Of a stretch of DNA of 64,000 bases, positions 1-64,000 are shown piece after piece. This DNA is from a virus. How positions within the stretch are numbered: the stretch's first letter is position 1; every line of letters begins with the position of its first letter. The notes beneath the pieces were generated by a model. It was not told the origin of the DNA and did no database searches. It saw nothing but the letters and a program-made list of their open reading frames with translations. The stretch spans positions 44,771-108,770 of IMG/VR virus record IMGVR_UViG_3300027763_000038. One strand, written 5' to 3'. Made by a program: the position numbers and the translations under genes.

Positions 1-3000
1 CTGTGCTTGTTACTTTACTTGGTATTGCATATGGATGAGCGATAGCGGATCCTCCTATTTTATCTTCAATATCTCCACCATTATTTCTGGTAAGATTAAT
101 GCTACCTCCCATAACAAAACAATCTTTTACTAGACCAAAAATACCCCTAGCGACTCCTCCTAGTTTTATTGTTCTACTTGTGCTACTTAAAACTGTAAAT
201 ACATTTGGATTTAAGCTATCTATACCAAGACCAACTCCCCAATTTGTACATCCCCAACCTGGTGGTCCTCCTGCACTTGATGTGTTAGCACAACCTCCTG
301 CTCCACGAGGAAAAGGAGAACTTGGAATTTTTCTTCCTTGAGAATCAAGAAAGTTTGGACTGCAATTGTAAAAATTATAAGTCCAATAATATTGACCAGC
401 TAAATCCGATGGATATGGACAAGCATATGGCTTATATTGATCTTGAGCGGATTGAGATAATAAATCTGCAAGATCATTATTTCCAGCATTTCTAGCTGCT
501 TGGGCATCTCTTTCAGCTTGGGCTATTGCTAGCCATGCTTCTCTATCTAGAATAGGCCAATATGGATAAGTGAGCTGATTGCCATCACAATCAACATCTC
601 CATAAATTTTTCCAGAGGTAAAGGCGTGATAAAATCCAAGATTTCTTCTTTCTAGCTCTTCGCATTTTTTTAGCAAAGTGTAATTAGCAAGTTGTCTATC
701 ACTAACAATTAAATTATTAGTAATAGCAGATTCAGTATATATTACTCCTGATATACTTTTCCCATCTACTGTGGCTAAAGCGATTATTTTACCATTTTCT
801 CTAACAATAGAAATATCAATAGTCTTACCAGCAACCTCTGCTGTGATAGAATCTCCTACTTTCAAGATGCCTCTTATTGATAATGACCCAGATATTTTAC
901 GATTACTAGTATCTGCTGAGGTATCTAAATCATAAGGAATATTTTTGTATACATCTTTTGCTTCTATCTTGGGATAATTATACTTAATAAGATCTGTAAA
1001 AGAAACTGAATTATTAACATTGTCTATAGTATTTAGATTAATCTTTTGTTTTTCTCCATACATTAGCCTAAAAAACATTTCGTTAGCTAATATGTCGGTA
1101 TTTTGAACTAATGCTGTATGATCATCTACTATACTATCATTCATTAATGATTGATATTCTTCATTTAATACAGAAATTCTGTTATTTATTGGCCTAGGAG
1201 ATACATTAGTATTACAATTGGAAGCTGGATACAAAGTATTATCTGGGGTAAGCTCTAATCTTTGAATATATTTTAAAGATTTATTTCCTATTGGATTATA
1301 AAAACCAGCATCATATGATAGAATATAAGGGATATCATTATTTTCATCAGTTAATTCTTTTGTTTTGTTAATTTCTATATCATATGTTCCGCTGTATGAG
1401 ATATATCCAGCAGTATTCATCCCACACGCTAAACTTGAACATGCTCCTGGTGGAAGATTGTCTGTATCACAGTATACTGGAAACCTAGAAAAAACACCTC
1501 CCGTATATGGAACTTGTTTGAAATGATCAAATTCCAAAACGTTATCTGCAAATGTTTGTTGATCAGTGGGAACTAATGGATCAAAGACTCTATAACAACC
1601 ATTTGAATTTACTCTTCTTGTAGAATTAATTTCTCGTAATTGAAAAGGAGAACTATCTACTCTTAGCGTATTAGTATAAAAAGTTTTATTTGAATTGATT
1701 GTTAAAGCAGACTCTAAGAGCTTACCAGCTCTCAAATTTACCCAAAACAAATTAGCAGTAGGAGAAATAAAATCATTTTCATAAGGATGTGCAGATCCTA
1801 AATTTGCTAGAATACCACTAATTTTAATAGATCCTAAAGGTATTTTATTGGCATCAATCATTTGTTGTAAATGAGGTTGGATTTTTTCTCTAAAGTCATT
1901 TGTAACATTATCACCTGACTGAGGAATATTGATATCTATAAAAGATAGATAATTTTGATAATCTTCTATTGATCCATTAGTTAAAATATCTAAACCAATA
2001 TTATATGGTTGATGTATTGTAAAATTTGCTAATCCGGAGTGAGTAATAAATAAGTTATTATTATTTAAATTAATATTATATCTATGTATTTTATAATCGG
2101 TATTATTAATGATAATCTTAAAAAAATTATTATTATACAAACTAGATGGATATATGACATTTAAGTAATCGGAACCATAAAAATATTGAGATAAATCATT
2201 AGTTAATTTACCATCAAAACTAAAAATATCAGACCACTTGGTTAAATAATTCCCATTAACTAATAATGTATCATTCTCTCTAGCTAGTGTGGGTTGGCTT
2301 TGATAAAGAAAAAATGAGTCCGCCCCCTCTTGGTTGGATGAATCTAAATTCAATAAACTAAAATCAATATAGGACTGCTTATATCTTATATCTTGATCAA
2401 ACTTTATTTCTGTATAAAAATTTCTATACTCATTAATAAGGCTATTGCTTCTTTTAATTTTATTCTTGCTCTTATCTATAGTCACATGATATAAGCTTTT
2501 TTCAATAATTTTAGCATCATAATTTTCTGATAGATTTTCTTTGTTATAAATTTTAACAGTTTGATTACATTTCTTTTTAGTATCAAAAATATATCCTTGT
2601 CTATTTCTTTCGTTATAACCTATGTGTAAATCACTAAAATTAGTATATAAACGATTATAATCTACCAAAGAATAAGAATTGCGGTTATTTTTTGCTCCAT
2701 TTCCTCTATATTTCCATCTTTCTCCATTAACTAATATTAATTCTGGATAAGTAGCAGTAATTTTATCTTGCTCATCTGTTGTTAGCTGATCAATAGAATC
2801 ATGCAACGTCACTAGTGCCGAATCATTTTCTCCTAAAATAAAATATAATCTTACCCCATCAAGTTTTGCTGTTCTAAGATCATCTTCATTTTTAATAAAG
2901 TCCGTATGGAAAAAGGGGTATTTTTTTTCTGAATAGTGTGTAATTTGATTTCCACTAGGAATAAAATTATACATAAAGCTGAAATTTATATGTCCTTTTG

Positions 3001-6000
3001 GTGATACTGGTATTATTGGACCATCAACCATTTCGAAAGAATCTTGACTAGAATATTTAAATAAATATGGTTCTCCAATATATGTATTATTGTCTTTTTT
3101 AAATCCAAAAACATCGTCAGTATTATACTCATACCACCTATCTTCTAATTTCAGGTACAGCCTCGGTTTTTTGTGTGATTCAAATCCATTAATTTGAGCA
3201 AGTATCTTTTTCACATCATCTGTAAAATTTCCTATTAATATAGAGCCAGAATTATACGGGGAACCAGAATTAAAAAGTTCTTTATCATAAGAAATATATG
3301 GAGATTGTTTCAAATATTCTATCGGACTATTTCTAATAGTTTGTTCTCCATTAATAGATAAGTCAGTTTTATATGTAAGACCACTATTAGGATGAAAAAA
3401 TCCTCTTTTTAGAGTTCCCATTCCGGTAGTAGACGGAATAGCAAAATTAATGATTTGTTTTCTTGGAATTCTAGTAAATTTAATAGGAACCAGAATATTT
3501 TCGTCTCCTCCTATTATATTACTAGCAAGACACGAATTACCATTTGGAGGATATAATACATATTGGTTACCTCCGAGTATCGCCTCTAGATAAGGATTAG
3601 TAATCTGTGCTGTAATCTCAGATGCTGTATTTCCTTTTTCTACAACTATTTTTTTCTGTTTATCGTATACTACTGTGTTATTAATATCTACTTTACTAGC
3701 AAATCTTTGATATCCTGCATTAGGAATAGATTCAAGTTCGCCATCGACAGAAGTAAAAGAAAGTGTGGTTCTAAAAAGATCAACATTCTCTAATACTTCT
3801 GCCCAAATATCTGCATGAATAGTATCATAGCTAGGCAAAGAAAAAGCCCATGAGCTATATACATAATTAGGTAGACTAAGCTGAATAGATTTTTGACATC
3901 CATAAGGCATTTCTGGATCAATTTTTTTATTAACAGCATTTAAAATAGTGCCTGTTGCTGGATGATTTGGTATTGTCTCACTACCTAATATTCCAGTAAT
4001 ATAATTAGATGAGTACCCGCCGTATGATTTTAATCTCGGACTATTTGAGGTAGATAATCCAGGAGTAAATCTTAATGGATCATTACTAAAAATGAAAGAG
4101 TTTTGGTTGCAAATATAAGGATATTCTGTGAAAGTAGACAAACCAAGACAACCACAAGTATTTTGATTAGGAAAAGCTCTACATTCATACGTGTCTTCGT
4201 TCGATCCTCTTAGTTTTTCTATTTTTAAGCTATAAAGTTTAATACCAGCATCTTTAGTAGTAAATGTAATTTTTGCTCTTGGATTATTAATGAATTGTAA
4301 TGATACGTTATTAACAAACACAGTACTATTATCTACTCCAAAAATTTTACTATCGTAGTATACTCCTCCTTGATGATGAAAAGCTGCTTTATCAATTCTT
4401 GGATTAATAGCAGTAGCGCTATATCTTCTATCTAGTTCAGCTTTTGGATATTTAGCATAATAATGTTTCAAACCAGTAGAATAAACCATTTCTTTGATAA
4501 GATTATCATTGAAATAAACTCCGGCCATTTTTGCAGCCTTATCAGTTTCTACCACCCCACTTATACAAGTCTGGGAATATCTTGTTCTAGTGTCTCTTTT
4601 TGTCTCTAGTTTTAGATTAGCCAATTCTAAAGACTGAGAATAATCGAAATTTTTTCTAAGACCAGGATCAGAACAATCTTTCATCCCTTTCAAACTAGCA
4701 CTAGAAAGTCTATAGGTATCTGATAATTTAACAGTCATATCAAAATCCAAATCCACATAACATGCGGCATCAATATTTTTAGTAAATTCTAGTGTGGTTG
4801 TGGATTGAGGTGGAAACCAGATATATGCACCATATTTATTAGCTAGTGCAGTTATCAGGTCTCCTGTAGTTTTTATATAGTCTAATTTACTAAGCGAATT
4901 AATTGGACTAGTAGACATGTCAGCATTAAATCCAGATAATTGCTTGTATTCATTAAGTACATAGGTTTGGTCTAAATTTCTTTTTAATAGATCTATTGTA
5001 ATTTGATCATATTCTGGAGATGTACATAATAATGCAGATAGCTCGAATATTTGTATAGGGTTTAGAATACTAATACTAGAATTTCTTTCATGATCTTCTT
5101 CATTAATGTAGTCCAGTGCTGTATAAATACTATAGAATCGATCATATAGATTACTAGAAATATAAGTAAACTTAGAACCACTAGGAATAACTCCTACAAC
5201 ACCATTATTTTGAATTAGTTTTAGACCAGAAGGACAGAACTTAGTAGTTCCTCCTCTATCTCCGCTATAAGGAGGATATTCTGGGCCGTCATTAGTAGCA
5301 TAGAATACGTCTCCGGGAGAAATATAAAGATCAACGCCAGATATTGGTCGAGGATCATTTATTATCCCGGTTTGATAGTATCTATACCAGCCTAATACTC
5401 CAGAACTATAATTCCACTTCCAATGAGACCCAAGTTTAGTATGTTTAACAAATATATTGTCATAAGTTTTATTGTTAAAACCATGTGGTATTACAGAAAA
5501 TTCATCTGGTGTTGGTAATACATCTCTCCAATTTGGCCAAGGAATATTATCTCCAGTAGGCCCTATTAGTCCATCAAATATGGAATATTCGGGATTATAT
5601 CCAGATGAATCAGGATTAACGTGAGTAAGTATAAAATTGCCACAAGTTTTACCAACTTGTAAAAACTTAGCATACGCTTTATTATGATCATCTATATTAT
5701 CGTATTGAGAAGTTTCTTTATCATATGGTATTTCTCCCATTCTTTCTTTCAAAGACCAATCGATCATCATTTTTGCTTCAGTTGTATTATCACTAGTAAT
5801 AGTAAAATTTCTTAACTCAGATAATTTGATGAAATTTTCAAAGCCTAATGGCTTGTTAGTTACTGCTGGAAATTGATCTTGATATTTCCAATCATAAAAT
5901 TCAGTTAAATATTTTTGATTTAGTAATGGTATTTTAGGAAGATAATCATCTTTAAACATTCTATTATCACAAGATCCTGATCCGGTACAACAGATAGTCG

Positions 6001-6328
6001 TAATAGGAGACAAAGGAGTACAATAGTTACAATCTAAACCAAATATAGGTTTTTCCAAATCATTATAGTTTCCAACATAATTAATTGCTGATGAACAGTT
6101 AAATGGATCAAAAGCTTGAAGTAAAACCGTCTGAGGCTGAGTGAGTAAGTCAACATACTTATGATTTGAAATATTTCCACTAACAACAATAGGTCTCCAT
6201 AGGCCACTAGTACCAGAACTAAACGCAGGAACTAGATTTCTAAGTCTGGACATATCTACCTCAACACTAAGTCCAGTTAAGGTAGCTTCGGTAAATAAGG
6301 ACCTATTAAATAGCGTACAACAGCTCAT
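1..6328 (-). CDS. Giant tail-tip/baseplate structural protein, C-terminus beyond window
   Basis: This frame is open from an ATG at 6326-6328 to the left edge, giving at least 2,109 residues with no stop in the window. The start MSCCTLFNRS lies six bases after the stop of the preceding gene, with a weak AGGTG ribosome site. Near residues 96-120 is a cysteine cluster (CNYC, then CC and another C), which could bind metal. The rest is rich in aromatic residues, Asn and Ser, as in virion beta-structure, and I see no enzyme motif. It is the last visible gene of the series tape measure, fibre, possible distal tail protein, hub, so a tail-tip, central-spike or adsorption role is likely. That role rests on position and size only. 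I did not recognise a family. Confidence 0.85.
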   Translation of the reverse strand, partial: MSCCTLFNRSLFTEATLTGLSVEVDMSRLRNLVPAFSSGTSGLWRPIVVSGNISNHKYVDLLTQPQTVLLQAFDPFNCSSAINYVGNYNDLEKPIFGLDCNYCTPLSPITTICCTGSGSCDNRMFKDDYLPKIPLLNQKYLTEFYDWKYQDQFPAVTNKPLGFENFIKLSELRNFTITSDNTTEAKMMIDWSLKERMGEIPYDKETSQYDNIDDHNKAYAKFLQVGKTCGNFILTHVNPDSSGYNPEYSIFDGLIGPTGDNIPWPNWRDVLPTPDEFSVIPHGFNNKTYDNIFVKHTKLGSHWKWNYSSGVLGWYRYYQTGIINDPRPISGVDLYISPGDVFYATNDGPEYPPYSGDRGGTTKFCPSGLKLIQNNGVVGVIPSGSKFTYISSNLYDRFYSIYTALDYINEEDHERNSSISILNPIQIFELSALLCTSPEYDQITIDLLKRNLDQTYVLNEYKQLSGFNADMSTSPINSLSKLDYIKTTGDLITALANKYGAYIWFPPQSTTTLEFTKNIDAACYVDLDFDMTVKLSDTYRLSSASLKGMKDCSDPGLRKNFDYSQSLELANLKLETKRDTRTRYSQTCISGVVETDKAAKMAGVYFNDNLIKEMVYSTGLKHYYAKYPKAELDRRYSATAINPRIDKAAFHHQGGVYYDSKIFGVDNSTVFVNNVSLQFINNPRAKITFTTKDAGIKLYSLKIEKLRGSNEDTYECRAFPNQNTCGCLGLSTFTEYPYICNQNSFIFSNDPLRFTPGLSTSNSPRLKSYGGYSSNYITGILGSETIPNHPATGTILNAVNKKIDPEMPYGCQKSIQLSLPNYVYSSWAFSLPSYDTIHADIWAEVLENVDLFRTTLSFTSVDGELESIPNAGYQRFASKVDINNTVVYDKQKKIVVEKGNTASEITAQITNPYLEAILGGNQYVLYPPNGNSCLASNIIGGDENILVPIKFTRIPRKQIINFAIPSTTGMGTLKRGFFHPNSGLTYKTDLSINGEQTIRNSPIEYLKQSPYISYDKELFNSGSPYNSGSILIGNFTDDVKKILAQINGFESHKKPRLYLKLEDRWYEYNTDDVFGFKKDNNTYIGEPYLFKYSSQDSFEMVDGPIIPVSPKGHINFSFMYNFIPSGNQITHYSEKKYPFFHTDFIKNEDDLRTAKLDGVRLYFILGENDSALVTLHDSIDQLTTDEQDKITATYPELILVNGERWKYRGNGAKNNRNSYSLVDYNRLYTNFSDLHIGYNERNRQGYIFDTKKKCNQTVKIYNKENLSENYDAKIIEKSLYHVTIDKSKNKIKRSNSLINEYRNFYTEIKFDQDIRYKQSYIDFSLLNLDSSNQEGADSFFLYQSQPTLARENDTLLVNGNYLTKWSDIFSFDGKLTNDLSQYFYGSDYLNVIYPSSLYNNNFFKIIINNTDYKIHRYNINLNNNNLFITHSGLANFTIHQPYNIGLDILTNGSIEDYQNYLSFIDINIPQSGDNVTNDFREKIQPHLQQMIDANKIPLGSIKISGILANLGSAHPYENDFISPTANLFWVNLRAGKLLESALTINSNKTFYTNTLRVDSSPFQLREINSTRRVNSNGCYRVFDPLVPTDQQTFADNVLEFDHFKQVPYTGGVFSRFPVYCDTDNLPPGACSSLACGMNTAGYISYSGTYDIEINKTKELTDENNDIPYILSYDAGFYNPIGNKSLKYIQRLELTPDNTLYPASNCNTNVSPRPINNRISVLNEEYQSLMNDSIVDDHTALVQNTDILANEMFFRLMYGEKQKINLNTIDNVNNSVSFTDLIKYNYPKIEAKDVYKNIPYDLDTSADTSNRKISGSLSIRGILKVGDSITAEVAGKTIDISIVRENGKIIALATVDGKSISGVIYTESAITNNLIVSDRQLANYTLLKKCEELERRNLGFYHAFTSGKIYGDVDCDGNQLTYPYWPILDREAWLAIAQAERDAQAARNAGNNDLADLLSQSAQDQYKPYACPYPSDLAGQYYWTYNFYNCSPNFLDSQGRKIPSSPFPRGAGGCANTSSAGGPPGWGCTNWGVGLGIDSLNPNVFTVLSSTSRTIKLGGVARGIFGLVKDCFVMGGSINLTRNNGGDIEDKIGGSAIAHPYAIPSKVTST

Positions 6329-6334
6329 TTGATA

Positions 6335-9300
6335 TTAACACCTATAAGATTGTAAAACCCATCCGCTACCCATAAAGGTAAATAGTCCTGCATCTCCAAC
6401 ATTAACATTAAAATCTAAAGGATTAGAGAAAGTTGTTAGATAAGTTCCAGAAGTATTACGATATAGATTATACATATCTACAGAATTTGCTCCTCTAATA
6501 ATACCGGAAGTCATAGATGGTTTATTAAAGATTGGTTCATAAAATCCATTCTGGCCATTATAGTTACAGTAAACATGAGCTCCTCTAGGAGCACCATTAA
6601 CTCCTAGTGGATCTTTTACAAATACTAAACGACGTAATCCACTAGCTAATGGCTGATTACTATAAGAATCGTCTACTATCTCACCACGAGATGGTTGATT
6701 ACCTACTAAATCTGTTTCTATAACTACCCAAATTGGTTTATATCCATTGCCTCCAGCAACCCAAACTCCAGCAACGTCATCCCATCTAAGATCAACAGGA
6801 CCAACTGGCCATGTTCCTGGTAATTGCCCCCAACCTTTATAAAAAGAATTTTCTTTGTATGGTTCTGTCCAGGTTTGATCAGGTTTTTGAGTTTGGTTTT
6901 TGTATATAATATTACCACTAGTATCTTTAACAATTTCTCCATTAGTATCTAATTTTGGTTCACCAGAAGAGTTAGGAACTGGAAATCCTTCTAAATCATA
7001 TCCCCAAGCATGAACCATCAATGGTCCTCTTAATCCAAAAAATCTTGCATTATTAGCAGGACAACCAGATGCGCCCGTTGGACCAGGAATAGATTTAGCT
7101 GCACAATGATCAATATAATTTTGATCATAGTCAAGAAAGTTTTTCTCTATTGTTGATGAATAAGCAAATTTTAAAGAATTTCCTGTCTCGGGGACTGTCA
7201 TACCCAAACCAACCAAGTCGATACTATGTCCAGTAAGATCTCCAGATTGTCTATTTTGAAAACAACTAAATTCTCCAGTAGCTAATAATACAGGATTTAA
7301 TGTGGAATAATTAATAATAGTATTTTGATTGGTTTCACCAGAAGGTTGTCCAGTATTGGCATTTTTAGAAATAATAGTTAAATCATCTCCACTAGCTAAA
7401 ATATATGGAGGATTTGTTTGTTTTGGAGAAGAACTCTTGTAAGCTCTTTTTTCTTTATTATCAATAGTTTCACAAAATGGACAAACATCAGTCTGGCTAG
7501 ACTTTAATTGTATTAGTCCTGCAAAGCCTGATGGTTGAGATCCTGAATCTCTAGGTATGTCAAATTTTTCCCAAGTATAATTGCCACTACCTTTACAAAA
7601 TGCGCAGTTATCTCTAGGATATTTTGTAATATTATAAGTAGAACCATATAGTGTTGGATAAAAAGAAATAGGAGATAATAAACCATCTAAACTCATGAAT
7701 GATTTTTGACTATAATCATCTTTTAATTCTCTTGGTAGTTCTTGAATATCTTGAACAGAGACATTGGTTAAGTATCTTAACATGTCTTTAGTATTATAGC
7801 TTGTATTTTTAGAATATGGAAATTTTGACCATGATGGAGAAAATCCTAGATCAGCATAAATATCTCCAATAGAACTTTGGAAATTTAACTGAGGATATGC
7901 GGCGCCAGCTAAAATCTCGAACGGACTCCATCTTAATGGCTTAGGAGTGTCTGCACCACCAAGTAAACCATTATTAGACTTGGGGAAAATATTTGATTTA
8001 ATTTTATTTAGAGCACTATTTATGCTATTATTAGTGTCTCTTCGTCTTTTCATAAATTCTAAATTAGTATCACGAATTCTATCAGAATTTTCTTTATTAA
8101 AAAACCCTATTTTTTTAACATATGTTCTCATATTATAAGAGGAAGTAATACCAGCATTATTAAGACTAACATTAAAATTAGTTACTATTGGTCCTGCTGT
8201 ATCTTCAGCAGTTAATTTTAGTACACTTCCTATACTATATGACTTACCGTTAGGATCTTTTAAAAGCAAACCCACAGCGCTAATACTACCTTGTTCAGTA
8301 ACTTGTTGGTAGTTTATATCATCTTTAATTATATTCATGACAACAGCATCTAAAGCATTCGTTCCTCCATAATTCCAAGGAACTAAATCATCCTGAACAT
8401 TTACTTTAACTCCACCAACCAAATTATTTACTAAATTATTCAAAGCATCCTGATTGTATGGGTTGTCTGCATCTGGTGGGATAAATATTAATGAAGAAAC
8501 ACCTTGTAAACCTGGATGATTAATCCAGGGACCATAAGTATATCTATTGTATTTAACTGGAACTGCCGCAAACTCAGGACACGTTGCTTTTTTAGCAATA
8601 ACAACATTCTCTGCTGAATTATTAATAGATATACCGTGATTACCACCAATTAATTTCATTGTACTAGAAAATCCCCAAGCACAAAGAATAGCTTTCCAAT
8701 TCATAGGATTAGAAGTAGCTTTTAATGAATTATTTGTGCGAGATCTATTATTTGGGGGTTGAGCAGATCCTCTGTTCATTATGATTAAAGCATCATGCAA
8801 TTGAACATAGGATAAAGAATCCTGTGCATCAGATTTTCCTCCTCCTAAATATAAAGGATCTGGTAAAGATAAAATAGCTCTAGGACGATAAAGATCGTCA
8901 ATGTCTTTTAAGAAAATTACTTTTGGTTCAACTTCAGACTTGACATACATTTTAAATTGCCAGCCTGATGGAATTGGTTCTCCATGAGGAGTAGTAGGAG
9001 CCAGGGTTGCTCCAACCAAAGTGTTAGTAACATTTTCTAATCCAAGATTAGATATTGTTGGATTTTGGTATGGCACATACAAATATTGATCAGGTTGCAT
9101 ACTGTGATCTAAAGGAAAATAAAAATATTCACTTCTGTCTACAACAGAACCAAAAGAATGAGACATAGCTAACATTAGAGCAGTTAGTGAATTGGGATCA
9201 TTCCTAGTAGCAAGATAAGTTTGAGACCAAAAATCTCTAGAAGCAAAATCTCCATTAGCATTAAATCCTAAAATAGGCTGTATTTTATTGTCATCGTCTG

Positions 9301-11803
9301 AAAATAAAGAAGCTTGCGAGGAACCAACAACTATTGTATCATCTATAAAGTTACCTTCTTCTTCCCAGGCCCCATCAGTAGCTATTTCCCAATCGGTATA
9401 AAATCTACTACTAGTTGAATAAGCAAAACCTCCATAACTAACTGATGTCTCCCCATCACTATTACTAAAAGGAGACGTTTGATACCATCTCATTTTAGGT
9501 GTTTTCACCATAAATTTCTTACCATAGTAAGTATTACAAATATTTGCAAAAAAATCATGTATCTTTTTTAAATCTGCATATAATGATTGAACGTATGGCT
9601 GAGAATTTTCAATACTAATAGTATATGCTCTTGGTTCTTTAGTCTGAGTAACTGTACTTTTATTAACTGCATCCCAATTAATAATATTTAAACCAGCTAA
9701 AAAATCTCTTCTATTACCAAAAGTAGGATATTGAGCACAAAAAGCTGAATATATTAAATCTGCAATGTCTGTATTAAATATGTTGTCAAAACAATAAGAA
9801 AACCAAGCTTCAAATCCACCACCAGCTGATCTAATTTCATTTTCTAAAACTACAAACTCACCACTAGAGCCAAAAGATTTAGTTAATAAAGATGTAATAT
9901 CATTATTTCTAAAAACAATTTGTAACTGACCTGTCTTACGGTCTAAATATACTTTTCTCGGTTCATGCCAGTCAATAGCTGATGGTACTGTGGTTGTGGT
10001 AGTATCTTGACCATGGTAACCAAAATATGGACTAATTAAATCATTGTATAAAGGATAGCTTTCATTATTTGCAAAAGCAGGATTAGGATTACCTCTGTAA
10101 CGAGAAGCTGGATCTTGTTCTTCTGTAGGAAAATAATTTCCTCTATAAATATTCAAAGAGGTTCCAAAAGTATCTATAGTCTGAAATACGTCCCAATCAT
10201 TAATTTGACCAACTGCTGATCCGCCATCTGTAGAGGTTTGAGTATATCTAGTGCTACCAGCATCTGGTATTCTAAAATAATTTTCATAATTAGTACCAGC
10301 ACTAGTGGTGCCACCAAAATCCATAAAATGACCAACACCATTATTATAGTATGGATCAAAAACTAAACTACTCTGTTTAGAAGATATATGTACAGATTTA
10401 ACTTGTAATAATCTTTGCTGTTTACTTCCAATATACATGGATCTAATTTCTTTATCATTATATTCTTGTCCATATGTATAAGAACTCACTTTTGCTCCAG
10501 CACCAACTAAATTAGCTACTATTTTTTTAATAATTTCTCTAGGTGGTTGATTTCTTTTACTTACTGTACGAATGACAATAACTCCAGAAAAATTACCGAC
10601 TTCATTAGGATAATTACTATCTGGAAGTCGAAAATCCACATAAAAGTCAAAACCAGAACCATTGCATATTTTGCTTATAAAATCAAGTATACTAATAGTT
10701 GGACCAGTATTTAAAAATAAGTCATTAGGAGGTATCGGTAATTCACTTAAGTCTAATTTTAATTTTGTTCTTCTAACACTATCTGTTGCTAAAATATTAG
10801 GACATAAACCACATTCTTGCAGAGTCATAGTTTGGTGAGGAGTAGCATTTGTGCTGAATATTTGTTGACTACTAACATCAACAGGAACTCCACTCATAGT
10901 TAATGGATGTTTAGCAATAATTGCTCCATACGGAGAAAATGGGTTACTTATGCCTCCCGCTAAGTCTTGTAACGCATAATAAATTTGTAAAGCTGAAACT
11001 CCACTATCTGTTTTCCCAGCATATCCAAAGCCTTTGTTTTCTAAATATCCAAAAATATTAAATACATTTGGCATATTGCCCTTAACAATATCTGATGTAT
11101 AAACACCAGTAGTATTTGATGGAACAGCTATGTCATCATTAATTTCAGTTGATATTGATCCCATGTAGTCATCAATAATTAACCAAGACCCAGCTAGTAA
11201 ACTAGCATAACTTTTTAGTGTAACTTCAAATAAGCCACTACCGCCTTGACCACCATTAGCTTTCCAATCGGAAATCATTCCTCCAAAAGATATTCCGGGT
11301 GAAAACTTAAAAAAAGCTGGAGCACCAATAATGTCATAAGCATCACGAACCAAGCTACTATCTGGATCATATTTAGGTAGTCCTAAAAATCCTGGATCTG
11401 GATCAGTCCAGTTTTTTTTCACATTATTAGCATTATCCCAGTAAACTTTTCCAAGATCATTATATTGATTTTGATCTGCTATTTGTGGACTTATAGTTTT
11501 GAATAAATTTCTACCAGGATCAGCATCACTAAATGAACCATCTGTGTTTCTTCTTAGCGCTGTGGATCCTCGGTTAGTATTAGAATTAGTATTAGCTACC
11601 AGAGTGTTAAGTGGACCATATTTTGTTGAGGCCGGGTGATATGCAGGGTCTGATACTAAGTTAATTGTTATTGAACTAGCATCGGCACCCCATCCTAGAT
11701 TCATATTAAAACTAGTTAAGCTACATCCTAAAAATAATGTCTGATTATATGGCCCTACTTCTTCATATGATCCAGGACATGTAAACGGATTCTGTGGAGG
11801 CAT
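6335..11803 (-). CDS. Baseplate hub / tail-associated structural protein candidate
   Basis: The product has 1,822 residues and starts MPPQNPFTCPG behind an AAGGATATCAA ribosome site. Residues about 180-480 carry features reminiscent of hub proteins of the gp27/Tal kind: a FEVTLKSYASLL segment, NVFNIFGYLE, and then SILDFISKICNGSGFDFYVDF, which resembles the part of phage hubs that evaluates the local tail axis domain. A paired-cysteine motif appears at residues about 1400 (CAFCKGSG) and 1441 (CPFC), as in zinc ribbons. A short Thr run lies mid-protein (DTTTTTV). Position, two genes after the tape measure fibre, supports a baseplate hub. No lysozyme or peptidase motif is visible. The hub assignment is a family-level impression, not an alignment. 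Confidence 0.6.
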   Translation of the reverse strand: MPPQNPFTCPGSYEEVGPYNQTLFLGCSLTSFNMNLGWGADASSITINLVSDPAYHPASTKYGPLNTLVANTNSNTNRGSTALRRNTDGSFSDADPGRNLFKTISPQIADQNQYNDLGKVYWDNANNVKKNWTDPDPGFLGLPKYDPDSSLVRDAYDIIGAPAFFKFSPGISFGGMISDWKANGGQGGSGLFEVTLKSYASLLAGSWLIIDDYMGSISTEINDDIAVPSNTTGVYTSDIVKGNMPNVFNIFGYLENKGFGYAGKTDSGVSALQIYYALQDLAGGISNPFSPYGAIIAKHPLTMSGVPVDVSSQQIFSTNATPHQTMTLQECGLCPNILATDSVRRTKLKLDLSELPIPPNDLFLNTGPTISILDFISKICNGSGFDFYVDFRLPDSNYPNEVGNFSGVIVIRTVSKRNQPPREIIKKIVANLVGAGAKVSSYTYGQEYNDKEIRSMYIGSKQQRLLQVKSVHISSKQSSLVFDPYYNNGVGHFMDFGGTTSAGTNYENYFRIPDAGSTRYTQTSTDGGSAVGQINDWDVFQTIDTFGTSLNIYRGNYFPTEEQDPASRYRGNPNPAFANNESYPLYNDLISPYFGYHGQDTTTTTVPSAIDWHEPRKVYLDRKTGQLQIVFRNNDITSLLTKSFGSSGEFVVLENEIRSAGGGFEAWFSYCFDNIFNTDIADLIYSAFCAQYPTFGNRRDFLAGLNIINWDAVNKSTVTQTKEPRAYTISIENSQPYVQSLYADLKKIHDFFANICNTYYGKKFMVKTPKMRWYQTSPFSNSDGETSVSYGGFAYSTSSRFYTDWEIATDGAWEEEGNFIDDTIVVGSSQASLFSDDDNKIQPILGFNANGDFASRDFWSQTYLATRNDPNSLTALMLAMSHSFGSVVDRSEYFYFPLDHSMQPDQYLYVPYQNPTISNLGLENVTNTLVGATLAPTTPHGEPIPSGWQFKMYVKSEVEPKVIFLKDIDDLYRPRAILSLPDPLYLGGGKSDAQDSLSYVQLHDALIIMNRGSAQPPNNRSRTNNSLKATSNPMNWKAILCAWGFSSTMKLIGGNHGISINNSAENVVIAKKATCPEFAAVPVKYNRYTYGPWINHPGLQGVSSLIFIPPDADNPYNQDALNNLVNNLVGGVKVNVQDDLVPWNYGGTNALDAVVMNIIKDDINYQQVTEQGSISAVGLLLKDPNGKSYSIGSVLKLTAEDTAGPIVTNFNVSLNNAGITSSYNMRTYVKKIGFFNKENSDRIRDTNLEFMKRRRDTNNSINSALNKIKSNIFPKSNNGLLGGADTPKPLRWSPFEILAGAAYPQLNFQSSIGDIYADLGFSPSWSKFPYSKNTSYNTKDMLRYLTNVSVQDIQELPRELKDDYSQKSFMSLDGLLSPISFYPTLYGSTYNITKYPRDNCAFCKGSGNYTWEKFDIPRDSGSQPSGFAGLIQLKSSQTDVCPFCETIDNKEKRAYKSSSPKQTNPPYILASGDDLTIISKNANTGQPSGETNQNTIINYSTLNPVLLATGEFSCFQNRQSGDLTGHSIDLVGLGMTVPETGNSLKFAYSSTIEKNFLDYDQNYIDHCAAKSIPGPTGASGCPANNARFFGLRGPLMVHAWGYDLEGFPVPNSSGEPKLDTNGEIVKDTSGNIIYKNQTQKPDQTWTEPYKENSFYKGWGQLPGTWPVGPVDLRWDDVAGVWVAGGNGYKPIWVVIETDLVGNQPSRGEIVDDSYSNQPLASGLRRLVFVKDPLGVNGAPRGAHVYCNYNGQNGFYEPIFNKPSMTSGIIRGANSVDMYNLYRNTSGTYLTTFSNPLDFNVNVGDAGLFTFMGSGWVLQSYRC

Positions 11804-11831
11804 TTGATATCCTTGTATTCTTAAAACTAAA

Positions 11832-13439
11832 TTATTGTTCTATGCATCTTACCCATTCCCAAGTTTTACTAGTACTGATTCGTCCTTCTTTTGGATTCCA
11901 ATTACTAGTATTAGCCGTTACATACGATTTGATACCTGCCGTATTAGCATATCCAATTGTAAAACTGGCAGGATTAAATCTTTCTACTACACCTGTTATA
12001 GTAGTATAGTGGTCACCTGGGAATAAAAGATCTACTAAACTACTAGGTTTAGGAAGCACTACTTCAAAATTAACAGTTCTAGATGATGAACTAAAAGTTC
12101 CCAAATCTTGCAAAATAGGACCTAATTTACGTCCTAATACGAAAATAGAAGCAATCATAGGAGTAGCATGACGATCATCAATACTTAGTGTTTCGCTAAT
12201 AGCTCCACTAACCAAGGGTCTTGGTCTATTGTTAAAAACCCAACTATATGTTATTGTTCCTTCCGCAGGATTCATTCCTTCTGTTATGCTCATAGGAACA
12301 GGGTTTATTGGAGCAAGTCCGCTGCTAACGGAAGTTGAATAACCCAGAGTCATCAAAGTACCAGTAGCAAAAGCGCTACTTATTCTATTAATTAAACCAG
12401 ATTTTATTTCAGCATATCCACTTAATGCGTTAACAAATTTGGTACCATTAGTTCCATTTGCATGAGTATTATCGTTATATAATTGATTTAATGTACCAGT
12501 TAAAGATCCACTAAGATATGGAAGCATACTACTATTGTATATATTTCCACTATTCATTAACTCTAAACCTTTTATTGTACCCTGTACTGTTACAGTTCTT
12601 AATAATTCTGAGTCTAATGAGCTATCAATATTAAAAGTTTCTATATATGGTAATGTTACTCCACTAGGTACTCCTATCCAATTATCTGTTATTCTAAAAG
12701 ATCCTTCAACTTCGCTAACATTTAAACTTCTAACAAAATTATATAGCTTCAATCCAACAACACCACTATATGTTGGAGGTTCTCCAAGTTGATAATTTAC
12801 CCATCCTTTAGCATTTTGCACAGCACTAAATGAAGATCCTCCACCACTATTAGGTATGTACTTGCCTACTGCTCCAAGAGTACGAGTAATTCGATAAAAA
12901 GGATAATGTTGTCCTTGGTTAAAAGAAAGAGCAGGATTTCCATATCCTGGCAAATAATTACCTAAACTAAACGGCCCCTTAGCAAATGCTGTTTCATCTA
13001 AAGTTTCAATACTCCATTCGTCTTGAGTGCTATTAACATAAAATGCTGGACTAATACCTGTAACAACACTATCTTCAAATTGTAAACCAATACTATAGTC
13101 AATAGTAGTTGTCCAATTATTATCTGTTTTATTAGCAGAATATTGGGATACTTTACCTCCAGAAAATATACTAAGAGTTGACCCACAACCAACTGTTAAT
13201 GTACCGCCATCGACAAATACGGATCTCAAACCACTTTCTAATGTTAGCAGTTGTGGCAATCCACTATTACCACTACCCGTAAATAATTGTCCTTCTAAAG
13301 TAACAGAAGTGGTTGCTCCAATAGTTCTTCCCGCTCCATTTCTTTGATATTCTTTAGAAATAGAAACAGACGGAACTGGATATCCACTTGCTCCTTGAAA
13401 ACTAAAAGATCCATATTTAACAAATGCTGACGTAGCCAT
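11832..13439 (-). CDS. Tail structural protein, possible distal tail (Dit-like) protein
   Basis: I place the start at the ATG of MATSAFVKYGSF (13437-13439), giving 535 residues. The frame could extend to a TTG at 13464-13466, but the AGGGAAAGGA ribosome site lies between the two, which favours the ATG. The protein is Ser/Gly/Thr-rich and looks all-beta, with no signal peptide or transmembrane segment. It ends in a positively charged, Trp-containing stretch (GRISTSKTWEWVRCIEQ). It lies between the YadA-like fibre and the hub-like gene, where long-tailed phages often keep the distal tail protein. I do not recognise a definite family, and the Dit suggestion rests on gene order only. Confidence 0.6.
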   Translation of the reverse strand: MATSAFVKYGSFSFQGASGYPVPSVSISKEYQRNGAGRTIGATTSVTLEGQLFTGSGNSGLPQLLTLESGLRSVFVDGGTLTVGCGSTLSIFSGGKVSQYSANKTDNNWTTTIDYSIGLQFEDSVVTGISPAFYVNSTQDEWSIETLDETAFAKGPFSLGNYLPGYGNPALSFNQGQHYPFYRITRTLGAVGKYIPNSGGGSSFSAVQNAKGWVNYQLGEPPTYSGVVGLKLYNFVRSLNVSEVEGSFRITDNWIGVPSGVTLPYIETFNIDSSLDSELLRTVTVQGTIKGLELMNSGNIYNSSMLPYLSGSLTGTLNQLYNDNTHANGTNGTKFVNALSGYAEIKSGLINRISSAFATGTLMTLGYSTSVSSGLAPINPVPMSITEGMNPAEGTITYSWVFNNRPRPLVSGAISETLSIDDRHATPMIASIFVLGRKLGPILQDLGTFSSSSRTVNFEVVLPKPSSLVDLLFPGDHYTTITGVVERFNPASFTIGYANTAGIKSYVTANTSNWNPKEGRISTSKTWEWVRCIEQ

Positions 13440-13474
13440 AATAATAAATGTCCTTTCCCTAAACAAACTTAAAA

Positions 13475-16400
13475 CTAAACTGATCCGTATAGAGGATTAG
13501 CTCCAGGATGATTAAGCTGATTAACTCTAGCAGTAGCTGACCATAGAGCAGTCCATCCACCACCACCACTAGCAACTATACTAAGTCTTGGGATACTACT
13601 AGTATTTCTTATTTCTGTAGATAAGCTCATCACACTTGGCATAGTATCTCCATAGTATCTAACATTTTCATTACCAAATTTATAAAACTCAGTACCAGCC
13701 GCTGATCTATATACGCCACCCTCAATTTCATATGTTCCAGCAAATTTTCTAGGACCCTGTGGACCACCTTGTACACCAGACTGCCACAATACTGAAACAC
13801 TAATTTTATAACCCCAAACTCTATCATATTGAGCAGAGCTTAAACTATAAAAATCATTAAAATTAATACAATTATTTGAAGTTTCATCCGATATAACGCT
13901 ACTTTTTGACCAATTAGTAACTAATGGATTACCAACACCATTTGGTCCTGTTGTGCGAGTTCTTAGATAATACTGAACATATTGAGATGATCCATCATAT
14001 ACTCTGTTAACATCATTATGGTTAAATGAACCACCCGCAAATGAGTGACTATTATATGTGCTGGTTACTGAAGGTTTGTAACCAAAAGCTATACCAGGAC
14101 AACTTTGTGGATTACTTGTTTCTACTTGGGTTTGATATGCTTTAAGGCCGCTAGCAGTAACCCAGGCATAACCATTATACGCAACATATGCACCATCGTC
14201 TTTATCAGTAAATTGACTTCCATTAGAATTTCTTTTGGTAAAACCAAAATTAGTAATAAATGAACCATCTGCTCCTTGTGCAGTAGAGACGACATTGAGG
14301 GGGTAACTATTGCCGATAATATCAGTAGAGTATGCTGTGAACTGATTATTAATATCAAGATTGCTAAAACGAATATTTCCAGAAGCATCAGTTCTTAAAT
14401 AATATCCTGATGGAGCAGTATCATTTCCCACCTTCAATTCTGTTACCCATGCTTTACCATTTACATATAAAGCAGCTTTTGGATTATAGGTAGATAAATT
14501 AGCAGCAGGAGTATTTATAGCTACTGCTCCAGTTGGACTAATATGGAAACCTTTAAGTTCAATTAAGCCAGAATTTAAAACTGAAAACCTGTTACCTAAT
14601 CCACGATTATTAAATACCGTATCTACTTGTGAATTAGAGCTTAAAATTATGTTGTAGTAACTATCATATCCATTTGTTGGAACGGTGTCTTCTGTAACAT
14701 CAACGGATGCGCCCATAGCCATAACTTGCTGTGAATTAATCCAGCGAAGAGAGCTATTTCCAGTAGAATATGCAGCACTATTAGAAAATAGAAGAGTGTT
14801 GGGTCTGGTAACATAAGAAGATAATTTACCATTATTATTAACATACAAGTAAGTTCCAGTTAAACTAACTGGCAATGTTAATCCACTATTTAAACCAATA
14901 TTATGGAAATTACCAGAGTTACCACTAACATTATAAAAGTTAATTTTATGATTAACATAATCGGTATCAAATAATACTCTAGCAAAATCTACCCCACCAC
15001 TACCACGGATTCTTACTTTATATGTTGCTGCTTCATCATTTAAGAATAGTCCAGTACTATTAATATAAACTTCATTATATCCACCTAAATTAAATCCTAA
15101 TTGTTTGATAGTAGGATTATATGCAATCTCAGTAATACCACTAGCTCCCTTATCTGTAACCTTGAATAACATACCTCCATTATCACCAGATAATCTAACT
15201 GGTAGCTGCCATGTTCCAACACCATTAGTGTTAGTTGTTAGTACATAAGCGTCAGGAGCAGAAAAACCTAGTTTGAAATCTGTTGTAGTGAAAAGTCCAC
15301 TAACAGAAAGAGAGGACGTGGGACTATCTGTATTAATACCAACACGATTATTATTAAGATTAGCATTGATAACGCTGGTAGAATCTGAAGCAGACTTAAC
15401 AATAAGGTTTTGTTGTAGTTTACCAGAATTAAAGACAATCTTATAGTTATCAAGAATCATCTTATTGCTATTATTAGTTCCTAAATATATAGTATCATCT
15501 ACAACACCAGTCAAACCATAGCCGATAGCTATATTTCTAACACCAGATACATAATTATTATATCCTAAAATTAAACCACTACTAAAAGGATATTTGTTAT
15601 TGGATCCGACAACAATATTATTAGACCCGTAAACAGGATTCACCTCTGCTCCACCAGCCCCACCCATTCTTTGGTATGGCATAATAAGTCCACTAACAAC
15701 AGTAGACGCAGTATTATTATCATCAAATGCGTTATTCATATAGTAATAACCATTTGTACGATCAAGAATAATTGGAGTATCAAGTGTGATATAGGTTATA
15801 GGCTCTATGGTATCTTCAACAATAGCTGTGATAGTTCTTGTAAAAGTATTACTCACTGATGGAGGATTCTGAAAAGAAACTAATATTTTATCTCCCTGTA
15901 AATACTGGGCTAATAATCCTTTGGTTGGAATATTAATAACAGTACCGCCAACATCCGTCATTGTACAGGTATTTCTTGTGTAACCTAGAGTATTATTACG
16001 ACCATAAACAATATTATTTAAGCCGTCTAATTTATTTGAGGTTCCAACAGCGATACCATTATTAACAACTTGATTATATCCAAGAACAATATTACCACTA
16101 CCAAAAACATCCATTTTTTTATCAGCAGTATTGAAAACAATTGATTCTTGACCAACAAGATTAATTTTGCTACCTACTGTGCCTAATTGACTTCCAACTA
16201 ACGAATTAGAATTACCAACATTATAAGCGCTTGTGCTATTTTTAAGATTGTTATATGATCCTAAAGTATTGCTATTTGAACCTGATATAGCATTTTTATT
16301 ACCAACTACAATATGACTATTACCAGCATATACAACATTATTAATACCAGCAACTATAGAGTTGATAACAGTTCCGGCCGGTCTTTTACCTGATCCTGTT

Positions 16401-17842
16401 ATAGTTCCAACAGAATCAATATAAACCCCTGTCTGATTGTTCAATATACCGAGAACTAAATTATTTGTACTAGCTGATGAAACAGCATTAGTGTTGCCCA
16501 TAACTAAATTATTAGTAACAGATCCACTAATATTATTAGTATTGCCTAATATAACAGATCCAGTAATATTTTCAGTAATATTGGATTGACCAATCAATAA
16601 TATCTGGTCTGGAGTACCACTAGTTAAATTATTATTAATACCAATTAAAATACTTTGTGATAAACCATCTTTTGTATTAATATTACCCATACCTAAAAAT
16701 AATAGCTTATTAGAGTTAGATAGAGACATATCATTACCGATAAAAATACCACTAGTCATAGTATTTAAAGATTGATTTGATCCTATGGAGATTAATTTTG
16801 ATCCTAGAATAGAATCAGAACTACCATAAATATTATTATTGTCTCCAGTAACAGAAACTAATGACCCAACAACATTATTAGAATTACCAATTAAATTATT
16901 CAAGTTTCCTATGTATATGTTATTGTTGCCACTGTTGGTGGCATAGGCTCCAAAAATAATACCTGATGATCCGGTGTTTGAAGATAATTGGGTTAAACCA
17001 ATACTCATATCTCCATTAAAATTATTATTATCTCCCATCAAAATATTGTTTGATCCAGTAAGGGAGTTGGAGTTACCAATAAAAATATTGGATATGCCAG
17101 TAATGGCTACAGTATCACCCATAGCAATATTGTTAGCTCCAACAAATTTAGAATTATTAACCAGAGCAACAATTTTAGAACCATTAATAGTATTAACACT
17201 ACCAATAATTAAACCACTATTAGATAATCCACTATTATATGCTCCGATACTTGTGATACCCACGCCGGTCACAGCATTATTACCACCAACGACAGTGTAT
17301 GCATAACCAGAAACGCTATTGTTACCGCCCAACACTACATTCTTAATATTAGCCCTAAAAACGGGAGTATTGGTACCGCGATTATCAACAGTAAAAAGAA
17401 TTTCGCCACTAGTATAGCCAGTGATAGGATCTAATATCTTAGAGATAATTTGTCCATAGGCAATTTCATTATAACTAGTATCTCTACCAGCCAAATTAAT
17501 AGTAGCTGGTAAACTTCCTGATAGTGGTGTTGTTTGGGGATTATGAACTAATAATAGAGTAACCCCAGTAGGACAATTTGTTACGCTTTCAACAATTAGA
17601 CCATCTTTAGAGCATGGAGCAACAACATGCAGAATAGCATCTGGTACACCCGTACCAATACCTAATCGTCCAGTTGAGGCATCAAAATACATCAAGCCAT
17701 TGCCGGTTCCTTTAATGCTAAAATCAATATCTAGCTTATTAATATTAAAAGAGCTAGCGACACCAGAGGTGTTTGATAGTTTTATATCTGGTGTTGTACC
17801 AGAACCAATATTTAGTATACCGGAAATTGTTGTGTCAGCCAT
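13475..17842 (-). CDS. YadA-like beta-roll fibre protein following the tape measure
   Basis: The 1,455-residue product begins within the stop of the tape measure gene (TAATG overlap), with AGGGAG just upstream, so translation is probably coupled. Residues about 60-75 carry RLGIGTGVPDAILHVV, a motif common in phage fibre shafts; a second version, VGINTDSPTSSLSVSG, lies near residue 840. Between about 150 and 800 the chain is a long series of Asn/Gly repeats of the type GxNNxxxG (for example IFIGNSNSLTGSNNILMGDN), which match the left-handed beta-roll of YadA-type trimeric adhesin heads. The last 160 residues form a separate domain that could be a receptor-binding tip. No S74-type chaperone motif is evident. 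A trimeric tail fibre or spike is likely. Confidence 0.8.
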   Translation of the reverse strand: MADTTISGILNIGSGTTPDIKLSNTSGVASSFNINKLDIDFSIKGTGNGLMYFDASTGRLGIGTGVPDAILHVVAPCSKDGLIVESVTNCPTGVTLLLVHNPQTTPLSGSLPATINLAGRDTSYNEIAYGQIISKILDPITGYTSGEILFTVDNRGTNTPVFRANIKNVVLGGNNSVSGYAYTVVGGNNAVTGVGITSIGAYNSGLSNSGLIIGSVNTINGSKIVALVNNSKFVGANNIAMGDTVAITGISNIFIGNSNSLTGSNNILMGDNNNFNGDMSIGLTQLSSNTGSSGIIFGAYATNSGNNNIYIGNLNNLIGNSNNVVGSLVSVTGDNNNIYGSSDSILGSKLISIGSNQSLNTMTSGIFIGNDMSLSNSNKLLFLGMGNINTKDGLSQSILIGINNNLTSGTPDQILLIGQSNITENITGSVILGNTNNISGSVTNNLVMGNTNAVSSASTNNLVLGILNNQTGVYIDSVGTITGSGKRPAGTVINSIVAGINNVVYAGNSHIVVGNKNAISGSNSNTLGSYNNLKNSTSAYNVGNSNSLVGSQLGTVGSKINLVGQESIVFNTADKKMDVFGSGNIVLGYNQVVNNGIAVGTSNKLDGLNNIVYGRNNTLGYTRNTCTMTDVGGTVINIPTKGLLAQYLQGDKILVSFQNPPSVSNTFTRTITAIVEDTIEPITYITLDTPIILDRTNGYYYMNNAFDDNNTASTVVSGLIMPYQRMGGAGGAEVNPVYGSNNIVVGSNNKYPFSSGLILGYNNYVSGVRNIAIGYGLTGVVDDTIYLGTNNSNKMILDNYKIVFNSGKLQQNLIVKSASDSTSVINANLNNNRVGINTDSPTSSLSVSGLFTTTDFKLGFSAPDAYVLTTNTNGVGTWQLPVRLSGDNGGMLFKVTDKGASGITEIAYNPTIKQLGFNLGGYNEVYINSTGLFLNDEAATYKVRIRGSGGVDFARVLFDTDYVNHKINFYNVSGNSGNFHNIGLNSGLTLPVSLTGTYLYVNNNGKLSSYVTRPNTLLFSNSAAYSTGNSSLRWINSQQVMAMGASVDVTEDTVPTNGYDSYYNIILSSNSQVDTVFNNRGLGNRFSVLNSGLIELKGFHISPTGAVAINTPAANLSTYNPKAALYVNGKAWVTELKVGNDTAPSGYYLRTDASGNIRFSNLDINNQFTAYSTDIIGNSYPLNVVSTAQGADGSFITNFGFTKRNSNGSQFTDKDDGAYVAYNGYAWVTASGLKAYQTQVETSNPQSCPGIAFGYKPSVTSTYNSHSFAGGSFNHNDVNRVYDGSSQYVQYYLRTRTTGPNGVGNPLVTNWSKSSVISDETSNNCINFNDFYSLSSAQYDRVWGYKISVSVLWQSGVQGGPQGPRKFAGTYEIEGGVYRSAAGTEFYKFGNENVRYYGDTMPSVMSLSTEIRNTSSIPRLSIVASGGGGWTALWSATARVNQLNHPGANPLYGSV

Positions 17843-20800
17843 TATTTTCTCCCTAAAGCGCCTTCTGTTTGATCACTAAGAGTACCCATAGCTCTACCAA
17901 CTTCTGCAACAACCATGTTACTGATTGCTGTTTCACTGAGCTGCTTTAACACTTCTGCTCCATTAAATACTACTTCAACTTTATGATTACCCATAACATT
18001 AATAACTGGTGGTAAGTTTATTGCTTTTAATTGGCCAATAAATTCTGCAAATTTTGTCGTAAACTGGCTTAATCCATCCATATTGGGTGAGGATGAGCCT
18101 CCACTATTAGATACACCACCACCAGCACCAGATTCATCAGTCATTCCACCATTAGCTAAATACTTAACGCTACCACCACGACTATATCGATTATTGTTTA
18201 TAGCTTGTAATAAGGGAAGATTTTGCTGGGCTGATGCTCGGTTAACAACAAACTCGCCCGGTGTTAACATAGCAGGAACAGTATCGCTTCCCCTTGGAAT
18301 ATAAGGAATCATCATTCCATGGTTAGCATAAATCATTCCACCGTATTGTTTATGAGTTGGTTCGGTGGTTGGAGGTGGGGGTGTTTGTTCTGGTTTTTTC
18401 TCTCCTGCAACTGAATTACCAGAAGCTTGTGATGCTTGTCCAGACATTATTTCGGGATGTTTCTTAAATAATATTCGCCATCCAGCATCAATAGCATCGC
18501 CTTCTATTTTTGCTCTTGCTTGACCATTAAGTATATCTAAAATACTCTTACCATTAACTCCTATTTTGCTAGCTTTTGGATCACGCTTTAAAATTGTATA
18601 AGCCTGTAAAGAATTATTGTAAATTGTTGTTAAATACTTATGTCTTTGTGTGTCTATGTCATATTGTTTTTTAGCATTAGTTTTAATTTCATCAGCTGAT
18701 AGTTTACCCCATACTGACCAATATTTGTCTGCTAATCCTTCAGCAGTTAATGACTCATTTATTGCATCTGCTTTTAAAGCATCAAACATTTGTGGACTAG
18801 TTTCAGCTTCATTTTTAATTTGTAAGATTAATGAGCCAGTTTGAGTTTTAGCGAGTGATCTCTCCATAATTATTTTTTGTTTTTCTTCTTCTGTTGGCGG
18901 CTGTGATCCTTTTGGGACACTACTAGATGCACCTGCCATATCGGCCCAACCGCCGCCTTTAGCATATATGACTCCTCCCTGAGAATAAGCTTCAGTTTTA
19001 CCATTATTAATGGCTTTTAATAGAGGTAGATTTTTTTGTGTGGCAGCTCTGTTTACTACAAATTCTCCGGGTGTCAACATTGCTGGAACAGTATCTGTTC
19101 CTTTTGGTTCATAAGGAATCAACTTGCCTGTCTGTGCATAAATTACTCCGCCAGAAGCTTTATATTCTGGTTTAAGACTCAAAGGCCCGAGCACTTTACC
19201 ATTGCTATATTTAAAATCCTGCGGTAAAATACCAGGAACAATTGTTGCATTTCTTTGATAAATCTCTTTTGCTCCTACTTCATTATAATATGTCTCTCTA
19301 AATTTATTAGGAAAGTCTATTCCACCAAGCTCTTCTGGAGATACTGCAACTAAATCATTAATATTGGTAAAAGGATTGTTTTTTAATTTAAATCCTATAT
19401 CTTGACCAAGCTGTTCTAATGCATCTATTAGATCTTGATGTCCAGATTGTTGTAAGTCATCAACAGATGCTTTACCTCTAATAAAATCAGCTTCAGCTTT
19501 AGCTTCAGGATTTTTTGATATCAACTCTAACAGAGTAATATTCAAAGCTTTAGCTGTATTTTTAAGTTTTTCTTCTGTTCTTTTGATATATTGTGATTTT
19601 ACAGATATTAATTCTTCTCTGAATTTTTTAGCAGCCTCTATTGCTGCTTTTTGTTTGGGTAAATTATCTACTATTTCTTTTAGATAATTTTTTCTATCTT
19701 CTACATTTTGTTTATTATTATATTCTTTGTTATTTTCTTTGTTTTGTTCTGTTCTCTCTTTTGATTCTTTTCTTATTTGTGCATCAGATTTTTCTACAAC
19801 AGTTATAAGTTTTCCATCTTTGCCTCTTATGGTACTTGCTACTTCTCCATTTTCTTTTCTTTGTTGTCCCTGTTCTGTTAAAGATCTTCCTTTTGGATCT
19901 TGCGGATCTGGATCATTTAAGCCTTTAAATTCACTACCACTTATTGCTAATAGTCTTTCAAATGCTGCTGTTGGTCCACCATCTTTCAGATATACTACTC
20001 CACCAGAGGAATAACCCTTACTATCACTACCACCTCCACTATTAATTGACTTTAATAAATCAAGATTATTTCGTGTAGCCTTAGCATTAACAACGAATTC
20101 GCCAGGAGTTAGCATAGCAGGAATAGTATCTGTGCCGCGAGGTTGGAAATTAATTAATTTGCCTGTACTAGCATAAACTGGTCCACCATTGTCAAATCCA
20201 TATGCTTTCATTATCTTTTTAAGTAATTCTTTTGCTAAACTATTCTTTGAAAACTCACTAGTTTTCATAGATTGTATAATATTTGTAAATACTTCTCTAT
20301 TATCATCTACTAACTGTTGACCACTATAAGGAGAATTAGTAACCTCTTTTAAAGGAGCCCATCCTTTTGGATCTAGAGCAAAATTTTGAATATCTGGTTT
20401 CAAACTATCTAATACGTCTGTCTTCATAAACATATTATTTTTATCTTGTAAAGCATGTCCCAATTCATGTTTTAATAGTTCTGGATCTTGATTTTTACTA
20501 GAAATTTTCTTTGTTGTTGCATCATATTGTGCATCATATTTAGGAGATTGACTATTGGGTTCAAATGATTTTACTCCAAATTGTGCGTCAGCATATTCTT
20601 TTAATTTTTTCTTACCTTCTTCACTACTAGTATATGGATATAATTGTTGAGCTAGATCAGAACTTAATCCTTTAATTAAACCTCCTGTAGAAGCATATAT
20701 AACTCCACCCTTTTCTCTATATTGTGGAGGTAATGGTGGTGGTCCTTTTGGTGGTAACGGAGGTGGTCCTCCTGCTTGTCTTGGAAGTGGAGGTGGACCA

Positions 20801-23800
20801 TTTCTAAGTGGTGGGGGTGGTGGAGGTAGTGGTTTTGGTGGAACGGCAACTGCTGGTGCTTGCTCTGGAGGATTTAATAATTGATTTCCCTGATTTATTC
20901 CAGCCTCAATATTTGAAATTTGACTTTCTAATGATCTAACTTGAGTCTTAAATGCTTTTATCTGAGCTTCTTCAACCCTAATTTGTTGGAATAGAAGGGT
21001 TTGTTCTAAGGATTTTCTGAGTGCTGGAGTTACTCCTTGTACATGATCTAAATTTCCATTCTCTAATGCTCTATATAGCATATCTACTTCTTTTGTATTA
21101 CCAAAATTTCTACCAGTATTAATAGTTCCGCCAGGACCCATAATCATATGGGCGTCGCTATTTCCTCCTCTGATTTGTTGATCTAGTCTACTAATCCCTT
21201 CAGGATCTTTAGCAAATTTTTGAATATCTTCTAGAGTTAATTTTCCATCTTGTTTTATACCATTAACTATCAAGCCCCTCGATTGTCTAGCTATTAATTC
21301 TTCTGGAGTTTTAGCTAAAGGTTCAAGAATTGCTGATTTTATATAGGCCAAAAATTCATCAGATTGTACTGTTGACTGAGTGACTTGTTTTCCTGTGGCT
21401 CTAGCAAAATCTTTTAATAAAAGATCTGTATTTACTTTGTCTCTGGTAAGAGTATATTTTGTATCTCTAAAAGAAAGCTTACTACCAAAAGTCTCTCTTC
21501 CATCATGAATACCTTCCAATAAGTCTTTTTCTTTATTATCTCCCAAAAGAGCCTTTCTCCTGTCAGTAGCTTCTTTGATCTTTTGGTTTATTGTTGTTAC
21601 TTCTGACTGAACTTGAGCTTTTCGTTTGGTTAGCTCTGCAACTTTTTGTTGTACCGCAGTATTTGTTGCGGATTTGGGTTTTGGAGGCAATGTTCTGGCG
21701 GCAGATTTTTGACCTTTACCTCTTGCTCCTCCTTTTGACCTAGCTGCGCCCGCAACAGCAGTAAACATACCCCAAGCTGCGCCAGCTCTTTGATATAGTG
21801 ACTCACCCATTAAACCTGGTCCTGGTGGTGGGCCATAAGCACTAATTTCTCCTTCTGGAGTATGCCACTGTCTCCCACTGTTGTCCGTAGTTATTTTTGC
21901 TTGTTGTGTTTGTAATTTTGCCTGTTGATTAGCAAAGTCTAATTCTCCTTGGGTTGGAGTCATTTCTGGCATATAGTTCTGATTTTGTTGGACCAATCTT
22001 GGGTCCATTAATCGTGATCCTGGAACTAGCATACCGTCTTGAGCATAGATAAGTCCACCCATACTACGATATTCTAGATTAGGATCAGCTCTAAGCAATT
22101 TAGCTTTATTTTCATACATATTCAATCGTTTGATCGGATCTTTTACTTTATTAAGGTCTGCTTGTGTCTGTTTACCTAATCTAATCTTAGGAAATTGAAA
22201 TTCTCTTATAATAGCATCTATTTTTTCTTGAGGAGTTTGTGGTTTTGCAGCAGGGGCGGGGCCACCAGCGGGTACAGGAGCACGAGCACGACCAGGATCG
22301 CCAGCAGGAATACCATTAACAACTGTTGCATCAGCAGTTGCTGCTTTTACTGTTTCTGGGTCTAATTTATGTCTAGCTTCTGCGGCTGTATTGTATTTAT
22401 GAATTCCTCCGCTAAAAAGAGTAGCACCAGCTACACCACCACCCAACAATAAAGCTCCTGATTTTAAACGACCAGCAATGTTTTTTGTTATAGTAGAAAA
22501 AATACCTCCTTTGGCTCCTGATATATCATCGACAACTTTCGCTGCATCACCCAAGTCTCCTTGAATAGCAAGTGTTTTAATACTATCTATCATTTTTGCA
22601 AATGCTGACGTTGCACCTGTTGTATTCTTTGCAATATCAAATTGTTTTGTTATATCAGCGGCAGATGATAAGTCTAAACCTCCATTCTTTATCTTCGTTT
22701 GAAGTTCCGATAGAGCTTTTAATTCATCGGTATTTAATCCTGCTGGCATGTTTTTTGCTGTTTGAGTTTTAATAGCATCTAATACTGCATCTGACTTTAA
22801 TGGTTTAAATTTCTTTAATGTTGCAAATAGTCCCACACCGGCCATAGCTGCTGTTGCTGCTTTTGCTGCTGTTGCTGCTTTTACTCCTGCTGCTATTTTA
22901 GCAGCTCCTGCTACTTGTCCAACGCCCTCAACAGTACTTGCCAATGATAAACCAGCACCTGTCAAATCTCCTCTCATTACGTCAACAACAGCAGCAGCAA
23001 CATCAAAAGGTATGCCAACACCAGGAGTTAAGCCTAACATACTATATTTTAAACTTAGATCATCTAATGACATTTCTTGCTCTGGAACAATATCATCTCC
23101 TGTTCCTAATAGTCCATCTCTACCAGATACAAAAAGTATTTCTTTATTTCTCTTTTTAATAGTTTCATAATAAGAGATTATTTTTTTTGAAGCTAAGAAC
23201 CTTGTGTCTTTATCCATTTCTGGAGATGATTTACTGGTAACTAAATTGTTTATATCTTCCTGTAATGATTGTTCAAAAAGCTCCATATCCTTTTGATACT
23301 GTTGAAGCATTTTAGACTGAGCTTCTTGTTTGGCTTTTTGCTGTAATTTGATATTTGTATTATAATCTACTGTTTTAAACTCATTTCCACTTATTACTGT
23401 GGGTATAGAGACTCCTCCATTAACCGATAATGAAGGAACTTGAGTTCCGTCCTGAGCATAAATCACACCACCTTTACTTAATGCTTTAGGATTACCACCT
23501 TGATTAATAGCCTTTAATAATGGCAAATTCTCTTGGGTGGCTTTTCTATTGATTACAAACTCTCCCGGAGTAAGCATCGCAGGAACAGTATCTGTGCCTC
23601 TTGGCTGGAACTGGATCATTTGTCCACCATTAGCAGCATAAACCATGCCACCAGTCTGTAATCCTTGAGCAACTCTTGCTCTAAACCAATTAGGAGAAGG
23701 CAACCGGCCAAACTTAGAACCCAAGCCCAAAGTTACTTGAGCATCATTAGCTTCTTGATAAATATCAGTAAAACTATTATCAGATGCGCTATCAAAAAAT

Positions 23801-26800
23801 GCTGGAATTCTAGCTTCTGGTTTTAATTTTTTATCAAACAAATAGTCTTGACCTAACCATTTGTCGCCATCTCCATGATACCATTTTTCTAAAGATTGTA
23901 CATTTTTAGAAATAAAAGCCATGGTATTTCTATCAAAATATGGAATACCAATACCTTCTTTAAAATTTGACAAATCATTGACGAGTTTATCCATCAAAAC
24001 AAATCTTGTATCACTATCATCAAATTCAGTATATGGATTAAATACTAAATCTATTAGTTCTTGCAAAGTGGTTGGTAGATTGTCTTCGGATAGTTCTTTT
24101 TGTTTTCCTAATGAATTTATTCCAACTTTTCTGCTTTTTCCCTTGGCTGTATTAGCAAGTAAATTTTTCCAATCATCATTAAGGGCTAGTCCTGTAATTC
24201 TTCTCATTAATGTTCCAGCACCAAGACTACGAAATAGATCTATTAATTTTAAATCACTAGCCACAAATTGTCCAAATAATGAACTATTGCCATTAGCAAG
24301 ACCAGAAAAAGCCTGAGATGCTCCAGAAGCTAGTGTCCATAGTTCTTTGAGTCCTTGATATTGATTAGGATTATTTGATTTTGTACCAATATTACTTAAA
24401 TATGCTCCAAACTGTTCCATAACTCCAGAAGCATAAGCTGCCATATTTTTGGCACCGCTTGGTTTCAAATTAACCATATTAGGAATTTTACCAATATATC
24501 TTGATAACCAACTATTGCTTAAACCTGGAACTTTTGCTCTACCAAATATGCTTAATGCTCCCTTAGCTGTTGCTCTAACAGCTTTTGGAAGATCCGCATC
24601 ACCTACTCCTTGGTTACCTAAAGCTTTTCCTTCTATCTGGTCAGAACCTTCTGCTGCTTGTATTTTTGCCGCGTCTAGTGCTTCTAGTATATGTTTGCCA
24701 ACATTAAATGTTGTTATTGAATCCCTATCAAATGGTGTTATAAGAGTATCTACGTCTGGGAAAGTCATATCTTGACTTTTTATAAAAGATCCCTTGAATT
24801 TAGAGCTTAATGAATCTAATAGTTTTTGTCTTTCTCCATTATCTTTTCCGCCATTAACAATTAATTTGATATAATCTGTCAAATTTGTAGTAACATTTCC
24901 AACATTAGACCCATCTGCTATAGATTGTAATAATTCTTGTCCTGTAAATCTGTTTACTCCGTTCGTCGTAATTCTTCGTTTACTAATATCTAAAGATTCA
25001 AAAAAGGTTTTATCATTTTTTGCTGGTAACAGGTATTTACTAATATGGGGATTAAATTCATTAGTGTCTGGCTTAAATAGTTTACCTTCCCATTCGTCAT
25101 AAGAAACTTTAAAGTCTAAATTTTGACCATTAAGACTAAGTGTATCTTTAAATTGTTTTTGAATATTAAAGGAGTTTAATAGATCATTTACAGGTATCGA
25201 TAAGGTTTCGGGTGGTAATCTTTTCATAGAAATTCCACCAGGATTTTTAGCAGTCAATTCTTTTTCTATTTTTTTTCTTAAATCAGCATCAAGATCTTCT
25301 AAAGATGCATTAACAATATATGGAAATGGTTTAGCAGGAAGATCCATAGCCCCAGCTTTATCTACAGAAAAAATATTAATTGGAACATCTTTTACAAAGT
25401 CTCCAATAGCGGGCTTCTTTAAATTCTTTCCACTAAATACTATATTCTTGTCTTTGGCTGCTATTGGATTAGCAGCATATTCCATTATGAGCTTATTTAT
25501 AGCTTCTGTAGCTGAGTCTTGTAGAATCATTAAAGAACCAGCATTTTCAACTCCTTTTATAGTAGGAAAATATTTTTCAATTAAAGTTTTACCTTTAATA
25601 ATTTCTCCAATAGAATTGCCATTATAAACTTTAGATAATTGTGCTTGAATTTCTAGAGCATGTTTAGCATCTTCATCAATAACAGTATCCTCTTTAAATG
25701 TTGGAGCATTCAAGAAATCTCTTGTTTTTTCATATTCTGCATAAGCTTCATCATTTTTAATTTTTAAATCTGCAATTTTATCATGGGAAATAATATTTTT
25801 TGTCAAATTATTCATTACTAGATTTCTACCAACAATACTGCCTTTAGGCTTAAAGTCTAAACCAGCTAATGATGATCCTGGTGCGGCACCTACTGGAGCT
25901 TGGAAGAATGGAGGATCTATAGATATTGCATTTTCTTTAACTCCACCATTTGTTGCTTCATATATTTGGTACATTCTATTTGTAGCCACGTCCAAAGTTG
26001 GCATCCCGCCAGCTTCATCGGGAACAATAATACCATATGGATTACTTATTATATTTGAACTAAAAGCATCAGGAATATTTAGTTTAAAATCAGTAATATT
26101 TGGCACAGGACCATAATTATTAGGAAGATCAAACTTTGGTAGTTCCCATTTAATGTTATTTTCTGCTGCTTTTCTTTTATATTCTTCAAAATTTAATTCT
26201 TTAATATTTGTAGTCCCAAAAGAACCCTTGTCTAATGAATTTATATGAAAAAAAGTATCATCTGATTTAATAGCAGAGAATCTGTTTAATAAGGCTTCTT
26301 CTGCCGGATCTCTTTGATAATCGACCTCTTTATTATTTTTTCTTCCTATTATTGGACCAAAACCAGGAACTACTACTCCAGCAGTTGGTTCTAGGTCTTT
26401 TAGATCATAATTATCTTTTGTTGGTTCAGGCGTTTGTTTTCTACTATCAAGAAAAGTATAAACACTAGGAGTATTATATAGTTTATTTTGAGCTTTAAGC
26501 AAATCGTTGATAACGTTTGGAGTATTTAGATTTAAAAGTTTAATTTGACTTATACTAGAAGACTTAGTAAAATCAGAAGGATCTCCTGCATCATGAACGA
26601 AACCTCCACGATCATAATATCTTACAGAACCACCAGAACTATATTTATGACTATTAATAGATTCTAATAAAGATCTATTATTTGCAGTTGCTTTTTTATT
26701 AACAACAAATTCACCAGGAGTAAGCATGGCTGGTACAGTATCACTACCCTTTGGCTGAAAATTAACCATTTGGCCAGCTTCAGCATAAATAATACCACCA

Positions 26801-29800
26801 GCTGCTCTTGCTTGTGGCTTTACTGGTACTAAATTATTTATATTAGCTGCTATATCTACCAGTTGTTGGTTAAAAAATGTTAGTGTAACATCTGATAAAG
26901 CAGTTGCTAGAGCTTTAGCGTTAGCTTCTGTTGTATCTTGTGCTAAATGTTGATCAATATTAGCCAAATGTTCATTGGCACTACTTTGTAAAGCTATAGC
27001 CTCATTATAATAAGTCATAGCAGCAGCAACAGCTGGATCTGCTTGTGGATTTCTCAAATTATTCAAGACATCCATCATCATGGGACTAATACCCATACCA
27101 GATTCTTTTAACATACTTTCCAAAACATTGGCACGAACATTAGATGCTTGTCTACCTTCTCCTAAGAAAGGCATAATATCTTGTAATGCACCGAGAGTTT
27201 CTTTTCTTTCATTAGCAAAAGCTGTTTGAGCCGCTCTCATGGCTTCAAAACCAGATGCTCCACTTTGTAATGCTTCAAAATATGCTTTTTGAGCACCTGT
27301 ACTACTATTGATAGTATTAATTTGACCATTAATATTTTTTTGTAATCTATTTAGCGCATTTCCTAAAGAAGCTGCTTCGTCTGGGGTTGCTGTAGCAAGT
27401 TTTTCTATGAAAGATACTTTACCAGCATTTCTTTGTTGAACATCTTGAATTTTTTGCATAGCTTCTGAAGCATTTTCCGTATTATCTGCCAAAAATCTTA
27501 AGGCATTATAGCTTTCTCTTAGCGCAATACTATTATTTTGTACATCTTTACTGAATTTAGCAAAATCCTCTGCTCCAGCAGCACCTCTTTCTCCTGCTTG
27601 TGCTCTGGAACTTTCTGCTATATTTTTTTCTGTATTTAGTTTAAGAATTTGATTAAATATTTTATCTGGATCTGTTACTCCTCCCGTAAATCTTCCGACT
27701 CTTGCTTGTGTTCTTGCTCTTGATTTTTCTAAATTTATAGATTCACCAAAAACTTTAGATAATTCTACTCCACTATTAATAAGAATATCTTCTGCTTTTC
27801 TTAGTTTTTCTCTGCTAGAAATTTCAAGATCAATAATTTTATTGATATTAGATGAATATGTATTAAGAGCACTATTAAAATGATCTAAAGCCTTAACTAC
27901 AATATCTGATACTCCTTTTGCTGTGTCTAAAGTAGAACTAAGTCCAGCAACCTTTTCCTGTAAATCACCAAAAGATATTTTATCATCACCAGATTTTCTT
28001 AGATCAGCAATAGCTTTACCAATCTGACCAGATAATTTATCAACAAACTCTGGTGGCAAACCAAGATCTTTTAATGCTTTGTTGACATTAGTTGTAATTT
28101 TAGAACCAATAATCTCATCATTAGCTTCTGGATTTTGTTGAACAGTATCATTTATGGTTTTCATTATTGTATTTTCGGCTGTTTCGCCAACTTTTAATAA
28201 TGACTTAACTAGTCCTGAAGATTGTCCAAAAAATCCTGCTCCTGTACTTTGTGCTTGTGATACTGATGCCCTGCTATAAGCTCTGGGATTACTGATAATA
28301 TTTGATGTTTGTGAATTGATATTTTGAAGAGCAGCAGAGCCTGTCAAAGAGGCAATATTAGCATCTATAGATTTTTGCATACTGTCTAAAGCATTGGAAG
28401 TAGCAGATATTGCTTGCTCCATATTTTTAAACATTCTATTAAGAGATCCAGTAAAAGCATACGTGGATCTTTGTAAAGCTTGTGCTTCTTTTTCTCTAAG
28501 AACAATATTAACTTGTTGTCTCGCTTTTTCTTCACCAGCATTTTTTATAATACTTTCTTTAATGCTGTTTATCTGGGCATTACCGAGACCACTATTTTCA
28601 ACTTCTAATATTTTTTGTCTAATAACAGCATCAGCATTTGCTAATGATTCAGAAAATTTATCAAAATTAGGATCAGAAGTAATATCTTTAACACTTTCTC
28701 CTCTTTTAGCTCTCTCTTTAAAGCTCTCAAGTAAACTATCTCCTAATGCACGACCCATAGCTGCTTGTTCTTGAGCTAGTTGAGGAATAATCTTATTAAA
28801 TTCTACATTAGTATCCTCAGCACTATTACTTGCTCTATAATAGGCTTGACTTCCACCTAGTCTTAAAATATCAGATCTCTGTCTTAAACCTTCTTCTCCT
28901 CCAACTCCATTTCCAGTAAAAGTCGCTAAAGCATCAAAAAGATTAGTAAAAGTATAAAGAGTTCTTGTACTTAAAATATTTATTTGATTTGCAAATGCTG
29001 TTGATGCAGCTTCTAGCTTGTTATTGAGTCTGGTAAAATCCAAATTTTTAACATCTTTGCGTAGTACTTCAAATTCTTGTTCAACACCCTTCATCGCAAA
29101 CTCTAGTTTTTTACTTTCTACTTCGAGTTTAAACTCGTTCATAGCATTTGTCATATCTTTAATAACAGAAACAGCAGTAAAAATAAATGATCCCACCATT
29201 AATAAGCGACGACCTGCTCTAACAGCATTAGCTCCCATATCACCGACTTCAGTACCAGCATCTCTTAAGTGTTGTTCAAAGTCCTGCAATTGTGAAATAA
29301 CACCAATAGCAACACCAGCTGACTGACTAGCTGTGTTCAAACCAGCAGCAGCAGAAGCTTGACCAGCACTTGCTTTTGTATCCATTTGTTGACTAATCAA
29401 CGAACCAACAGTAATAATACCGCCAGCCATTAATAATCCTCTATTTCCATTATTACGATCTCTTGTTCCTGTATCTCTTGATCCAGCAGACCTAGCAGCT
29501 TCTTCTACCGCTTGTCTTCTGGCTCGAACTTCGGCACTTATAACTTGTTCTACATCTCTTTCTAGTCCAGCTCTTATTCTGGCTGCTCGTGCTAAATTAC
29601 CATCAAGTCGAGCTTCTTCCGCCATAGCATGTCTTCGTTGTCTAATATATTCTTGATTCATTTGATCAAGAGTATCTGCATCTCTCATCAGAGCCATCAT
29701 GGTTCTTTCAAGATCATCACCAGTAGCTCCTATGCCAGCTAAATCTACACCTCCACCAACACCAGTAAGAACACCGCTTGCATTAACATTTTCAAAAGCT

Positions 29801-32800
29801 TGTGTTCGTCTAGCTCCAGCACCAGCCCTAACTTCTGCTTCTACTTCTTCATCTGTTAATGTTCCAGCTGCTGTTGCTGCTGCTCTAGCAGTTACTGTTA
29901 ATCTTTCAAGCTCTTCGTCCACCATGCTCAATGCTTCTTGTATCTGTCTGCCATTAACATTGCCTAGTTGTTGTCTTATTCTAACTTCATTACGAGCTTC
30001 TTGCTGAGATTGCTGTAATGCTCTTTGTAGATCATATAATACTGTGGCACTAGCTCCAGCTGCTCTGGCCATTAATATATCAGCATTATAAGCTCTTTCT
30101 GCTTCTGCTGCTGTGGCCTGATATCCTCTTCTTAATAATTGACCAGAACGTGATGATGCTACTCCAAGTTCTGATAATACTTCAGCTAGTTCAGAAAGTC
30201 TTTGTGCTGTATTTCCACTAACTCCTATAGTTTCTGTATTGACCGTATTTGGTCGTGCTGCTGGACCAGCCCTACCACCAAAAAATAGTCTTTGTACAGC
30301 ACCTCCTGTGGCAAATTCTTGGACTCCTCCTACTAATCCACCACTATTAAATCCAGATACTTTATCTGCATGGTTTAGTCTATTAAGAGTTGGTGTTCCT
30401 ATTCTACTGGCAGTCTTTTTATTAATAACAAACTCGCCAGGAGTTAATAGTGCAGGAACAGTGGTGTTTATAGAGCCTCCAGCAGCCTTCCTGTTTAATG
30501 AACTTAGTTTATTTGCTCCGATAGTTTGTACTGCTTTTTTACGAATAACAAAGTCACCAACATTCAAATTAGCAGGAACCGTGTCTTGACTGCCAACTCC
30601 AGGAACTAATCCACCATCGGCGTATCCTCTAGCTTTAAGATAATTACCAATTTGACCTTTTAGTTCAGCAGGGCCGTTGAGTGTTAGTTTAGCATCAGTG
30701 GGGATATTTGGTGGAAGTTTGAAGTATTTAGAAGCATCCTTAAGACCGTCTGGGAAGTCGATACCATAATTAGTAGCAGCTTTATTAGCAATTGGTCCAC
30801 CAAGCTGATGTATAATACTTTCAGCTATATATCCATGAGCATTAGCCTCACCCATTTTTTTACGATCAGAAGCCTTGACCTTTTTATTTGCATAATGATA
30901 AACATTCATTCCTGCTGCTCTTGCAGCATCAATATTTCTCTTATCATCATCAATAAAGGCACCTGGGTTAGCCTGCATATATTCAACTTTAAGTTGAGCA
31001 ATTTTTTCAGCAGTATTATCTGGACCACCAACGCCTTCAAGGTTGCGTATTGGAAGATTCTTACTAGCTAACCATTCACCAATCAAACCCATAGTATTTT
31101 TTGGTCTGGCAGAAATCACATGTAAATTATCAAGTAACTGTGGGGTTTTTCTAACTTGAGCAACAAGAGCTAGTCCTAATTTACTAAGTGTAGCATTTTT
31201 TAAAGCATCCCTTACTTTATCTTTATCAGAAAATTCACTAAATCGTGGTTGTTTTGGATCAGCTAAAATTTTGTCAGCACCAAAAGCTAATGTTCTATCA
31301 AAGTCAGAATATATAGGTCCAACTTCTTTCAAAATCTGCCTGATCTGCATATTTTTAGTTGATTTTGCTGAAACAGCGTTCATTGCTTGAGTCATTCTCT
31401 TAATATCTTTTCCAGCAGCTTCTTTATCTAGAACGCCACTAGTAATTCTAACCTTAACTGGATTTTTTAATCCCGGAATTTCCATTCTATCAGTTGTGGG
31501 AAAAGCTCTTCCTTTGAATCCAGCGGCCCCAAACAAAAGACCATCTGTAGTTGCTTTTTGTATATCAAGATTATTTGCTTTTTTAATACCAGAAGTTTTC
31601 TCTGTATATTTTGCTAAAATTTTATCTTTGATAACTTGTTCTGATGGAGTTAATGAATTTCTTTTCTTTAATATTCTTTGTATATCACCAGCATTTGATC
31701 CAGTGTCTTTAATAACTTCATCTAGAGTAAGAACTCTGAATATATCTGTAGAAGTAGCAGCTTTACCTGATGTTGGTGTTACAATACCAGCATCAACAAA
31801 TTTACGAACTGAACCACCACTGTTAAATCCTGGTACTTTATTTTTTTGTTGCGTTTGTATCCAGCTATAAAACTTATCTTTTTGATTAGCTTCCCAAAAA
31901 TAATCTAGATTACCTAAGAAAACATTAGGATCTTTATCTTTTTTATTATTCTCTTTAAATAATCCATTTTTACTTCCTGCAAATCCAACCTGATTTTTAT
32001 CAATTCTATATCTCAACATTTTACTAACCAAATCGATATCTTCAGTATCACTAGTTTTGAACTTAGCCTCACCAATTTTTTGTATAGCCTGATTTTCAGC
32101 TTTTTGAATTAGATCAACAGGATAATTAGTTTTATTACTAGCTGATTCCCAACCCTGTTTTAATTTAGAGATTATTAAAGTTTCATATGCTTTTCCCCAA
32201 CGATTTTCTGCGCTTCCTAGTTTACCTACCTCAGTTTCTTTCTCTGACACCGCCCTTTTTCTGTTCTTTTGATTTTTAGAAGATTGGATAATATCATCAA
32301 GCTTTGCTCTGTTCTCTCCGCTAACATCGACACCAGCATAGCTTTTATATCTTTTAGAGGTTGAGGCTTTTTCTGATGCCATATCCCAAATCTTTTTAAA
32401 GTCCGCAGGCTTTAAATCTATTGATCTTGGGACTATTCTAATTTTTGCTGAGTCCCCAACTGCTTCTATATTAGTTTTTCCAATAGCTTTCTGGATTGTG
32501 GATGATCCATCTCTTGTTAGCAATTGATCAATAGTATAAGACTGAGTCAATCCACCATTACTAAATTTTTGTATTCTACCACCATTTGCTTTATTAAGCC
32601 TATGAAGATTGTGAGCACCAATAGCTTTAACAGCACTTTTACGGATAACAAATTCACCAGGAGTTAATCTTGCAGCAATACTATCAGAATCTCCTTGACC
32701 GGGTACCAAACCACCAGTAGCAAATCCTGGGGCATTATTTCTTCTGCCTCCTCCAGTAAAACCTCTACCAAAACCACTAGCAAATTGGGTAATAGCTGAA

Positions 32801-34293
32801 GCACCTTTAACAGCGGCGAATAGTGTTATGATTGGTAAAAGTTCTTTAGCAGCATCGGCAACTTTAATGAAAGCATTAGCTAAACTCAACCCTACTGTTA
32901 CCATCTTCTGAAAACTATCAGTATTTCCAACACTACGAATGAGTGTTAAAAATTCTTCTCTAGTTTTGGATATTTGGACAGCTAGTGCTAACTGACCTTT
33001 AGCAGCGTCTGTGGCTAAAGAGCCTTGTCCAGCTTGTGCGATCTTTAATGCATCTTGTGCTGTGGTAAATTCTTGAATCAATGGAATAACTTTACCAATT
33101 TGTCTAAAACCACCAAGTTCTTCTACTATATTAGAAAATTTAAGATCTCTGGGATCTATTTTACCTAAGCCTTCACTTAATAATTGAACAGCTTTATATG
33201 CTCCTACAAATTTACCATCTAGATCTGTTAGATTAACACCATATTCTTTCAAGGCTTCAATAGTGTCACCTCTTTGAATTCTGGTAAAGATTGTTCTTAA
33301 GCCAGTGGCAATAGTTTCAGCACTTTCTCTGGTTGTTGCTCTAACGCTGGTGAAGACCGCAATGAATTCATTAAGAGCATCTTTGCCTTCACTTACTCCT
33401 TTGCTAGCTGCGGCAAACACACCACCGGTACGCTGAATAGCAGCAATAATATCACTAGATTCCACAGCAAATCTTGCTGATACAGCATTAATGGAACCTA
33501 ATGCTTTTTCTAGATCATTAGCTCCAATTTTAAACTGTCTCATTAAAGCAATAGAACCTTCTACTGTTTGATTCATATTATCAAAAGACGGGGTCAAAGC
33601 ACTCAAAGCCAAAGCATTTAATGCTATTTCGGTTTCTTTAGCGCTTAAACCAGCTTGAGATAATGTTACTGCAACAGTAGCTAAATCTTTAGCTGCGACA
33701 CCCAACTGACCAGATAATGAAGCTATAGTTACCTGTAATTTACCTAAATTTTCTTTACTTTCACCAGTAACTTGAGAAATACGAGTTATTTGTTTATCAA
33801 AACTAATAAATTCTGAAATACCGCTCTTGATAGCCCCAACTAATCCATAGATTAATACGGTAGAGCTACTAAATGCAGCAAAACGTCTAACAGCCAAACC
33901 AGCTTGATTACCAAATTCTTCTATCTCGGTTCTAGAGCCAGCGATAGCTCTTTGTGATGCTCTAGCAGAAGCTTGTACTCCTTGCAAAGCAGCAGATATT
34001 TGCCCAGCATGATTAGGCATACTTACAGCAGCAACACCCCTCATTGCATTCATCATATCTCTCATAGCGTTAGCAACATTTGTTGCCGAAGAAGCTGTTG
34101 TTGTGAGAGTAGAATTAAGATTATTTAAAGAAGAGTTTAAACCGGCAATTACTTGAACAGTAGCTGGGTTTATCTTAAGATTAACATTAGCAGAGATCGT
34201 ACCTAATTGTTTTTTAATGTTAGATACAATAACATTAACATTAGATGGTCCCTGTAAATTAATTTGTGCTGTTAAATTAAATCCTTTAGACAT
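17842..34293 (-). CDS. Tail tape measure protein, 5,483 residues, multi-domain
   Basis: Residues about 160-480 match the phage minor tail protein core (PhageMin_Tail/TP901 type: FDKQITRISQVTG, then a long helical region with SVRATTRESAETIATGL). This identifies the tape measure, which sets tail length and leaves the tail ahead of the DNA. Eight GG...TPGEFV[IV]N/RK modules lie near residues 546, 1246, 1285, 2526, 3582, 4729, 5075 and 5346, with two degenerate copies near 4090 and 4530. Between them are a PD-(D/E)xK-like segment (690-830), a HAD-like domain (985-1150), a second helical tape (1330-2490) with two hydrophobic helices, an unrecognised 950-residue region (2570-3530), a pre-toxin-like hydrophobic segment (3750-3820), a proline-rich stretch (4480-4530) and an HExxH domain (4550-4700). 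The last 80 residues look like a terminal anchoring domain. GAGGTACAATA precedes the ATG. It is among the longest tape measures I know of. Confidence 0.96.
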   Translation of the reverse strand: MSKGFNLTAQINLQGPSNVNVIVSNIKKQLGTISANVNLKINPATVQVIAGLNSSLNNLNSTLTTTASSATNVANAMRDMMNAMRGVAAVSMPNHAGQISAALQGVQASARASQRAIAGSRTEIEEFGNQAGLAVRRFAAFSSSTVLIYGLVGAIKSGISEFISFDKQITRISQVTGESKENLGKLQVTIASLSGQLGVAAKDLATVAVTLSQAGLSAKETEIALNALALSALTPSFDNMNQTVEGSIALMRQFKIGANDLEKALGSINAVSARFAVESSDIIAAIQRTGGVFAAASKGVSEGKDALNEFIAVFTSVRATTRESAETIATGLRTIFTRIQRGDTIEALKEYGVNLTDLDGKFVGAYKAVQLLSEGLGKIDPRDLKFSNIVEELGGFRQIGKVIPLIQEFTTAQDALKIAQAGQGSLATDAAKGQLALAVQISKTREEFLTLIRSVGNTDSFQKMVTVGLSLANAFIKVADAAKELLPIITLFAAVKGASAITQFASGFGRGFTGGGRRNNAPGFATGGLVPGQGDSDSIAARLTPGEFVIRKSAVKAIGAHNLHRLNKANGGRIQKFSNGGLTQSYTIDQLLTRDGSSTIQKAIGKTNIEAVGDSAKIRIVPRSIDLKPADFKKIWDMASEKASTSKRYKSYAGVDVSGENRAKLDDIIQSSKNQKNRKRAVSEKETEVGKLGSAENRWGKAYETLIISKLKQGWESASNKTNYPVDLIQKAENQAIQKIGEAKFKTSDTEDIDLVSKMLRYRIDKNQVGFAGSKNGLFKENNKKDKDPNVFLGNLDYFWEANQKDKFYSWIQTQQKNKVPGFNSGGSVRKFVDAGIVTPTSGKAATSTDIFRVLTLDEVIKDTGSNAGDIQRILKKRNSLTPSEQVIKDKILAKYTEKTSGIKKANNLDIQKATTDGLLFGAAGFKGRAFPTTDRMEIPGLKNPVKVRITSGVLDKEAAGKDIKRMTQAMNAVSAKSTKNMQIRQILKEVGPIYSDFDRTLAFGADKILADPKQPRFSEFSDKDKVRDALKNATLSKLGLALVAQVRKTPQLLDNLHVISARPKNTMGLIGEWLASKNLPIRNLEGVGGPDNTAEKIAQLKVEYMQANPGAFIDDDKRNIDAARAAGMNVYHYANKKVKASDRKKMGEANAHGYIAESIIHQLGGPIANKAATNYGIDFPDGLKDASKYFKLPPNIPTDAKLTLNGPAELKGQIGNYLKARGYADGGLVPGVGSQDTVPANLNVGDFVIRKKAVQTIGANKLSSLNRKAAGGSINTTVPALLTPGEFVINKKTASRIGTPTLNRLNHADKVSGFNSGGLVGGVQEFATGGAVQRLFFGGRAGPAARPNTVNTETIGVSGNTAQRLSELAEVLSELGVASSRSGQLLRRGYQATAAEAERAYNADILMARAAGASATVLYDLQRALQQSQQEARNEVRIRQQLGNVNGRQIQEALSMVDEELERLTVTARAAATAAGTLTDEEVEAEVRAGAGARRTQAFENVNASGVLTGVGGGVDLAGIGATGDDLERTMMALMRDADTLDQMNQEYIRQRRHAMAEEARLDGNLARAARIRAGLERDVEQVISAEVRARRQAVEEAARSAGSRDTGTRDRNNGNRGLLMAGGIITVGSLISQQMDTKASAGQASAAAGLNTASQSAGVAIGVISQLQDFEQHLRDAGTEVGDMGANAVRAGRRLLMVGSFIFTAVSVIKDMTNAMNEFKLEVESKKLEFAMKGVEQEFEVLRKDVKNLDFTRLNNKLEAASTAFANQINILSTRTLYTFTNLFDALATFTGNGVGGEEGLRQRSDILRLGGSQAYYRASNSAEDTNVEFNKIIPQLAQEQAAMGRALGDSLLESFKERAKRGESVKDITSDPNFDKFSESLANADAVIRQKILEVENSGLGNAQINSIKESIIKNAGEEKARQQVNIVLREKEAQALQRSTYAFTGSLNRMFKNMEQAISATSNALDSMQKSIDANIASLTGSAALQNINSQTSNIISNPRAYSRASVSQAQSTGAGFFGQSSGLVKSLLKVGETAENTIMKTINDTVQQNPEANDEIIGSKITTNVNKALKDLGLPPEFVDKLSGQIGKAIADLRKSGDDKISFGDLQEKVAGLSSTLDTAKGVSDIVVKALDHFNSALNTYSSNINKIIDLEISSREKLRKAEDILINSGVELSKVFGESINLEKSRARTQARVGRFTGGVTDPDKIFNQILKLNTEKNIAESSRAQAGERGAAGAEDFAKFSKDVQNNSIALRESYNALRFLADNTENASEAMQKIQDVQQRNAGKVSFIEKLATATPDEAASLGNALNRLQKNINGQINTINSSTGAQKAYFEALQSGASGFEAMRAAQTAFANERKETLGALQDIMPFLGEGRQASNVRANVLESMLKESGMGISPMMMDVLNNLRNPQADPAVAAAMTYYNEAIALQSSANEHLANIDQHLAQDTTEANAKALATALSDVTLTFFNQQLVDIAANINNLVPVKPQARAAGGIIYAEAGQMVNFQPKGSDTVPAMLTPGEFVVNKKATANNRSLLESINSHKYSSGGSVRYYDRGGFVHDAGDPSDFTKSSSISQIKLLNLNTPNVINDLLKAQNKLYNTPSVYTFLDSRKQTPEPTKDNYDLKDLEPTAGVVVPGFGPIIGRKNNKEVDYQRDPAEEALLNRFSAIKSDDTFFHINSLDKGSFGTTNIKELNFEEYKRKAAENNIKWELPKFDLPNNYGPVPNITDFKLNIPDAFSSNIISNPYGIIVPDEAGGMPTLDVATNRMYQIYEATNGGVKENAISIDPPFFQAPVGAAPGSSLAGLDFKPKGSIVGRNLVMNNLTKNIISHDKIADLKIKNDEAYAEYEKTRDFLNAPTFKEDTVIDEDAKHALEIQAQLSKVYNGNSIGEIIKGKTLIEKYFPTIKGVENAGSLMILQDSATEAINKLIMEYAANPIAAKDKNIVFSGKNLKKPAIGDFVKDVPINIFSVDKAGAMDLPAKPFPYIVNASLEDLDADLRKKIEKELTAKNPGGISMKRLPPETLSIPVNDLLNSFNIQKQFKDTLSLNGQNLDFKVSYDEWEGKLFKPDTNEFNPHISKYLLPAKNDKTFFESLDISKRRITTNGVNRFTGQELLQSIADGSNVGNVTTNLTDYIKLIVNGGKDNGERQKLLDSLSSKFKGSFIKSQDMTFPDVDTLITPFDRDSITTFNVGKHILEALDAAKIQAAEGSDQIEGKALGNQGVGDADLPKAVRATAKGALSIFGRAKVPGLSNSWLSRYIGKIPNMVNLKPSGAKNMAAYASGVMEQFGAYLSNIGTKSNNPNQYQGLKELWTLASGASQAFSGLANGNSSLFGQFVASDLKLIDLFRSLGAGTLMRRITGLALNDDWKNLLANTAKGKSRKVGINSLGKQKELSEDNLPTTLQELIDLVFNPYTEFDDSDTRFVLMDKLVNDLSNFKEGIGIPYFDRNTMAFISKNVQSLEKWYHGDGDKWLGQDYLFDKKLKPEARIPAFFDSASDNSFTDIYQEANDAQVTLGLGSKFGRLPSPNWFRARVAQGLQTGGMVYAANGGQMIQFQPRGTDTVPAMLTPGEFVINRKATQENLPLLKAINQGGNPKALSKGGVIYAQDGTQVPSLSVNGGVSIPTVISGNEFKTVDYNTNIKLQQKAKQEAQSKMLQQYQKDMELFEQSLQEDINNLVTSKSSPEMDKDTRFLASKKIISYYETIKKRNKEILFVSGRDGLLGTGDDIVPEQEMSLDDLSLKYSMLGLTPGVGIPFDVAAAVVDVMRGDLTGAGLSLASTVEGVGQVAGAAKIAAGVKAATAAKAATAAMAGVGLFATLKKFKPLKSDAVLDAIKTQTAKNMPAGLNTDELKALSELQTKIKNGGLDLSSAADITKQFDIAKNTTGATSAFAKMIDSIKTLAIQGDLGDAAKVVDDISGAKGGIFSTITKNIAGRLKSGALLLGGGVAGATLFSGGIHKYNTAAEARHKLDPETVKAATADATVVNGIPAGDPGRARAPVPAGGPAPAAKPQTPQEKIDAIIREFQFPKIRLGKQTQADLNKVKDPIKRLNMYENKAKLLRADPNLEYRSMGGLIYAQDGMLVPGSRLMDPRLVQQNQNYMPEMTPTQGELDFANQQAKLQTQQAKITTDNSGRQWHTPEGEISAYGPPPGPGLMGESLYQRAGAAWGMFTAVAGAARSKGGARGKGQKSAARTLPPKPKSATNTAVQQKVAELTKRKAQVQSEVTTINQKIKEATDRRKALLGDNKEKDLLEGIHDGRETFGSKLSFRDTKYTLTRDKVNTDLLLKDFARATGKQVTQSTVQSDEFLAYIKSAILEPLAKTPEELIARQSRGLIVNGIKQDGKLTLEDIQKFAKDPEGISRLDQQIRGGNSDAHMIMGPGGTINTGRNFGNTKEVDMLYRALENGNLDHVQGVTPALRKSLEQTLLFQQIRVEEAQIKAFKTQVRSLESQISNIEAGINQGNQLLNPPEQAPAVAVPPKPLPPPPPPLRNGPPPLPRQAGGPPPLPPKGPPPLPPQYREKGGVIYASTGGLIKGLSSDLAQQLYPYTSSEEGKKKLKEYADAQFGVKSFEPNSQSPKYDAQYDATTKKISSKNQDPELLKHELGHALQDKNNMFMKTDVLDSLKPDIQNFALDPKGWAPLKEVTNSPYSGQQLVDDNREVFTNIIQSMKTSEFSKNSLAKELLKKIMKAYGFDNGGPVYASTGKLINFQPRGTDTIPAMLTPGEFVVNAKATRNNLDLLKSINSGGGSDSKGYSSGGVVYLKDGGPTAAFERLLAISGSEFKGLNDPDPQDPKGRSLTEQGQQRKENGEVASTIRGKDGKLITVVEKSDAQIRKESKERTEQNKENNKEYNNKQNVEDRKNYLKEIVDNLPKQKAAIEAAKKFREELISVKSQYIKRTEEKLKNTAKALNITLLELISKNPEAKAEADFIRGKASVDDLQQSGHQDLIDALEQLGQDIGFKLKNNPFTNINDLVAVSPEELGGIDFPNKFRETYYNEVGAKEIYQRNATIVPGILPQDFKYSNGKVLGPLSLKPEYKASGGVIYAQTGKLIPYEPKGTDTVPAMLTPGEFVVNRAATQKNLPLLKAINNGKTEAYSQGGVIYAKGGGWADMAGASSSVPKGSQPPTEEEKQKIIMERSLAKTQTGSLILQIKNEAETSPQMFDALKADAINESLTAEGLADKYWSVWGKLSADEIKTNAKKQYDIDTQRHKYLTTIYNNSLQAYTILKRDPKASKIGVNGKSILDILNGQARAKIEGDAIDAGWRILFKKHPEIMSGQASQASGNSVAGEKKPEQTPPPPTTEPTHKQYGGMIYANHGMMIPYIPRGSDTVPAMLTPGEFVVNRASAQQNLPLLQAINNNRYSRGGSVKYLANGGMTDESGAGGGVSNSGGSSSPNMDGLSQFTTKFAEFIGQLKAINLPPVINVMGNHKVEVVFNGAEVLKQLSETAISNMVVAEVGRAMGTLSDQTEGALGRK
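20195..20650 (-). other. HExxH metallopeptidase-like domain within the tape measure
   Basis: Residues about 4550-4700 contain LLKHELGHALQDK, with HELGH near residue 4609 (20455-20469), a canonical zinc-binding HExxH helix. About 55 residues on, DDNREVFTNII offers a glutamate that could be the third ligand, as in gluzincins. The domain sits directly after the proline-rich stretch and before the sixth complete GEFVVN module. Substrate unknown; peptidoglycan peptide or a host protein are both conceivable. Confidence 0.65.
20700..20880 (-). other. Proline-rich linker in the tape measure
   Basis: Residues about 4480-4530 hold repeated PPPLP units (PPPPPPLRNGPPPLP, then GPPPLPPKGPPPLPPQ), which would form extended polyproline II helix. 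It separates a coiled-coil-like region from the metallopeptidase-like domain and probably acts as a stiff linker. Confidence 0.7.
22840..23035 (-). other. Pre-toxin-like hydrophobic segment within the tape measure
   Basis: Residues about 3750-3820 read LTPGVGIPFDVAAAVVDV, then MRGDLTGAGLSLAS, then VGQVAGAAKIAAG. This pattern (PG-hG-hhD followed by RGD-hhgAGLShAs and an Ala/Gly helix) resembles the hydrophobic pre-toxin segment found ahead of toxin domains in polymorphic toxins. In a tape measure it could insert in or cross the host membrane. It is preceded by a DGLLGTGDD turn motif and followed, about 180 residues later, by another hydrophobic stretch (GALLLGGGVAGATLFSGG). Confidence 0.45.
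30840..31340 (-). other. HAD-like phosphatase domain within the tape measure
   Basis: Residues about 985-1150 contain all four HAD superfamily motifs in order. Motif I is SDFDRTLAFG (nucleophile and acid Asp, near 997), motif II is HVISARP, a Lys in NTAEKIAQLK fits motif III, and motif IV is FIDDDKRNIDAA (near 1113). Spacing fits a small HAD domain with a short cap. The key residues are intact, so phosphatase-type chemistry is possible. The substrate is unknown. Confidence 0.75.
31900..32230 (-). other. PD-(D/E)xK nuclease-like segment within the tape measure
   Basis: Residues about 690-830 of the tape measure contain, in the right order, a helix with an acidic residue (RWGKAYETLI, near 700), a strand with an acidic residue (NYPVDLI, near 725) and GEAKFK (near 741), which supplies the E-x-K. 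These are the core motifs of the PD-(D/E)xK nuclease fold. All catalytic positions appear present, so the domain could be active. The segment lies between the first GEFVIR module and the HAD-like domain. The motif is short and the fold divergent, so chance agreement cannot be excluded. Confidence 0.5.
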
Positions 34294-34304
34294 TATTGTA
34301 CCTC

Positions 34305-34346
34305 AAAAAAGAAACACCATGCTGCAATGATACAACATGGTGCTTC
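34305..34346 (-). terminator. Terminator-like hairpin upstream of the tape measure gene
   Basis: On the minus strand GAAGCACCATG (34346-34336) can pair with CATGGTGTTTC (34321-34311), an 11-bp stem with one G-U pair and a 14-nt loop, followed at once by TTTTTT (34310-34305). This is the layout of a factor-independent terminator. It ends next to the GAGG ribosome site of the tape measure gene and could terminate, attenuate or protect the transcript between the assembly genes and the tape measure. Confidence 0.65.
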
Positions 34347-34374
34347 GATGGTGAAAAAAGATGTAAATAAATTA

Positions 34375-35280
34375 TCAAGTAGTTGCAGGGGGTACTGGGG
34401 TTTCTGCTGGGACTGGTTCTGATTCTGTAGTTGTAGTTGTAGTTGTAGTTGTCTCATCTTTAGTCACTTCGGGTTTGGTGTCTTGTTCTAAAACTACAGG
34501 TTTTCCTTCTTCATCCAAGAATGGTTCAGCATCTACCACATAATCACCATCTCTATCAACTCTGTTACCATTCTTATCAATGTAGTTGCCTTCCTCATCA
34601 ATAAATCGACCTTGTTCGTCGATCAATCGACCATCAGCATCTACCAACCGACCTCTCTTATCTACCAGCCTTAGCTTCTCATCAACAAACTTATACTTTT
34701 GAAGGAACTTATTTTCAGGTAAATTCTTCTCAAAATTATTATCTAAACCATAAATCATACTGGCCAATTTTTGAGCACCCAACAAGGCAACAGGATCGTC
34801 AGCCTTATTCAAATACTCTTCTAAACTATGAAAATAGGGATCATTTGTATCTTTATACACCACACAAGCTGAGACTAAATAATTAAATCTAGCATTATCA
34901 GCTTGACCTTCTGCACTATGATTATCTAAAGATGTACGAACACTAATTAGGTCTCTAATTTCTGACCTAATTTCTTTCATCTTTAAGGCCAATCCTTTTG
35001 CATCTTTGAGACCGAAACCACCCTTGGCGAGTCTCTTTTCTCCGTCTATTAATTCTTGTTGTAAATCAGAGAACTTTCTCTGTTTCTCTGGATTCCACAA
35101 GCCCTGTTCTTCAAGGAGATCATCCATCTTGGCTCTAACAACAGATTTGGACTTGATAGCATCTGTGAAAGCTTGATTGTAAGCCTTCTGGCCCTCTCTT
35201 TGATCATTTAGTGAGGGTGATCTGACCATAAAGTGTTTTTCGACGCCATCGACTACAACGCTAAAGTTTTCAGTTTTCAT
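34375..35280 (-). CDS. Tail assembly chaperone-position protein with heptad acidic repeats
   Basis: This 301-residue protein lies directly upstream of the tape measure gene, the slot normally held by tail assembly chaperones. Residues 1-200 are mostly helical and charged (KTENFSVVVDGVEKHF at the start). Residues 205-246 are six perfect heptads of pattern [LFYR]-[IV]-D-x-x-G-[RND] (for example LIDEQGR, FIDEEGN, YIDKNGN), which contain DxDG-like calcium-loop chemistry. The tail from about 277 is a Thr run followed by a Pro/Glu/Ala end, probably disordered. An AAGGATAAATA ribosome site overlaps the stop of the preceding gene. Role in tape measure folding is inferred from position. Confidence 0.65.
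   Translation of the reverse strand: MKTENFSVVVDGVEKHFMVRSPSLNDQREGQKAYNQAFTDAIKSKSVVRAKMDDLLEEQGLWNPEKQRKFSDLQQELIDGEKRLAKGGFGLKDAKGLALKMKEIRSEIRDLISVRTSLDNHSAEGQADNARFNYLVSACVVYKDTNDPYFHSLEEYLNKADDPVALLGAQKLASMIYGLDNNFEKNLPENKFLQKYKFVDEKLRLVDKRGRLVDADGRLIDEQGRFIDEEGNYIDKNGNRVDRDGDYVVDAEPFLDEEGKPVVLEQDTKPEVTKDETTTTTTTTTESEPVPAETPVPPATT
34543..34668 (-). repeat. Six 21-bp tandem repeats (heptad-coding)
   Basis: Six consecutive 21-nt units encode the heptads LVDKRGR to RVDRDGD in the 301-residue protein. The DNA units have diverged at many third positions while the amino-acid pattern is kept, which suggests selection on the protein repeat rather than recent slippage. Confidence 0.9.
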
Positions 35281-35283
35281 TAT

Positions 35284-35598
35284 TTATCCTTCCTGAGAAT
35301 TTTGATTATCTTGGTTCTTTGTTACTGGAAAATTATAGTGATATCTTGTTTTGAAAACACCACCATATCTATAAAAGTCTTCTTTAATTTGTCTAATTTG
35401 ATTATTACCATTATTCAAAATTTGATTTCTGGTAAAATCCCAAATGTCAGCGAATTCTTCTTCTTTTTCTGTGAGGTCACCATCTTTATCTTGACCCCAT
35501 AAAAATCCAAGATTTTCTTCAATGCGAGCCAATGCTCCAATCATTGTTGTTTGAATTCTTCTTTCCATATAAAATTTAAGTCTATCTGGATCGTACAT
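35284..35598 (-). CDS. Small acidic tail-module protein with EF-hand-like loop
   Basis: The 104-residue product starts one base after the stop of the 348-residue gene, with CGAGGT as ribosome site. It is mainly helical. Residues 37-48 (DKDGDLTEKEEE) resemble an EF-hand loop, with acids at positions 1, 3, 5 and 12, but position 6 is Leu instead of the usual Gly, so calcium binding is uncertain. It lies between two genes in the tail-assembly-chaperone position, so an assembly or tube-initiation role is plausible. I do not recognise a family. Confidence 0.7.
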   Translation of the reverse strand: MYDPDRLKFYMERRIQTTMIGALARIEENLGFLWGQDKDGDLTEKEEEFADIWDFTRNQILNNGNNQIRQIKEDFYRYGGVFKTRYHYNFPVTKNQDNQNSQEG

Positions 35599-35599
35599 A

Positions 35600-36646
35600 C
35601 TAACCTCGTTTCTGTTGGTCCTTTAATTGATTAAATATCCTAGCTTTAACATCTGGCAGTTCTGCATCTCTTACGGGGCCATCACTTGATACCACCATAT
35701 TCATTTTCTGTTGTATTGTTTGTAATCCTTGTTCCGAGTTAAGATCAAATATATCCTGTGCTTGCTCTCTATTGTTAGCCATCAAAAATACTTCGGCAGA
35801 ATCCTTAATTTTGCCGCTCAACATATTATCTACACCCTTTTCCTTTTTTTGTTTCTCGTTTTCTTGTCTTTGCAATAACATCCAACCATCAAGAGCATCA
35901 TCATCAGCTATGATATCATCTTTAGGACACTCTGGATGTTCCTGTATCTTATCATACATACAAGAAATATTAATCAAGCTTTTTTGTTCTTCTGACCATT
36001 CTTTAACTGATTCATCTAATATATTAGTTTTATTATTATTCCAATAATTTCTCCAATAATCACTTCGTGCTACTGCTTTATATGTGCTAACATCAATAAC
36101 ATTATGAGAAATAATTGACATAATACTATTGAAAAGATTAAAAGATATAGAAATATCATAATCAAAAACTAACTCATCAGAGTCAAAATGATACAAAGAG
36201 TTCGTGATAATAAATTCATTTTTTATGTTATCACAATAATGTTCTAATGTTAAATAATCTAGACTATGTTGTTCTTGATAGAATTTATCAATATCCTGTC
36301 TGGTATTCTTTATCTTTTGTTTTATTTTATTTTTTTGAATAGTATCATAATATGATTTATAAAGACTAATCTTTTGATTATCTAAACTCTTCTCTACCTT
36401 GGTTAAAATCTTTTTATGATCTCTACTAATAATATTTGTTTCAATTAATAAATCTTCGATATCTTCCATCAAAACAAAATCACTATAAATATTATTTTCA
36501 TAAGCAGAAACATAGAGTAAGTCTGCTTTCATCTTTAAAGACAAAGAAGGTTTCCTAAGCTCATAAGTATTGTTATTATGAGAAAAAACTTGCTTTCCTG
36601 ACAATATCCTATGAACTAGTATTTCATATTTCCTAGTTTCATTCAC
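35600..36646 (-). CDS. Tail-module protein, probable assembly factor, GTG start
   Basis: The 348-residue product begins with GTG (36644-36646, MNETRKYEIL), only two bases after the stop of a 44-residue upstream gene, so it is probably translated by coupling; no strong ribosome site of its own is visible. The sequence is hydrophilic and largely helical, with a Lys/Gln-rich coiled-coil-like centre (residues about 85-125) and a charged C-terminal third. It has no signal peptide or membrane segment. Lying between the tail tube candidate and the tape measure, it fits a tail assembly chaperone or adaptor. I do not recognise a family. Confidence 0.65.
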   Translation of the reverse strand: MNETRKYEILVHRILSGKQVFSHNNNTYELRKPSLSLKMKADLLYVSAYENNIYSDFVLMEDIEDLLIETNIISRDHKKILTKVEKSLDNQKISLYKSYYDTIQKNKIKQKIKNTRQDIDKFYQEQHSLDYLTLEHYCDNIKNEFIITNSLYHFDSDELVFDYDISISFNLFNSIMSIISHNVIDVSTYKAVARSDYWRNYWNNNKTNILDESVKEWSEEQKSLINISCMYDKIQEHPECPKDDIIADDDALDGWMLLQRQENEKQKKEKGVDNMLSGKIKDSAEVFLMANNREQAQDIFDLNSEQGLQTIQQKMNMVVSSDGPVRDAELPDVKARIFNQLKDQQKRG

Positions 36647-36648
36647 AT

Positions 36649-36783
36649 TTAGTTATCTGTAGAAATAACAGAAGTCTGCAAATTAGACATTTCGTCTAGT
36701 TTTTTTTGCAGACTTTCTATTACTTTTTGACTTTGTAGTAGCTCTAAATAAAGCTTGCCTATTACCGAAAAGATATCTTCCAT
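36649..36783 (-). CDS. 44-residue coiled-coil-like protein
   Basis: An ATG at 36781-36783, preceded by GAGGAC with four bases between, opens a frame of 44 residues (MEDIFSVIGKLYLELL, then a Leu-spaced helix containing VIESLQKKLDEM). It ends two bases before the GTG of the next gene. The strong ribosome site, tight spacing and heptad-like Leu/Ile pattern support a real small gene, perhaps a helical assembly factor or a leader that couples translation to the next gene. It fills most of the 182-nt gap between its neighbours. Confidence 0.6.
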   Translation of the reverse strand: MEDIFSVIGKLYLELLQSQKVIESLQKKLDEMSNLQTSVISTDN

Positions 36784-36828
36784 ATTAGTCCTCGAACCTG
36801 TGTCTTATGATAAATTAACGATTAACTA

Positions 36829-37926
36829 TTAATAATCTGTACCTGCAACTGGTAGACCACTCTCTACTACACCAGAAGGATCATTATAGGCTAGTGCTTT
36901 ACCAGCAGCTTGTACACCAGCTGTTCCTGTTGGAGCAGTATAAGTGAACTCACTATAAGTGGTATAACTATAGGTGATTGATGCATTTGAACCACCAGTA
37001 TCGCCACCGGTGAAGTTAACGCTGGTTAGCTTGTTCTTGCTACCAAGATCAAGTGTTGTTCCATCACATAACTTAATAACAATTTGCTTGTTAGTTAGTG
37101 CCTTGGGATTACTGCAACTAGCATTACTTGACCCAGCAACACCAACCATATCACCAGTATTAGCTGTTACTTCGATTTCTGTTGTAACTTCAACAGGGAA
37201 TTTGATGTAACGATAGAATGGTGTTCTACTGCCGAGCTCACGAATTTGCTCACGACCAAGATTCATACTAACAGTAACATTATTGATCTTGGAACCAGAA
37301 GGAATACCACCACTACTAGACGAAACAGTACCACCAACGCCAGCAGCACTACCCGAATTGGGAAGAATACTATCCTTGCTCCACAAGCCTCTTCGGAGAA
37401 TACCAAACTGGTCGCTTGGACTACCAGTAGCTAGTACTGAATCGGTTGTGCTTAATGTACCGGTTGCCCAAGTCTTATCATTGGATACTAGAGTAACGTC
37501 TTCTGTAAAATTTCCTTCTGTTGGGAATTTGTAACTTACTGAAGAAAGATAAGCTGGAGCACATTCAACTGAAGCTAATGGAGTACCAGTAGCTTGTGTT
37601 TGGGTATCAGAGAATAATTGCATTCTTACGCCACAACGATTGTTAGCCAAAGAAGCTAATGAGCCTGTTCCCATAGACATAGCATAAATTGTGGGGAAAC
37701 CATCAAGAACCTTACTCAAAGTGATTTCCACTTCTGGAATTTCTTCATAGTTATCATATAGTTCAATCTGGCCCATTTGATAAATTGGCTCCAGATTAAA
37801 GTTAGTATTCATACCAACACTTTGTAAACCTTGTATTGTGTCGTATGCTGGATTCTTACCAGTTACTGTACCACTTGGTCCGTTAATTTGAACAGATTGA
37901 CAAGCATAATAAATACGGTTGGCCAT
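36829..37926 (-). CDS. Major tail tube protein candidate
   Basis: The 365-residue product follows a GGAGA ribosome site (MANRIYYACQSVQING). The N-terminal part has the beta-strand and loop pattern of tail tube proteins, including EVEITLSKVLDGFPTIYAM. A Gly/Ser-rich flexible region (about 190-215) follows, then a second beta-rich half (VTVSMNLGREQIRELG). Its codons look richer in G and C at third positions than its neighbours, as expected for the most abundant tail protein. It is the last gene before the assembly genes and tape measure, the usual place for the tube. A sheath gene was not recognised, so a non-contractile tail is more likely. Confidence 0.65.
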   Translation of the reverse strand: MANRIYYACQSVQINGPSGTVTGKNPAYDTIQGLQSVGMNTNFNLEPIYQMGQIELYDNYEEIPEVEITLSKVLDGFPTIYAMSMGTGSLASLANNRCGVRMQLFSDTQTQATGTPLASVECAPAYLSSVSYKFPTEGNFTEDVTLVSNDKTWATGTLSTTDSVLATGSPSDQFGILRRGLWSKDSILPNSGSAAGVGGTVSSSSGGIPSGSKINNVTVSMNLGREQIRELGSRTPFYRYIKFPVEVTTEIEVTANTGDMVGVAGSSNASCSNPKALTNKQIVIKLCDGTTLDLGSKNKLTSVNFTGGDTGGSNASITYSYTTYSEFTYTAPTGTAGVQAAGKALAYNDPSGVVESGLPVAGTDY

Positions 37927-37948
37927 GAGATGTCTCCATTAAATTTGG

Positions 37949-38911
37949 CTAAATGATAACTTCAGTCGTTAATCTTATTGTACACCAATATAAATTTTTA
38001 TTTCGACTTTCCATGTCTGTTATTGCTATATCTTTAAAAAAACATCTATTCCATCTGTAGGTTGGATCTGTAACTAAATCACAATAAATTTTACCAGAAT
38101 TATTTAGAGATCCTCGGTAATTTAAGGGGTTAACTCCATTATTGACCACTTTGTTAATATCGTATAAGAAAATAGTTTTTTCTTTTTGCAGTCTAATAAT
38201 ATCCATTATTTTGTGCTGGTCTTGTGCATTTTCTGCAAAAACATGTAATAAAATATCTTGAGTAACAATAAGATCAGTACCACCCATTTGCCATCCTTTA
38301 GCAGAGCTTGAGGCTATAGGCTCAATAACTATGCAGGGCATTTGAATTCTATGATTAGAAGACAATTGATAGTCTCCTTTGTCTCTTTGATTTATTGCTG
38401 GAGATGGATCATAAGTAGCCTGTTGTATTTCTGTCCAATAAGGATCCATACTACTTTTATATACTTGACACCATCTATAAGAATACTCCATACTTACAGG
38501 AGTATTAGCTGGTAATGGTTTATCAAAAACCACTTGTCCTAAAGGATAATTAATATAGTATGATAGTGCACCACTACCAGTTGGTGCTGGATAATTTACA
38601 TTGTTAACTTTAATTCCACTGATATTTTTAGGTTGAGTATTATTGTAAACAATACCAGTTTCCCAAACCCAGTCTTTTTTCGGGGTCTGCCAAACCTGTC
38701 CTTTTGTAAAACCGGGCTGATCAGAAGTTTTTAATTCATGAAAAGTGCCACCGTATAGTCCACTAGTAGGGATTTTTACATTAACAAATCCTCCGATATT
38801 TAAGAAACCCCAGTCTAAAAAGGTTTTAAGATTTTCTTCCAATTGACTAAGTAAATAGCTATCTCCTATTTGAGTCACATTATTAAATTTAGTATAATTT
38901 TCACAACTCAT
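37949..38911 (-). CDS. Neck/tail-completion protein
   Basis: The 320-residue product (MSCENYTKFNNVTQIG) overlaps the preceding stop by four bases (ATGA), so it is coupled to it. The second half holds DLIVTQDILLHVFAENAQDQ and IIRLQKEKTIFLYDIN, a pattern I associate with phage proteins at the head-tail junction or tail terminus. The N-terminal half looks all-beta. Gene order (adaptor, neck genes, this gene, tail tube) supports a tail terminator or neck role. The assignment is tentative. Confidence 0.6.
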   Translation of the reverse strand: MSCENYTKFNNVTQIGDSYLLSQLEENLKTFLDWGFLNIGGFVNVKIPTSGLYGGTFHELKTSDQPGFTKGQVWQTPKKDWVWETGIVYNNTQPKNISGIKVNNVNYPAPTGSGALSYYINYPLGQVVFDKPLPANTPVSMEYSYRWCQVYKSSMDPYWTEIQQATYDPSPAINQRDKGDYQLSSNHRIQMPCIVIEPIASSSAKGWQMGGTDLIVTQDILLHVFAENAQDQHKIMDIIRLQKEKTIFLYDINKVVNNGVNPLNYRGSLNNSGKIYCDLVTDPTYRWNRCFFKDIAITDMESRNKNLYWCTIRLTTEVII

Positions 38912-39552
38912 ATCTGATTCTCAATTTCTTTTTGGATAAGGTCGGGTATGGAAGTATCTAATTTTTCTAATGCTCTAGTAATCCAATTACTATTTTTGGT
39001 ACCAGCAAATTCTGGTGGCACTCTCCAGTTTTGCTTAGATGGCTTCATTATAGCTAATCCAGTTCTTGAATATGGACTAGGACCAACAACTACCTCATAA
39101 TTTCTAACAATAATTTTATCTCCATATAATAACAACCATTCTAACCATGGTAATACAGCTTGACTTAATCCATCTACCACTAAAGCAGAGTCGCTAGTCA
39201 ATACATCTTCATAGTTGTCTTTGATCATATTAATATTGAATCCACCTCTTAAACCAGAAGATGACATAGTTATTGGAGTAGCATTAATAACAATATTTTT
39301 AGTCCATATGTTAATAATTTCATTAACTTTCTGAGCTGATGAAGGTATGCCAAATTCATACTTTAATTTACCAGTCAATAAAGATTGATATTCTGGCTCA
39401 TCAACTATTACCTTATAAACTACTTGTGGTATAGATTTAGCCAGGGCAGGGACAGCTTTTTTAAAAGCCTGCTCCATATGATCTTTGATGCTGGTTAATA
39501 TCTGATTTCTGATATATGAATCAGACTCTAGTATTTTTGCTGTAATTCTCAT
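38908..39552 (-). CDS. Neck / head-tail joining protein candidate
   Basis: The 214-residue product starts MRITAKILESDSYIRN, with its ATG overlapping the stop of the zinc-knuckle gene before it. Helical N-terminus (SIKDHMEQAFKKAVPALAKS) followed by a mixed alpha/beta body with a Trp- and Leu-rich segment (LPWLEWLLLYGDKIIVRNYE). Position between the Cys-rich 177-residue gene and the 320-residue tail-completion gene suggests a neck component comparable with HK97 gp10-type proteins. No catalytic motif is visible. Confidence 0.55.
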   Translation of the reverse strand: MRITAKILESDSYIRNQILTSIKDHMEQAFKKAVPALAKSIPQVVYKVIVDEPEYQSLLTGKLKYEFGIPSSAQKVNEIINIWTKNIVINATPITMSSSGLRGGFNINMIKDNYEDVLTSDSALVVDGLSQAVLPWLEWLLLYGDKIIVRNYEVVVGPSPYSRTGLAIMKPSKQNWRVPPEFAGTKNSNWITRALEKLDTSIPDLIQKEIENQI

Positions 39553-40082
39553 GCTCTAGACCACATAGTAACGATATATCTGTTATCTCCTAAACCACAA
39601 GGTTGAGGATCGCCAGCAGTGACATATGTATAACCACCATAATTTGCTATATTTTTATCGATAGTAATATATTGAGCGTTTTTAATTTTTGGTAGCATTG
39701 ATATTGGGCAGATTGTTTGGACCATGCCATCGGCTATGTTAATAGCATCTGCTTTAGTTGACCAATTAAACCAATATTTACTATCAAAAAGAACTGCCAT
39801 GTATATAGTTTCTTCATTAGCTTTATCAATTAAGCCATATCCATTACAAACTGGGCAAATACTACTATTGGGGAAAGCTACTGGGCCGGTTCCATTATAC
39901 TTATTTAAAGATCTTTGGGACATTGGATCATATAAGCAATTATTGCATAATGAATTATTAGAAGAGCCATATGATATGGTACAAGGAACTGATAGAGCTG
40001 TGTTGGCTAGTATGGCATCAATTGCTTGATTATATATTGCTTTAAACTCTTTGGATATCAAAGCTTCAAAAGGATTGGCCAT
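39549..40082 (-). CDS. Neck-module protein with paired CxxC zinc-knuckle motif
   Basis: The 177-residue product has two cysteine pairs, C46-NN-C49 and C76-PV-C79 followed by NGYG, which resemble the CxxCxGxG knuckles of zinc ribbons. GAGGAAAATATT precedes the ATG. The remainder is a mixed alpha/beta domain with strands such as ETIYMAVLFDSKYWFNW. It begins a chain of three ATGA-coupled genes leading to the tail tube, so it probably belongs to the head-tail connection. The zinc site is inferred from motif only. Confidence 0.6.
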   Translation of the reverse strand: MANPFEALISKEFKAIYNQAIDAILANTALSVPCTISYGSSNNSLCNNCLYDPMSQRSLNKYNGTGPVAFPNSSICPVCNGYGLIDKANEETIYMAVLFDSKYWFNWSTKADAINIADGMVQTICPISMLPKIKNAQYITIDKNIANYGGYTYVTAGDPQPCGLGDNRYIVTMWSRA

Positions 40083-40113
40083 AATATTTTCCTCAAAGAA
40101 TGATTCTATATTA

Positions 40114-40127
40114 TTAATTACACCTTA
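40114..40127 (-). promoter_or_regulatory. GGTGTAATTAAT motif upstream of the neck gene trio
   Basis: On the minus strand TAAGGTGTAATTAA covers the stop of the Mtd_N fibre gene and lies about 35 nt before the ATG of the zinc-knuckle gene. It resembles the GGTGTATTAAA motif found in two other intergenic regions here, so it may be a promoter or regulator site. Confidence 0.3.
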
Positions 40128-41057
40128 CCAGCTATAGTGGGCTATTCTGTGCCATAGATTAGTAGCGACACATAGATATAAATAATTTGAATCCCAACAG
40201 ATTTCTCCTGCAATTCCTTGTGAGAAAGAGGCTGGTGGAGTTCTAAAAGGAAACTGATTCCATCCTATAATATCAGAAGTGGGATGATGATGACCAGACA
40301 GAGCATAGTTACCAACAGGTTGAGGAGTATAACTTAATGCTCCTGTTACGTCAGGAAAAGAAAGATTAACTATTCCTGTTCTATTATTAAAAGATACCAC
40401 TCCGCTATTACCTACTGAACTAATAGTAATAGTATTACTTCCATTATCATAATCTACATTAGTATAACCACTACCTAAAATATTTAAGCGATCATTACTA
40501 GTATAGTCCATTCTATTAGTAAGTCCATCTCCTATATAAAAGGTATGAATATGACCACTAATAGCATAGTTTCCACTAGCTTGTTTGTTATCTAATATTC
40601 CAGATAATCCATTAATTTCTGATATAGTGTGATTATGACCAGAGAAACTATAGTTTCCAGATCTCTGTGGCACATATCCTAATCTATCAATGATATTAGT
40701 AGCAGTAAGAAAAGATGATCCTGCTTGAGTATTAATAGTCATTGTTCTACTAAAAGGATTAAACTTCACTTCGGTATCACCAGACCCTACAACATTCAAA
40801 TAATCTCCACTAGATAAATTTAAGTTTATTCTAGGTTCAACTCCATCATAAACAGAAAACGAAATATTTGGATATGATATTGAAGATGGGTGGACTTTCA
40901 TATAGTCTAACCCCGACCATGCTGATAATCCATCTCCTATCTTGAGTCTTTTTGAATCAGTTTCGTATCCTGGTTCTCCTAATCCCAAAATAGGATTAGT
41001 AGAAAACCATTCTCCACTTGGAGCTCTTCTTAATCTTATTCTTTTATATTCACTCAT
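40125..41057 (-). CDS. Tail or neck fibre with Mtd_N-type N-terminus
   Basis: The 310-residue product opens with RIRLRRAPSGEWFSTNPILG and FETD-type residues (GYETDSKRLKIGDG), the signature of the Mtd_N fold that attaches many phage fibres to the virion. The middle contains GHNHTISEI, GHIH and GHHHPTSDI modules, typical of fibre shafts. It ends with GEICWDSNYLYLCVATN and WHRIAHYSW, a C-terminal cap seen on many phage fibres. Its ATG overlaps the stop of the LamG gene (ATGA). A trimeric adhesin is likely. No reverse transcriptase or template repeat is nearby, so it is not evidently under diversity generation. Confidence 0.8.
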   Translation of the reverse strand: MSEYKRIRLRRAPSGEWFSTNPILGLGEPGYETDSKRLKIGDGLSAWSGLDYMKVHPSSISYPNISFSVYDGVEPRINLNLSSGDYLNVVGSGDTEVKFNPFSRTMTINTQAGSSFLTATNIIDRLGYVPQRSGNYSFSGHNHTISEINGLSGILDNKQASGNYAISGHIHTFYIGDGLTNRMDYTSNDRLNILGSGYTNVDYDNGSNTITISSVGNSGVVSFNNRTGIVNLSFPDVTGALSYTPQPVGNYALSGHHHPTSDIIGWNQFPFRTPPASFSQGIAGEICWDSNYLYLCVATNLWHRIAHYSW

Positions 41058-43510
41058 AGTTTTTTTACTCCAAAAATTAACCCTGTAACTTCTGATAATG
41101 TCCAGTTTTGTTGTGTAGTTGGATTTTGATTAATGTAATATTGATATGTTTTGTAACTGGTCTTAGTAACATTGTGTTGTGGGCCAATCTCTATATAATC
41201 ATCTGCTTTAGTTTTAAATGCTGAAGTTGGAGCACTAAAATTAGTTGTATAACGATTTACTCCTGAAGTAATTCTGTACTCATCTATGTAACCATCTTTA
41301 CCAATACTAAGATATGGTTTAGTGCTGTCATAGGAAATAAAATAAGATGATATATCAGATACAGCATTTGGAATAGTATAAATAGTATTAAATGTTCCTG
41401 TTGTTTCATAATCAGATCCACCAAAAAAGTTTCCACTAGTTGATAATTTGTAAGAACTACCTGACTGACCATCAAGGTAGCATACTATATTATTGCTAGA
41501 ATTTCTAGTAATAGCAACATGATGCCAGCCAGTGGTTGCTGTGCTAGGAAAATATAGTTGTCTTGTAACTCTACGAGGATTGAATTGGTTTAAATAATTA
41601 GAGACATATTGAATTCCACTAATATTAGCACTAAAAGAATAAAATTTAGAATCAAAATCTTGTGGATCAATAACAACAGTATCTAATGGTGGCAATGAAA
41701 CTTTATCAAATAAGGATATAGATGTTGTATTATTAGTAAAATATACCCATGATTCTATAGTAAAAGGAGAAGTTGATAGGTCTGGATGATTTAAATATAT
41801 GTAAGAGTTTTGATTTGGAAAACTAATGCTACGAGTACCAATTTTACTAATTGAAGCTGTAGAATTAGTTTGTCCATAAATATTAAGGGTTTTGGGAATT
41901 GTAGCATTATCTACGATAGGACTAGAATCTCCATGCAAAAGTAAAGAAATGTTTGGCTCATAAATATCGCTTTGTCCTGAATATAATACATTAATAAATT
42001 TTGTATCAAGATATTTTTTTCTAGCACTATTATAAACTTTCATTCCTCCAATAGCATCATTAAAATTCCCTCTCCAAACTGACTCAGTATCAAAAGAGTT
42101 AAAAGTAATATTTAAAAGATAGTTTGGTTTGCTCATTTTAACTGCATCTATATTTCCACTATCTATAGTTTCTATATTATTTCCATCAGCGTCTGGTATT
42201 AAAAAGGCTCGTCTATGGCTAGGATAGTCGTTATACGGAATATCTCTTGTTCCTCCGTCACCATCTCCACCTCCTATAACTCTTCTGTATACAGTACGAA
42301 AAGCTGGGTCTTTGTACCATTTTAATAATCCATCAGACGATCCATAGTTATCAATTAAACTACCGCTTACTCCAGGATAAACAGACATAACTTTAGCAGA
42401 ACTGCCTAACCAGTAGGAGGGTGGAGGATCCGTGTTATCTACTAATGCTAAGTCATCTAATAGCCATACTCTTCCTCTCATATAATACCATGAATCTTTC
42501 CAATTTTCCTCTCCTTGGATAGATGGCGTTACTCCATTCATAACAGCACTAGAATAGGTTCTATTATAAAAACGTAAATTATTAAAATTAAAACCACTAA
42601 TAGGTAAGCTAATATCCCATGATTCTTTAGTTATTGTTGGATCACTATTTACTACTGGAAGATTAATATCTTCGGCATTAATATATAACAAAGGAGGACT
42701 TGTAGATTTATCTACTGAAAATTCTAAATGACACCATCTACTAATCATAGCACTAAAGCCATCTCCTCTATTAGAGTCTGTAATTGTTAATATTTTATTA
42801 TTGCTGGTATTAAATACAGAACTTATCTGATAACGACCAATTGTTCCAGAAAGATTAAGATCAAAATAGCCAAGAGTTTGATCGTTCTGTTGAATTTCTA
42901 ATGCTAGTGTTTCTTTTTTGCCATTGATAGGTAATAAATTATCTCCACTTATTTTAACAACATTAACTGTTAGAGAAGACAAATCTCCGCTATTAAAACT
43001 AAATAATGTATGTCTATGAGGATATGAAGAATAGTCAGTATGTTTGGACTCTAAACCAAGACACCTCATTGATAAGTATGATATGCTTCCAGTTGAAACT
43101 GGAAATCCACTAGCTTGTAAGTATGTTGGATATTCTACACTTGTGCTGTTTTCTAATTCTATATTAGTAAATGCTAAAAATCCTGGTGGACTTCCAAAAC
43201 CAGGATATGAATTTTTAGTATAATAAGTTGTTCCCAAAAAAGAATAAGATGCTCTATTATCAGTATATCTACCACTAGGAACTAATCCGTTAATAGATGT
43301 GGGAGTAGAATACTTGTATATGAAGGCTAATCTATCTCCTCCTATATTATTTCCAAATATCCCATCAAGAGCCTGATCTTCTATGGTTGTCGGAGCATAT
43401 CCTCCAAATGCATATTTAGGAAAATATTTAAATTGACTAGACCAGTACTTGGGATCTAGTTCATTAAAAACTAATCCTTTATCAAAGCCTTCAAAAAATA
43501 AAGTAGCCAT
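41054..43510 (-). CDS. LamG-domain virion protein
   Basis: The 818-residue product follows AGGAGATACT. Residues about 560-745 form a concanavalin/LamG-type jelly roll, with the landmarks FTIESWVYF, GWHHVAITRNSSN and YLDGQSG, then YIDEYRITSGVNRY. The N-terminal half begins LFFEGFDKGLVFNELDPKYW and looks like a second beta-sandwich. LamG domains bind carbohydrates or protein surfaces, so this is probably a host- or surface-binding appendage. It lies in the fibre block between the adaptor and neck genes. No enzymatic residues are apparent. Confidence 0.75.
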   Translation of the reverse strand: MATLFFEGFDKGLVFNELDPKYWSSQFKYFPKYAFGGYAPTTIEDQALDGIFGNNIGGDRLAFIYKYSTPTSINGLVPSGRYTDNRASYSFLGTTYYTKNSYPGFGSPPGFLAFTNIELENSTSVEYPTYLQASGFPVSTGSISYLSMRCLGLESKHTDYSSYPHRHTLFSFNSGDLSSLTVNVVKISGDNLLPINGKKETLALEIQQNDQTLGYFDLNLSGTIGRYQISSVFNTSNNKILTITDSNRGDGFSAMISRWCHLEFSVDKSTSPPLLYINAEDINLPVVNSDPTITKESWDISLPISGFNFNNLRFYNRTYSSAVMNGVTPSIQGEENWKDSWYYMRGRVWLLDDLALVDNTDPPPSYWLGSSAKVMSVYPGVSGSLIDNYGSSDGLLKWYKDPAFRTVYRRVIGGGDGDGGTRDIPYNDYPSHRRAFLIPDADGNNIETIDSGNIDAVKMSKPNYLLNITFNSFDTESVWRGNFNDAIGGMKVYNSARKKYLDTKFINVLYSGQSDIYEPNISLLLHGDSSPIVDNATIPKTLNIYGQTNSTASISKIGTRSISFPNQNSYIYLNHPDLSTSPFTIESWVYFTNNTTSISLFDKVSLPPLDTVVIDPQDFDSKFYSFSANISGIQYVSNYLNQFNPRRVTRQLYFPSTATTGWHHVAITRNSSNNIVCYLDGQSGSSYKLSTSGNFFGGSDYETTGTFNTIYTIPNAVSDISSYFISYDSTKPYLSIGKDGYIDEYRITSGVNRYTTNFSAPTSAFKTKADDYIEIGPQHNVTKTSYKTYQYYINQNPTTQQNWTLSEVTGLIFGVKKL

Positions 43511-43577
43511 AGTATCTCCTAGACCAGAATTATATTGCTTAATATGATCATTATAGTGGTCAATATAGTCCTATAGG

Positions 43578-43590
43578 TTTAATACACCGG
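43578..43590 (-). promoter_or_regulatory. GGTGTATTAAA motif before the LamG gene
   Basis: The minus strand reads CCGGTGTATTAAA in the 81-nt gap after the 63-residue gene and about 70 nt before the LamG ATG. The same GGTGTATTAAA core occurs upstream of the adaptor-like gene at 58334-58343, which suggests a shared phage promoter or regulator site. Confidence 0.35.
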
Positions 43591-43591
43591 G

Positions 43592-43783
43592 TTAAATGAT
43601 TGAAATCTGTAAGTCACATGGAAGATCATATTGTAATATTTCTACAGAAACATACGATACTAATGCGGAAAATTCTGGTTTTTTATAGGTTAAGAAATCA
43701 TGACCTAAAGATGAATAATAGACTCTATAAATTTCTCTATCTTGGTATGATAAAGGATATCCAAAAAATGGAGGTAAGATCAT
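43592..43783 (-). CDS. 63-residue protein of unknown function
   Basis: The frame starts MILPPFFGYPLSYQDREI after an excellent AGGAGAAAGTT ribosome site, which decides in favour of this strand over the overlapping plus-strand frame. It fits the gap between the collagen-like fibre and the LamG gene. The protein is rich in Tyr, Leu and Ser, with no signal peptide. It resembles short virion proteins encoded among phage fibre genes, but I do not recognise a family. Confidence 0.65.
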   Translation of the reverse strand: MILPPFFGYPLSYQDREIYRVYYSSLGHDFLTYKKPEFSALVSYVSVEILQYDLPCDLQISII

Positions 43784-43795
43784 AACTTTCTCCTA

Positions 43796-44950
43796 TTAGT
43801 CTGGACCACCATTGGCATCAGTAGTGTCGCCGGATAATATCATAGTATTAGTTCCAGCTTTTACAAGAGTTGCTATAGAGTACTGTCCAACTAATTTGGA
43901 GTGTCCTAATCTATTAGATAATCCAACTCCAGATAGTCTAACCTGACCAGACCCAAGTTGAGAAAGCAAACAATTAAACCCTGGAGATAAGCTACTACTA
44001 AATTGTACATTAACTGCATGATCATTATTAGTAAATGTTAAAACTTTACCATTATCAGACTGAGATATAGTATAGCCGGAAGATGAAATATTTTGCAGAG
44101 AAGCGGAGAATCTTGTTAGTTCTCCGTCTCCTAAAGATTGAGTGCCTGTGAAACTGTTTCCTCCAGAGAGTCTGGCAAAAAGATCAGCAGATAAGGTAGA
44201 TATACTACCCAAACCCAGAGTATCTCGTTGTGCAGCTGCTGAAATATCATTGATTAGTACTTTACCAGCATTACTAATTGGTATTGTTGAATATTGATCA
44301 ACACCAGTACCATATATAAGCTGATTTGCCGTAATCTGTAAATTACTTAATTGTGTTAATCTATTATTGTATGCTTGAACATTTGTTCCAATAGTTAAGC
44401 CAGTAACAGATAGAGTTAAGGTATTCAAGTCCTGATCTGCATAATTGAACTGCAAAGAGGTTCCTGCTTTCAATAAATCAGCTACTCTATCATCCACAGA
44501 CTCATTGAAGTTATTAATATCGCTTGAAACATGATGATGACCCAATGGAGAATATTGTGAGCTTAAACTATCAGATGAAATATTAATAGTTTTAGTATTT
44601 GGTAAAAATGAAACTGTAGTTCCTCCGGCTCCAACAATATTTAATGTTTCGTCTTCTTTAATAATTATACTACCAACATTTAGCTTAGTTAAACCAGTTC
44701 CCGGAGGCCCACGCAAACCAGATGGGCCAATTTCTCCTTGTGGACCTGCGGGACCAGTTTCTCCTCGTAAGCCGCTAGGTCCAGTTAATCCAGTTAATCC
44801 TCTTTCAGCATAAACTACACTAACAGTATTGTCAAAACCATCTACAATGCTCAGATTGGTAGTAATAACATTCGGACTATCAGAACCAGCTATAGACTGA
44901 TTTATGACTAAAATTTTGGGAGATGAAGGTGTGATATTAACAGTAGCCAT
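43796..44950 (-). CDS. Collagen-like phage fibre protein
   Basis: The 384-residue product has an N-terminal domain (1-50, with SPNVITTNLSIVDG), a collagen-like Gly-X-Y run at residues 51-87 (GPAGPQGEIGPSGLRGPPG), a shaft containing GHHHVSSDI near residue 137, and a C-terminal beta domain. The N-terminal domain is related to that of the upstream 4,121-residue protein, as both contain VITTN and end in AERG or IERG at the collagen run. That suggests both attach to the same virion site. Collagen-like runs promote trimer formation. AAGGA precedes the start by 14 nt. Confidence 0.85.
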   Translation of the reverse strand: MATVNITPSSPKILVINQSIAGSDSPNVITTNLSIVDGFDNTVSVVYAERGLTGLTGPSGLRGETGPAGPQGEIGPSGLRGPPGTGLTKLNVGSIIIKEDETLNIVGAGGTTVSFLPNTKTINISSDSLSSQYSPLGHHHVSSDINNFNESVDDRVADLLKAGTSLQFNYADQDLNTLTLSVTGLTIGTNVQAYNNRLTQLSNLQITANQLIYGTGVDQYSTIPISNAGKVLINDISAAAQRDTLGLGSISTLSADLFARLSGGNSFTGTQSLGDGELTRFSASLQNISSSGYTISQSDNGKVLTFTNNDHAVNVQFSSSLSPGFNCLLSQLGSGQVRLSGVGLSNRLGHSKLVGQYSIATLVKAGTNTMILSGDTTDANGGPD

Positions 44951-44965
44951 AATTTATTAATATCC

Positions 44966-47900
44966 TTATGGTTGTTGAGTTAAGTTTACTGTTACTGTAT
45001 CGGAACCAGTATCATCATATGCTCTGATATTAAGAACCTGTAGACCTCTCCAGTTATAATTTACACTATTAGTACTAGACAAAGTAATAGTTAATCTATC
45101 TGTAGTGCTATTATAGTTATCATTCATTTTAGAGGTATTGAGGGATCTGGAGAAAATACACATACTATTATTAACTAAAATTTCTGGAGTATTATTATAA
45201 ACAGGCCTGAGTCCTCCTTCAATTTCAAAACTAAAATTCCATGATCCATTAATATTAGTAACACCAGAATCAATAACAGACTGAGGAAGAATAATTTTAA
45301 GTGGTTTATTTATGTAAACAGGATACTCTACCATGTATTTTTTAGGAGTCAAAGAAGTACCAGAGAATGCTGGTAAGCCACTATTCTCTAAAGAAAAAAT
45401 CTTATATTTATAGTCTTTATAGAGACCTGTTGGAGTACCACTCAAACCAAATTTCCATTCTCCTTTTTGAGAGAAAGTAATATTGTTAAGTTTAATTTGA
45501 TCGTAATAATTTTGTTTGATATCATAAAAATCTGTATTATTTAATGGTCCAAAAGCGAATGTATCAGGTCCGTTAAAAGATGCCCTTAAAGAACTACTAT
45601 CTCCAGATACTATAGAGATTCTGTAGTTAGAGAGTATTATATTATTTTCAGTAGAAATTGAAGCGCCATCTGTTATGTCTATATAATCTCCTGTCTTGTA
45701 AGGAATACCATTATGATGTATTAATAATGATGTCACTCCAGCTGATTGGTCTATTGATTGAATATAGCATTTATCATATACTGTTACTGTTCCAACTGTT
45801 GAAATACCATTATATTGATATGGCAGTGTCATTGTGCTACTATAACTGTCATTTAAAATTATACCAGTATTAAATGATATATAATCTCCACTAAAATTAA
45901 CTAAAACAGAATCGTTGGGTTTAAATATGTTAGTAGCATTAGCTGGTAAAGAAATATTAATTTTTTGGTTTGTTGTTCCACCAAAGAATCCGGAATGTTG
46001 ATATGTTCCAATTAATATTTTTTCATTAAGTTTTTTCTGTAATACACCAGTAAATAATGGACGATAATCAGCTAAGTCCCAAATAGTACCATCTGATAGC
46101 TGATAAAATGGAACTCTTTGGCTACCTCCACTAAATGGAACATAACCACCCAATGCTCTAACAGAATATCCTGATATTGGCTGTCCACTCATGCAGCTGA
46201 TACTATTTTTGATACCTGTAATGAGGATCGGAGGGAAGCTTGATTGGGTTGGGTTATCATCTCTATTTCCTCCTTTGTGGATCCAAAAATATTCATTTTC
46301 TGCATAAGGAATAGCATTATATTTATAAGTTGGAAATTTATCAGATGGCTTATCGATAAATAGAGATAAAACAGTTCCGGAATTAAAAACATAATTGAAT
46401 TGAATAGGACTACCACCAGCGGTCCCAGCAGCAGAAGTAGAAGTAGAACCACTGTTTAACGGAGTTCCTGAGATACAATGTTTAATAAGGTAATTAATAG
46501 ATACTAATCTATAGTTTTCTGTTAAGTCTTTTTCATATTGAGAAATACCATACGCACACTTGCTTAAAAGAGCATATGCCTGATTATTATATGAGAAAGG
46601 AACATTATCACCACCCTGTGCTGGTGGAGGAGCAAATAATTCTATAGATGGTCTTGGAACACTTATTCCGCTAATTCTAAGATATCCTGTTTCCCAACAA
46701 TTAGAAGTTTTCATTGTATACACAGAAGGAAAAGTAGAGTATTCTGATATTGTAGAAACATTAAGCCCAGTTAAAAAGATATCATCATTTCTAAAAGAAC
46801 CAGATACTGGTATTGAGGCAGAAAACGATGGCCTCATTCTTCCAAATAAGCCATAGTTTGTGGGGTCATTTATGCTTTTAAGTTTAATTATACCACAGCC
46901 TAGTATGGATTTAGTACTAGTAGAATCTACTGTACCCTTAAAATTATTGAGATTTGATGTATTTATTGATTTTATAGCAGATTGAACAAATCTACCGGAA
47001 CCAACACCGAAAGTATGTCCAGTAACTGCTATATATTTAACACTTGGGTTTCCACTCTGTTTGACTATGTATGTGCCATTAAAACCATTAGTATTTAAAG
47101 TATCATTATTAAATTCAACATATACTAGACTACCAACAGTATTAGTTAATTTTGTATTGGTAATATTATCAATATAGACATTATAATTTCCTGCTGCAAA
47201 ATTTCCTCCACTATAACGGAATGAGGATGTTTGACATTCGGAATGAGGCAAAATACTAGTACATGTCAAAGCATCAGAGATAGCTGGTGGCCAATAATTT
47301 TGCTGTCCATTTGCATCTATTGGATTTGTACCAGATGGTTGTTGAACAGAATTTATATCATTGCCCCTCTCTGTATATGCTGGTTTAGTCCCATCAAAAT
47401 AAACTGTTAAATTAATAGGAGAAGCAGGATTAGCTGTAGAAATATCTGTAAACTTTATTTCTTTAGTAGCAGACTTATTTCTTGCATCAAAAACTTTGAA
47501 AGTAAAAATATCTGGATATGAAGTACCACTAGCAAATGTTAAAGGTTCTCCATAGATTCTTAAAGTTCCAGTACTCATATTATTCCAGGGGGAGCTTGGA
47601 GTACCTCCAGGAAATGATATAGTATAATTAAGACCTAAAGGTAAAGAACCACTAACAGTCCAACCCGACATTCCGGTAGGTTCTGGACATTGTGCTCTTG
47701 TATTAGTATAAAATTGCCAATAATTATTAATTGGTGCCTGACCGCACAATGGAGATAATTCAATAGTGTCTGATGAACCAGGCATTGTTCTAATACTCGG
47801 TCCAGGATGACCGATACCCTGATCTATCAATGTTGTGTATTTTATTATAGCTTGTTTTTTATCTGAACTCAAATATAAATTTTGAGTAGTATCAGTATCA

Positions 47901-50900
47901 ATAGCAGTAATAAGAATTTGTTTATTTCCTGAAATATTACATAGAGGTAGTCCACTAAAACTAAATAACCACTTTTTCTTATTAGCATTCCAGGATCTAC
48001 CAATAAAACATGCTGCTTGATTTTCTATTGGAATTTTTGGATTATATCCGGAACAGGAAGAAGGAAAGCCAGACAAAAGAATAGTTGGAGGATAATTAGG
48101 ATTTTCTAAACCGCCAATAGTAGCAAAAGATACCTCCCAAGGAAAACCCTCTCTTGCAGGATAGAATGGTTCTGTAACATCTACAATTTGAAATGGTACT
48201 GTATCTCCTCCGATACTAGATAGATAAGAAGAATCTAATTCTACTAAATTAAGTTTGCCTACTCCATAAATTTTATCTGTAGCAATACCTTTACATTTTA
48301 CTAATAACTGAGAATAGCTATTATCTCCTAATGAAGTATTTTGATTAGTAACATCAAGAGAAACATCCCATTTAGCAGTCATCGGGGATCCAGAATAAGC
48401 GTACTCCCATGTTGATAAATCTTTATCGTACTTAGTATATGGTCTTGTTAATTGAATTGTATTCTCTGTTAGTGGCGAAGCAGCGATTGTAACTCCGGGA
48501 GGTTGTTCTGGTGGAGGTAAAGCTTGTTTAATATCTAGATTAGATTGATAACTATTATTAGGTGTTGCATAAATAATAGATCTAATATTATCTAGATATT
48601 GTTCTTTTGTAAAAAATAATCTTATTGTATTTGTATTACTGGAGAATCCGTCTTCAGCGTAAACTAAAATATCTTTATATCCTAATTCTTCTGTTGCTTT
48701 ACCAAAAACATCTTTTTTACCATCTACAAATACTGACCATGAATGATTAATTTCATCATATTTTGTAAATAAAACATACTCTAGGGGCTGTGATAAATAG
48801 TTTCCTAAAGTTGGTAAATTAGATAACCTTACCCTAGGAGGAAGGTCATTACGATGAGACCCTACTCCATTCTGTACTTTAAACTGTAAAGCCCATAATT
48901 CTTGAGGATCATAAACTAGAGGTTCTATAAGTTCTGATTTATTAACTACTATTTTTTTATATAGAGTTAAATTGAAGGTTTGATTTTTTGTATATCTTAC
49001 CCAGCTAACGCTATCGTCTGGAGCTATTACTGGTTGAGATATTGCAATATTAGTATTAATAGAAGGATAATATCCTACAGAACCACTAATAGATGCATTT
49101 ACTCTATATCTTTGAGAAGCAGTACTATATTCCACAATAGAACTAATAGACAAAGCCTGAGTATTAGTAGTAAAAGTAACAACAGGCTCACTTAGAGAAT
49201 CATAAAAAGCTGGAACAAAGAATGAAAAAGAAACTACATCACTAGGATTAGTAATATCTATATAAATATCATTATCAAGTCCCTGTGGATTAATAGAGTA
49301 GGCTGGCTTAGATTGGGTATTATCTAAAACTACTACGGTTCCGCTTTGTGATGTTAAAATTTCAGAAGTTATAAAATCTCTTATAGTCAATACAGGATTA
49401 AAGATACCAGTATTAGAACCAGCTGAACCAATGAATACTTTGGTACCAGAAGCATTTGTTAATTCTTCGTTAATCATAGTCGGAGCAGATGCTGGATAAT
49501 CATTTATTGTTAATGAATAGCTCTGACTATCTGTTGGGAGATTTTTAATATCAAATGGTAATATCCAATTTATTGCGCTATTCTTATAAACATAAGTTGT
49601 TCCAGCATATTCCATCTTTGGTAGAACTTTAGTCGTTAAAGATATATTAGTAGAATCCGTTCCACTCTCATCATTTACTGTAATAGTAATTGTTTTATTA
49701 TTCACATATTGTACAATATCTGAGATTAAAACTGGAATTGTCCACTGTTTTGTAGAACTACTATATATTATATTAGCAAAATCTATATCATATGATCCAA
49801 CTCCATAAATATTCACTCGTGGAGCAGATCGGTTCAGGTCATTTGACCACTTCCCTGCACCATTTAATACTGTAAGTTTAAGATAGATTTGATTCTTTGA
49901 GGAAGGAATAGTGATAGAATTATCCGATACAATTCTATATGTTACTTCGTCATTAAACAGATATTCGATTTGAGAAATCTTAAGTAGGTCGGGTGGAAGA
50001 GATATAAGCTGTGTTCCAGCTTGTCCGTAGTGGATAGTGCCGCTGTATCCTCCAAAATTATTAATATCTTTATTGAAGTGTATTAGATGTTTCCATCTGT
50101 GAGACTGATCATTATATGAGTTGATATAATAGTCTACTAAATTATTACTTCCTAAAGAAATATTTCCTTGTGATGTTTCAAAAACATTATTTAAATTAGG
50201 ATTTCTATTAGATTTAATATTGTAGTCACTATCTATGATATAAACTAATCCACTACGACCAAGATAGTCGGAATCGAATGGCATATTAAGAGTAAAAGTA
50301 TCGGAATCTAGTCTGTCAGCTATATAATAGCTACCATTGATTTCTGGGGCATCATCACTAAAATCAAAATAGAATTTCTTATTAACTCCCCAAGGCCTAA
50401 CATAACCACTGCCATTAGAAGTAGTAGCAGTATTAGATTGTTTACCAACATCTTGACGATTAACTATGTCTGGTATATTACGGAATTGATCATCATTATA
50501 TACTGAAATTCTAACACATAAAGTACCAGAGGAACAATTTTGACTACTAACTCCTATGGTATATATTCCTGTTTGTGGAGCAGGAACATTGGTTCCGGAT
50601 GGATCTCTTGGCCAAGATGCTGTAAAACCACCATGAGAGTGATAGTATATATTATTATTAAAGGGGATATTGCAATTACCAGATACAGACCCGATGAATG
50701 AAATATATCCTGTCGGTTGAATTTGTTGATCTAAAGTAAGACCTAAAGGATTTGTAAACCTATATTGATTATACCACTCTGTAGCAAATCTATTAAGTAA
50801 TACATTATTATTCCCGTTAATTCCAATTCCAGAAAAAGCAGTATCTCTTGCATTAGACTGTGTAATTCTAATATTTCTACTTACTCCTGAACCAAAAGAA

Positions 50901-53900
50901 CTATTACCATCATAACTAAGAATAGTTAGTTGGTCATTTGTGTTCAAATAGCTTCTTGGTAATGATAAGCTATCTATGTAGATAGAGTCTCCATTATAAA
51001 AATATGAATTAGTTTTTCTGAGTCCATTATATCCATTATTTATACATGTTTTATTATTGAGAAAAATTTTGGGTTTAATATTAACTACCAAACTAGTTTC
51101 TGTACTATATAGATTTGGTGTGTTATTCTCTAAAATAATAGATTTGTCTGGAACAATATCAGTAGTTTGGATATTTTTTAAGTCAAAAAAGGAATATGTT
51201 GGATATCTCCCAGTTGTATAAATAATTTGGTTACTAGAATTAAGAGATGGTACAATATGAGTAACTGACCCAGATGCTGCTTTGATTTCTAACACGTCTT
51301 GATAATCAACAGGAATATTAATACTAACTGGTATTTTCATTCCAGAAACATAGGGCTTTGTGTTCTCTATTGAAAATGGGTATGGAGGAATACTATTTAA
51401 AATAGATCCACCATGATTAGTAATTACGCTTGCTGGCAATAATGAAGTAGTATTAAAAATAGTAGAGTTATTTAGTTTCATAGTTGCTTGACTAGGGATC
51501 ATAGTCAATGTTTCGCTAGCAGTTCTATCAGCATCTGTAACTACGATTGAAACTGGACTAGTCTGTGTTCCTGTAAATGGCAAATTAAGAGTAATAGAAT
51601 CTGAGGTTAAACTTTGTACAGTAGACTCTGGATTCCATCCAGGAGTAGTAGAATACAGCCTCATACCAATAGCAATAGAACCAATTGGAGATGGAGAACA
51701 ACCACTAATAATGTATCCACTAGTCTCTGTAAAGCCACTAATAGAAATTGAAGGACCAAAGTTAATGGTTTTAGGATAGGAACCTACTCCGCTAACAGTA
51801 TAAAAATAACAATATCCAGACAGACTTAAAAATCCATCATTACAACCACTAACAATATAATTTTTAGTATAGTCTGTGCCAGTATTTGGAGTAGAAGATG
51901 CAGAAAAATCATAAGATAGTTGTGGAGCTTCAAAAGTTATTTTATCTAATGCTACAGATCTTAATGTTGGATTAATAATATGACCAACTATAGTAGATCC
52001 ATTACTATTAATTAAAGAATTACTAGAATATAAATTAACTCCAGAAAAAATTTGTGTTTCCCATAAAGATTCTCCACAATATTTTGCAATATTTGATCCA
52101 GGAACAATTTTAACTCCAAAACTAAAAGGTTCGTCTATTCGTATTATAGAAATTGGAAATATATGACTAGAGTTATATGATAAAGATGAATTAGTTCCTA
52201 TAACACTATTTTTCTTTAAATAAGATGTTATATCTGATTTATTAATATTGAATATGCGATTATAATTATGAAATATTGTACCACTAAAATTAAATGAATT
52301 AAGAATAGTGTATTTACCTTGAATAGGTTTTTCAAAATATTTTGGTTGATTAATCTCTGTCAATAGATAGTTTTGAGAATCTTTTACAGAAATCTGATTT
52401 CCACTAATAGATAAAATATCAAATAGATTATTTTTTGGTATTCTATTTGCATTATTGAATGGGGCATCTACAAATTTAATAGGTACCTGATTTAGAATTT
52501 TGGGGTCTAATATTTGAAAACCATGATTTCTATCAATATTTAATAATACTGTACCATTAGAATTAAGTCCCTTATCCGGATACCAGTAAGAATTTTGTAT
52601 CTCAAATCCAGTATTTGTCAATTCACTAATCTTTTTATAGTTATCATCTAGAGGAATAGATCCTGTATTAGAACTAATAAAATTTAGATAAGCGCTAGAT
52701 TCATTTGGTTCTAAATAAAGATTTTCTGGTAAATTGATAGAAATTTGACTTGTGCCTGTATTAGAATAAAAATAAACAACTCCAGTTAAATAATATCCAG
52801 CAGATAATGTATATTGATTTGTTTGTGTTGAAAAACCATGAATATAAGATCTAGTAGTATCAGCAGGGCAATAACCAGATTTTTCTGTAACCGAAGAATA
52901 TTGTAGACCTGAAGGATAATAATTTCCGCTATTGGGTATTGTTCCGCTATATGTAACTATAGTGTCATGAATTCCACTCTTAGTAAAAGGAACATCTAAA
53001 ATAAAGCTTCTACCAATAGTAGAAATAGATATTGGGATCGGACTAGTCTGTGTTCCTGTGAATGGTAAATTTATAGTGATAGAATTTGCAGTCAAGCTTT
53101 CTACGCGAGAATTTGGATTCCATCCAGAAAGACTACAATATAATTTCATTCCAGAAAAAATAGAACCAATTGGAGATGGTGAACATCCGCTAATAACATA
53201 TCCGCTATACTCAGTAAAACCATTAATATTAATAGGTTCTACAACACCAGAAATATTAGCAGATGTTAGTCCGGTATGAGAGGTATAGATAGTTAAACCA
53301 GTGACCAGTGTGTATGGTGTTCCGTAAACTGAAACACTTTGTGAGGAAGTAGTATTAGAATAGGTTTTATAAAATGGATTACACTCACTTATAACATTAC
53401 TTCCACTAACTAAAACACCACTAAAACTATTGGAAGCTGTAGAAAATTCTAAATAAGGAGAATATCCTCCCGGAGTAGAAAGTTTCCCAATAATAGTTCC
53501 AATTGATGAATTTTCTTGAATAGTTGAATTAGATAGTATTATCGAATCACTGATATTAGTTCTAGTAATTGTTGGAGCTGCTGTTGTGGTAGTTGTAGTA
53601 GTTACAGTGTCAGTTAAATCTAGAACATTAATAATAAATGATTTCTCTAAAATTCTACCAGACATATCTGTGCTTCTTACCCTGATTTTATAAGAAGATT
53701 TACTTTCATAATCAAAAGACTGCATATTTATTAGATAGTCATTTTGTATACTAAAATTCCCATTATCATCACTACCTTCTCCGCATACCAGAGAATAAGA
53801 GAATGGAGTAGAGGGTAATTCTATAGCTTCTAAATTTTTATCGAATAATGAAATTTTACTAGATCCATTAGCTGATGTATATTGAGTATATATTCCCTCA

Positions 53901-56900
53901 TATCTATTAAAAACAGTTGGAAATCTATTGTATGTTGCGGTATAGTTTCTTCTGGGAACTAGTGTGAGCGTACCAGAATTTGTGCTAGCAGGGGTAATCG
54001 TGGCTTGCTGTCCACTAAAATTAGCAGTTAATCCACTAACAACAACGCCCACAGTTGGACGGCCACAATAAGTAGTATCAATACTTCCACTAATGCTATC
54101 TACTGAGTCAAATCCATATGTTCCTAATCCAAATTGAACGGTGGGGCTACTGTCAAATGTATATCGACTATGATTAGTGGTTTGACAGAATCCTAGGCTA
54201 TAAATAGAAAAACCATCAAAAACCCCTGTGAAATTTGGAGTGAATGTAATTATATTGTTATCTACACTAGTAACTTTACCTGTCTGAGCCAAACTAGAAG
54301 GGTAATTATTCTGATCTGGTCCAAAGGTAATCAACATTCCTGAATAGATAGAACCTACTGGATTAGTAGTTGTATAAGATAATGTATTTCCACCAGTATA
54401 AATATTTCCAGATATTCTAATAGAACCAACCCGATCTGTTTCTTCAACATCTCTAGGATCTAAAACAAAAAATTTGTCAGTAAGAAAATAACCTCTCCAC
54501 GAATGCTCTGCTACTGTAAAATTATGTTTATCTATTATGCTCAAAACTGTATATGGTTTAGTTAACGGTTTACGGATACTACCAACCAACATATTTAAAT
54601 TAACCGCACAGCCAGTTACTAGAGCATGGTTGTATGACCTTACAAATAAATTTGGATTTCCATCATTTTGAGAAAACCAACCATTAGATAAAGGCTTTTT
54701 TAAATTTAGAACAACATTGCCGGAATTTGTTTTTATATAGTTGCCTTCCAAATTTAGGTATTCTGGAGTATACTTATACAAGGATTCGGTATTCTGAGCT
54801 AAGACTGGTAATGATTGTAGTGGGGGTCCACCAACTTTTACATTTTGTATCTGTACATCATTGTCTAATTTATAATGAAAGTAGTGTGTTCGTTGCTGAG
54901 AATCATTATAGATTTCTTGTTTTGTGGTGTCTTTTAGAACAGAAGTTACGTTAAGAATTGAAGTAATATTATTTGGGTCTCTATAAGTACTATTTTTAAT
55001 AATTCCACTAGAAAAAGAAAATAAAGCAGCTCCTGTTCCGGCGGCTTTATTTAATAGAACCTCAAGACTATAAGCTACTGTTTTATTCTTAGGTATGGAT
55101 ATAGAAGGACTCATAGTATAATATGAGCCATTAGTCTCTGTACCATTAAGATACAAAGCAATAGTCGAAAATTGCCCTTGTGCAGACGCATTGTTAGTTG
55201 AGTCTGTTTCTGAGAATGCTCCAAAACTAAACTGGTTATTTGCCCATGTGTATCCATAATTACCAGCAGCTATCGACGTTGGTTTTAGTGTTTTTGATCC
55301 AACATTGAAAGCAATACTATTATTCCCAGAAACAATATTATTACTACCTACCGCCAACCCATTATCAGCATAAATTTTATTATTCAATCCTACAGCAAGA
55401 GACCTATTAGCATCATTTAATCCTGTATTTGTAGAACCAATAGCAACATTAGCATCAGATGTAACCTGAATAACATTACCAGTCTGACGGATATATGAAT
55501 TACTAATAGTACGACTAGGATCACTAGTTCTTTCATCAAATCTAGGGATATATCCTAAGTCTCCCTCTAAACTATTAAATTCTACTTTGTGATAGTCAAA
55601 TAGTCCTGTCATATTAAATGCATCTGTATAATATGTTCCAGGTTTGCCATGTAATAGGTCTGCATTTAAATTTACTACCATATTGGTATTACTACCAACA
55701 TTTAATGGAGGGTCACTTTGTCCAAAGCTAGGAATTATTGATACTTGACCATTTACAGTTATTCCATCAGCAAAACGCTTCACCCCACTAACTACTTGAG
55801 GATCAAGTCTACTAATATAGATATTATCAGCTACTCCTCTAAACAAAACAATATTAGGATCACCAAGTAAATTACTCATTAAATAGACAGAATTTTGATC
55901 TCCACCATTTATGTCTTCTCTAAATGCTGAACCTGCACCACCACCATCCAAACTAGATGGGTCTGCTGTAATATTAGTAACTAACCTTAATTCTTTTTCT
56001 GCCGGATAATAAGCTAAAATACCAGTTCTTTGAGCAGCACCACCATAAATAAAACTAAATCCTCGTGGCTCGCTTGGTAAAATAGAGGCAGAATTTGTTC
56101 CGAAGACCGGTATATTATCTTTTACTGTTAAATTATTTCCATCAAGATTAACATCTCCATTTATAGTAACAGGACCATAAATAGTGTCTCCAGAAATCGA
56201 CACTGGACGATATCCTAGTGCCTGAACAATGTCGTTGTACGTATTATCTTGTCCATTAATAACTATACCACGATCATTAACTTGAACCTTAGTATATGTT
56301 CCAGCAGTAGCTTGGATTGGTAGATTACTATTGCCAATAGTTCCAGTATGAGTACTTAAATCCAAAAAAACAGAAGAACTAAAACCATCTAATAGATCAG
56401 CATCAAGACCAGATCCAGAACCATCGTTACCTCGATGCCAAGGAGTATATCCTAATATAGCTAATATATCAGCAGAGCTAAGGTTTCCACCAGAAACTAC
56501 TCTTCCCTTTGAATCTGTAGTAACTTTACTATAAGTTCCAGGAACACCAGTAGAAGATAACGAAACTATATCACTAGTAACTAGAATATCCTCTGATCCA
56601 TTGATATTGAGAACTACCGACCCATTTGGTAAGGTCAGATCTCCTCCTCCAGTAAGACCAGATCCTGCTACTATATCGATCTTTGTTCCGCTAAGAAGTA
56701 TGGTTCCTGTATTGAGTGGAAATGATGAGATCTTAATACCATCGTAATATAATAGTCTATTACCAGCAAAGGTTGAATTATTAGTTCCACCCTTACTGAT
56801 TGGTACCATACCTTCGATAACACCCAAATCTAAATCCGAAAGACGAGCAATAGTACCATCTACTGCAATTTGATTAGACTCATTAATAAATAAGCCTTCT

Positions 56901-57331
56901 CCAGTATTTATTCCAAGAGTAATAGTTTTGTCTGAACTATTTCTATATAATCCAGAACCATTAATAACTCCAGTAACAGAAGCATTTGATCCAGCAGCAT
57001 CTAAAATATTTTGAATACTATAATTAGAACTAGATAACTTATTTCCATCATAGTAAATAATATTACCACTAGAGAAAGTGGTATTATTGGTGCCTCCACT
57101 AGAAATAGGCAATTTATCAAATATTAAACCATCTTTTCCAGGTTCTCCTTTTGGTCCAGCCGGTCCTGTGTCGCCCGGAGGACCTCTCTCAATAGCAAGA
57201 AGATTTATTTTATTTAGTCTGTTGTCTGATATAACTATATTAGTAGTAATAACAGTTTCTGGATCTACTTCTTGTGTTACAACCAGATATTTAAGTGGCT
57301 GGATTTCTTCTTCTACTCTGACTATGCTCAT
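44966..57331 (-). CDS. Giant 4,121-residue fibre/adhesin with collagen-like start
   Basis: The N-terminal 50 residues resemble those of the collagen-like fibre downstream, followed by a short collagen run (50-68, GPPGDTGPAGPKGEPG). Next come fibre-shaft modules: two ISxGGTNN repeats, LDADLLDG near residue 308 and a YadA-like stretch near 630-670. From about residue 1150 the chain is a long series of beta-sandwich repeats of Ig/cadherin flavour (for example ENSSIGTIIGKLS near 1275), with a Thr-run linker near 1245. A module containing SGCSPSPIGSI occurs at about 1365-1430 and 1863-1928, with a weaker third copy near 990-1045. There is no signal peptide or membrane anchor. The ATG overlaps the preceding stop (ATGA). 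The likely role is a long, flexible host-binding appendage. Confidence 0.8.
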   Translation of the reverse strand: MSIVRVEEEIQPLKYLVVTQEVDPETVITTNIVISDNRLNKINLLAIERGPPGDTGPAGPKGEPGKDGLIFDKLPISSGGTNNTTFSSGNIIYYDGNKLSSSNYSIQNILDAAGSNASVTGVINGSGLYRNSSDKTITLGINTGEGLFINESNQIAVDGTIARLSDLDLGVIEGMVPISKGGTNNSTFAGNRLLYYDGIKISSFPLNTGTILLSGTKIDIVAGSGLTGGGDLTLPNGSVVLNINGSEDILVTSDIVSLSSTGVPGTYSKVTTDSKGRVVSGGNLSSADILAILGYTPWHRGNDGSGSGLDADLLDGFSSSVFLDLSTHTGTIGNSNLPIQATAGTYTKVQVNDRGIVINGQDNTYNDIVQALGYRPVSISGDTIYGPVTINGDVNLDGNNLTVKDNIPVFGTNSASILPSEPRGFSFIYGGAAQRTGILAYYPAEKELRLVTNITADPSSLDGGGAGSAFREDINGGDQNSVYLMSNLLGDPNIVLFRGVADNIYISRLDPQVVSGVKRFADGITVNGQVSIIPSFGQSDPPLNVGSNTNMVVNLNADLLHGKPGTYYTDAFNMTGLFDYHKVEFNSLEGDLGYIPRFDERTSDPSRTISNSYIRQTGNVIQVTSDANVAIGSTNTGLNDANRSLAVGLNNKIYADNGLAVGSNNIVSGNNSIAFNVGSKTLKPTSIAAGNYGYTWANNQFSFGAFSETDSTNNASAQGQFSTIALYLNGTETNGSYYTMSPSISIPKNKTVAYSLEVLLNKAAGTGAALFSFSSGIIKNSTYRDPNNITSILNVTSVLKDTTKQEIYNDSQQRTHYFHYKLDNDVQIQNVKVGGPPLQSLPVLAQNTESLYKYTPEYLNLEGNYIKTNSGNVVLNLKKPLSNGWFSQNDGNPNLFVRSYNHALVTGCAVNLNMLVGSIRKPLTKPYTVLSIIDKHNFTVAEHSWRGYFLTDKFFVLDPRDVEETDRVGSIRISGNIYTGGNTLSYTTTNPVGSIYSGMLITFGPDQNNYPSSLAQTGKVTSVDNNIITFTPNFTGVFDGFSIYSLGFCQTTNHSRYTFDSSPTVQFGLGTYGFDSVDSISGSIDTTYCGRPTVGVVVSGLTANFSGQQATITPASTNSGTLTLVPRRNYTATYNRFPTVFNRYEGIYTQYTSANGSSKISLFDKNLEAIELPSTPFSYSLVCGEGSDDNGNFSIQNDYLINMQSFDYESKSSYKIRVRSTDMSGRILEKSFIINVLDLTDTVTTTTTTTAAPTITRTNISDSIILSNSTIQENSSIGTIIGKLSTPGGYSPYLEFSTASNSFSGVLVSGSNVISECNPFYKTYSNTTSSQSVSVYGTPYTLVTGLTIYTSHTGLTSANISGVVEPININGFTEYSGYVISGCSPSPIGSIFSGMKLYCSLSGWNPNSRVESLTANSITINLPFTGTQTSPIPISISTIGRSFILDVPFTKSGIHDTIVTYSGTIPNSGNYYPSGLQYSSVTEKSGYCPADTTRSYIHGFSTQTNQYTLSAGYYLTGVVYFYSNTGTSQISINLPENLYLEPNESSAYLNFISSNTGSIPLDDNYKKISELTNTGFEIQNSYWYPDKGLNSNGTVLLNIDRNHGFQILDPKILNQVPIKFVDAPFNNANRIPKNNLFDILSISGNQISVKDSQNYLLTEINQPKYFEKPIQGKYTILNSFNFSGTIFHNYNRIFNINKSDITSYLKKNSVIGTNSSLSYNSSHIFPISIIRIDEPFSFGVKIVPGSNIAKYCGESLWETQIFSGVNLYSSNSLINSNGSTIVGHIINPTLRSVALDKITFEAPQLSYDFSASSTPNTGTDYTKNYIVSGCNDGFLSLSGYCYFYTVSGVGSYPKTINFGPSISISGFTETSGYIISGCSPSPIGSIAIGMRLYSTTPGWNPESTVQSLTSDSITLNLPFTGTQTSPVSIVVTDADRTASETLTMIPSQATMKLNNSTIFNTTSLLPASVITNHGGSILNSIPPYPFSIENTKPYVSGMKIPVSINIPVDYQDVLEIKAASGSVTHIVPSLNSSNQIIYTTGRYPTYSFFDLKNIQTTDIVPDKSIILENNTPNLYSTETSLVVNIKPKIFLNNKTCINNGYNGLRKTNSYFYNGDSIYIDSLSLPRSYLNTNDQLTILSYDGNSSFGSGVSRNIRITQSNARDTAFSGIGINGNNNVLLNRFATEWYNQYRFTNPLGLTLDQQIQPTGYISFIGSVSGNCNIPFNNNIYYHSHGGFTASWPRDPSGTNVPAPQTGIYTIGVSSQNCSSGTLCVRISVYNDDQFRNIPDIVNRQDVGKQSNTATTSNGSGYVRPWGVNKKFYFDFSDDAPEINGSYYIADRLDSDTFTLNMPFDSDYLGRSGLVYIIDSDYNIKSNRNPNLNNVFETSQGNISLGSNNLVDYYINSYNDQSHRWKHLIHFNKDINNFGGYSGTIHYGQAGTQLISLPPDLLKISQIEYLFNDEVTYRIVSDNSITIPSSKNQIYLKLTVLNGAGKWSNDLNRSAPRVNIYGVGSYDIDFANIIYSSSTKQWTIPVLISDIVQYVNNKTITITVNDESGTDSTNISLTTKVLPKMEYAGTTYVYKNSAINWILPFDIKNLPTDSQSYSLTINDYPASAPTMINEELTNASGTKVFIGSAGSNTGIFNPVLTIRDFITSEILTSQSGTVVVLDNTQSKPAYSINPQGLDNDIYIDITNPSDVVSFSFFVPAFYDSLSEPVVTFTTNTQALSISSIVEYSTASQRYRVNASISGSVGYYPSINTNIAISQPVIAPDDSVSWVRYTKNQTFNLTLYKKIVVNKSELIEPLVYDPQELWALQFKVQNGVGSHRNDLPPRVRLSNLPTLGNYLSQPLEYVLFTKYDEINHSWSVFVDGKKDVFGKATEELGYKDILVYAEDGFSSNTNTIRLFFTKEQYLDNIRSIIYATPNNSYQSNLDIKQALPPPEQPPGVTIAASPLTENTIQLTRPYTKYDKDLSTWEYAYSGSPMTAKWDVSLDVTNQNTSLGDNSYSQLLVKCKGIATDKIYGVGKLNLVELDSSYLSSIGGDTVPFQIVDVTEPFYPAREGFPWEVSFATIGGLENPNYPPTILLSGFPSSCSGYNPKIPIENQAACFIGRSWNANKKKWLFSFSGLPLCNISGNKQILITAIDTDTTQNLYLSSDKKQAIIKYTTLIDQGIGHPGPSIRTMPGSSDTIELSPLCGQAPINNYWQFYTNTRAQCPEPTGMSGWTVSGSLPLGLNYTISFPGGTPSSPWNNMSTGTLRIYGEPLTFASGTSYPDIFTFKVFDARNKSATKEIKFTDISTANPASPINLTVYFDGTKPAYTERGNDINSVQQPSGTNPIDANGQQNYWPPAISDALTCTSILPHSECQTSSFRYSGGNFAAGNYNVYIDNITNTKLTNTVGSLVYVEFNNDTLNTNGFNGTYIVKQSGNPSVKYIAVTGHTFGVGSGRFVQSAIKSINTSNLNNFKGTVDSTSTKSILGCGIIKLKSINDPTNYGLFGRMRPSFSASIPVSGSFRNDDIFLTGLNVSTISEYSTFPSVYTMKTSNCWETGYLRISGISVPRPSIELFAPPPAQGGDNVPFSYNNQAYALLSKCAYGISQYEKDLTENYRLVSINYLIKHCISGTPLNSGSTSTSAAGTAGGSPIQFNYVFNSGTVLSLFIDKPSDKFPTYKYNAIPYAENEYFWIHKGGNRDDNPTQSSFPPILITGIKNSISCMSGQPISGYSVRALGGYVPFSGGSQRVPFYQLSDGTIWDLADYRPLFTGVLQKKLNEKILIGTYQHSGFFGGTTNQKINISLPANATNIFKPNDSVLVNFSGDYISFNTGIILNDSYSSTMTLPYQYNGISTVGTVTVYDKCYIQSIDQSAGVTSLLIHHNGIPYKTGDYIDITDGASISTENNIILSNYRISIVSGDSSSLRASFNGPDTFAFGPLNNTDFYDIKQNYYDQIKLNNITFSQKGEWKFGLSGTPTGLYKDYKYKIFSLENSGLPAFSGTSLTPKKYMVEYPVYINKPLKIILPQSVIDSGVTNINGSWNFSFEIEGGLRPVYNNTPEILVNNSMCIFSRSLNTSKMNDNYNSTTDRLTITLSSTNSVNYNWRGLQVLNIRAYDDTGSDTVTVNLTQQP
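51548..51745 (-). repeat. Internal duplication in the giant fibre gene, copy B
   Basis: Encodes SGYIISGCSPSPIGSI through LPFTGTQTSP. It is closely related to the segment at 53040-53240 and shares with it an identical 20-nt stretch (ggactagtctgtgttcctgt on the plus strand). Confidence 0.85.
53040..53240 (-). repeat. Internal duplication in the giant fibre gene, copy A
   Basis: Encodes SGYVISGCSPSPIGSI through LPFTGTQTSP, the partner of 51548-51745. A diverged third copy (PVGSIYSGM to FTGVFDGFSI) lies at about 54200-54370, so the gene has grown by module duplication. Confidence 0.85.
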
Positions 57332-57768
57332 GTGTCACATGTCCCACAATCGTTCTGTGTGTCAATATTACATTCAAATGCATCTGTACCAGGAACATTT
57401 CTAGAAATTAAAGACACTCCTCCTTGTAATATTCTAAATACTTTTTTCCCACCACCACTATATAAATCGTTGGGTTCTTGTAATTCAAAGTCGTATCTGG
57501 CGGTACCGAAGTTGTATAATGCGGTTTGAGCTGCTGGTATTTTTAATAGAACTTTTCCGATTAATGGGTCTATAGTGAACTCATATTCACTACTACGAGT
57601 ATTAGTTATAAAAGTCCTTGTTATGGGGGTTTCTTGATCCTCTATCCATCTTATTCTAGCACACCAATTAGTAATATTAACGGGTACATTCATATCATCT
57701 CTATATTCAAAAGCAATAACGAATGCCGTACCTTTTTCTATAGAGAAATTGTAGTCTGCTGCTGGCAT
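57328..57768 (-). CDS. Small virion protein with cysteine-rich C-terminus
   Basis: The 146-residue product starts MPAADYNFSIEKGTAFVIAF, a beginning common to small phage beta-domain proteins that line up as xxFTIExGxTFxxxxxW and sit beside neck or fibre genes. The body is all-beta. It ends with C133, C141 and C144 (CGTC), a possible metal or disulfide knuckle. GGGAG precedes the ATG. The stop overlaps the ATG of the 4,121-residue fibre, so it may serve as that fibre's attachment or assembly partner. This function is an inference from coupling. Confidence 0.65.
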   Translation of the reverse strand: MPAADYNFSIEKGTAFVIAFEYRDDMNVPVNITNWCARIRWIEDQETPITRTFITNTRSSEYEFTIDPLIGKVLLKIPAAQTALYNFGTARYDFELQEPNDLYSGGGKKVFRILQGGVSLISRNVPGTDAFECNIDTQNDCGTCDT

Positions 57769-57783
57769 AGTAATCTACTCCCA

Positions 57784-58299
57784 TCATGAATAAAAATATC
57801 TTGAACGATAAGTATTGCCCTGCAAGTATCTCGGGTTGAACTTGTTGCCAACAAATGGACTAAGCACCGCAGTAACAGCACTAGCATCTCGTACATTCCA
57901 ATTAAGAACTAAGTCCTGATATAAAGCACATGGTCCGGTCTCTAATAAGAGCTTTAATCCTTCTAAACTGCCTTGTACACTCAAGCTAGCTGGTCCAAGA
58001 GAAGCTCTAATACCTTCAGTTGCTGATTTAGTTCTAACTGTACTTTGATCAATAATACAAGCGCTTTTCAAAGCAACCAAACCGATAAATACATCGTCGT
58101 GATAATCAAGAGGATCTGGAGTTAATGTACCATTAGATACATCCACAGTATATTGATTGTCTAGAGTAACCTCAAATTGGACATATTTTGATGCAACAGT
58201 TATTACCTGGATCAGTCTTTCGTCGCTATAAACTGGCTGATCTGTAAGATCATTAATCAATGTGCGAACAATAAGAGGTATTTCAATAGACCAGCTCAT
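57784..58299 (-). CDS. Head-tail connector / adaptor-like protein
   Basis: The 171-residue product (MSWSIEIPLIVRTLINDL) is helical. Its landmarks YSDERLIQVITVASKYVQFEV and DDVFIGLVALKSACIIDQS agree with the gp6/gp15-type adaptors that join portal and neck. AAGGATCAAATT precedes the ATG. It is the first minus-strand gene after the divergent control region, so transcription of the block down to the tail may begin here. The family assignment is from remembered pattern only. Confidence 0.6.
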   Translation of the reverse strand: MSWSIEIPLIVRTLINDLTDQPVYSDERLIQVITVASKYVQFEVTLDNQYTVDVSNGTLTPDPLDYHDDVFIGLVALKSACIIDQSTVRTKSATEGIRASLGPASLSVQGSLEGLKLLLETGPCALYQDLVLNWNVRDASAVTAVLSPFVGNKFNPRYLQGNTYRSRYFYS

Positions 58300-58485
58300 A
58301 ATTTGATCCTTTTATGTGTATTAGGGCTATTCTTTAATACACCTTATGGTAAAGACTGTGGTTTTTAAAATTAATTGGCTAATAGCTAATCCTGTAAGAT
58401 TTCCTACTTATAATATACACCAGAGAACATTAGTCAATCATACTGAAGATAAGGGTGTATTTGGAAGATAGGACATAGGATTAAA
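58300..58485. promoter_or_regulatory. Divergent intergenic control region with four GTGTAT motifs
   Basis: This 186-bp gap separates the minus-strand adaptor gene from the plus-strand glycosyltransferase gene. It holds four GTGTAT copies: plus at 58316 and 58455, minus at 58342 and 58421. A TATAAT box lies on the plus strand at 58409-58414, about 70 nt before the glycosyltransferase ATG, but no good -35 hexamer sits at the usual spacing. Promoters for both directions are expected here. AGGATTAAA is the ribosome site of the plus-strand gene. Confidence 0.55.
58316..58342. repeat. Perfect 8-bp inverted repeat GTGTATTA/TAATACAC
   Basis: GTGTATTA (58316-58323) and TAATACAC (58335-58342) form a perfect inverted repeat with an 11-nt spacer, just before the adaptor gene's ribosome site. 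It could be an operator for a dimeric regulator or an RNA hairpin in the leader. No T-run follows on either strand, so a terminator is unlikely. Confidence 0.6.
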
Positions 58486-59196
58486 ATGATATCATACTGC
58501 TCTCAAATTAAAAATAGATTTTATCAGTTTCAACAAACTTTCTCTCATAATATAAATCATATCAAAAATAATCCAGACACTGAATGGATCATTGTGGATT
58601 GTGATTCAAAAGATGGGCTATATCAGTATATGTCAAAATTTGGAATTTCTGAAAGAGTTCATTATCATAAAACATTAAACTATAAGAACTATTCAATTCC
58701 AGTAGCTAAGAATTTAGCAGCGCGGTTGAGTTCTGGGGATTATGTGTTCAATTTGGATATTGATAACTATATTGGAAATGCCACAAGTCAAATAAAAAGC
58801 CTTGGAACAAAAATTGGCGTGTATTGTAATATTTTCAAGCGTGGAGTTTATGGTAGGATAGGATGTTCTAGGAGAGTTTTTAATATGGTGGGTGGTTATG
58901 ATGAATCTTTTTTACCAGCTGGCAAACACGATATTGATTTTATGGCTAGATGCAAATTAGTTAATTATTACTTTAAACATATTCCCTGTATGATCAACCC
59001 AATTTTAAACTCTAAGATAGAAACCACCCTTAATACCGGTAGTGACATGAATTGGGAAACTATGAATAATCTGAATGGAGAAAAAATGGAATATAATCTA
59101 GAAAATAAAATTTACTGTCCAAATAAAAAATTCACAAGCTGTACTTTTGAATATAATTTTACTAAACAAATTACCTTATCTGAGGAGATAATATAA
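58486..59196 (+). CDS. GT-A fold glycosyltransferase
   Basis: The 236-residue product has the layout of a nucleotide-sugar glycosyltransferase of GT2/GT7 type. The N-terminus has a WIIVDCDSKDG strand with the acidic pair, the divalent-metal motif is at residues 91-93 (LDIDN), and GGYDE (136-140) with HDIDFMAR (148-155) matches the acceptor-side motif of GT7-like enzymes. It has no signal peptide or membrane segment, so it would act in the cytosol. It is the first gene of a plus-strand pair with the alginate lyase (TAATG overlap). Possible targets are virion fibres, such as the collagen-like proteins, or host surface polysaccharide precursors. The target is inference. Confidence 0.8.
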   Translation: MISYCSQIKNRFYQFQQTFSHNINHIKNNPDTEWIIVDCDSKDGLYQYMSKFGISERVHYHKTLNYKNYSIPVAKNLAARLSSGDYVFNLDIDNYIGNATSQIKSLGTKIGVYCNIFKRGVYGRIGCSRRVFNMVGGYDESFLPAGKHDIDFMARCKLVNYYFKHIPCMINPILNSKIETTLNTGSDMNWETMNNLNGEKMEYNLENKIYCPNKKFTSCTFEYNFTKQITLSEEII

Positions 59197-60308
59197 TGCT
59201 ATTAACATTAAATAAGAATAGAATGGACCAACTAGCCCCTGATCAGATAGCATTTTATCAAGGACAATGTGGAGATATTCTCAATGCTCCACTACCAAGT
59301 ATCACACAAAATCCTGCTGAACTAAAACAAAAAACAGGAGCTAATAATTTTACTAGTCTAGCTCCCTTTTATCATCCAGACCCGAACTCTCCAACAGGAT
59401 TTCCTTATATCCGAATTGATGGAACAAGGAACCTTGAGTCTAGAAAAAGTTCTGATAGTCCATACTTAAATTCTATGCTATCTTTAGTGGCTTCAGCATC
59501 TACTTTATATTACTATACTAAGTCAGAAGACTATGCTATTAAAGCTATGGAAGTTCTTTACACTTTCTTTCTTAATGAAAATACTAAAATGAATCCTAGT
59601 ATGACATATAGCGGAATAGTTATTGGAGATAGTATGGATGATCTGCGTATTAGAGGAGCAGTTATTGATAGTAATATATTATCAGTATTACCAGATTTTA
59701 TTGAACTACTTAAACCTAGTCCTCATTGGACAACTGAACTAGATAATGGAATGGTTTCGTGGTTTGACTCATTAAGCGATTGGTTCAAAACTAATCCTAG
59801 AGGAGTCTTGCAAGCTAGTTATAGTCATAATATTAAAACCTCATATATGAAACAGTTATGTTCTTATCTTTGTGCTTGTGGAAAAGAAGTTGAAGCACGA
59901 ACTTATTTGGAAAATAATCTTAGAAGCTTATTAAGTGCTCAGATAGATACTGACGGTAAACAGATATTAGAGATGAACAGAGTAAAAAATAGGCACTATA
60001 GTAATTTTAATTTAACTCTACTTGTAAATCTAGCTACTATAGCTAACTCATTGGGTATTAATGTTTGGAACTATGAGGATAGTGAGGGTAAGGGGAGTAT
60101 TAAGAAGGCTATGAAATATTTAGCCTATTATTATCTTAATCCAACTGAATGGACCACATCTAATGAACAGAATAATTCTGCTATGACACGATCATGGCTA
60201 CAAGCAGGGGTAGAATTATATGATGATCAAATCTTACAAGATGTTTTTAGAGAAGTTAAGATTTATAATTTTACCAGCGTTACAGACTATATTACCTTAC
60301 CCAATTAG
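59196..60308 (+). CDS. Alginate lyase family protein (PL5-like)
   Basis: The 370-residue product matches the (alpha/alpha) alginate lyase family: LAPFYHPDPNSPTGFPYIR (55-73), AIKAMEVLYTFFLNENTKMNP (to 134) and EMNRVKNRHYSNFNL (259-273), which keeps the Arg and Tyr of the active site. These enzymes cleave polymannuronate by beta-elimination. The usual Asn-Asn-His motif is replaced by SHNI at 210-213, so activity is uncertain. There is no signal peptide, so it would act as a virion part or after lysis. TAATG overlap couples it to the glycosyltransferase. Its stop overlaps that of the convergent Gly-rich gene. A role in breaking host exopolysaccharide is likely if it is active. Confidence 0.8.
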   Translation: MLLTLNKNRMDQLAPDQIAFYQGQCGDILNAPLPSITQNPAELKQKTGANNFTSLAPFYHPDPNSPTGFPYIRIDGTRNLESRKSSDSPYLNSMLSLVASASTLYYYTKSEDYAIKAMEVLYTFFLNENTKMNPSMTYSGIVIGDSMDDLRIRGAVIDSNILSVLPDFIELLKPSPHWTTELDNGMVSWFDSLSDWFKTNPRGVLQASYSHNIKTSYMKQLCSYLCACGKEVEARTYLENNLRSLLSAQIDTDGKQILEMNRVKNRHYSNFNLTLLVNLATIANSLGINVWNYEDSEGKGSIKKAMKYLAYYYLNPTEWTTSNEQNNSAMTRSWLQAGVELYDDQILQDVFREVKIYNFTSVTDYITLPN

Positions 60309-60895
60309 GTGAAGTATAATACAATTCCACCGGGAGAACCATTTGTTGCCGAGTTGACATTAGCATTTCCTGCAACGCCCTTAAATCCAGCAGTAAGACT
60401 ACTTCCAGAGAGCGTTATAGCGGCTACTCTTCCTTGAAAATCTAATGTTCCACTAGCATAGAATGTTCTATTAAAATCACCTCCAGAACCAACGCCATTG
60501 TTTCCAAGACCGTTCCCGCCCAGAACATAATTTCCTATTCCTCCTGCTCCTGTTATTGTAACTCCACTATAAGTTAGTGTAGTATTTCCTCCAGAAGTAC
60601 TACTACCATCTCCTTGAAGTCCTGCCGCTCCTACAACATAGGTCACTGTTGCTCCTCCAGTAACGCTATATGTTTTGACCGCTTCTCCGCCATAATAACC
60701 ATCATCTGTTCCTTGACAAGCACTAATATCATATGTTCCACCAGATCCACCACCAATAACCCAAGCCTTCATGCTTGTGGCTCCGGTTGGTACTGATCGA
60801 CTAGTTCCGGTAGTTATAACAAAAGCTACTGGAGTAAAACCACCACCTCCACCTGCCACTATTTTCTTAAACATATTAAATTTAGCACTAAACAT
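60305..60895 (-). CDS. Glycine-rich fibre or adhesin protein
   Basis: The 196-residue product has a polar N-terminus (MFSAKFNMFKKIVAGGGGG), then a Gly-rich domain with WVIGGGSGG, YYGGEAV and many GNG/GAGG turns, ending in GSPGGIVLYF. This matches the glycine-rich domains found at the tips of phage fibres and in their adhesins. The ATG lies six bases after the stop of the Mtd_N fibre gene without a clear ribosome site, so it may be coupled to that gene. It is convergent with the lyase and overlaps it by four bases. A receptor-binding role as partner of the upstream fibre is plausible. Confidence 0.7.
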   Translation of the reverse strand: MFSAKFNMFKKIVAGGGGGFTPVAFVITTGTSRSVPTGATSMKAWVIGGGSGGTYDISACQGTDDGYYGGEAVKTYSVTGGATVTYVVGAAGLQGDGSSTSGGNTTLTYSGVTITGAGGIGNYVLGGNGLGNNGVGSGGDFNRTFYASGTLDFQGRVAAITLSGSSLTAGFKGVAGNANVNSATNGSPGGIVLYFT

Positions 60896-60901
60896 AAATT
60901 A

Positions 60902-62824
60902 CTAATAGTTTTGACTAAAAGCCCCATACCAATATGTTCCATCGCTTATAAAACTTAGGATATCCACTTTACTAGCTGTTGTAGTAATTACAGGAGCTGT
61001 TCCACCACTCCATTTTACGCTAGTGAAAGTTGCCGTAAATGATCCAGATCCGCTACTCAAGAATAATGTGAAACTTTTCCCAGCGGTTGCCGTTGGCATA
61101 GTAAACGTACAATTACCAGTAAGAGTGCAAGTTTGAACAGTTCCGTTCGTTAAGGCTATTGTTTTAGCAGTAGCGCTGTTGCCTATAACAACAACACTTT
61201 CTGTGAAATCATTAAACGTTAAGGTGCCAGCTAAATTAGTATTTCCTACTACGTGTAATTTGCTTGTTGGTGATCCAATACCTATTCCAATATTACCCGA
61301 GCTATTTGCGATAAAGCTTTGAACACCAGTATTAGATATGGCTACTGATCCACTTGCTGGAAAATAAAACCCCGTAGAGAGATCATTATTTGAACCTATT
61401 GATGGAGTACTAACCGAGCCACTACCCATTTGCAAAGAAGTAAAAATACCTGTAGTGCCAGCAATTGATCCAGTAACATCTAATGTTGAAGTTGGAGCAG
61501 TTTTGTTGATACCAACAAGTCCATTACTTGTTATAACCATTCTTTGGGATGGTGAATTAAAAGTATTTGAACTTGTACTTGTAAAAAATCTTAACTGGCT
61601 AGCAAGATTAGTTAAACCGGAAGCTGGTGCTGCCTCTGTGCTGGCTTGTATTCTTGCGCACTGTGTGGTAATTGTTCCATCATAATTCATTGTCTCAAAT
61701 TGTATGACTCCTAAATTATCTCCAGAAGCTACTACACTGGGAGAAGAGAATGATCCTCTATATTTTCTAAAAAACATAAAAGGACCAGCCGTTGTAGTCT
61801 GATATTTAGCTAAAACATTATTTCCACCACCTTGATCACCTATAAAAAATAAATTACCAGAATTATTATTAAGAAAATAGATACTATCTCCACTAGTATA
61901 TATTGAACCACTACCACTAGTAATATTTATACCATTAGAAAAATTACCACTAGGAGCAGATAATATTAATCCATTAAAAGTTAAACTTGTTTGGGCACTA
62001 ATTCCACTAGTAGATCCGTCAGAGACTAATACTCTATTAACCCCAGAATTTGTTATAGTAGCACTACCTCCACCGGCAGAAGCTGTAGAATTAATTGTAA
62101 ACGATCCACTAGACGGAGTAACTGTAATATTAGTTCCTGCAATTATATTGGTTACAGGAAGCAAACCACTAACAGTACTATTAAAATTAGTTATATCTGA
62201 GGTTACATGGGTATGACTAGCAGCAGCATAATCAGTTCCAGCAATTGCAATACTTGGAGCGCCCGTACTAGTAGTATTTTTAAGAAGACCATTACTAAGT
62301 CCTGCTAATGAAACACCATTAATTTTTGTAACTGTAGCATTTAGTGAGCCAGCACTTCCAGCAGCTGTAACATCACCGCTAATACTAATGGTCTGGTCAC
62401 CGGTATTAGTACCGCTACTACTTCCACTAAAAGTACCGCTTTGAGTAGCTAGAGTACCTAATCCTAAAGATGTTCTTTGTGCTGAAGCATCTGCCCCGGT
62501 TAATAATGCTCGTCCAGCAGTTGTACTATCACTGATATTACTTGCTGTATGAGTATGTCCAGACAAACTTACACCAGTACCATTTACTTGTAAACTTTGA
62601 GTAAAATTGCCGCTTGGAGAAGATATCGAACCAGTTAATGTTCCTCCAGATAATAACAAGAAAGAACCAGTACCAACCACACCCAAACTATTATAAGCTG
62701 TAACACCATCTCCAATTTTTAATTTAAGAGTATCGGTTTCGAATATTGGCTCTCCACTAGCAACAATTGGATTGGTAGCACTAAGTGATGTTGCTAATCC
62801 TCTTTTAATTTGAATATCTGGCAT
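60902..62824 (-). CDS. Tail fibre with Mtd_N-type N-terminus
   Basis: The 640-residue product opens with IQIKRGLATSLSATNPIVAS and FETDTLKLKIGDG, an Mtd_N-type virion-attachment domain like that of the 310-residue fibre. The shaft has GHTHTASNISD and SHTHVTSDITNF modules and a GIGSPTSKLHVVGN motif. The C-terminus is a small beta domain (FTLFLSSGSGSFTATF, then SDGTYWYGAFSQNY). No S74 chaperone is present. AGGAGATTTTAA precedes the ATG, overlapping the stop of the preceding gene. A trimeric host-recognition fibre is likely. Confidence 0.82.
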   Translation of the reverse strand: MPDIQIKRGLATSLSATNPIVASGEPIFETDTLKLKIGDGVTAYNSLGVVGTGSFLLLSGGTLTGSISSPSGNFTQSLQVNGTGVSLSGHTHTASNISDSTTAGRALLTGADASAQRTSLGLGTLATQSGTFSGSSSGTNTGDQTISISGDVTAAGSAGSLNATVTKINGVSLAGLSNGLLKNTTSTGAPSIAIAGTDYAAASHTHVTSDITNFNSTVSGLLPVTNIIAGTNITVTPSSGSFTINSTASAGGGSATITNSGVNRVLVSDGSTSGISAQTSLTFNGLILSAPSGNFSNGINITSGSGSIYTSGDSIYFLNNNSGNLFFIGDQGGGNNVLAKYQTTTAGPFMFFRKYRGSFSSPSVVASGDNLGVIQFETMNYDGTITTQCARIQASTEAAPASGLTNLASQLRFFTSTSSNTFNSPSQRMVITSNGLVGINKTAPTSTLDVTGSIAGTTGIFTSLQMGSGSVSTPSIGSNNDLSTGFYFPASGSVAISNTGVQSFIANSSGNIGIGIGSPTSKLHVVGNTNLAGTLTFNDFTESVVVIGNSATAKTIALTNGTVQTCTLTGNCTFTMPTATAGKSFTLFLSSGSGSFTATFTSVKWSGGTAPVITTTASKVDILSFISDGTYWYGAFSQNY

Positions 62825-62834
62825 TTAAAATCTC

Positions 62835-64000
62835 CTATGCTGCGGATACGCTCACATTGGCAAAGTATTGACTATCTGCTGGCTGCGTACTACTAATAGT
62901 TATAATGTCTCCAGAAATGACAGACACAGTGCGAGTATTATTTATATTACTAGAAACATAATGAATAATACTCCCATTCTTTTTGATAGTCGCGTTGTCG
63001 TCTGAGCCGTCATCGTCCTGAAAGTCAAACCGGACCGTTACAGTAGCTGTGCCGCTTGCTGTCCAAGAATATCTACTTAATCCATCTACTGTTTCAAGAT
63101 ATATACCAGCAGCACGAGTAAACGGACTAGCAGCTGTTCCGCTACCGGTAAATGTACTAGACCCATTATTACGAGCTATTGTTAGTAAAGAACCAGCTGG
63201 AGCTGCGGTTGTGGTCGTAGTTGTGGTAGTGGTGGGCGCTGCTGTAGTTGTTGTGGTTGTGGTAGTAGTAGCAGCTGTTACTGTTAATATTGCAGAATTA
63301 GAATATATGTTTGATAATAACGACTGTAAATTACATCTATAATAGTATCCATTTTTACCAATTTGAACACTAGTTAGTGTTAAAGTAGAAGAGGTAGATC
63401 CAGAAACTTCTGTCCAAGTTGAATTATTAGAACTTTCTTGCCATTGATAAGCTATTGATGATGTTGGAGACGAGGCTGTTGCTGTAATACTAAACGTTGC
63501 ATTTGACGATGATACCACAGAGGTCGCTGAAGGTTGTGAGGATATTGAGATTAATGGATAGGTACCAGCATCTATGCTAGAAGAGCCTCCACCACTAGCT
63601 GTAGAGTTGATTGTAAATGACCCACTAGCTGAAGATACTGTTATATTAGTTCCAGCAATTATGTTCTTTACAGGAAGTAAACCACTAACACTACTATTAA
63701 AATCTGTGATATCTGAAGATGTATGAGTGTGTGAACTAGCAGCATAATTACCAGATGGCTGTAATCCTGTTACTGATATTGTAAAATTACCAGTTGTAGG
63801 AACAATATTAATATATGTACTTGCTATAATATTTTTAACTGGTAATAAGCCACTAATAGAAGTATTAAAATCAGTAATTTGTGAAGAAGTGTGGTTGTGT
63901 GAACTTGCGGCATAGCTACCAGATGGTTGTAAACCAGTAACAGAAATTGTAAAATTGCCAGTTGATGATACAATATCTATATAAGAACTGGGGGTGATGT
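62835..64000 (-). CDS. Fibre protein with tandem 56-residue repeats and Ig-like domain, N-terminus beyond window
   Basis: The frame is open to the right edge, so about 388 C-terminal residues are visible and no start lies in the window; the in-frame GTG at 63516-63518 is only internal. The visible part has two full and one partial copy of a 56-residue shaft module (GLQPSGNYAASSHTHTSSDI...). An Ig-like domain follows (YQWQESSNNSTW to NGYYYRC), then a Thr-run linker with AAP breaks, then a C-terminal domain (RFDFQDDDGSDDN). Ig-like domains on phage virions often mediate weak surface binding. The reading frame agrees with the repeat pattern across the edge. Confidence 0.8.
   Translation of the reverse strand, partial: ITPSSYIDIVSSTGNFTISVTGLQPSGSYAASSHNHTSSQITDFNTSISGLLPVKNIIASTYINIVPTTGNFTISVTGLQPSGNYAASSHTHTSSDITDFNSSVSGLLPVKNIIAGTNITVSSASGSFTINSTASGGGSSSIDAGTYPLISISSQPSATSVVSSSNATFSITATASSPTSSIAYQWQESSNNSTWTEVSGSTSSTLTLTSVQIGKNGYYYRCNLQSLLSNIYSNSAILTVTAATTTTTTTTTAAPTTTTTTTTTAAPAGSLLTIARNNGSSTFTGSGTAASPFTRAAGIYLETVDGLSRYSWTASGTATVTVRFDFQDDDGSDDNATIKKNGSIIHYVSSNINNTRTVSVISGDIITISSTQPADSQYFANVSVSAA
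63205..63280 (-). repeat. Threonine-coding simple repeat (AAP-interrupted)
   Basis: A run of Thr codons broken by Ala-Ala-Pro forms the linker between the Ig-like and C-terminal domains. Similar Thr runs lie at 53580-53605 (giant fibre, also followed by AAP) and 34425-34455 (301-residue tail protein). Confidence 0.85.
63600..63960 (-). repeat. Tandem ~168-bp repeats in fibre shaft
   Basis: Two full units and the end of a third encode GLQPSG-YAASSH-HTSS followed by ITDFN, SGLLPVKNIIA and FTI. A related single unit lies in the neighbouring 640-residue fibre (SHTHVTSDITNF, GLLPVTNIIAGTNITV), which indicates exchange or duplication between the two genes. Confidence 0.85.

What the first reader, a model, noticed from the sequence alone, without database searches (positions are those of the whole stretch)
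58486..60308. Plus-strand cassette of glycosyltransferase and alginate lyase inside the structural block
Two coupled enzyme genes run against the surrounding virion genes, divergent from the adaptor and convergent with a fibre gene. This looks like an accessory insertion. One enzyme could modify fibres or host glycans while the other degrades alginate-like exopolysaccharide.
Basis: partly seen in the sequence, partly recalled or inferred. Interest (0 to 1): 0.6.

Follow-up and report, generated by a model that had tools for sequence, protein, structure and literature searches.

The report
Phage sugar-enzyme pair beside fibre genes
A freshwater virus of bacteria carries a swappable two-gene unit next to its fibre genes, a sugar-adding enzyme plus a protein folded like an alginate-cutting enzyme whose key catalytic histidine is missing, so it more likely modifies the virus's own or the host's sugars than digests alginate slime.

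Summary
The two plus-strand genes are real, at the stated coordinates and under purifying selection: a soluble GT2-type glycosyltransferase (58486-59196) overlapping by one base a PL38-fold "alginate lyase" (59196-60308). The pair is shared by 11 viral contigs; 11 of 13 lyase copies have the transferase directly upstream, and none lies next to a bacterial homologue inspected. It is an exchangeable cassette: a relative with an identical neck protein lacks it, and in two relatives it is far less diverged than its flanks. The lyase is nearest BoPL38 (TM 0.87), has no signal peptide or virion-anchoring part, and in all 12 full-length phage copies the catalytic N-N-H is H-N-I: the catalytic/neutralising His (BoPL38 H243, AlgL H202) is Ile. 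Four further conserved positions also changed, while Tyr, Arg, Asn and Asp were kept. Alginate depolymerisation is therefore not the best reading. Most likely the pair builds and edits a glycan in the infected cell, probably on the neighbouring fibres: relatives carry methyltransferase and other glycan-modifying genes there, and cyanophage DSL-LC02 has an analogous opposite-strand cassette between fibre genes. Substrate and activity are untested. New variant of a known kind.

The parts
58486..59196 (+). GT: 236-aa soluble GT2-type (GT-A) glycosyltransferase; D91-x-D93 (DXD-like) and H148-D149 invariant in the phage set; no TM-like segment
59196..60308 (+). AL: 370-aa PL38-fold lyase-like protein; catalytic His replaced (H211-N212-I213 in place of N-N-H), Y268, R262, N212, D75 kept; no signal peptide
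59194..59198 (+). TAATG stop/start overlap coupling GT and AL (also in the close relatives; 4-base or longer overlaps in L005 copy 2, L017 and L090)
58300..58485 (.). Divergent intergenic region between the 171-aa neck gene and GT; relatives carry here an extra short minus-strand ORF that is missing in the window
60305..60895 (-). Gly-rich fibre-like 196-aa protein, convergent with AL and overlapping it by 4 bases; stays next to AL in 7 of 8 orthologous loci, including two in which the GT is absent
57784..58299 (-). 171-aa conserved virion (neck-region) gene flanking the site; reference point for the presence/absence test

Best explanation
The pair is an exchangeable glycan build-and-edit cassette of the phage's fibre region. 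In the infected cell's cytoplasm the GT2 enzyme transfers a sugar to an acceptor, most probably a neighbouring fibre or adhesin protein (or a glycan being built for it). The co-translated PL38-fold partner binds and edits the same uronate-containing glycan, either by a Tyr268/Arg262-driven elimination on a beta-D-uronate-type residue or as a binding/processing factor, rather than digesting alginate outside the cell. Shown: gene coupling, family and fold, loss of the catalytic His with retention of the other catalytic residues, purifying selection, cassette exchange, fibre-block location with other glycan-modifying genes. Inferred: acceptor, sugar, cytoplasmic action and chemistry.
For: Pair adjacency in 11 contigs, with stop/start overlap in most. 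GT catalytic motifs invariant; neither protein has a signal peptide or TM-like segment. AL model pLDDT 91; PL38-type structures TM 0.82-0.87, PL5 about 0.52-0.60. H243 is Ile in 11/11 phage rows against His in 53/54 bacterial rows; W93 and N241 are His in 11/11; Q173 is Gly in 9/11; Y298, R292, N242, D108 kept. H60, Q206, H211, N212, I213, R262, Y268 invariant in 12 phage rows, register confirmed by profile-profile alignment. H202A of AlgL had no detectable activity in vitro on polyM (PMC8829089). Context: FkbM/Methyltransf_24 proteins, propeller and sulfotransferase/oxygenase-like genes beside the pair or at the same site in relatives; Synechococcus phage DSL-LC02 has a beta-mannosyltransferase plus two FkbM genes on the opposite strand between fibre and collagen-like genes; L090 has the pair between collagen-like-repeat genes. 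T/P-rich or collagen-like proteins lie nearby in 10/11 cassette loci against 3/8 cassette-free neck loci (loci related and flanks unequal, so only suggestive).
Against: No acceptor, sugar or activity has been shown. L016/L019 carries the pair next to thymidylate synthase/DHFR genes as well as T/P-rich proteins, so fibre linkage is not exclusive. AL occurs without GT in L005 copy 1 and L007. Host-surface (LPS) modification is how fibre-region glycosyltransferases of pelagimyophages have been read (PMC7029224) and is not excluded.
Confidence: 0.5

Rival explanations
1. AL is an exopolysaccharide depolymerase: released at lysis or carried by the virion, it degrades alginate or glucuronan, and the GT is a separate trait.
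For: PF05426 9e-51; PL38 fold, with Tyr, Arg, Asn and Asp kept; BoPL38 uses Tyr298 as base on mannuronate (PMC13169297), and AlgL H202A still behaved like wild type in vivo (PMC8829089), so loss of His need not abolish activity. PL38 also holds glucuronan lyases (PMC9029943).
Against: His lost in 12/12 phage copies together with four other conserved positions; no signal peptide while most bacterial homologues have a hydrophobic N-terminus; not fused to a fibre; translationally coupled to a GT without export signal.
Confidence: 0.17
2. The pair alters the host's surface glycan (superinfection exclusion or serotype conversion), the GT adding and AL trimming a uronate-containing O-chain or capsule precursor.
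For: Glycosyltransferases in fibre regions of related T4-like phages are read this way (PMC7029224); the same genome holds a further sugar cluster with UDP-galactopyranose mutase, GT4 and GT90 genes.
Against: No membrane-anchored or flippase-like partner in the cassette; neither protein has a TM-like segment; AL stays with the fibre-like Gly-rich gene even where the GT is missing.
Confidence: 0.2
3. AL is a catalytically dead, glycan-binding pseudoenzyme that presents an acceptor glycan to the GT, or a decoy.
For: Catalytic His lost in the whole clade while fold and other pocket residues are kept.
Against: Tyr268 and Arg262, the equivalents of the base and its activator, are invariant in all phage and bacterial rows compared, which a mere binder would not need.
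Confidence: 0.13

Closest known systems
BoPL38 (PL38 alginate lyase, Bacteroides ovatus CP926; PDB 8bdq, 9fhu and others) and BACOVA_01668 (3nnb/3nfv)
   Same: Fold over nearly the full length (TM 0.82-0.87); Tyr298, Arg292, Asn242, Asp108 and His297 equivalents kept
   Different: His243 is Ile, Asn241 is His, Trp93 is His, Gln173 mostly Gly; no signal peptide; encoded with a GT in phages
PL5 alginate lyase AlgL in the bacterial alginate biosynthesis operon (Alg8 GT2 plus AlgL)
   Same: A glycosyltransferase paired with a lyase-fold enzyme in one biosynthetic unit (analogy; AlgL role from PMC8829089, Alg8 from general knowledge)
   Different: Alg8 is a membrane synthase and AlgL is periplasmic with a catalytically important His202; here both proteins are soluble without export signals and the His is missing; fold match to PL5 is weaker (TM 0.52-0.60)
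Fibre-region glycan cassette of Synechococcus phage DSL-LC02 (beta-mannosyltransferase, FkbM, FkbM)
   Same: Opposite-strand sugar-enzyme cassette embedded between minus-strand fibre and collagen-like genes of a freshwater Kyanoviridae phage; relatives of the beta-mannosyltransferase sit beside the pair in L004, L005 and L017
   Different: No lyase-fold protein and no GT of this type in the stretch seen
Glycosyltransferases in the hypervariable fibre region of pelagimyophages
   Same: Glycosyltransferases mixed with tail-fibre genes in a hypervariable region (PMC7029224)
   Different: No lyase-fold partner in the passages read; authors infer host O-chain modification
Viral PL6 alginate lyase of estuarine viruses
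   Same: Phage-borne gene called alginate lyase (PMC12285232)
   Different: A different lyase family (PL6), read as a degradative auxiliary gene

Membership tests
PL38 polysaccharide lyases | PL38 fold and sequence similarity to BoPL38 | tested here: met
   phmmer 3.5e-30 to 8bdq, 1.2e-41 to 3nfv; Foldseek TM up to 0.87. No CAZy/dbCAN model was available for formal assignment.
PL38 polysaccharide lyases | Catalytic Tyr298 with Arg/Asn/Asp pocket | tested here: met
   Y268, R262, N212, D75 invariant in phage rows
PL38 polysaccharide lyases | Catalytic His243 (base for guluronate, anti elimination) | tested here: not met
   Ile213 in 12/12 full-length phage copies; His in 53/54 bacterial rows
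PL38 polysaccharide lyases | Beta-elimination of alginate or glucuronan | not testable with these tools
   Needs purified enzyme
PL5 alginate lyases (AlgL type) | N-N-H motif with catalytically important His202/His192 | tested here: not met
   Motif is H-N-I; TM to PL5 structures about 0.52-0.60
GT2 glycosyltransferases | GT-A profile and acidic metal-binding motif | tested here: met
   PF10111 7.6e-11 above the gathering cut-off; D91-x-D93 and H148-D149 invariant in the phage rows
Phage depolymerases (tailspike or virion-associated) | Fusion to or assembly on the virion | tested here: inconclusive
   Standalone ORF with no fused attachment domain; presence in virions cannot be tested here
Phage virion-glycosylation modules | Glycan on a virion protein dependent on the genes | not testable with these tools
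   No isolate; needs glycoproteomics

The most novel reading that the evidence does not exclude
A phage-specific clade of PL38-fold proteins has been rewired (His lost, two new His gained at positions equivalent to BoPL38 W93 and N241) from a secreted degrading lyase into a cytoplasmic partner of a glycosyltransferase that edits a uronate-containing virion-fibre glycan, for instance as a C5-epimerase or a terminal-residue eliminase: a lyase turned glycan-synthesis enzyme in a virus.
Probability: 0.25. Interest if true: 0.68.

Novelty: new variant of a known kind. Interest (0 to 1): 0.42.

Why it matters
Phage genes called alginate lyase are readily taken as biofilm- or carbon-degrading auxiliary genes. 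Here the catalytic histidine is gone from the whole phage clade and the gene is tied to a glycosyltransferase in the fibre block, so the annotation is probably misleading and the gene should not be counted as alginate degradation. If the glycan-editing reading holds, it offers a small, testable system for how T4-like freshwater phages decorate and vary their fibres.

Tried and rejected
Chance ORFs: rejected. Decaying insertion: rejected by low dN/dS. Mis-alignment of the H-N-I motif: rejected by an ungapped match in MAFFT, phmmer and hhalign. T4-type late promoters: TATAAATA occurs 17 times, 17.3 expected, none at the cassette; sigma-70-like sites are at the shuffle level; a GTGTATTA motif noticed upstream is not enriched (5 found, 4.0 expected). 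Lyase hits in the phage collection: only an unannotated faecal scaffold and a Salmonella contig filed among phages, in a catabolic cluster; neither is a relative of the pair. Structure of the propeller neighbour failed (pLDDT 42). BFVD fold search gave no significant match. Host assignment: portal nearest to an uncultured 595-kb phage (54%) and Flavobacterium phages (31%); no tRNAs in the rest of the record; host left open.

Full report
Observation. The window is part of a 108,770-base metagenomic virus record. Two plus-strand genes lie at 58486-59196 and 59196-60308, overlapping by one base. They are the two longest plus-strand frames in the window and far longer than shuffles allow. The first matches GT2-type glycosyltransferase families (PF10111 7.6e-11), the second PF05426 Alginate_lyase (9e-51). 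The neighbours run on the minus strand: a 171-aa gene diverges and a Gly-rich 196-aa gene converges with a 4-base overlap.

Distribution. Scans of the viral collection found the pair in 11 contigs counting the window (108316, 76041, 151782, 199884, 204625, 24820, 187644, 28302, 103612 and 34172 bases besides it). Of 13 lyase copies (12 full length, one cut by a contig end), 11 have the GT directly upstream; the exceptions are one of two copies in the 187-kb contig (L005, 10001) and L007. In the 28-kb contig (L017) the GT is split into two ORFs. Some of these contigs may be near-copies of one another, so the counts are not independent events. No GT adjacent to a bacterial homologue was found by the GT profile in the bacterial loci fetched.

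Accessory nature. With the 171-aa flanking protein as anchor, L064 (100% identical anchor, 92% identical next gene) has fibre genes and no cassette. Other relatives have at the same place a methyltransferase (PF13578) with a weak GT2-like protein (L069, L070, L074) or a GT2 (L072). In L003 and L004 the flanking genes are highly diverged (171-aa gene dS 1.35 or saturated) while GT and AL show dS 0.41-0.61: the cassette moves between backbones. NG86 dS near or above 1 is rough. The Gly-rich gene next to AL tends to move with it.

The lyase-like protein. The AlphaFold2 model (38-row alignment) has pLDDT 91. Foldseek ranks Bacteroides ovatus 3nnb/3nfv and BoPL38 first (TM 0.82-0.87), PL5 lyases much lower (0.52-0.60). 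A maximum-likelihood tree places 11 phage proteins in one clade (100/100), with two freshwater Spartobacteria proteins as sister (100/99) on a long stem; the bacterial sample came from a pattern scan, so the sister is the nearest found, not the nearest existing. Most bacterial homologues carry a hydrophobic N-terminus; the phage ones do not.

Active site. In BoPL38, Tyr298 and His243 abstract H5 for syn and anti elimination (PMC13169297). The 55-residue spacing in the 8bdq sequence fits the His of N-N-H and the Tyr of H-Y (counted from the alignment; numbering applied). In the phage proteins Tyr (Y268), Arg (R262), Asn (N212) and Asp (D75) are kept, but His is Ile213 in every full-length copy; Asn241 and Trp93 are His (H211, H60); Gln173 is usually Gly; a conserved Glu is Gln206. 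hhalign gives the same register. In PL5 AlgL the equivalent H202A had no detectable activity in vitro yet behaved like wild type in vivo, and H192A of A1-III lost most but not all activity (PMC8829089). Weak lyase activity is therefore possible; efficient alginate degradation is doubtful.

Context and mechanism. Beside the pair or at its site in relatives lie a 326-aa protein related to a cyanophage 'beta-mannosyltransferase', a long protein with TPR-like, weak FkbM-like and Methyltransf_24 regions, and sulfotransferase-like and oxygenase-like ORFs (weak or no profile support, my reading). Synechococcus phage DSL-LC02 carries the beta-mannosyltransferase plus two FkbM genes on the opposite strand between fibre and collagen-like genes. 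L090 has GT-AL between genes with collagen-like repeats. T/P-rich or collagen-like proteins occur near 10/11 cassette loci and 3/8 cassette-free ones, suggestive only. The window's genome has another sugar cluster with UDP-galactopyranose mutase. The best reading is a fibre-region glycan build-and-edit cassette; host-surface modification and a degrading enzyme remain rivals. Glycosyltransferases in fibre regions of related phages are known (PMC7029224), so the novelty lies in the rewired lyase-fold partner.

Verdict. Observation confirmed; interpretation partly supported; new variant of a known kind; moderate interest.

Noticed in passing
L079:11740-16797 (record bases 11740-16797, outside the window): A second sugar cluster in the same virus record: UDP-galactopyranose mutase (PF03275 2.8e-46), GT4-like, GT90-like and weak GT2-like genes; further GT1-type genes in L080.
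   Followed up: partly
L017:9998-10708: The GT of this contig is split into two ORFs (105 and 128 aa) while its AL is intact: a broken gene or an assembly error.
   Followed up: no
L005:1190-3012 and 10001-11113: One phage carries two AL copies (about 50% identical) at two sites, one with GT just downstream of the portal gene and one without.
   Followed up: partly
window 58300-58485: A short minus-strand ORF present in L002, L003, L006 and L064 between the neck gene and its upstream neighbour is missing in the window; an inverted repeat GTGTATTA/TAATACAC lies at 58316-58342.
   Followed up: partly
L007:412-2928 and L017:7498-9996: The portal ORF contains an inserted stretch absent from most phage relatives that looks like an intein (by eye); the alignable portal part in most phages starts downstream of it.
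   Followed up: no
L003:7463-8389 and L004:5444-6361: Homologues of the window's 146-aa gene carry an extra C-terminal region, a proprotein-convertase P-domain in L004 (PF01483 1.4e-7).
   Followed up: no
L094:1-1275: A contig classed as viral with portal and capsid-like genes encodes a PF05426-type lyase relative that keeps N-N-H: a contrast to the rewired clade.
   Followed up: no
AGRM01000003.1 (L108): A Salmonella houtenae chromosome contig is filed in the phage collection; its lyase-like gene sits in a uronate-utilisation-like cluster beside a heparinase-like gene.
   Followed up: yes
window 17842-34293 and 44966-57331: Very large minus-strand ORFs of 5483 and 4121 aa in the virion block.
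   Followed up: no
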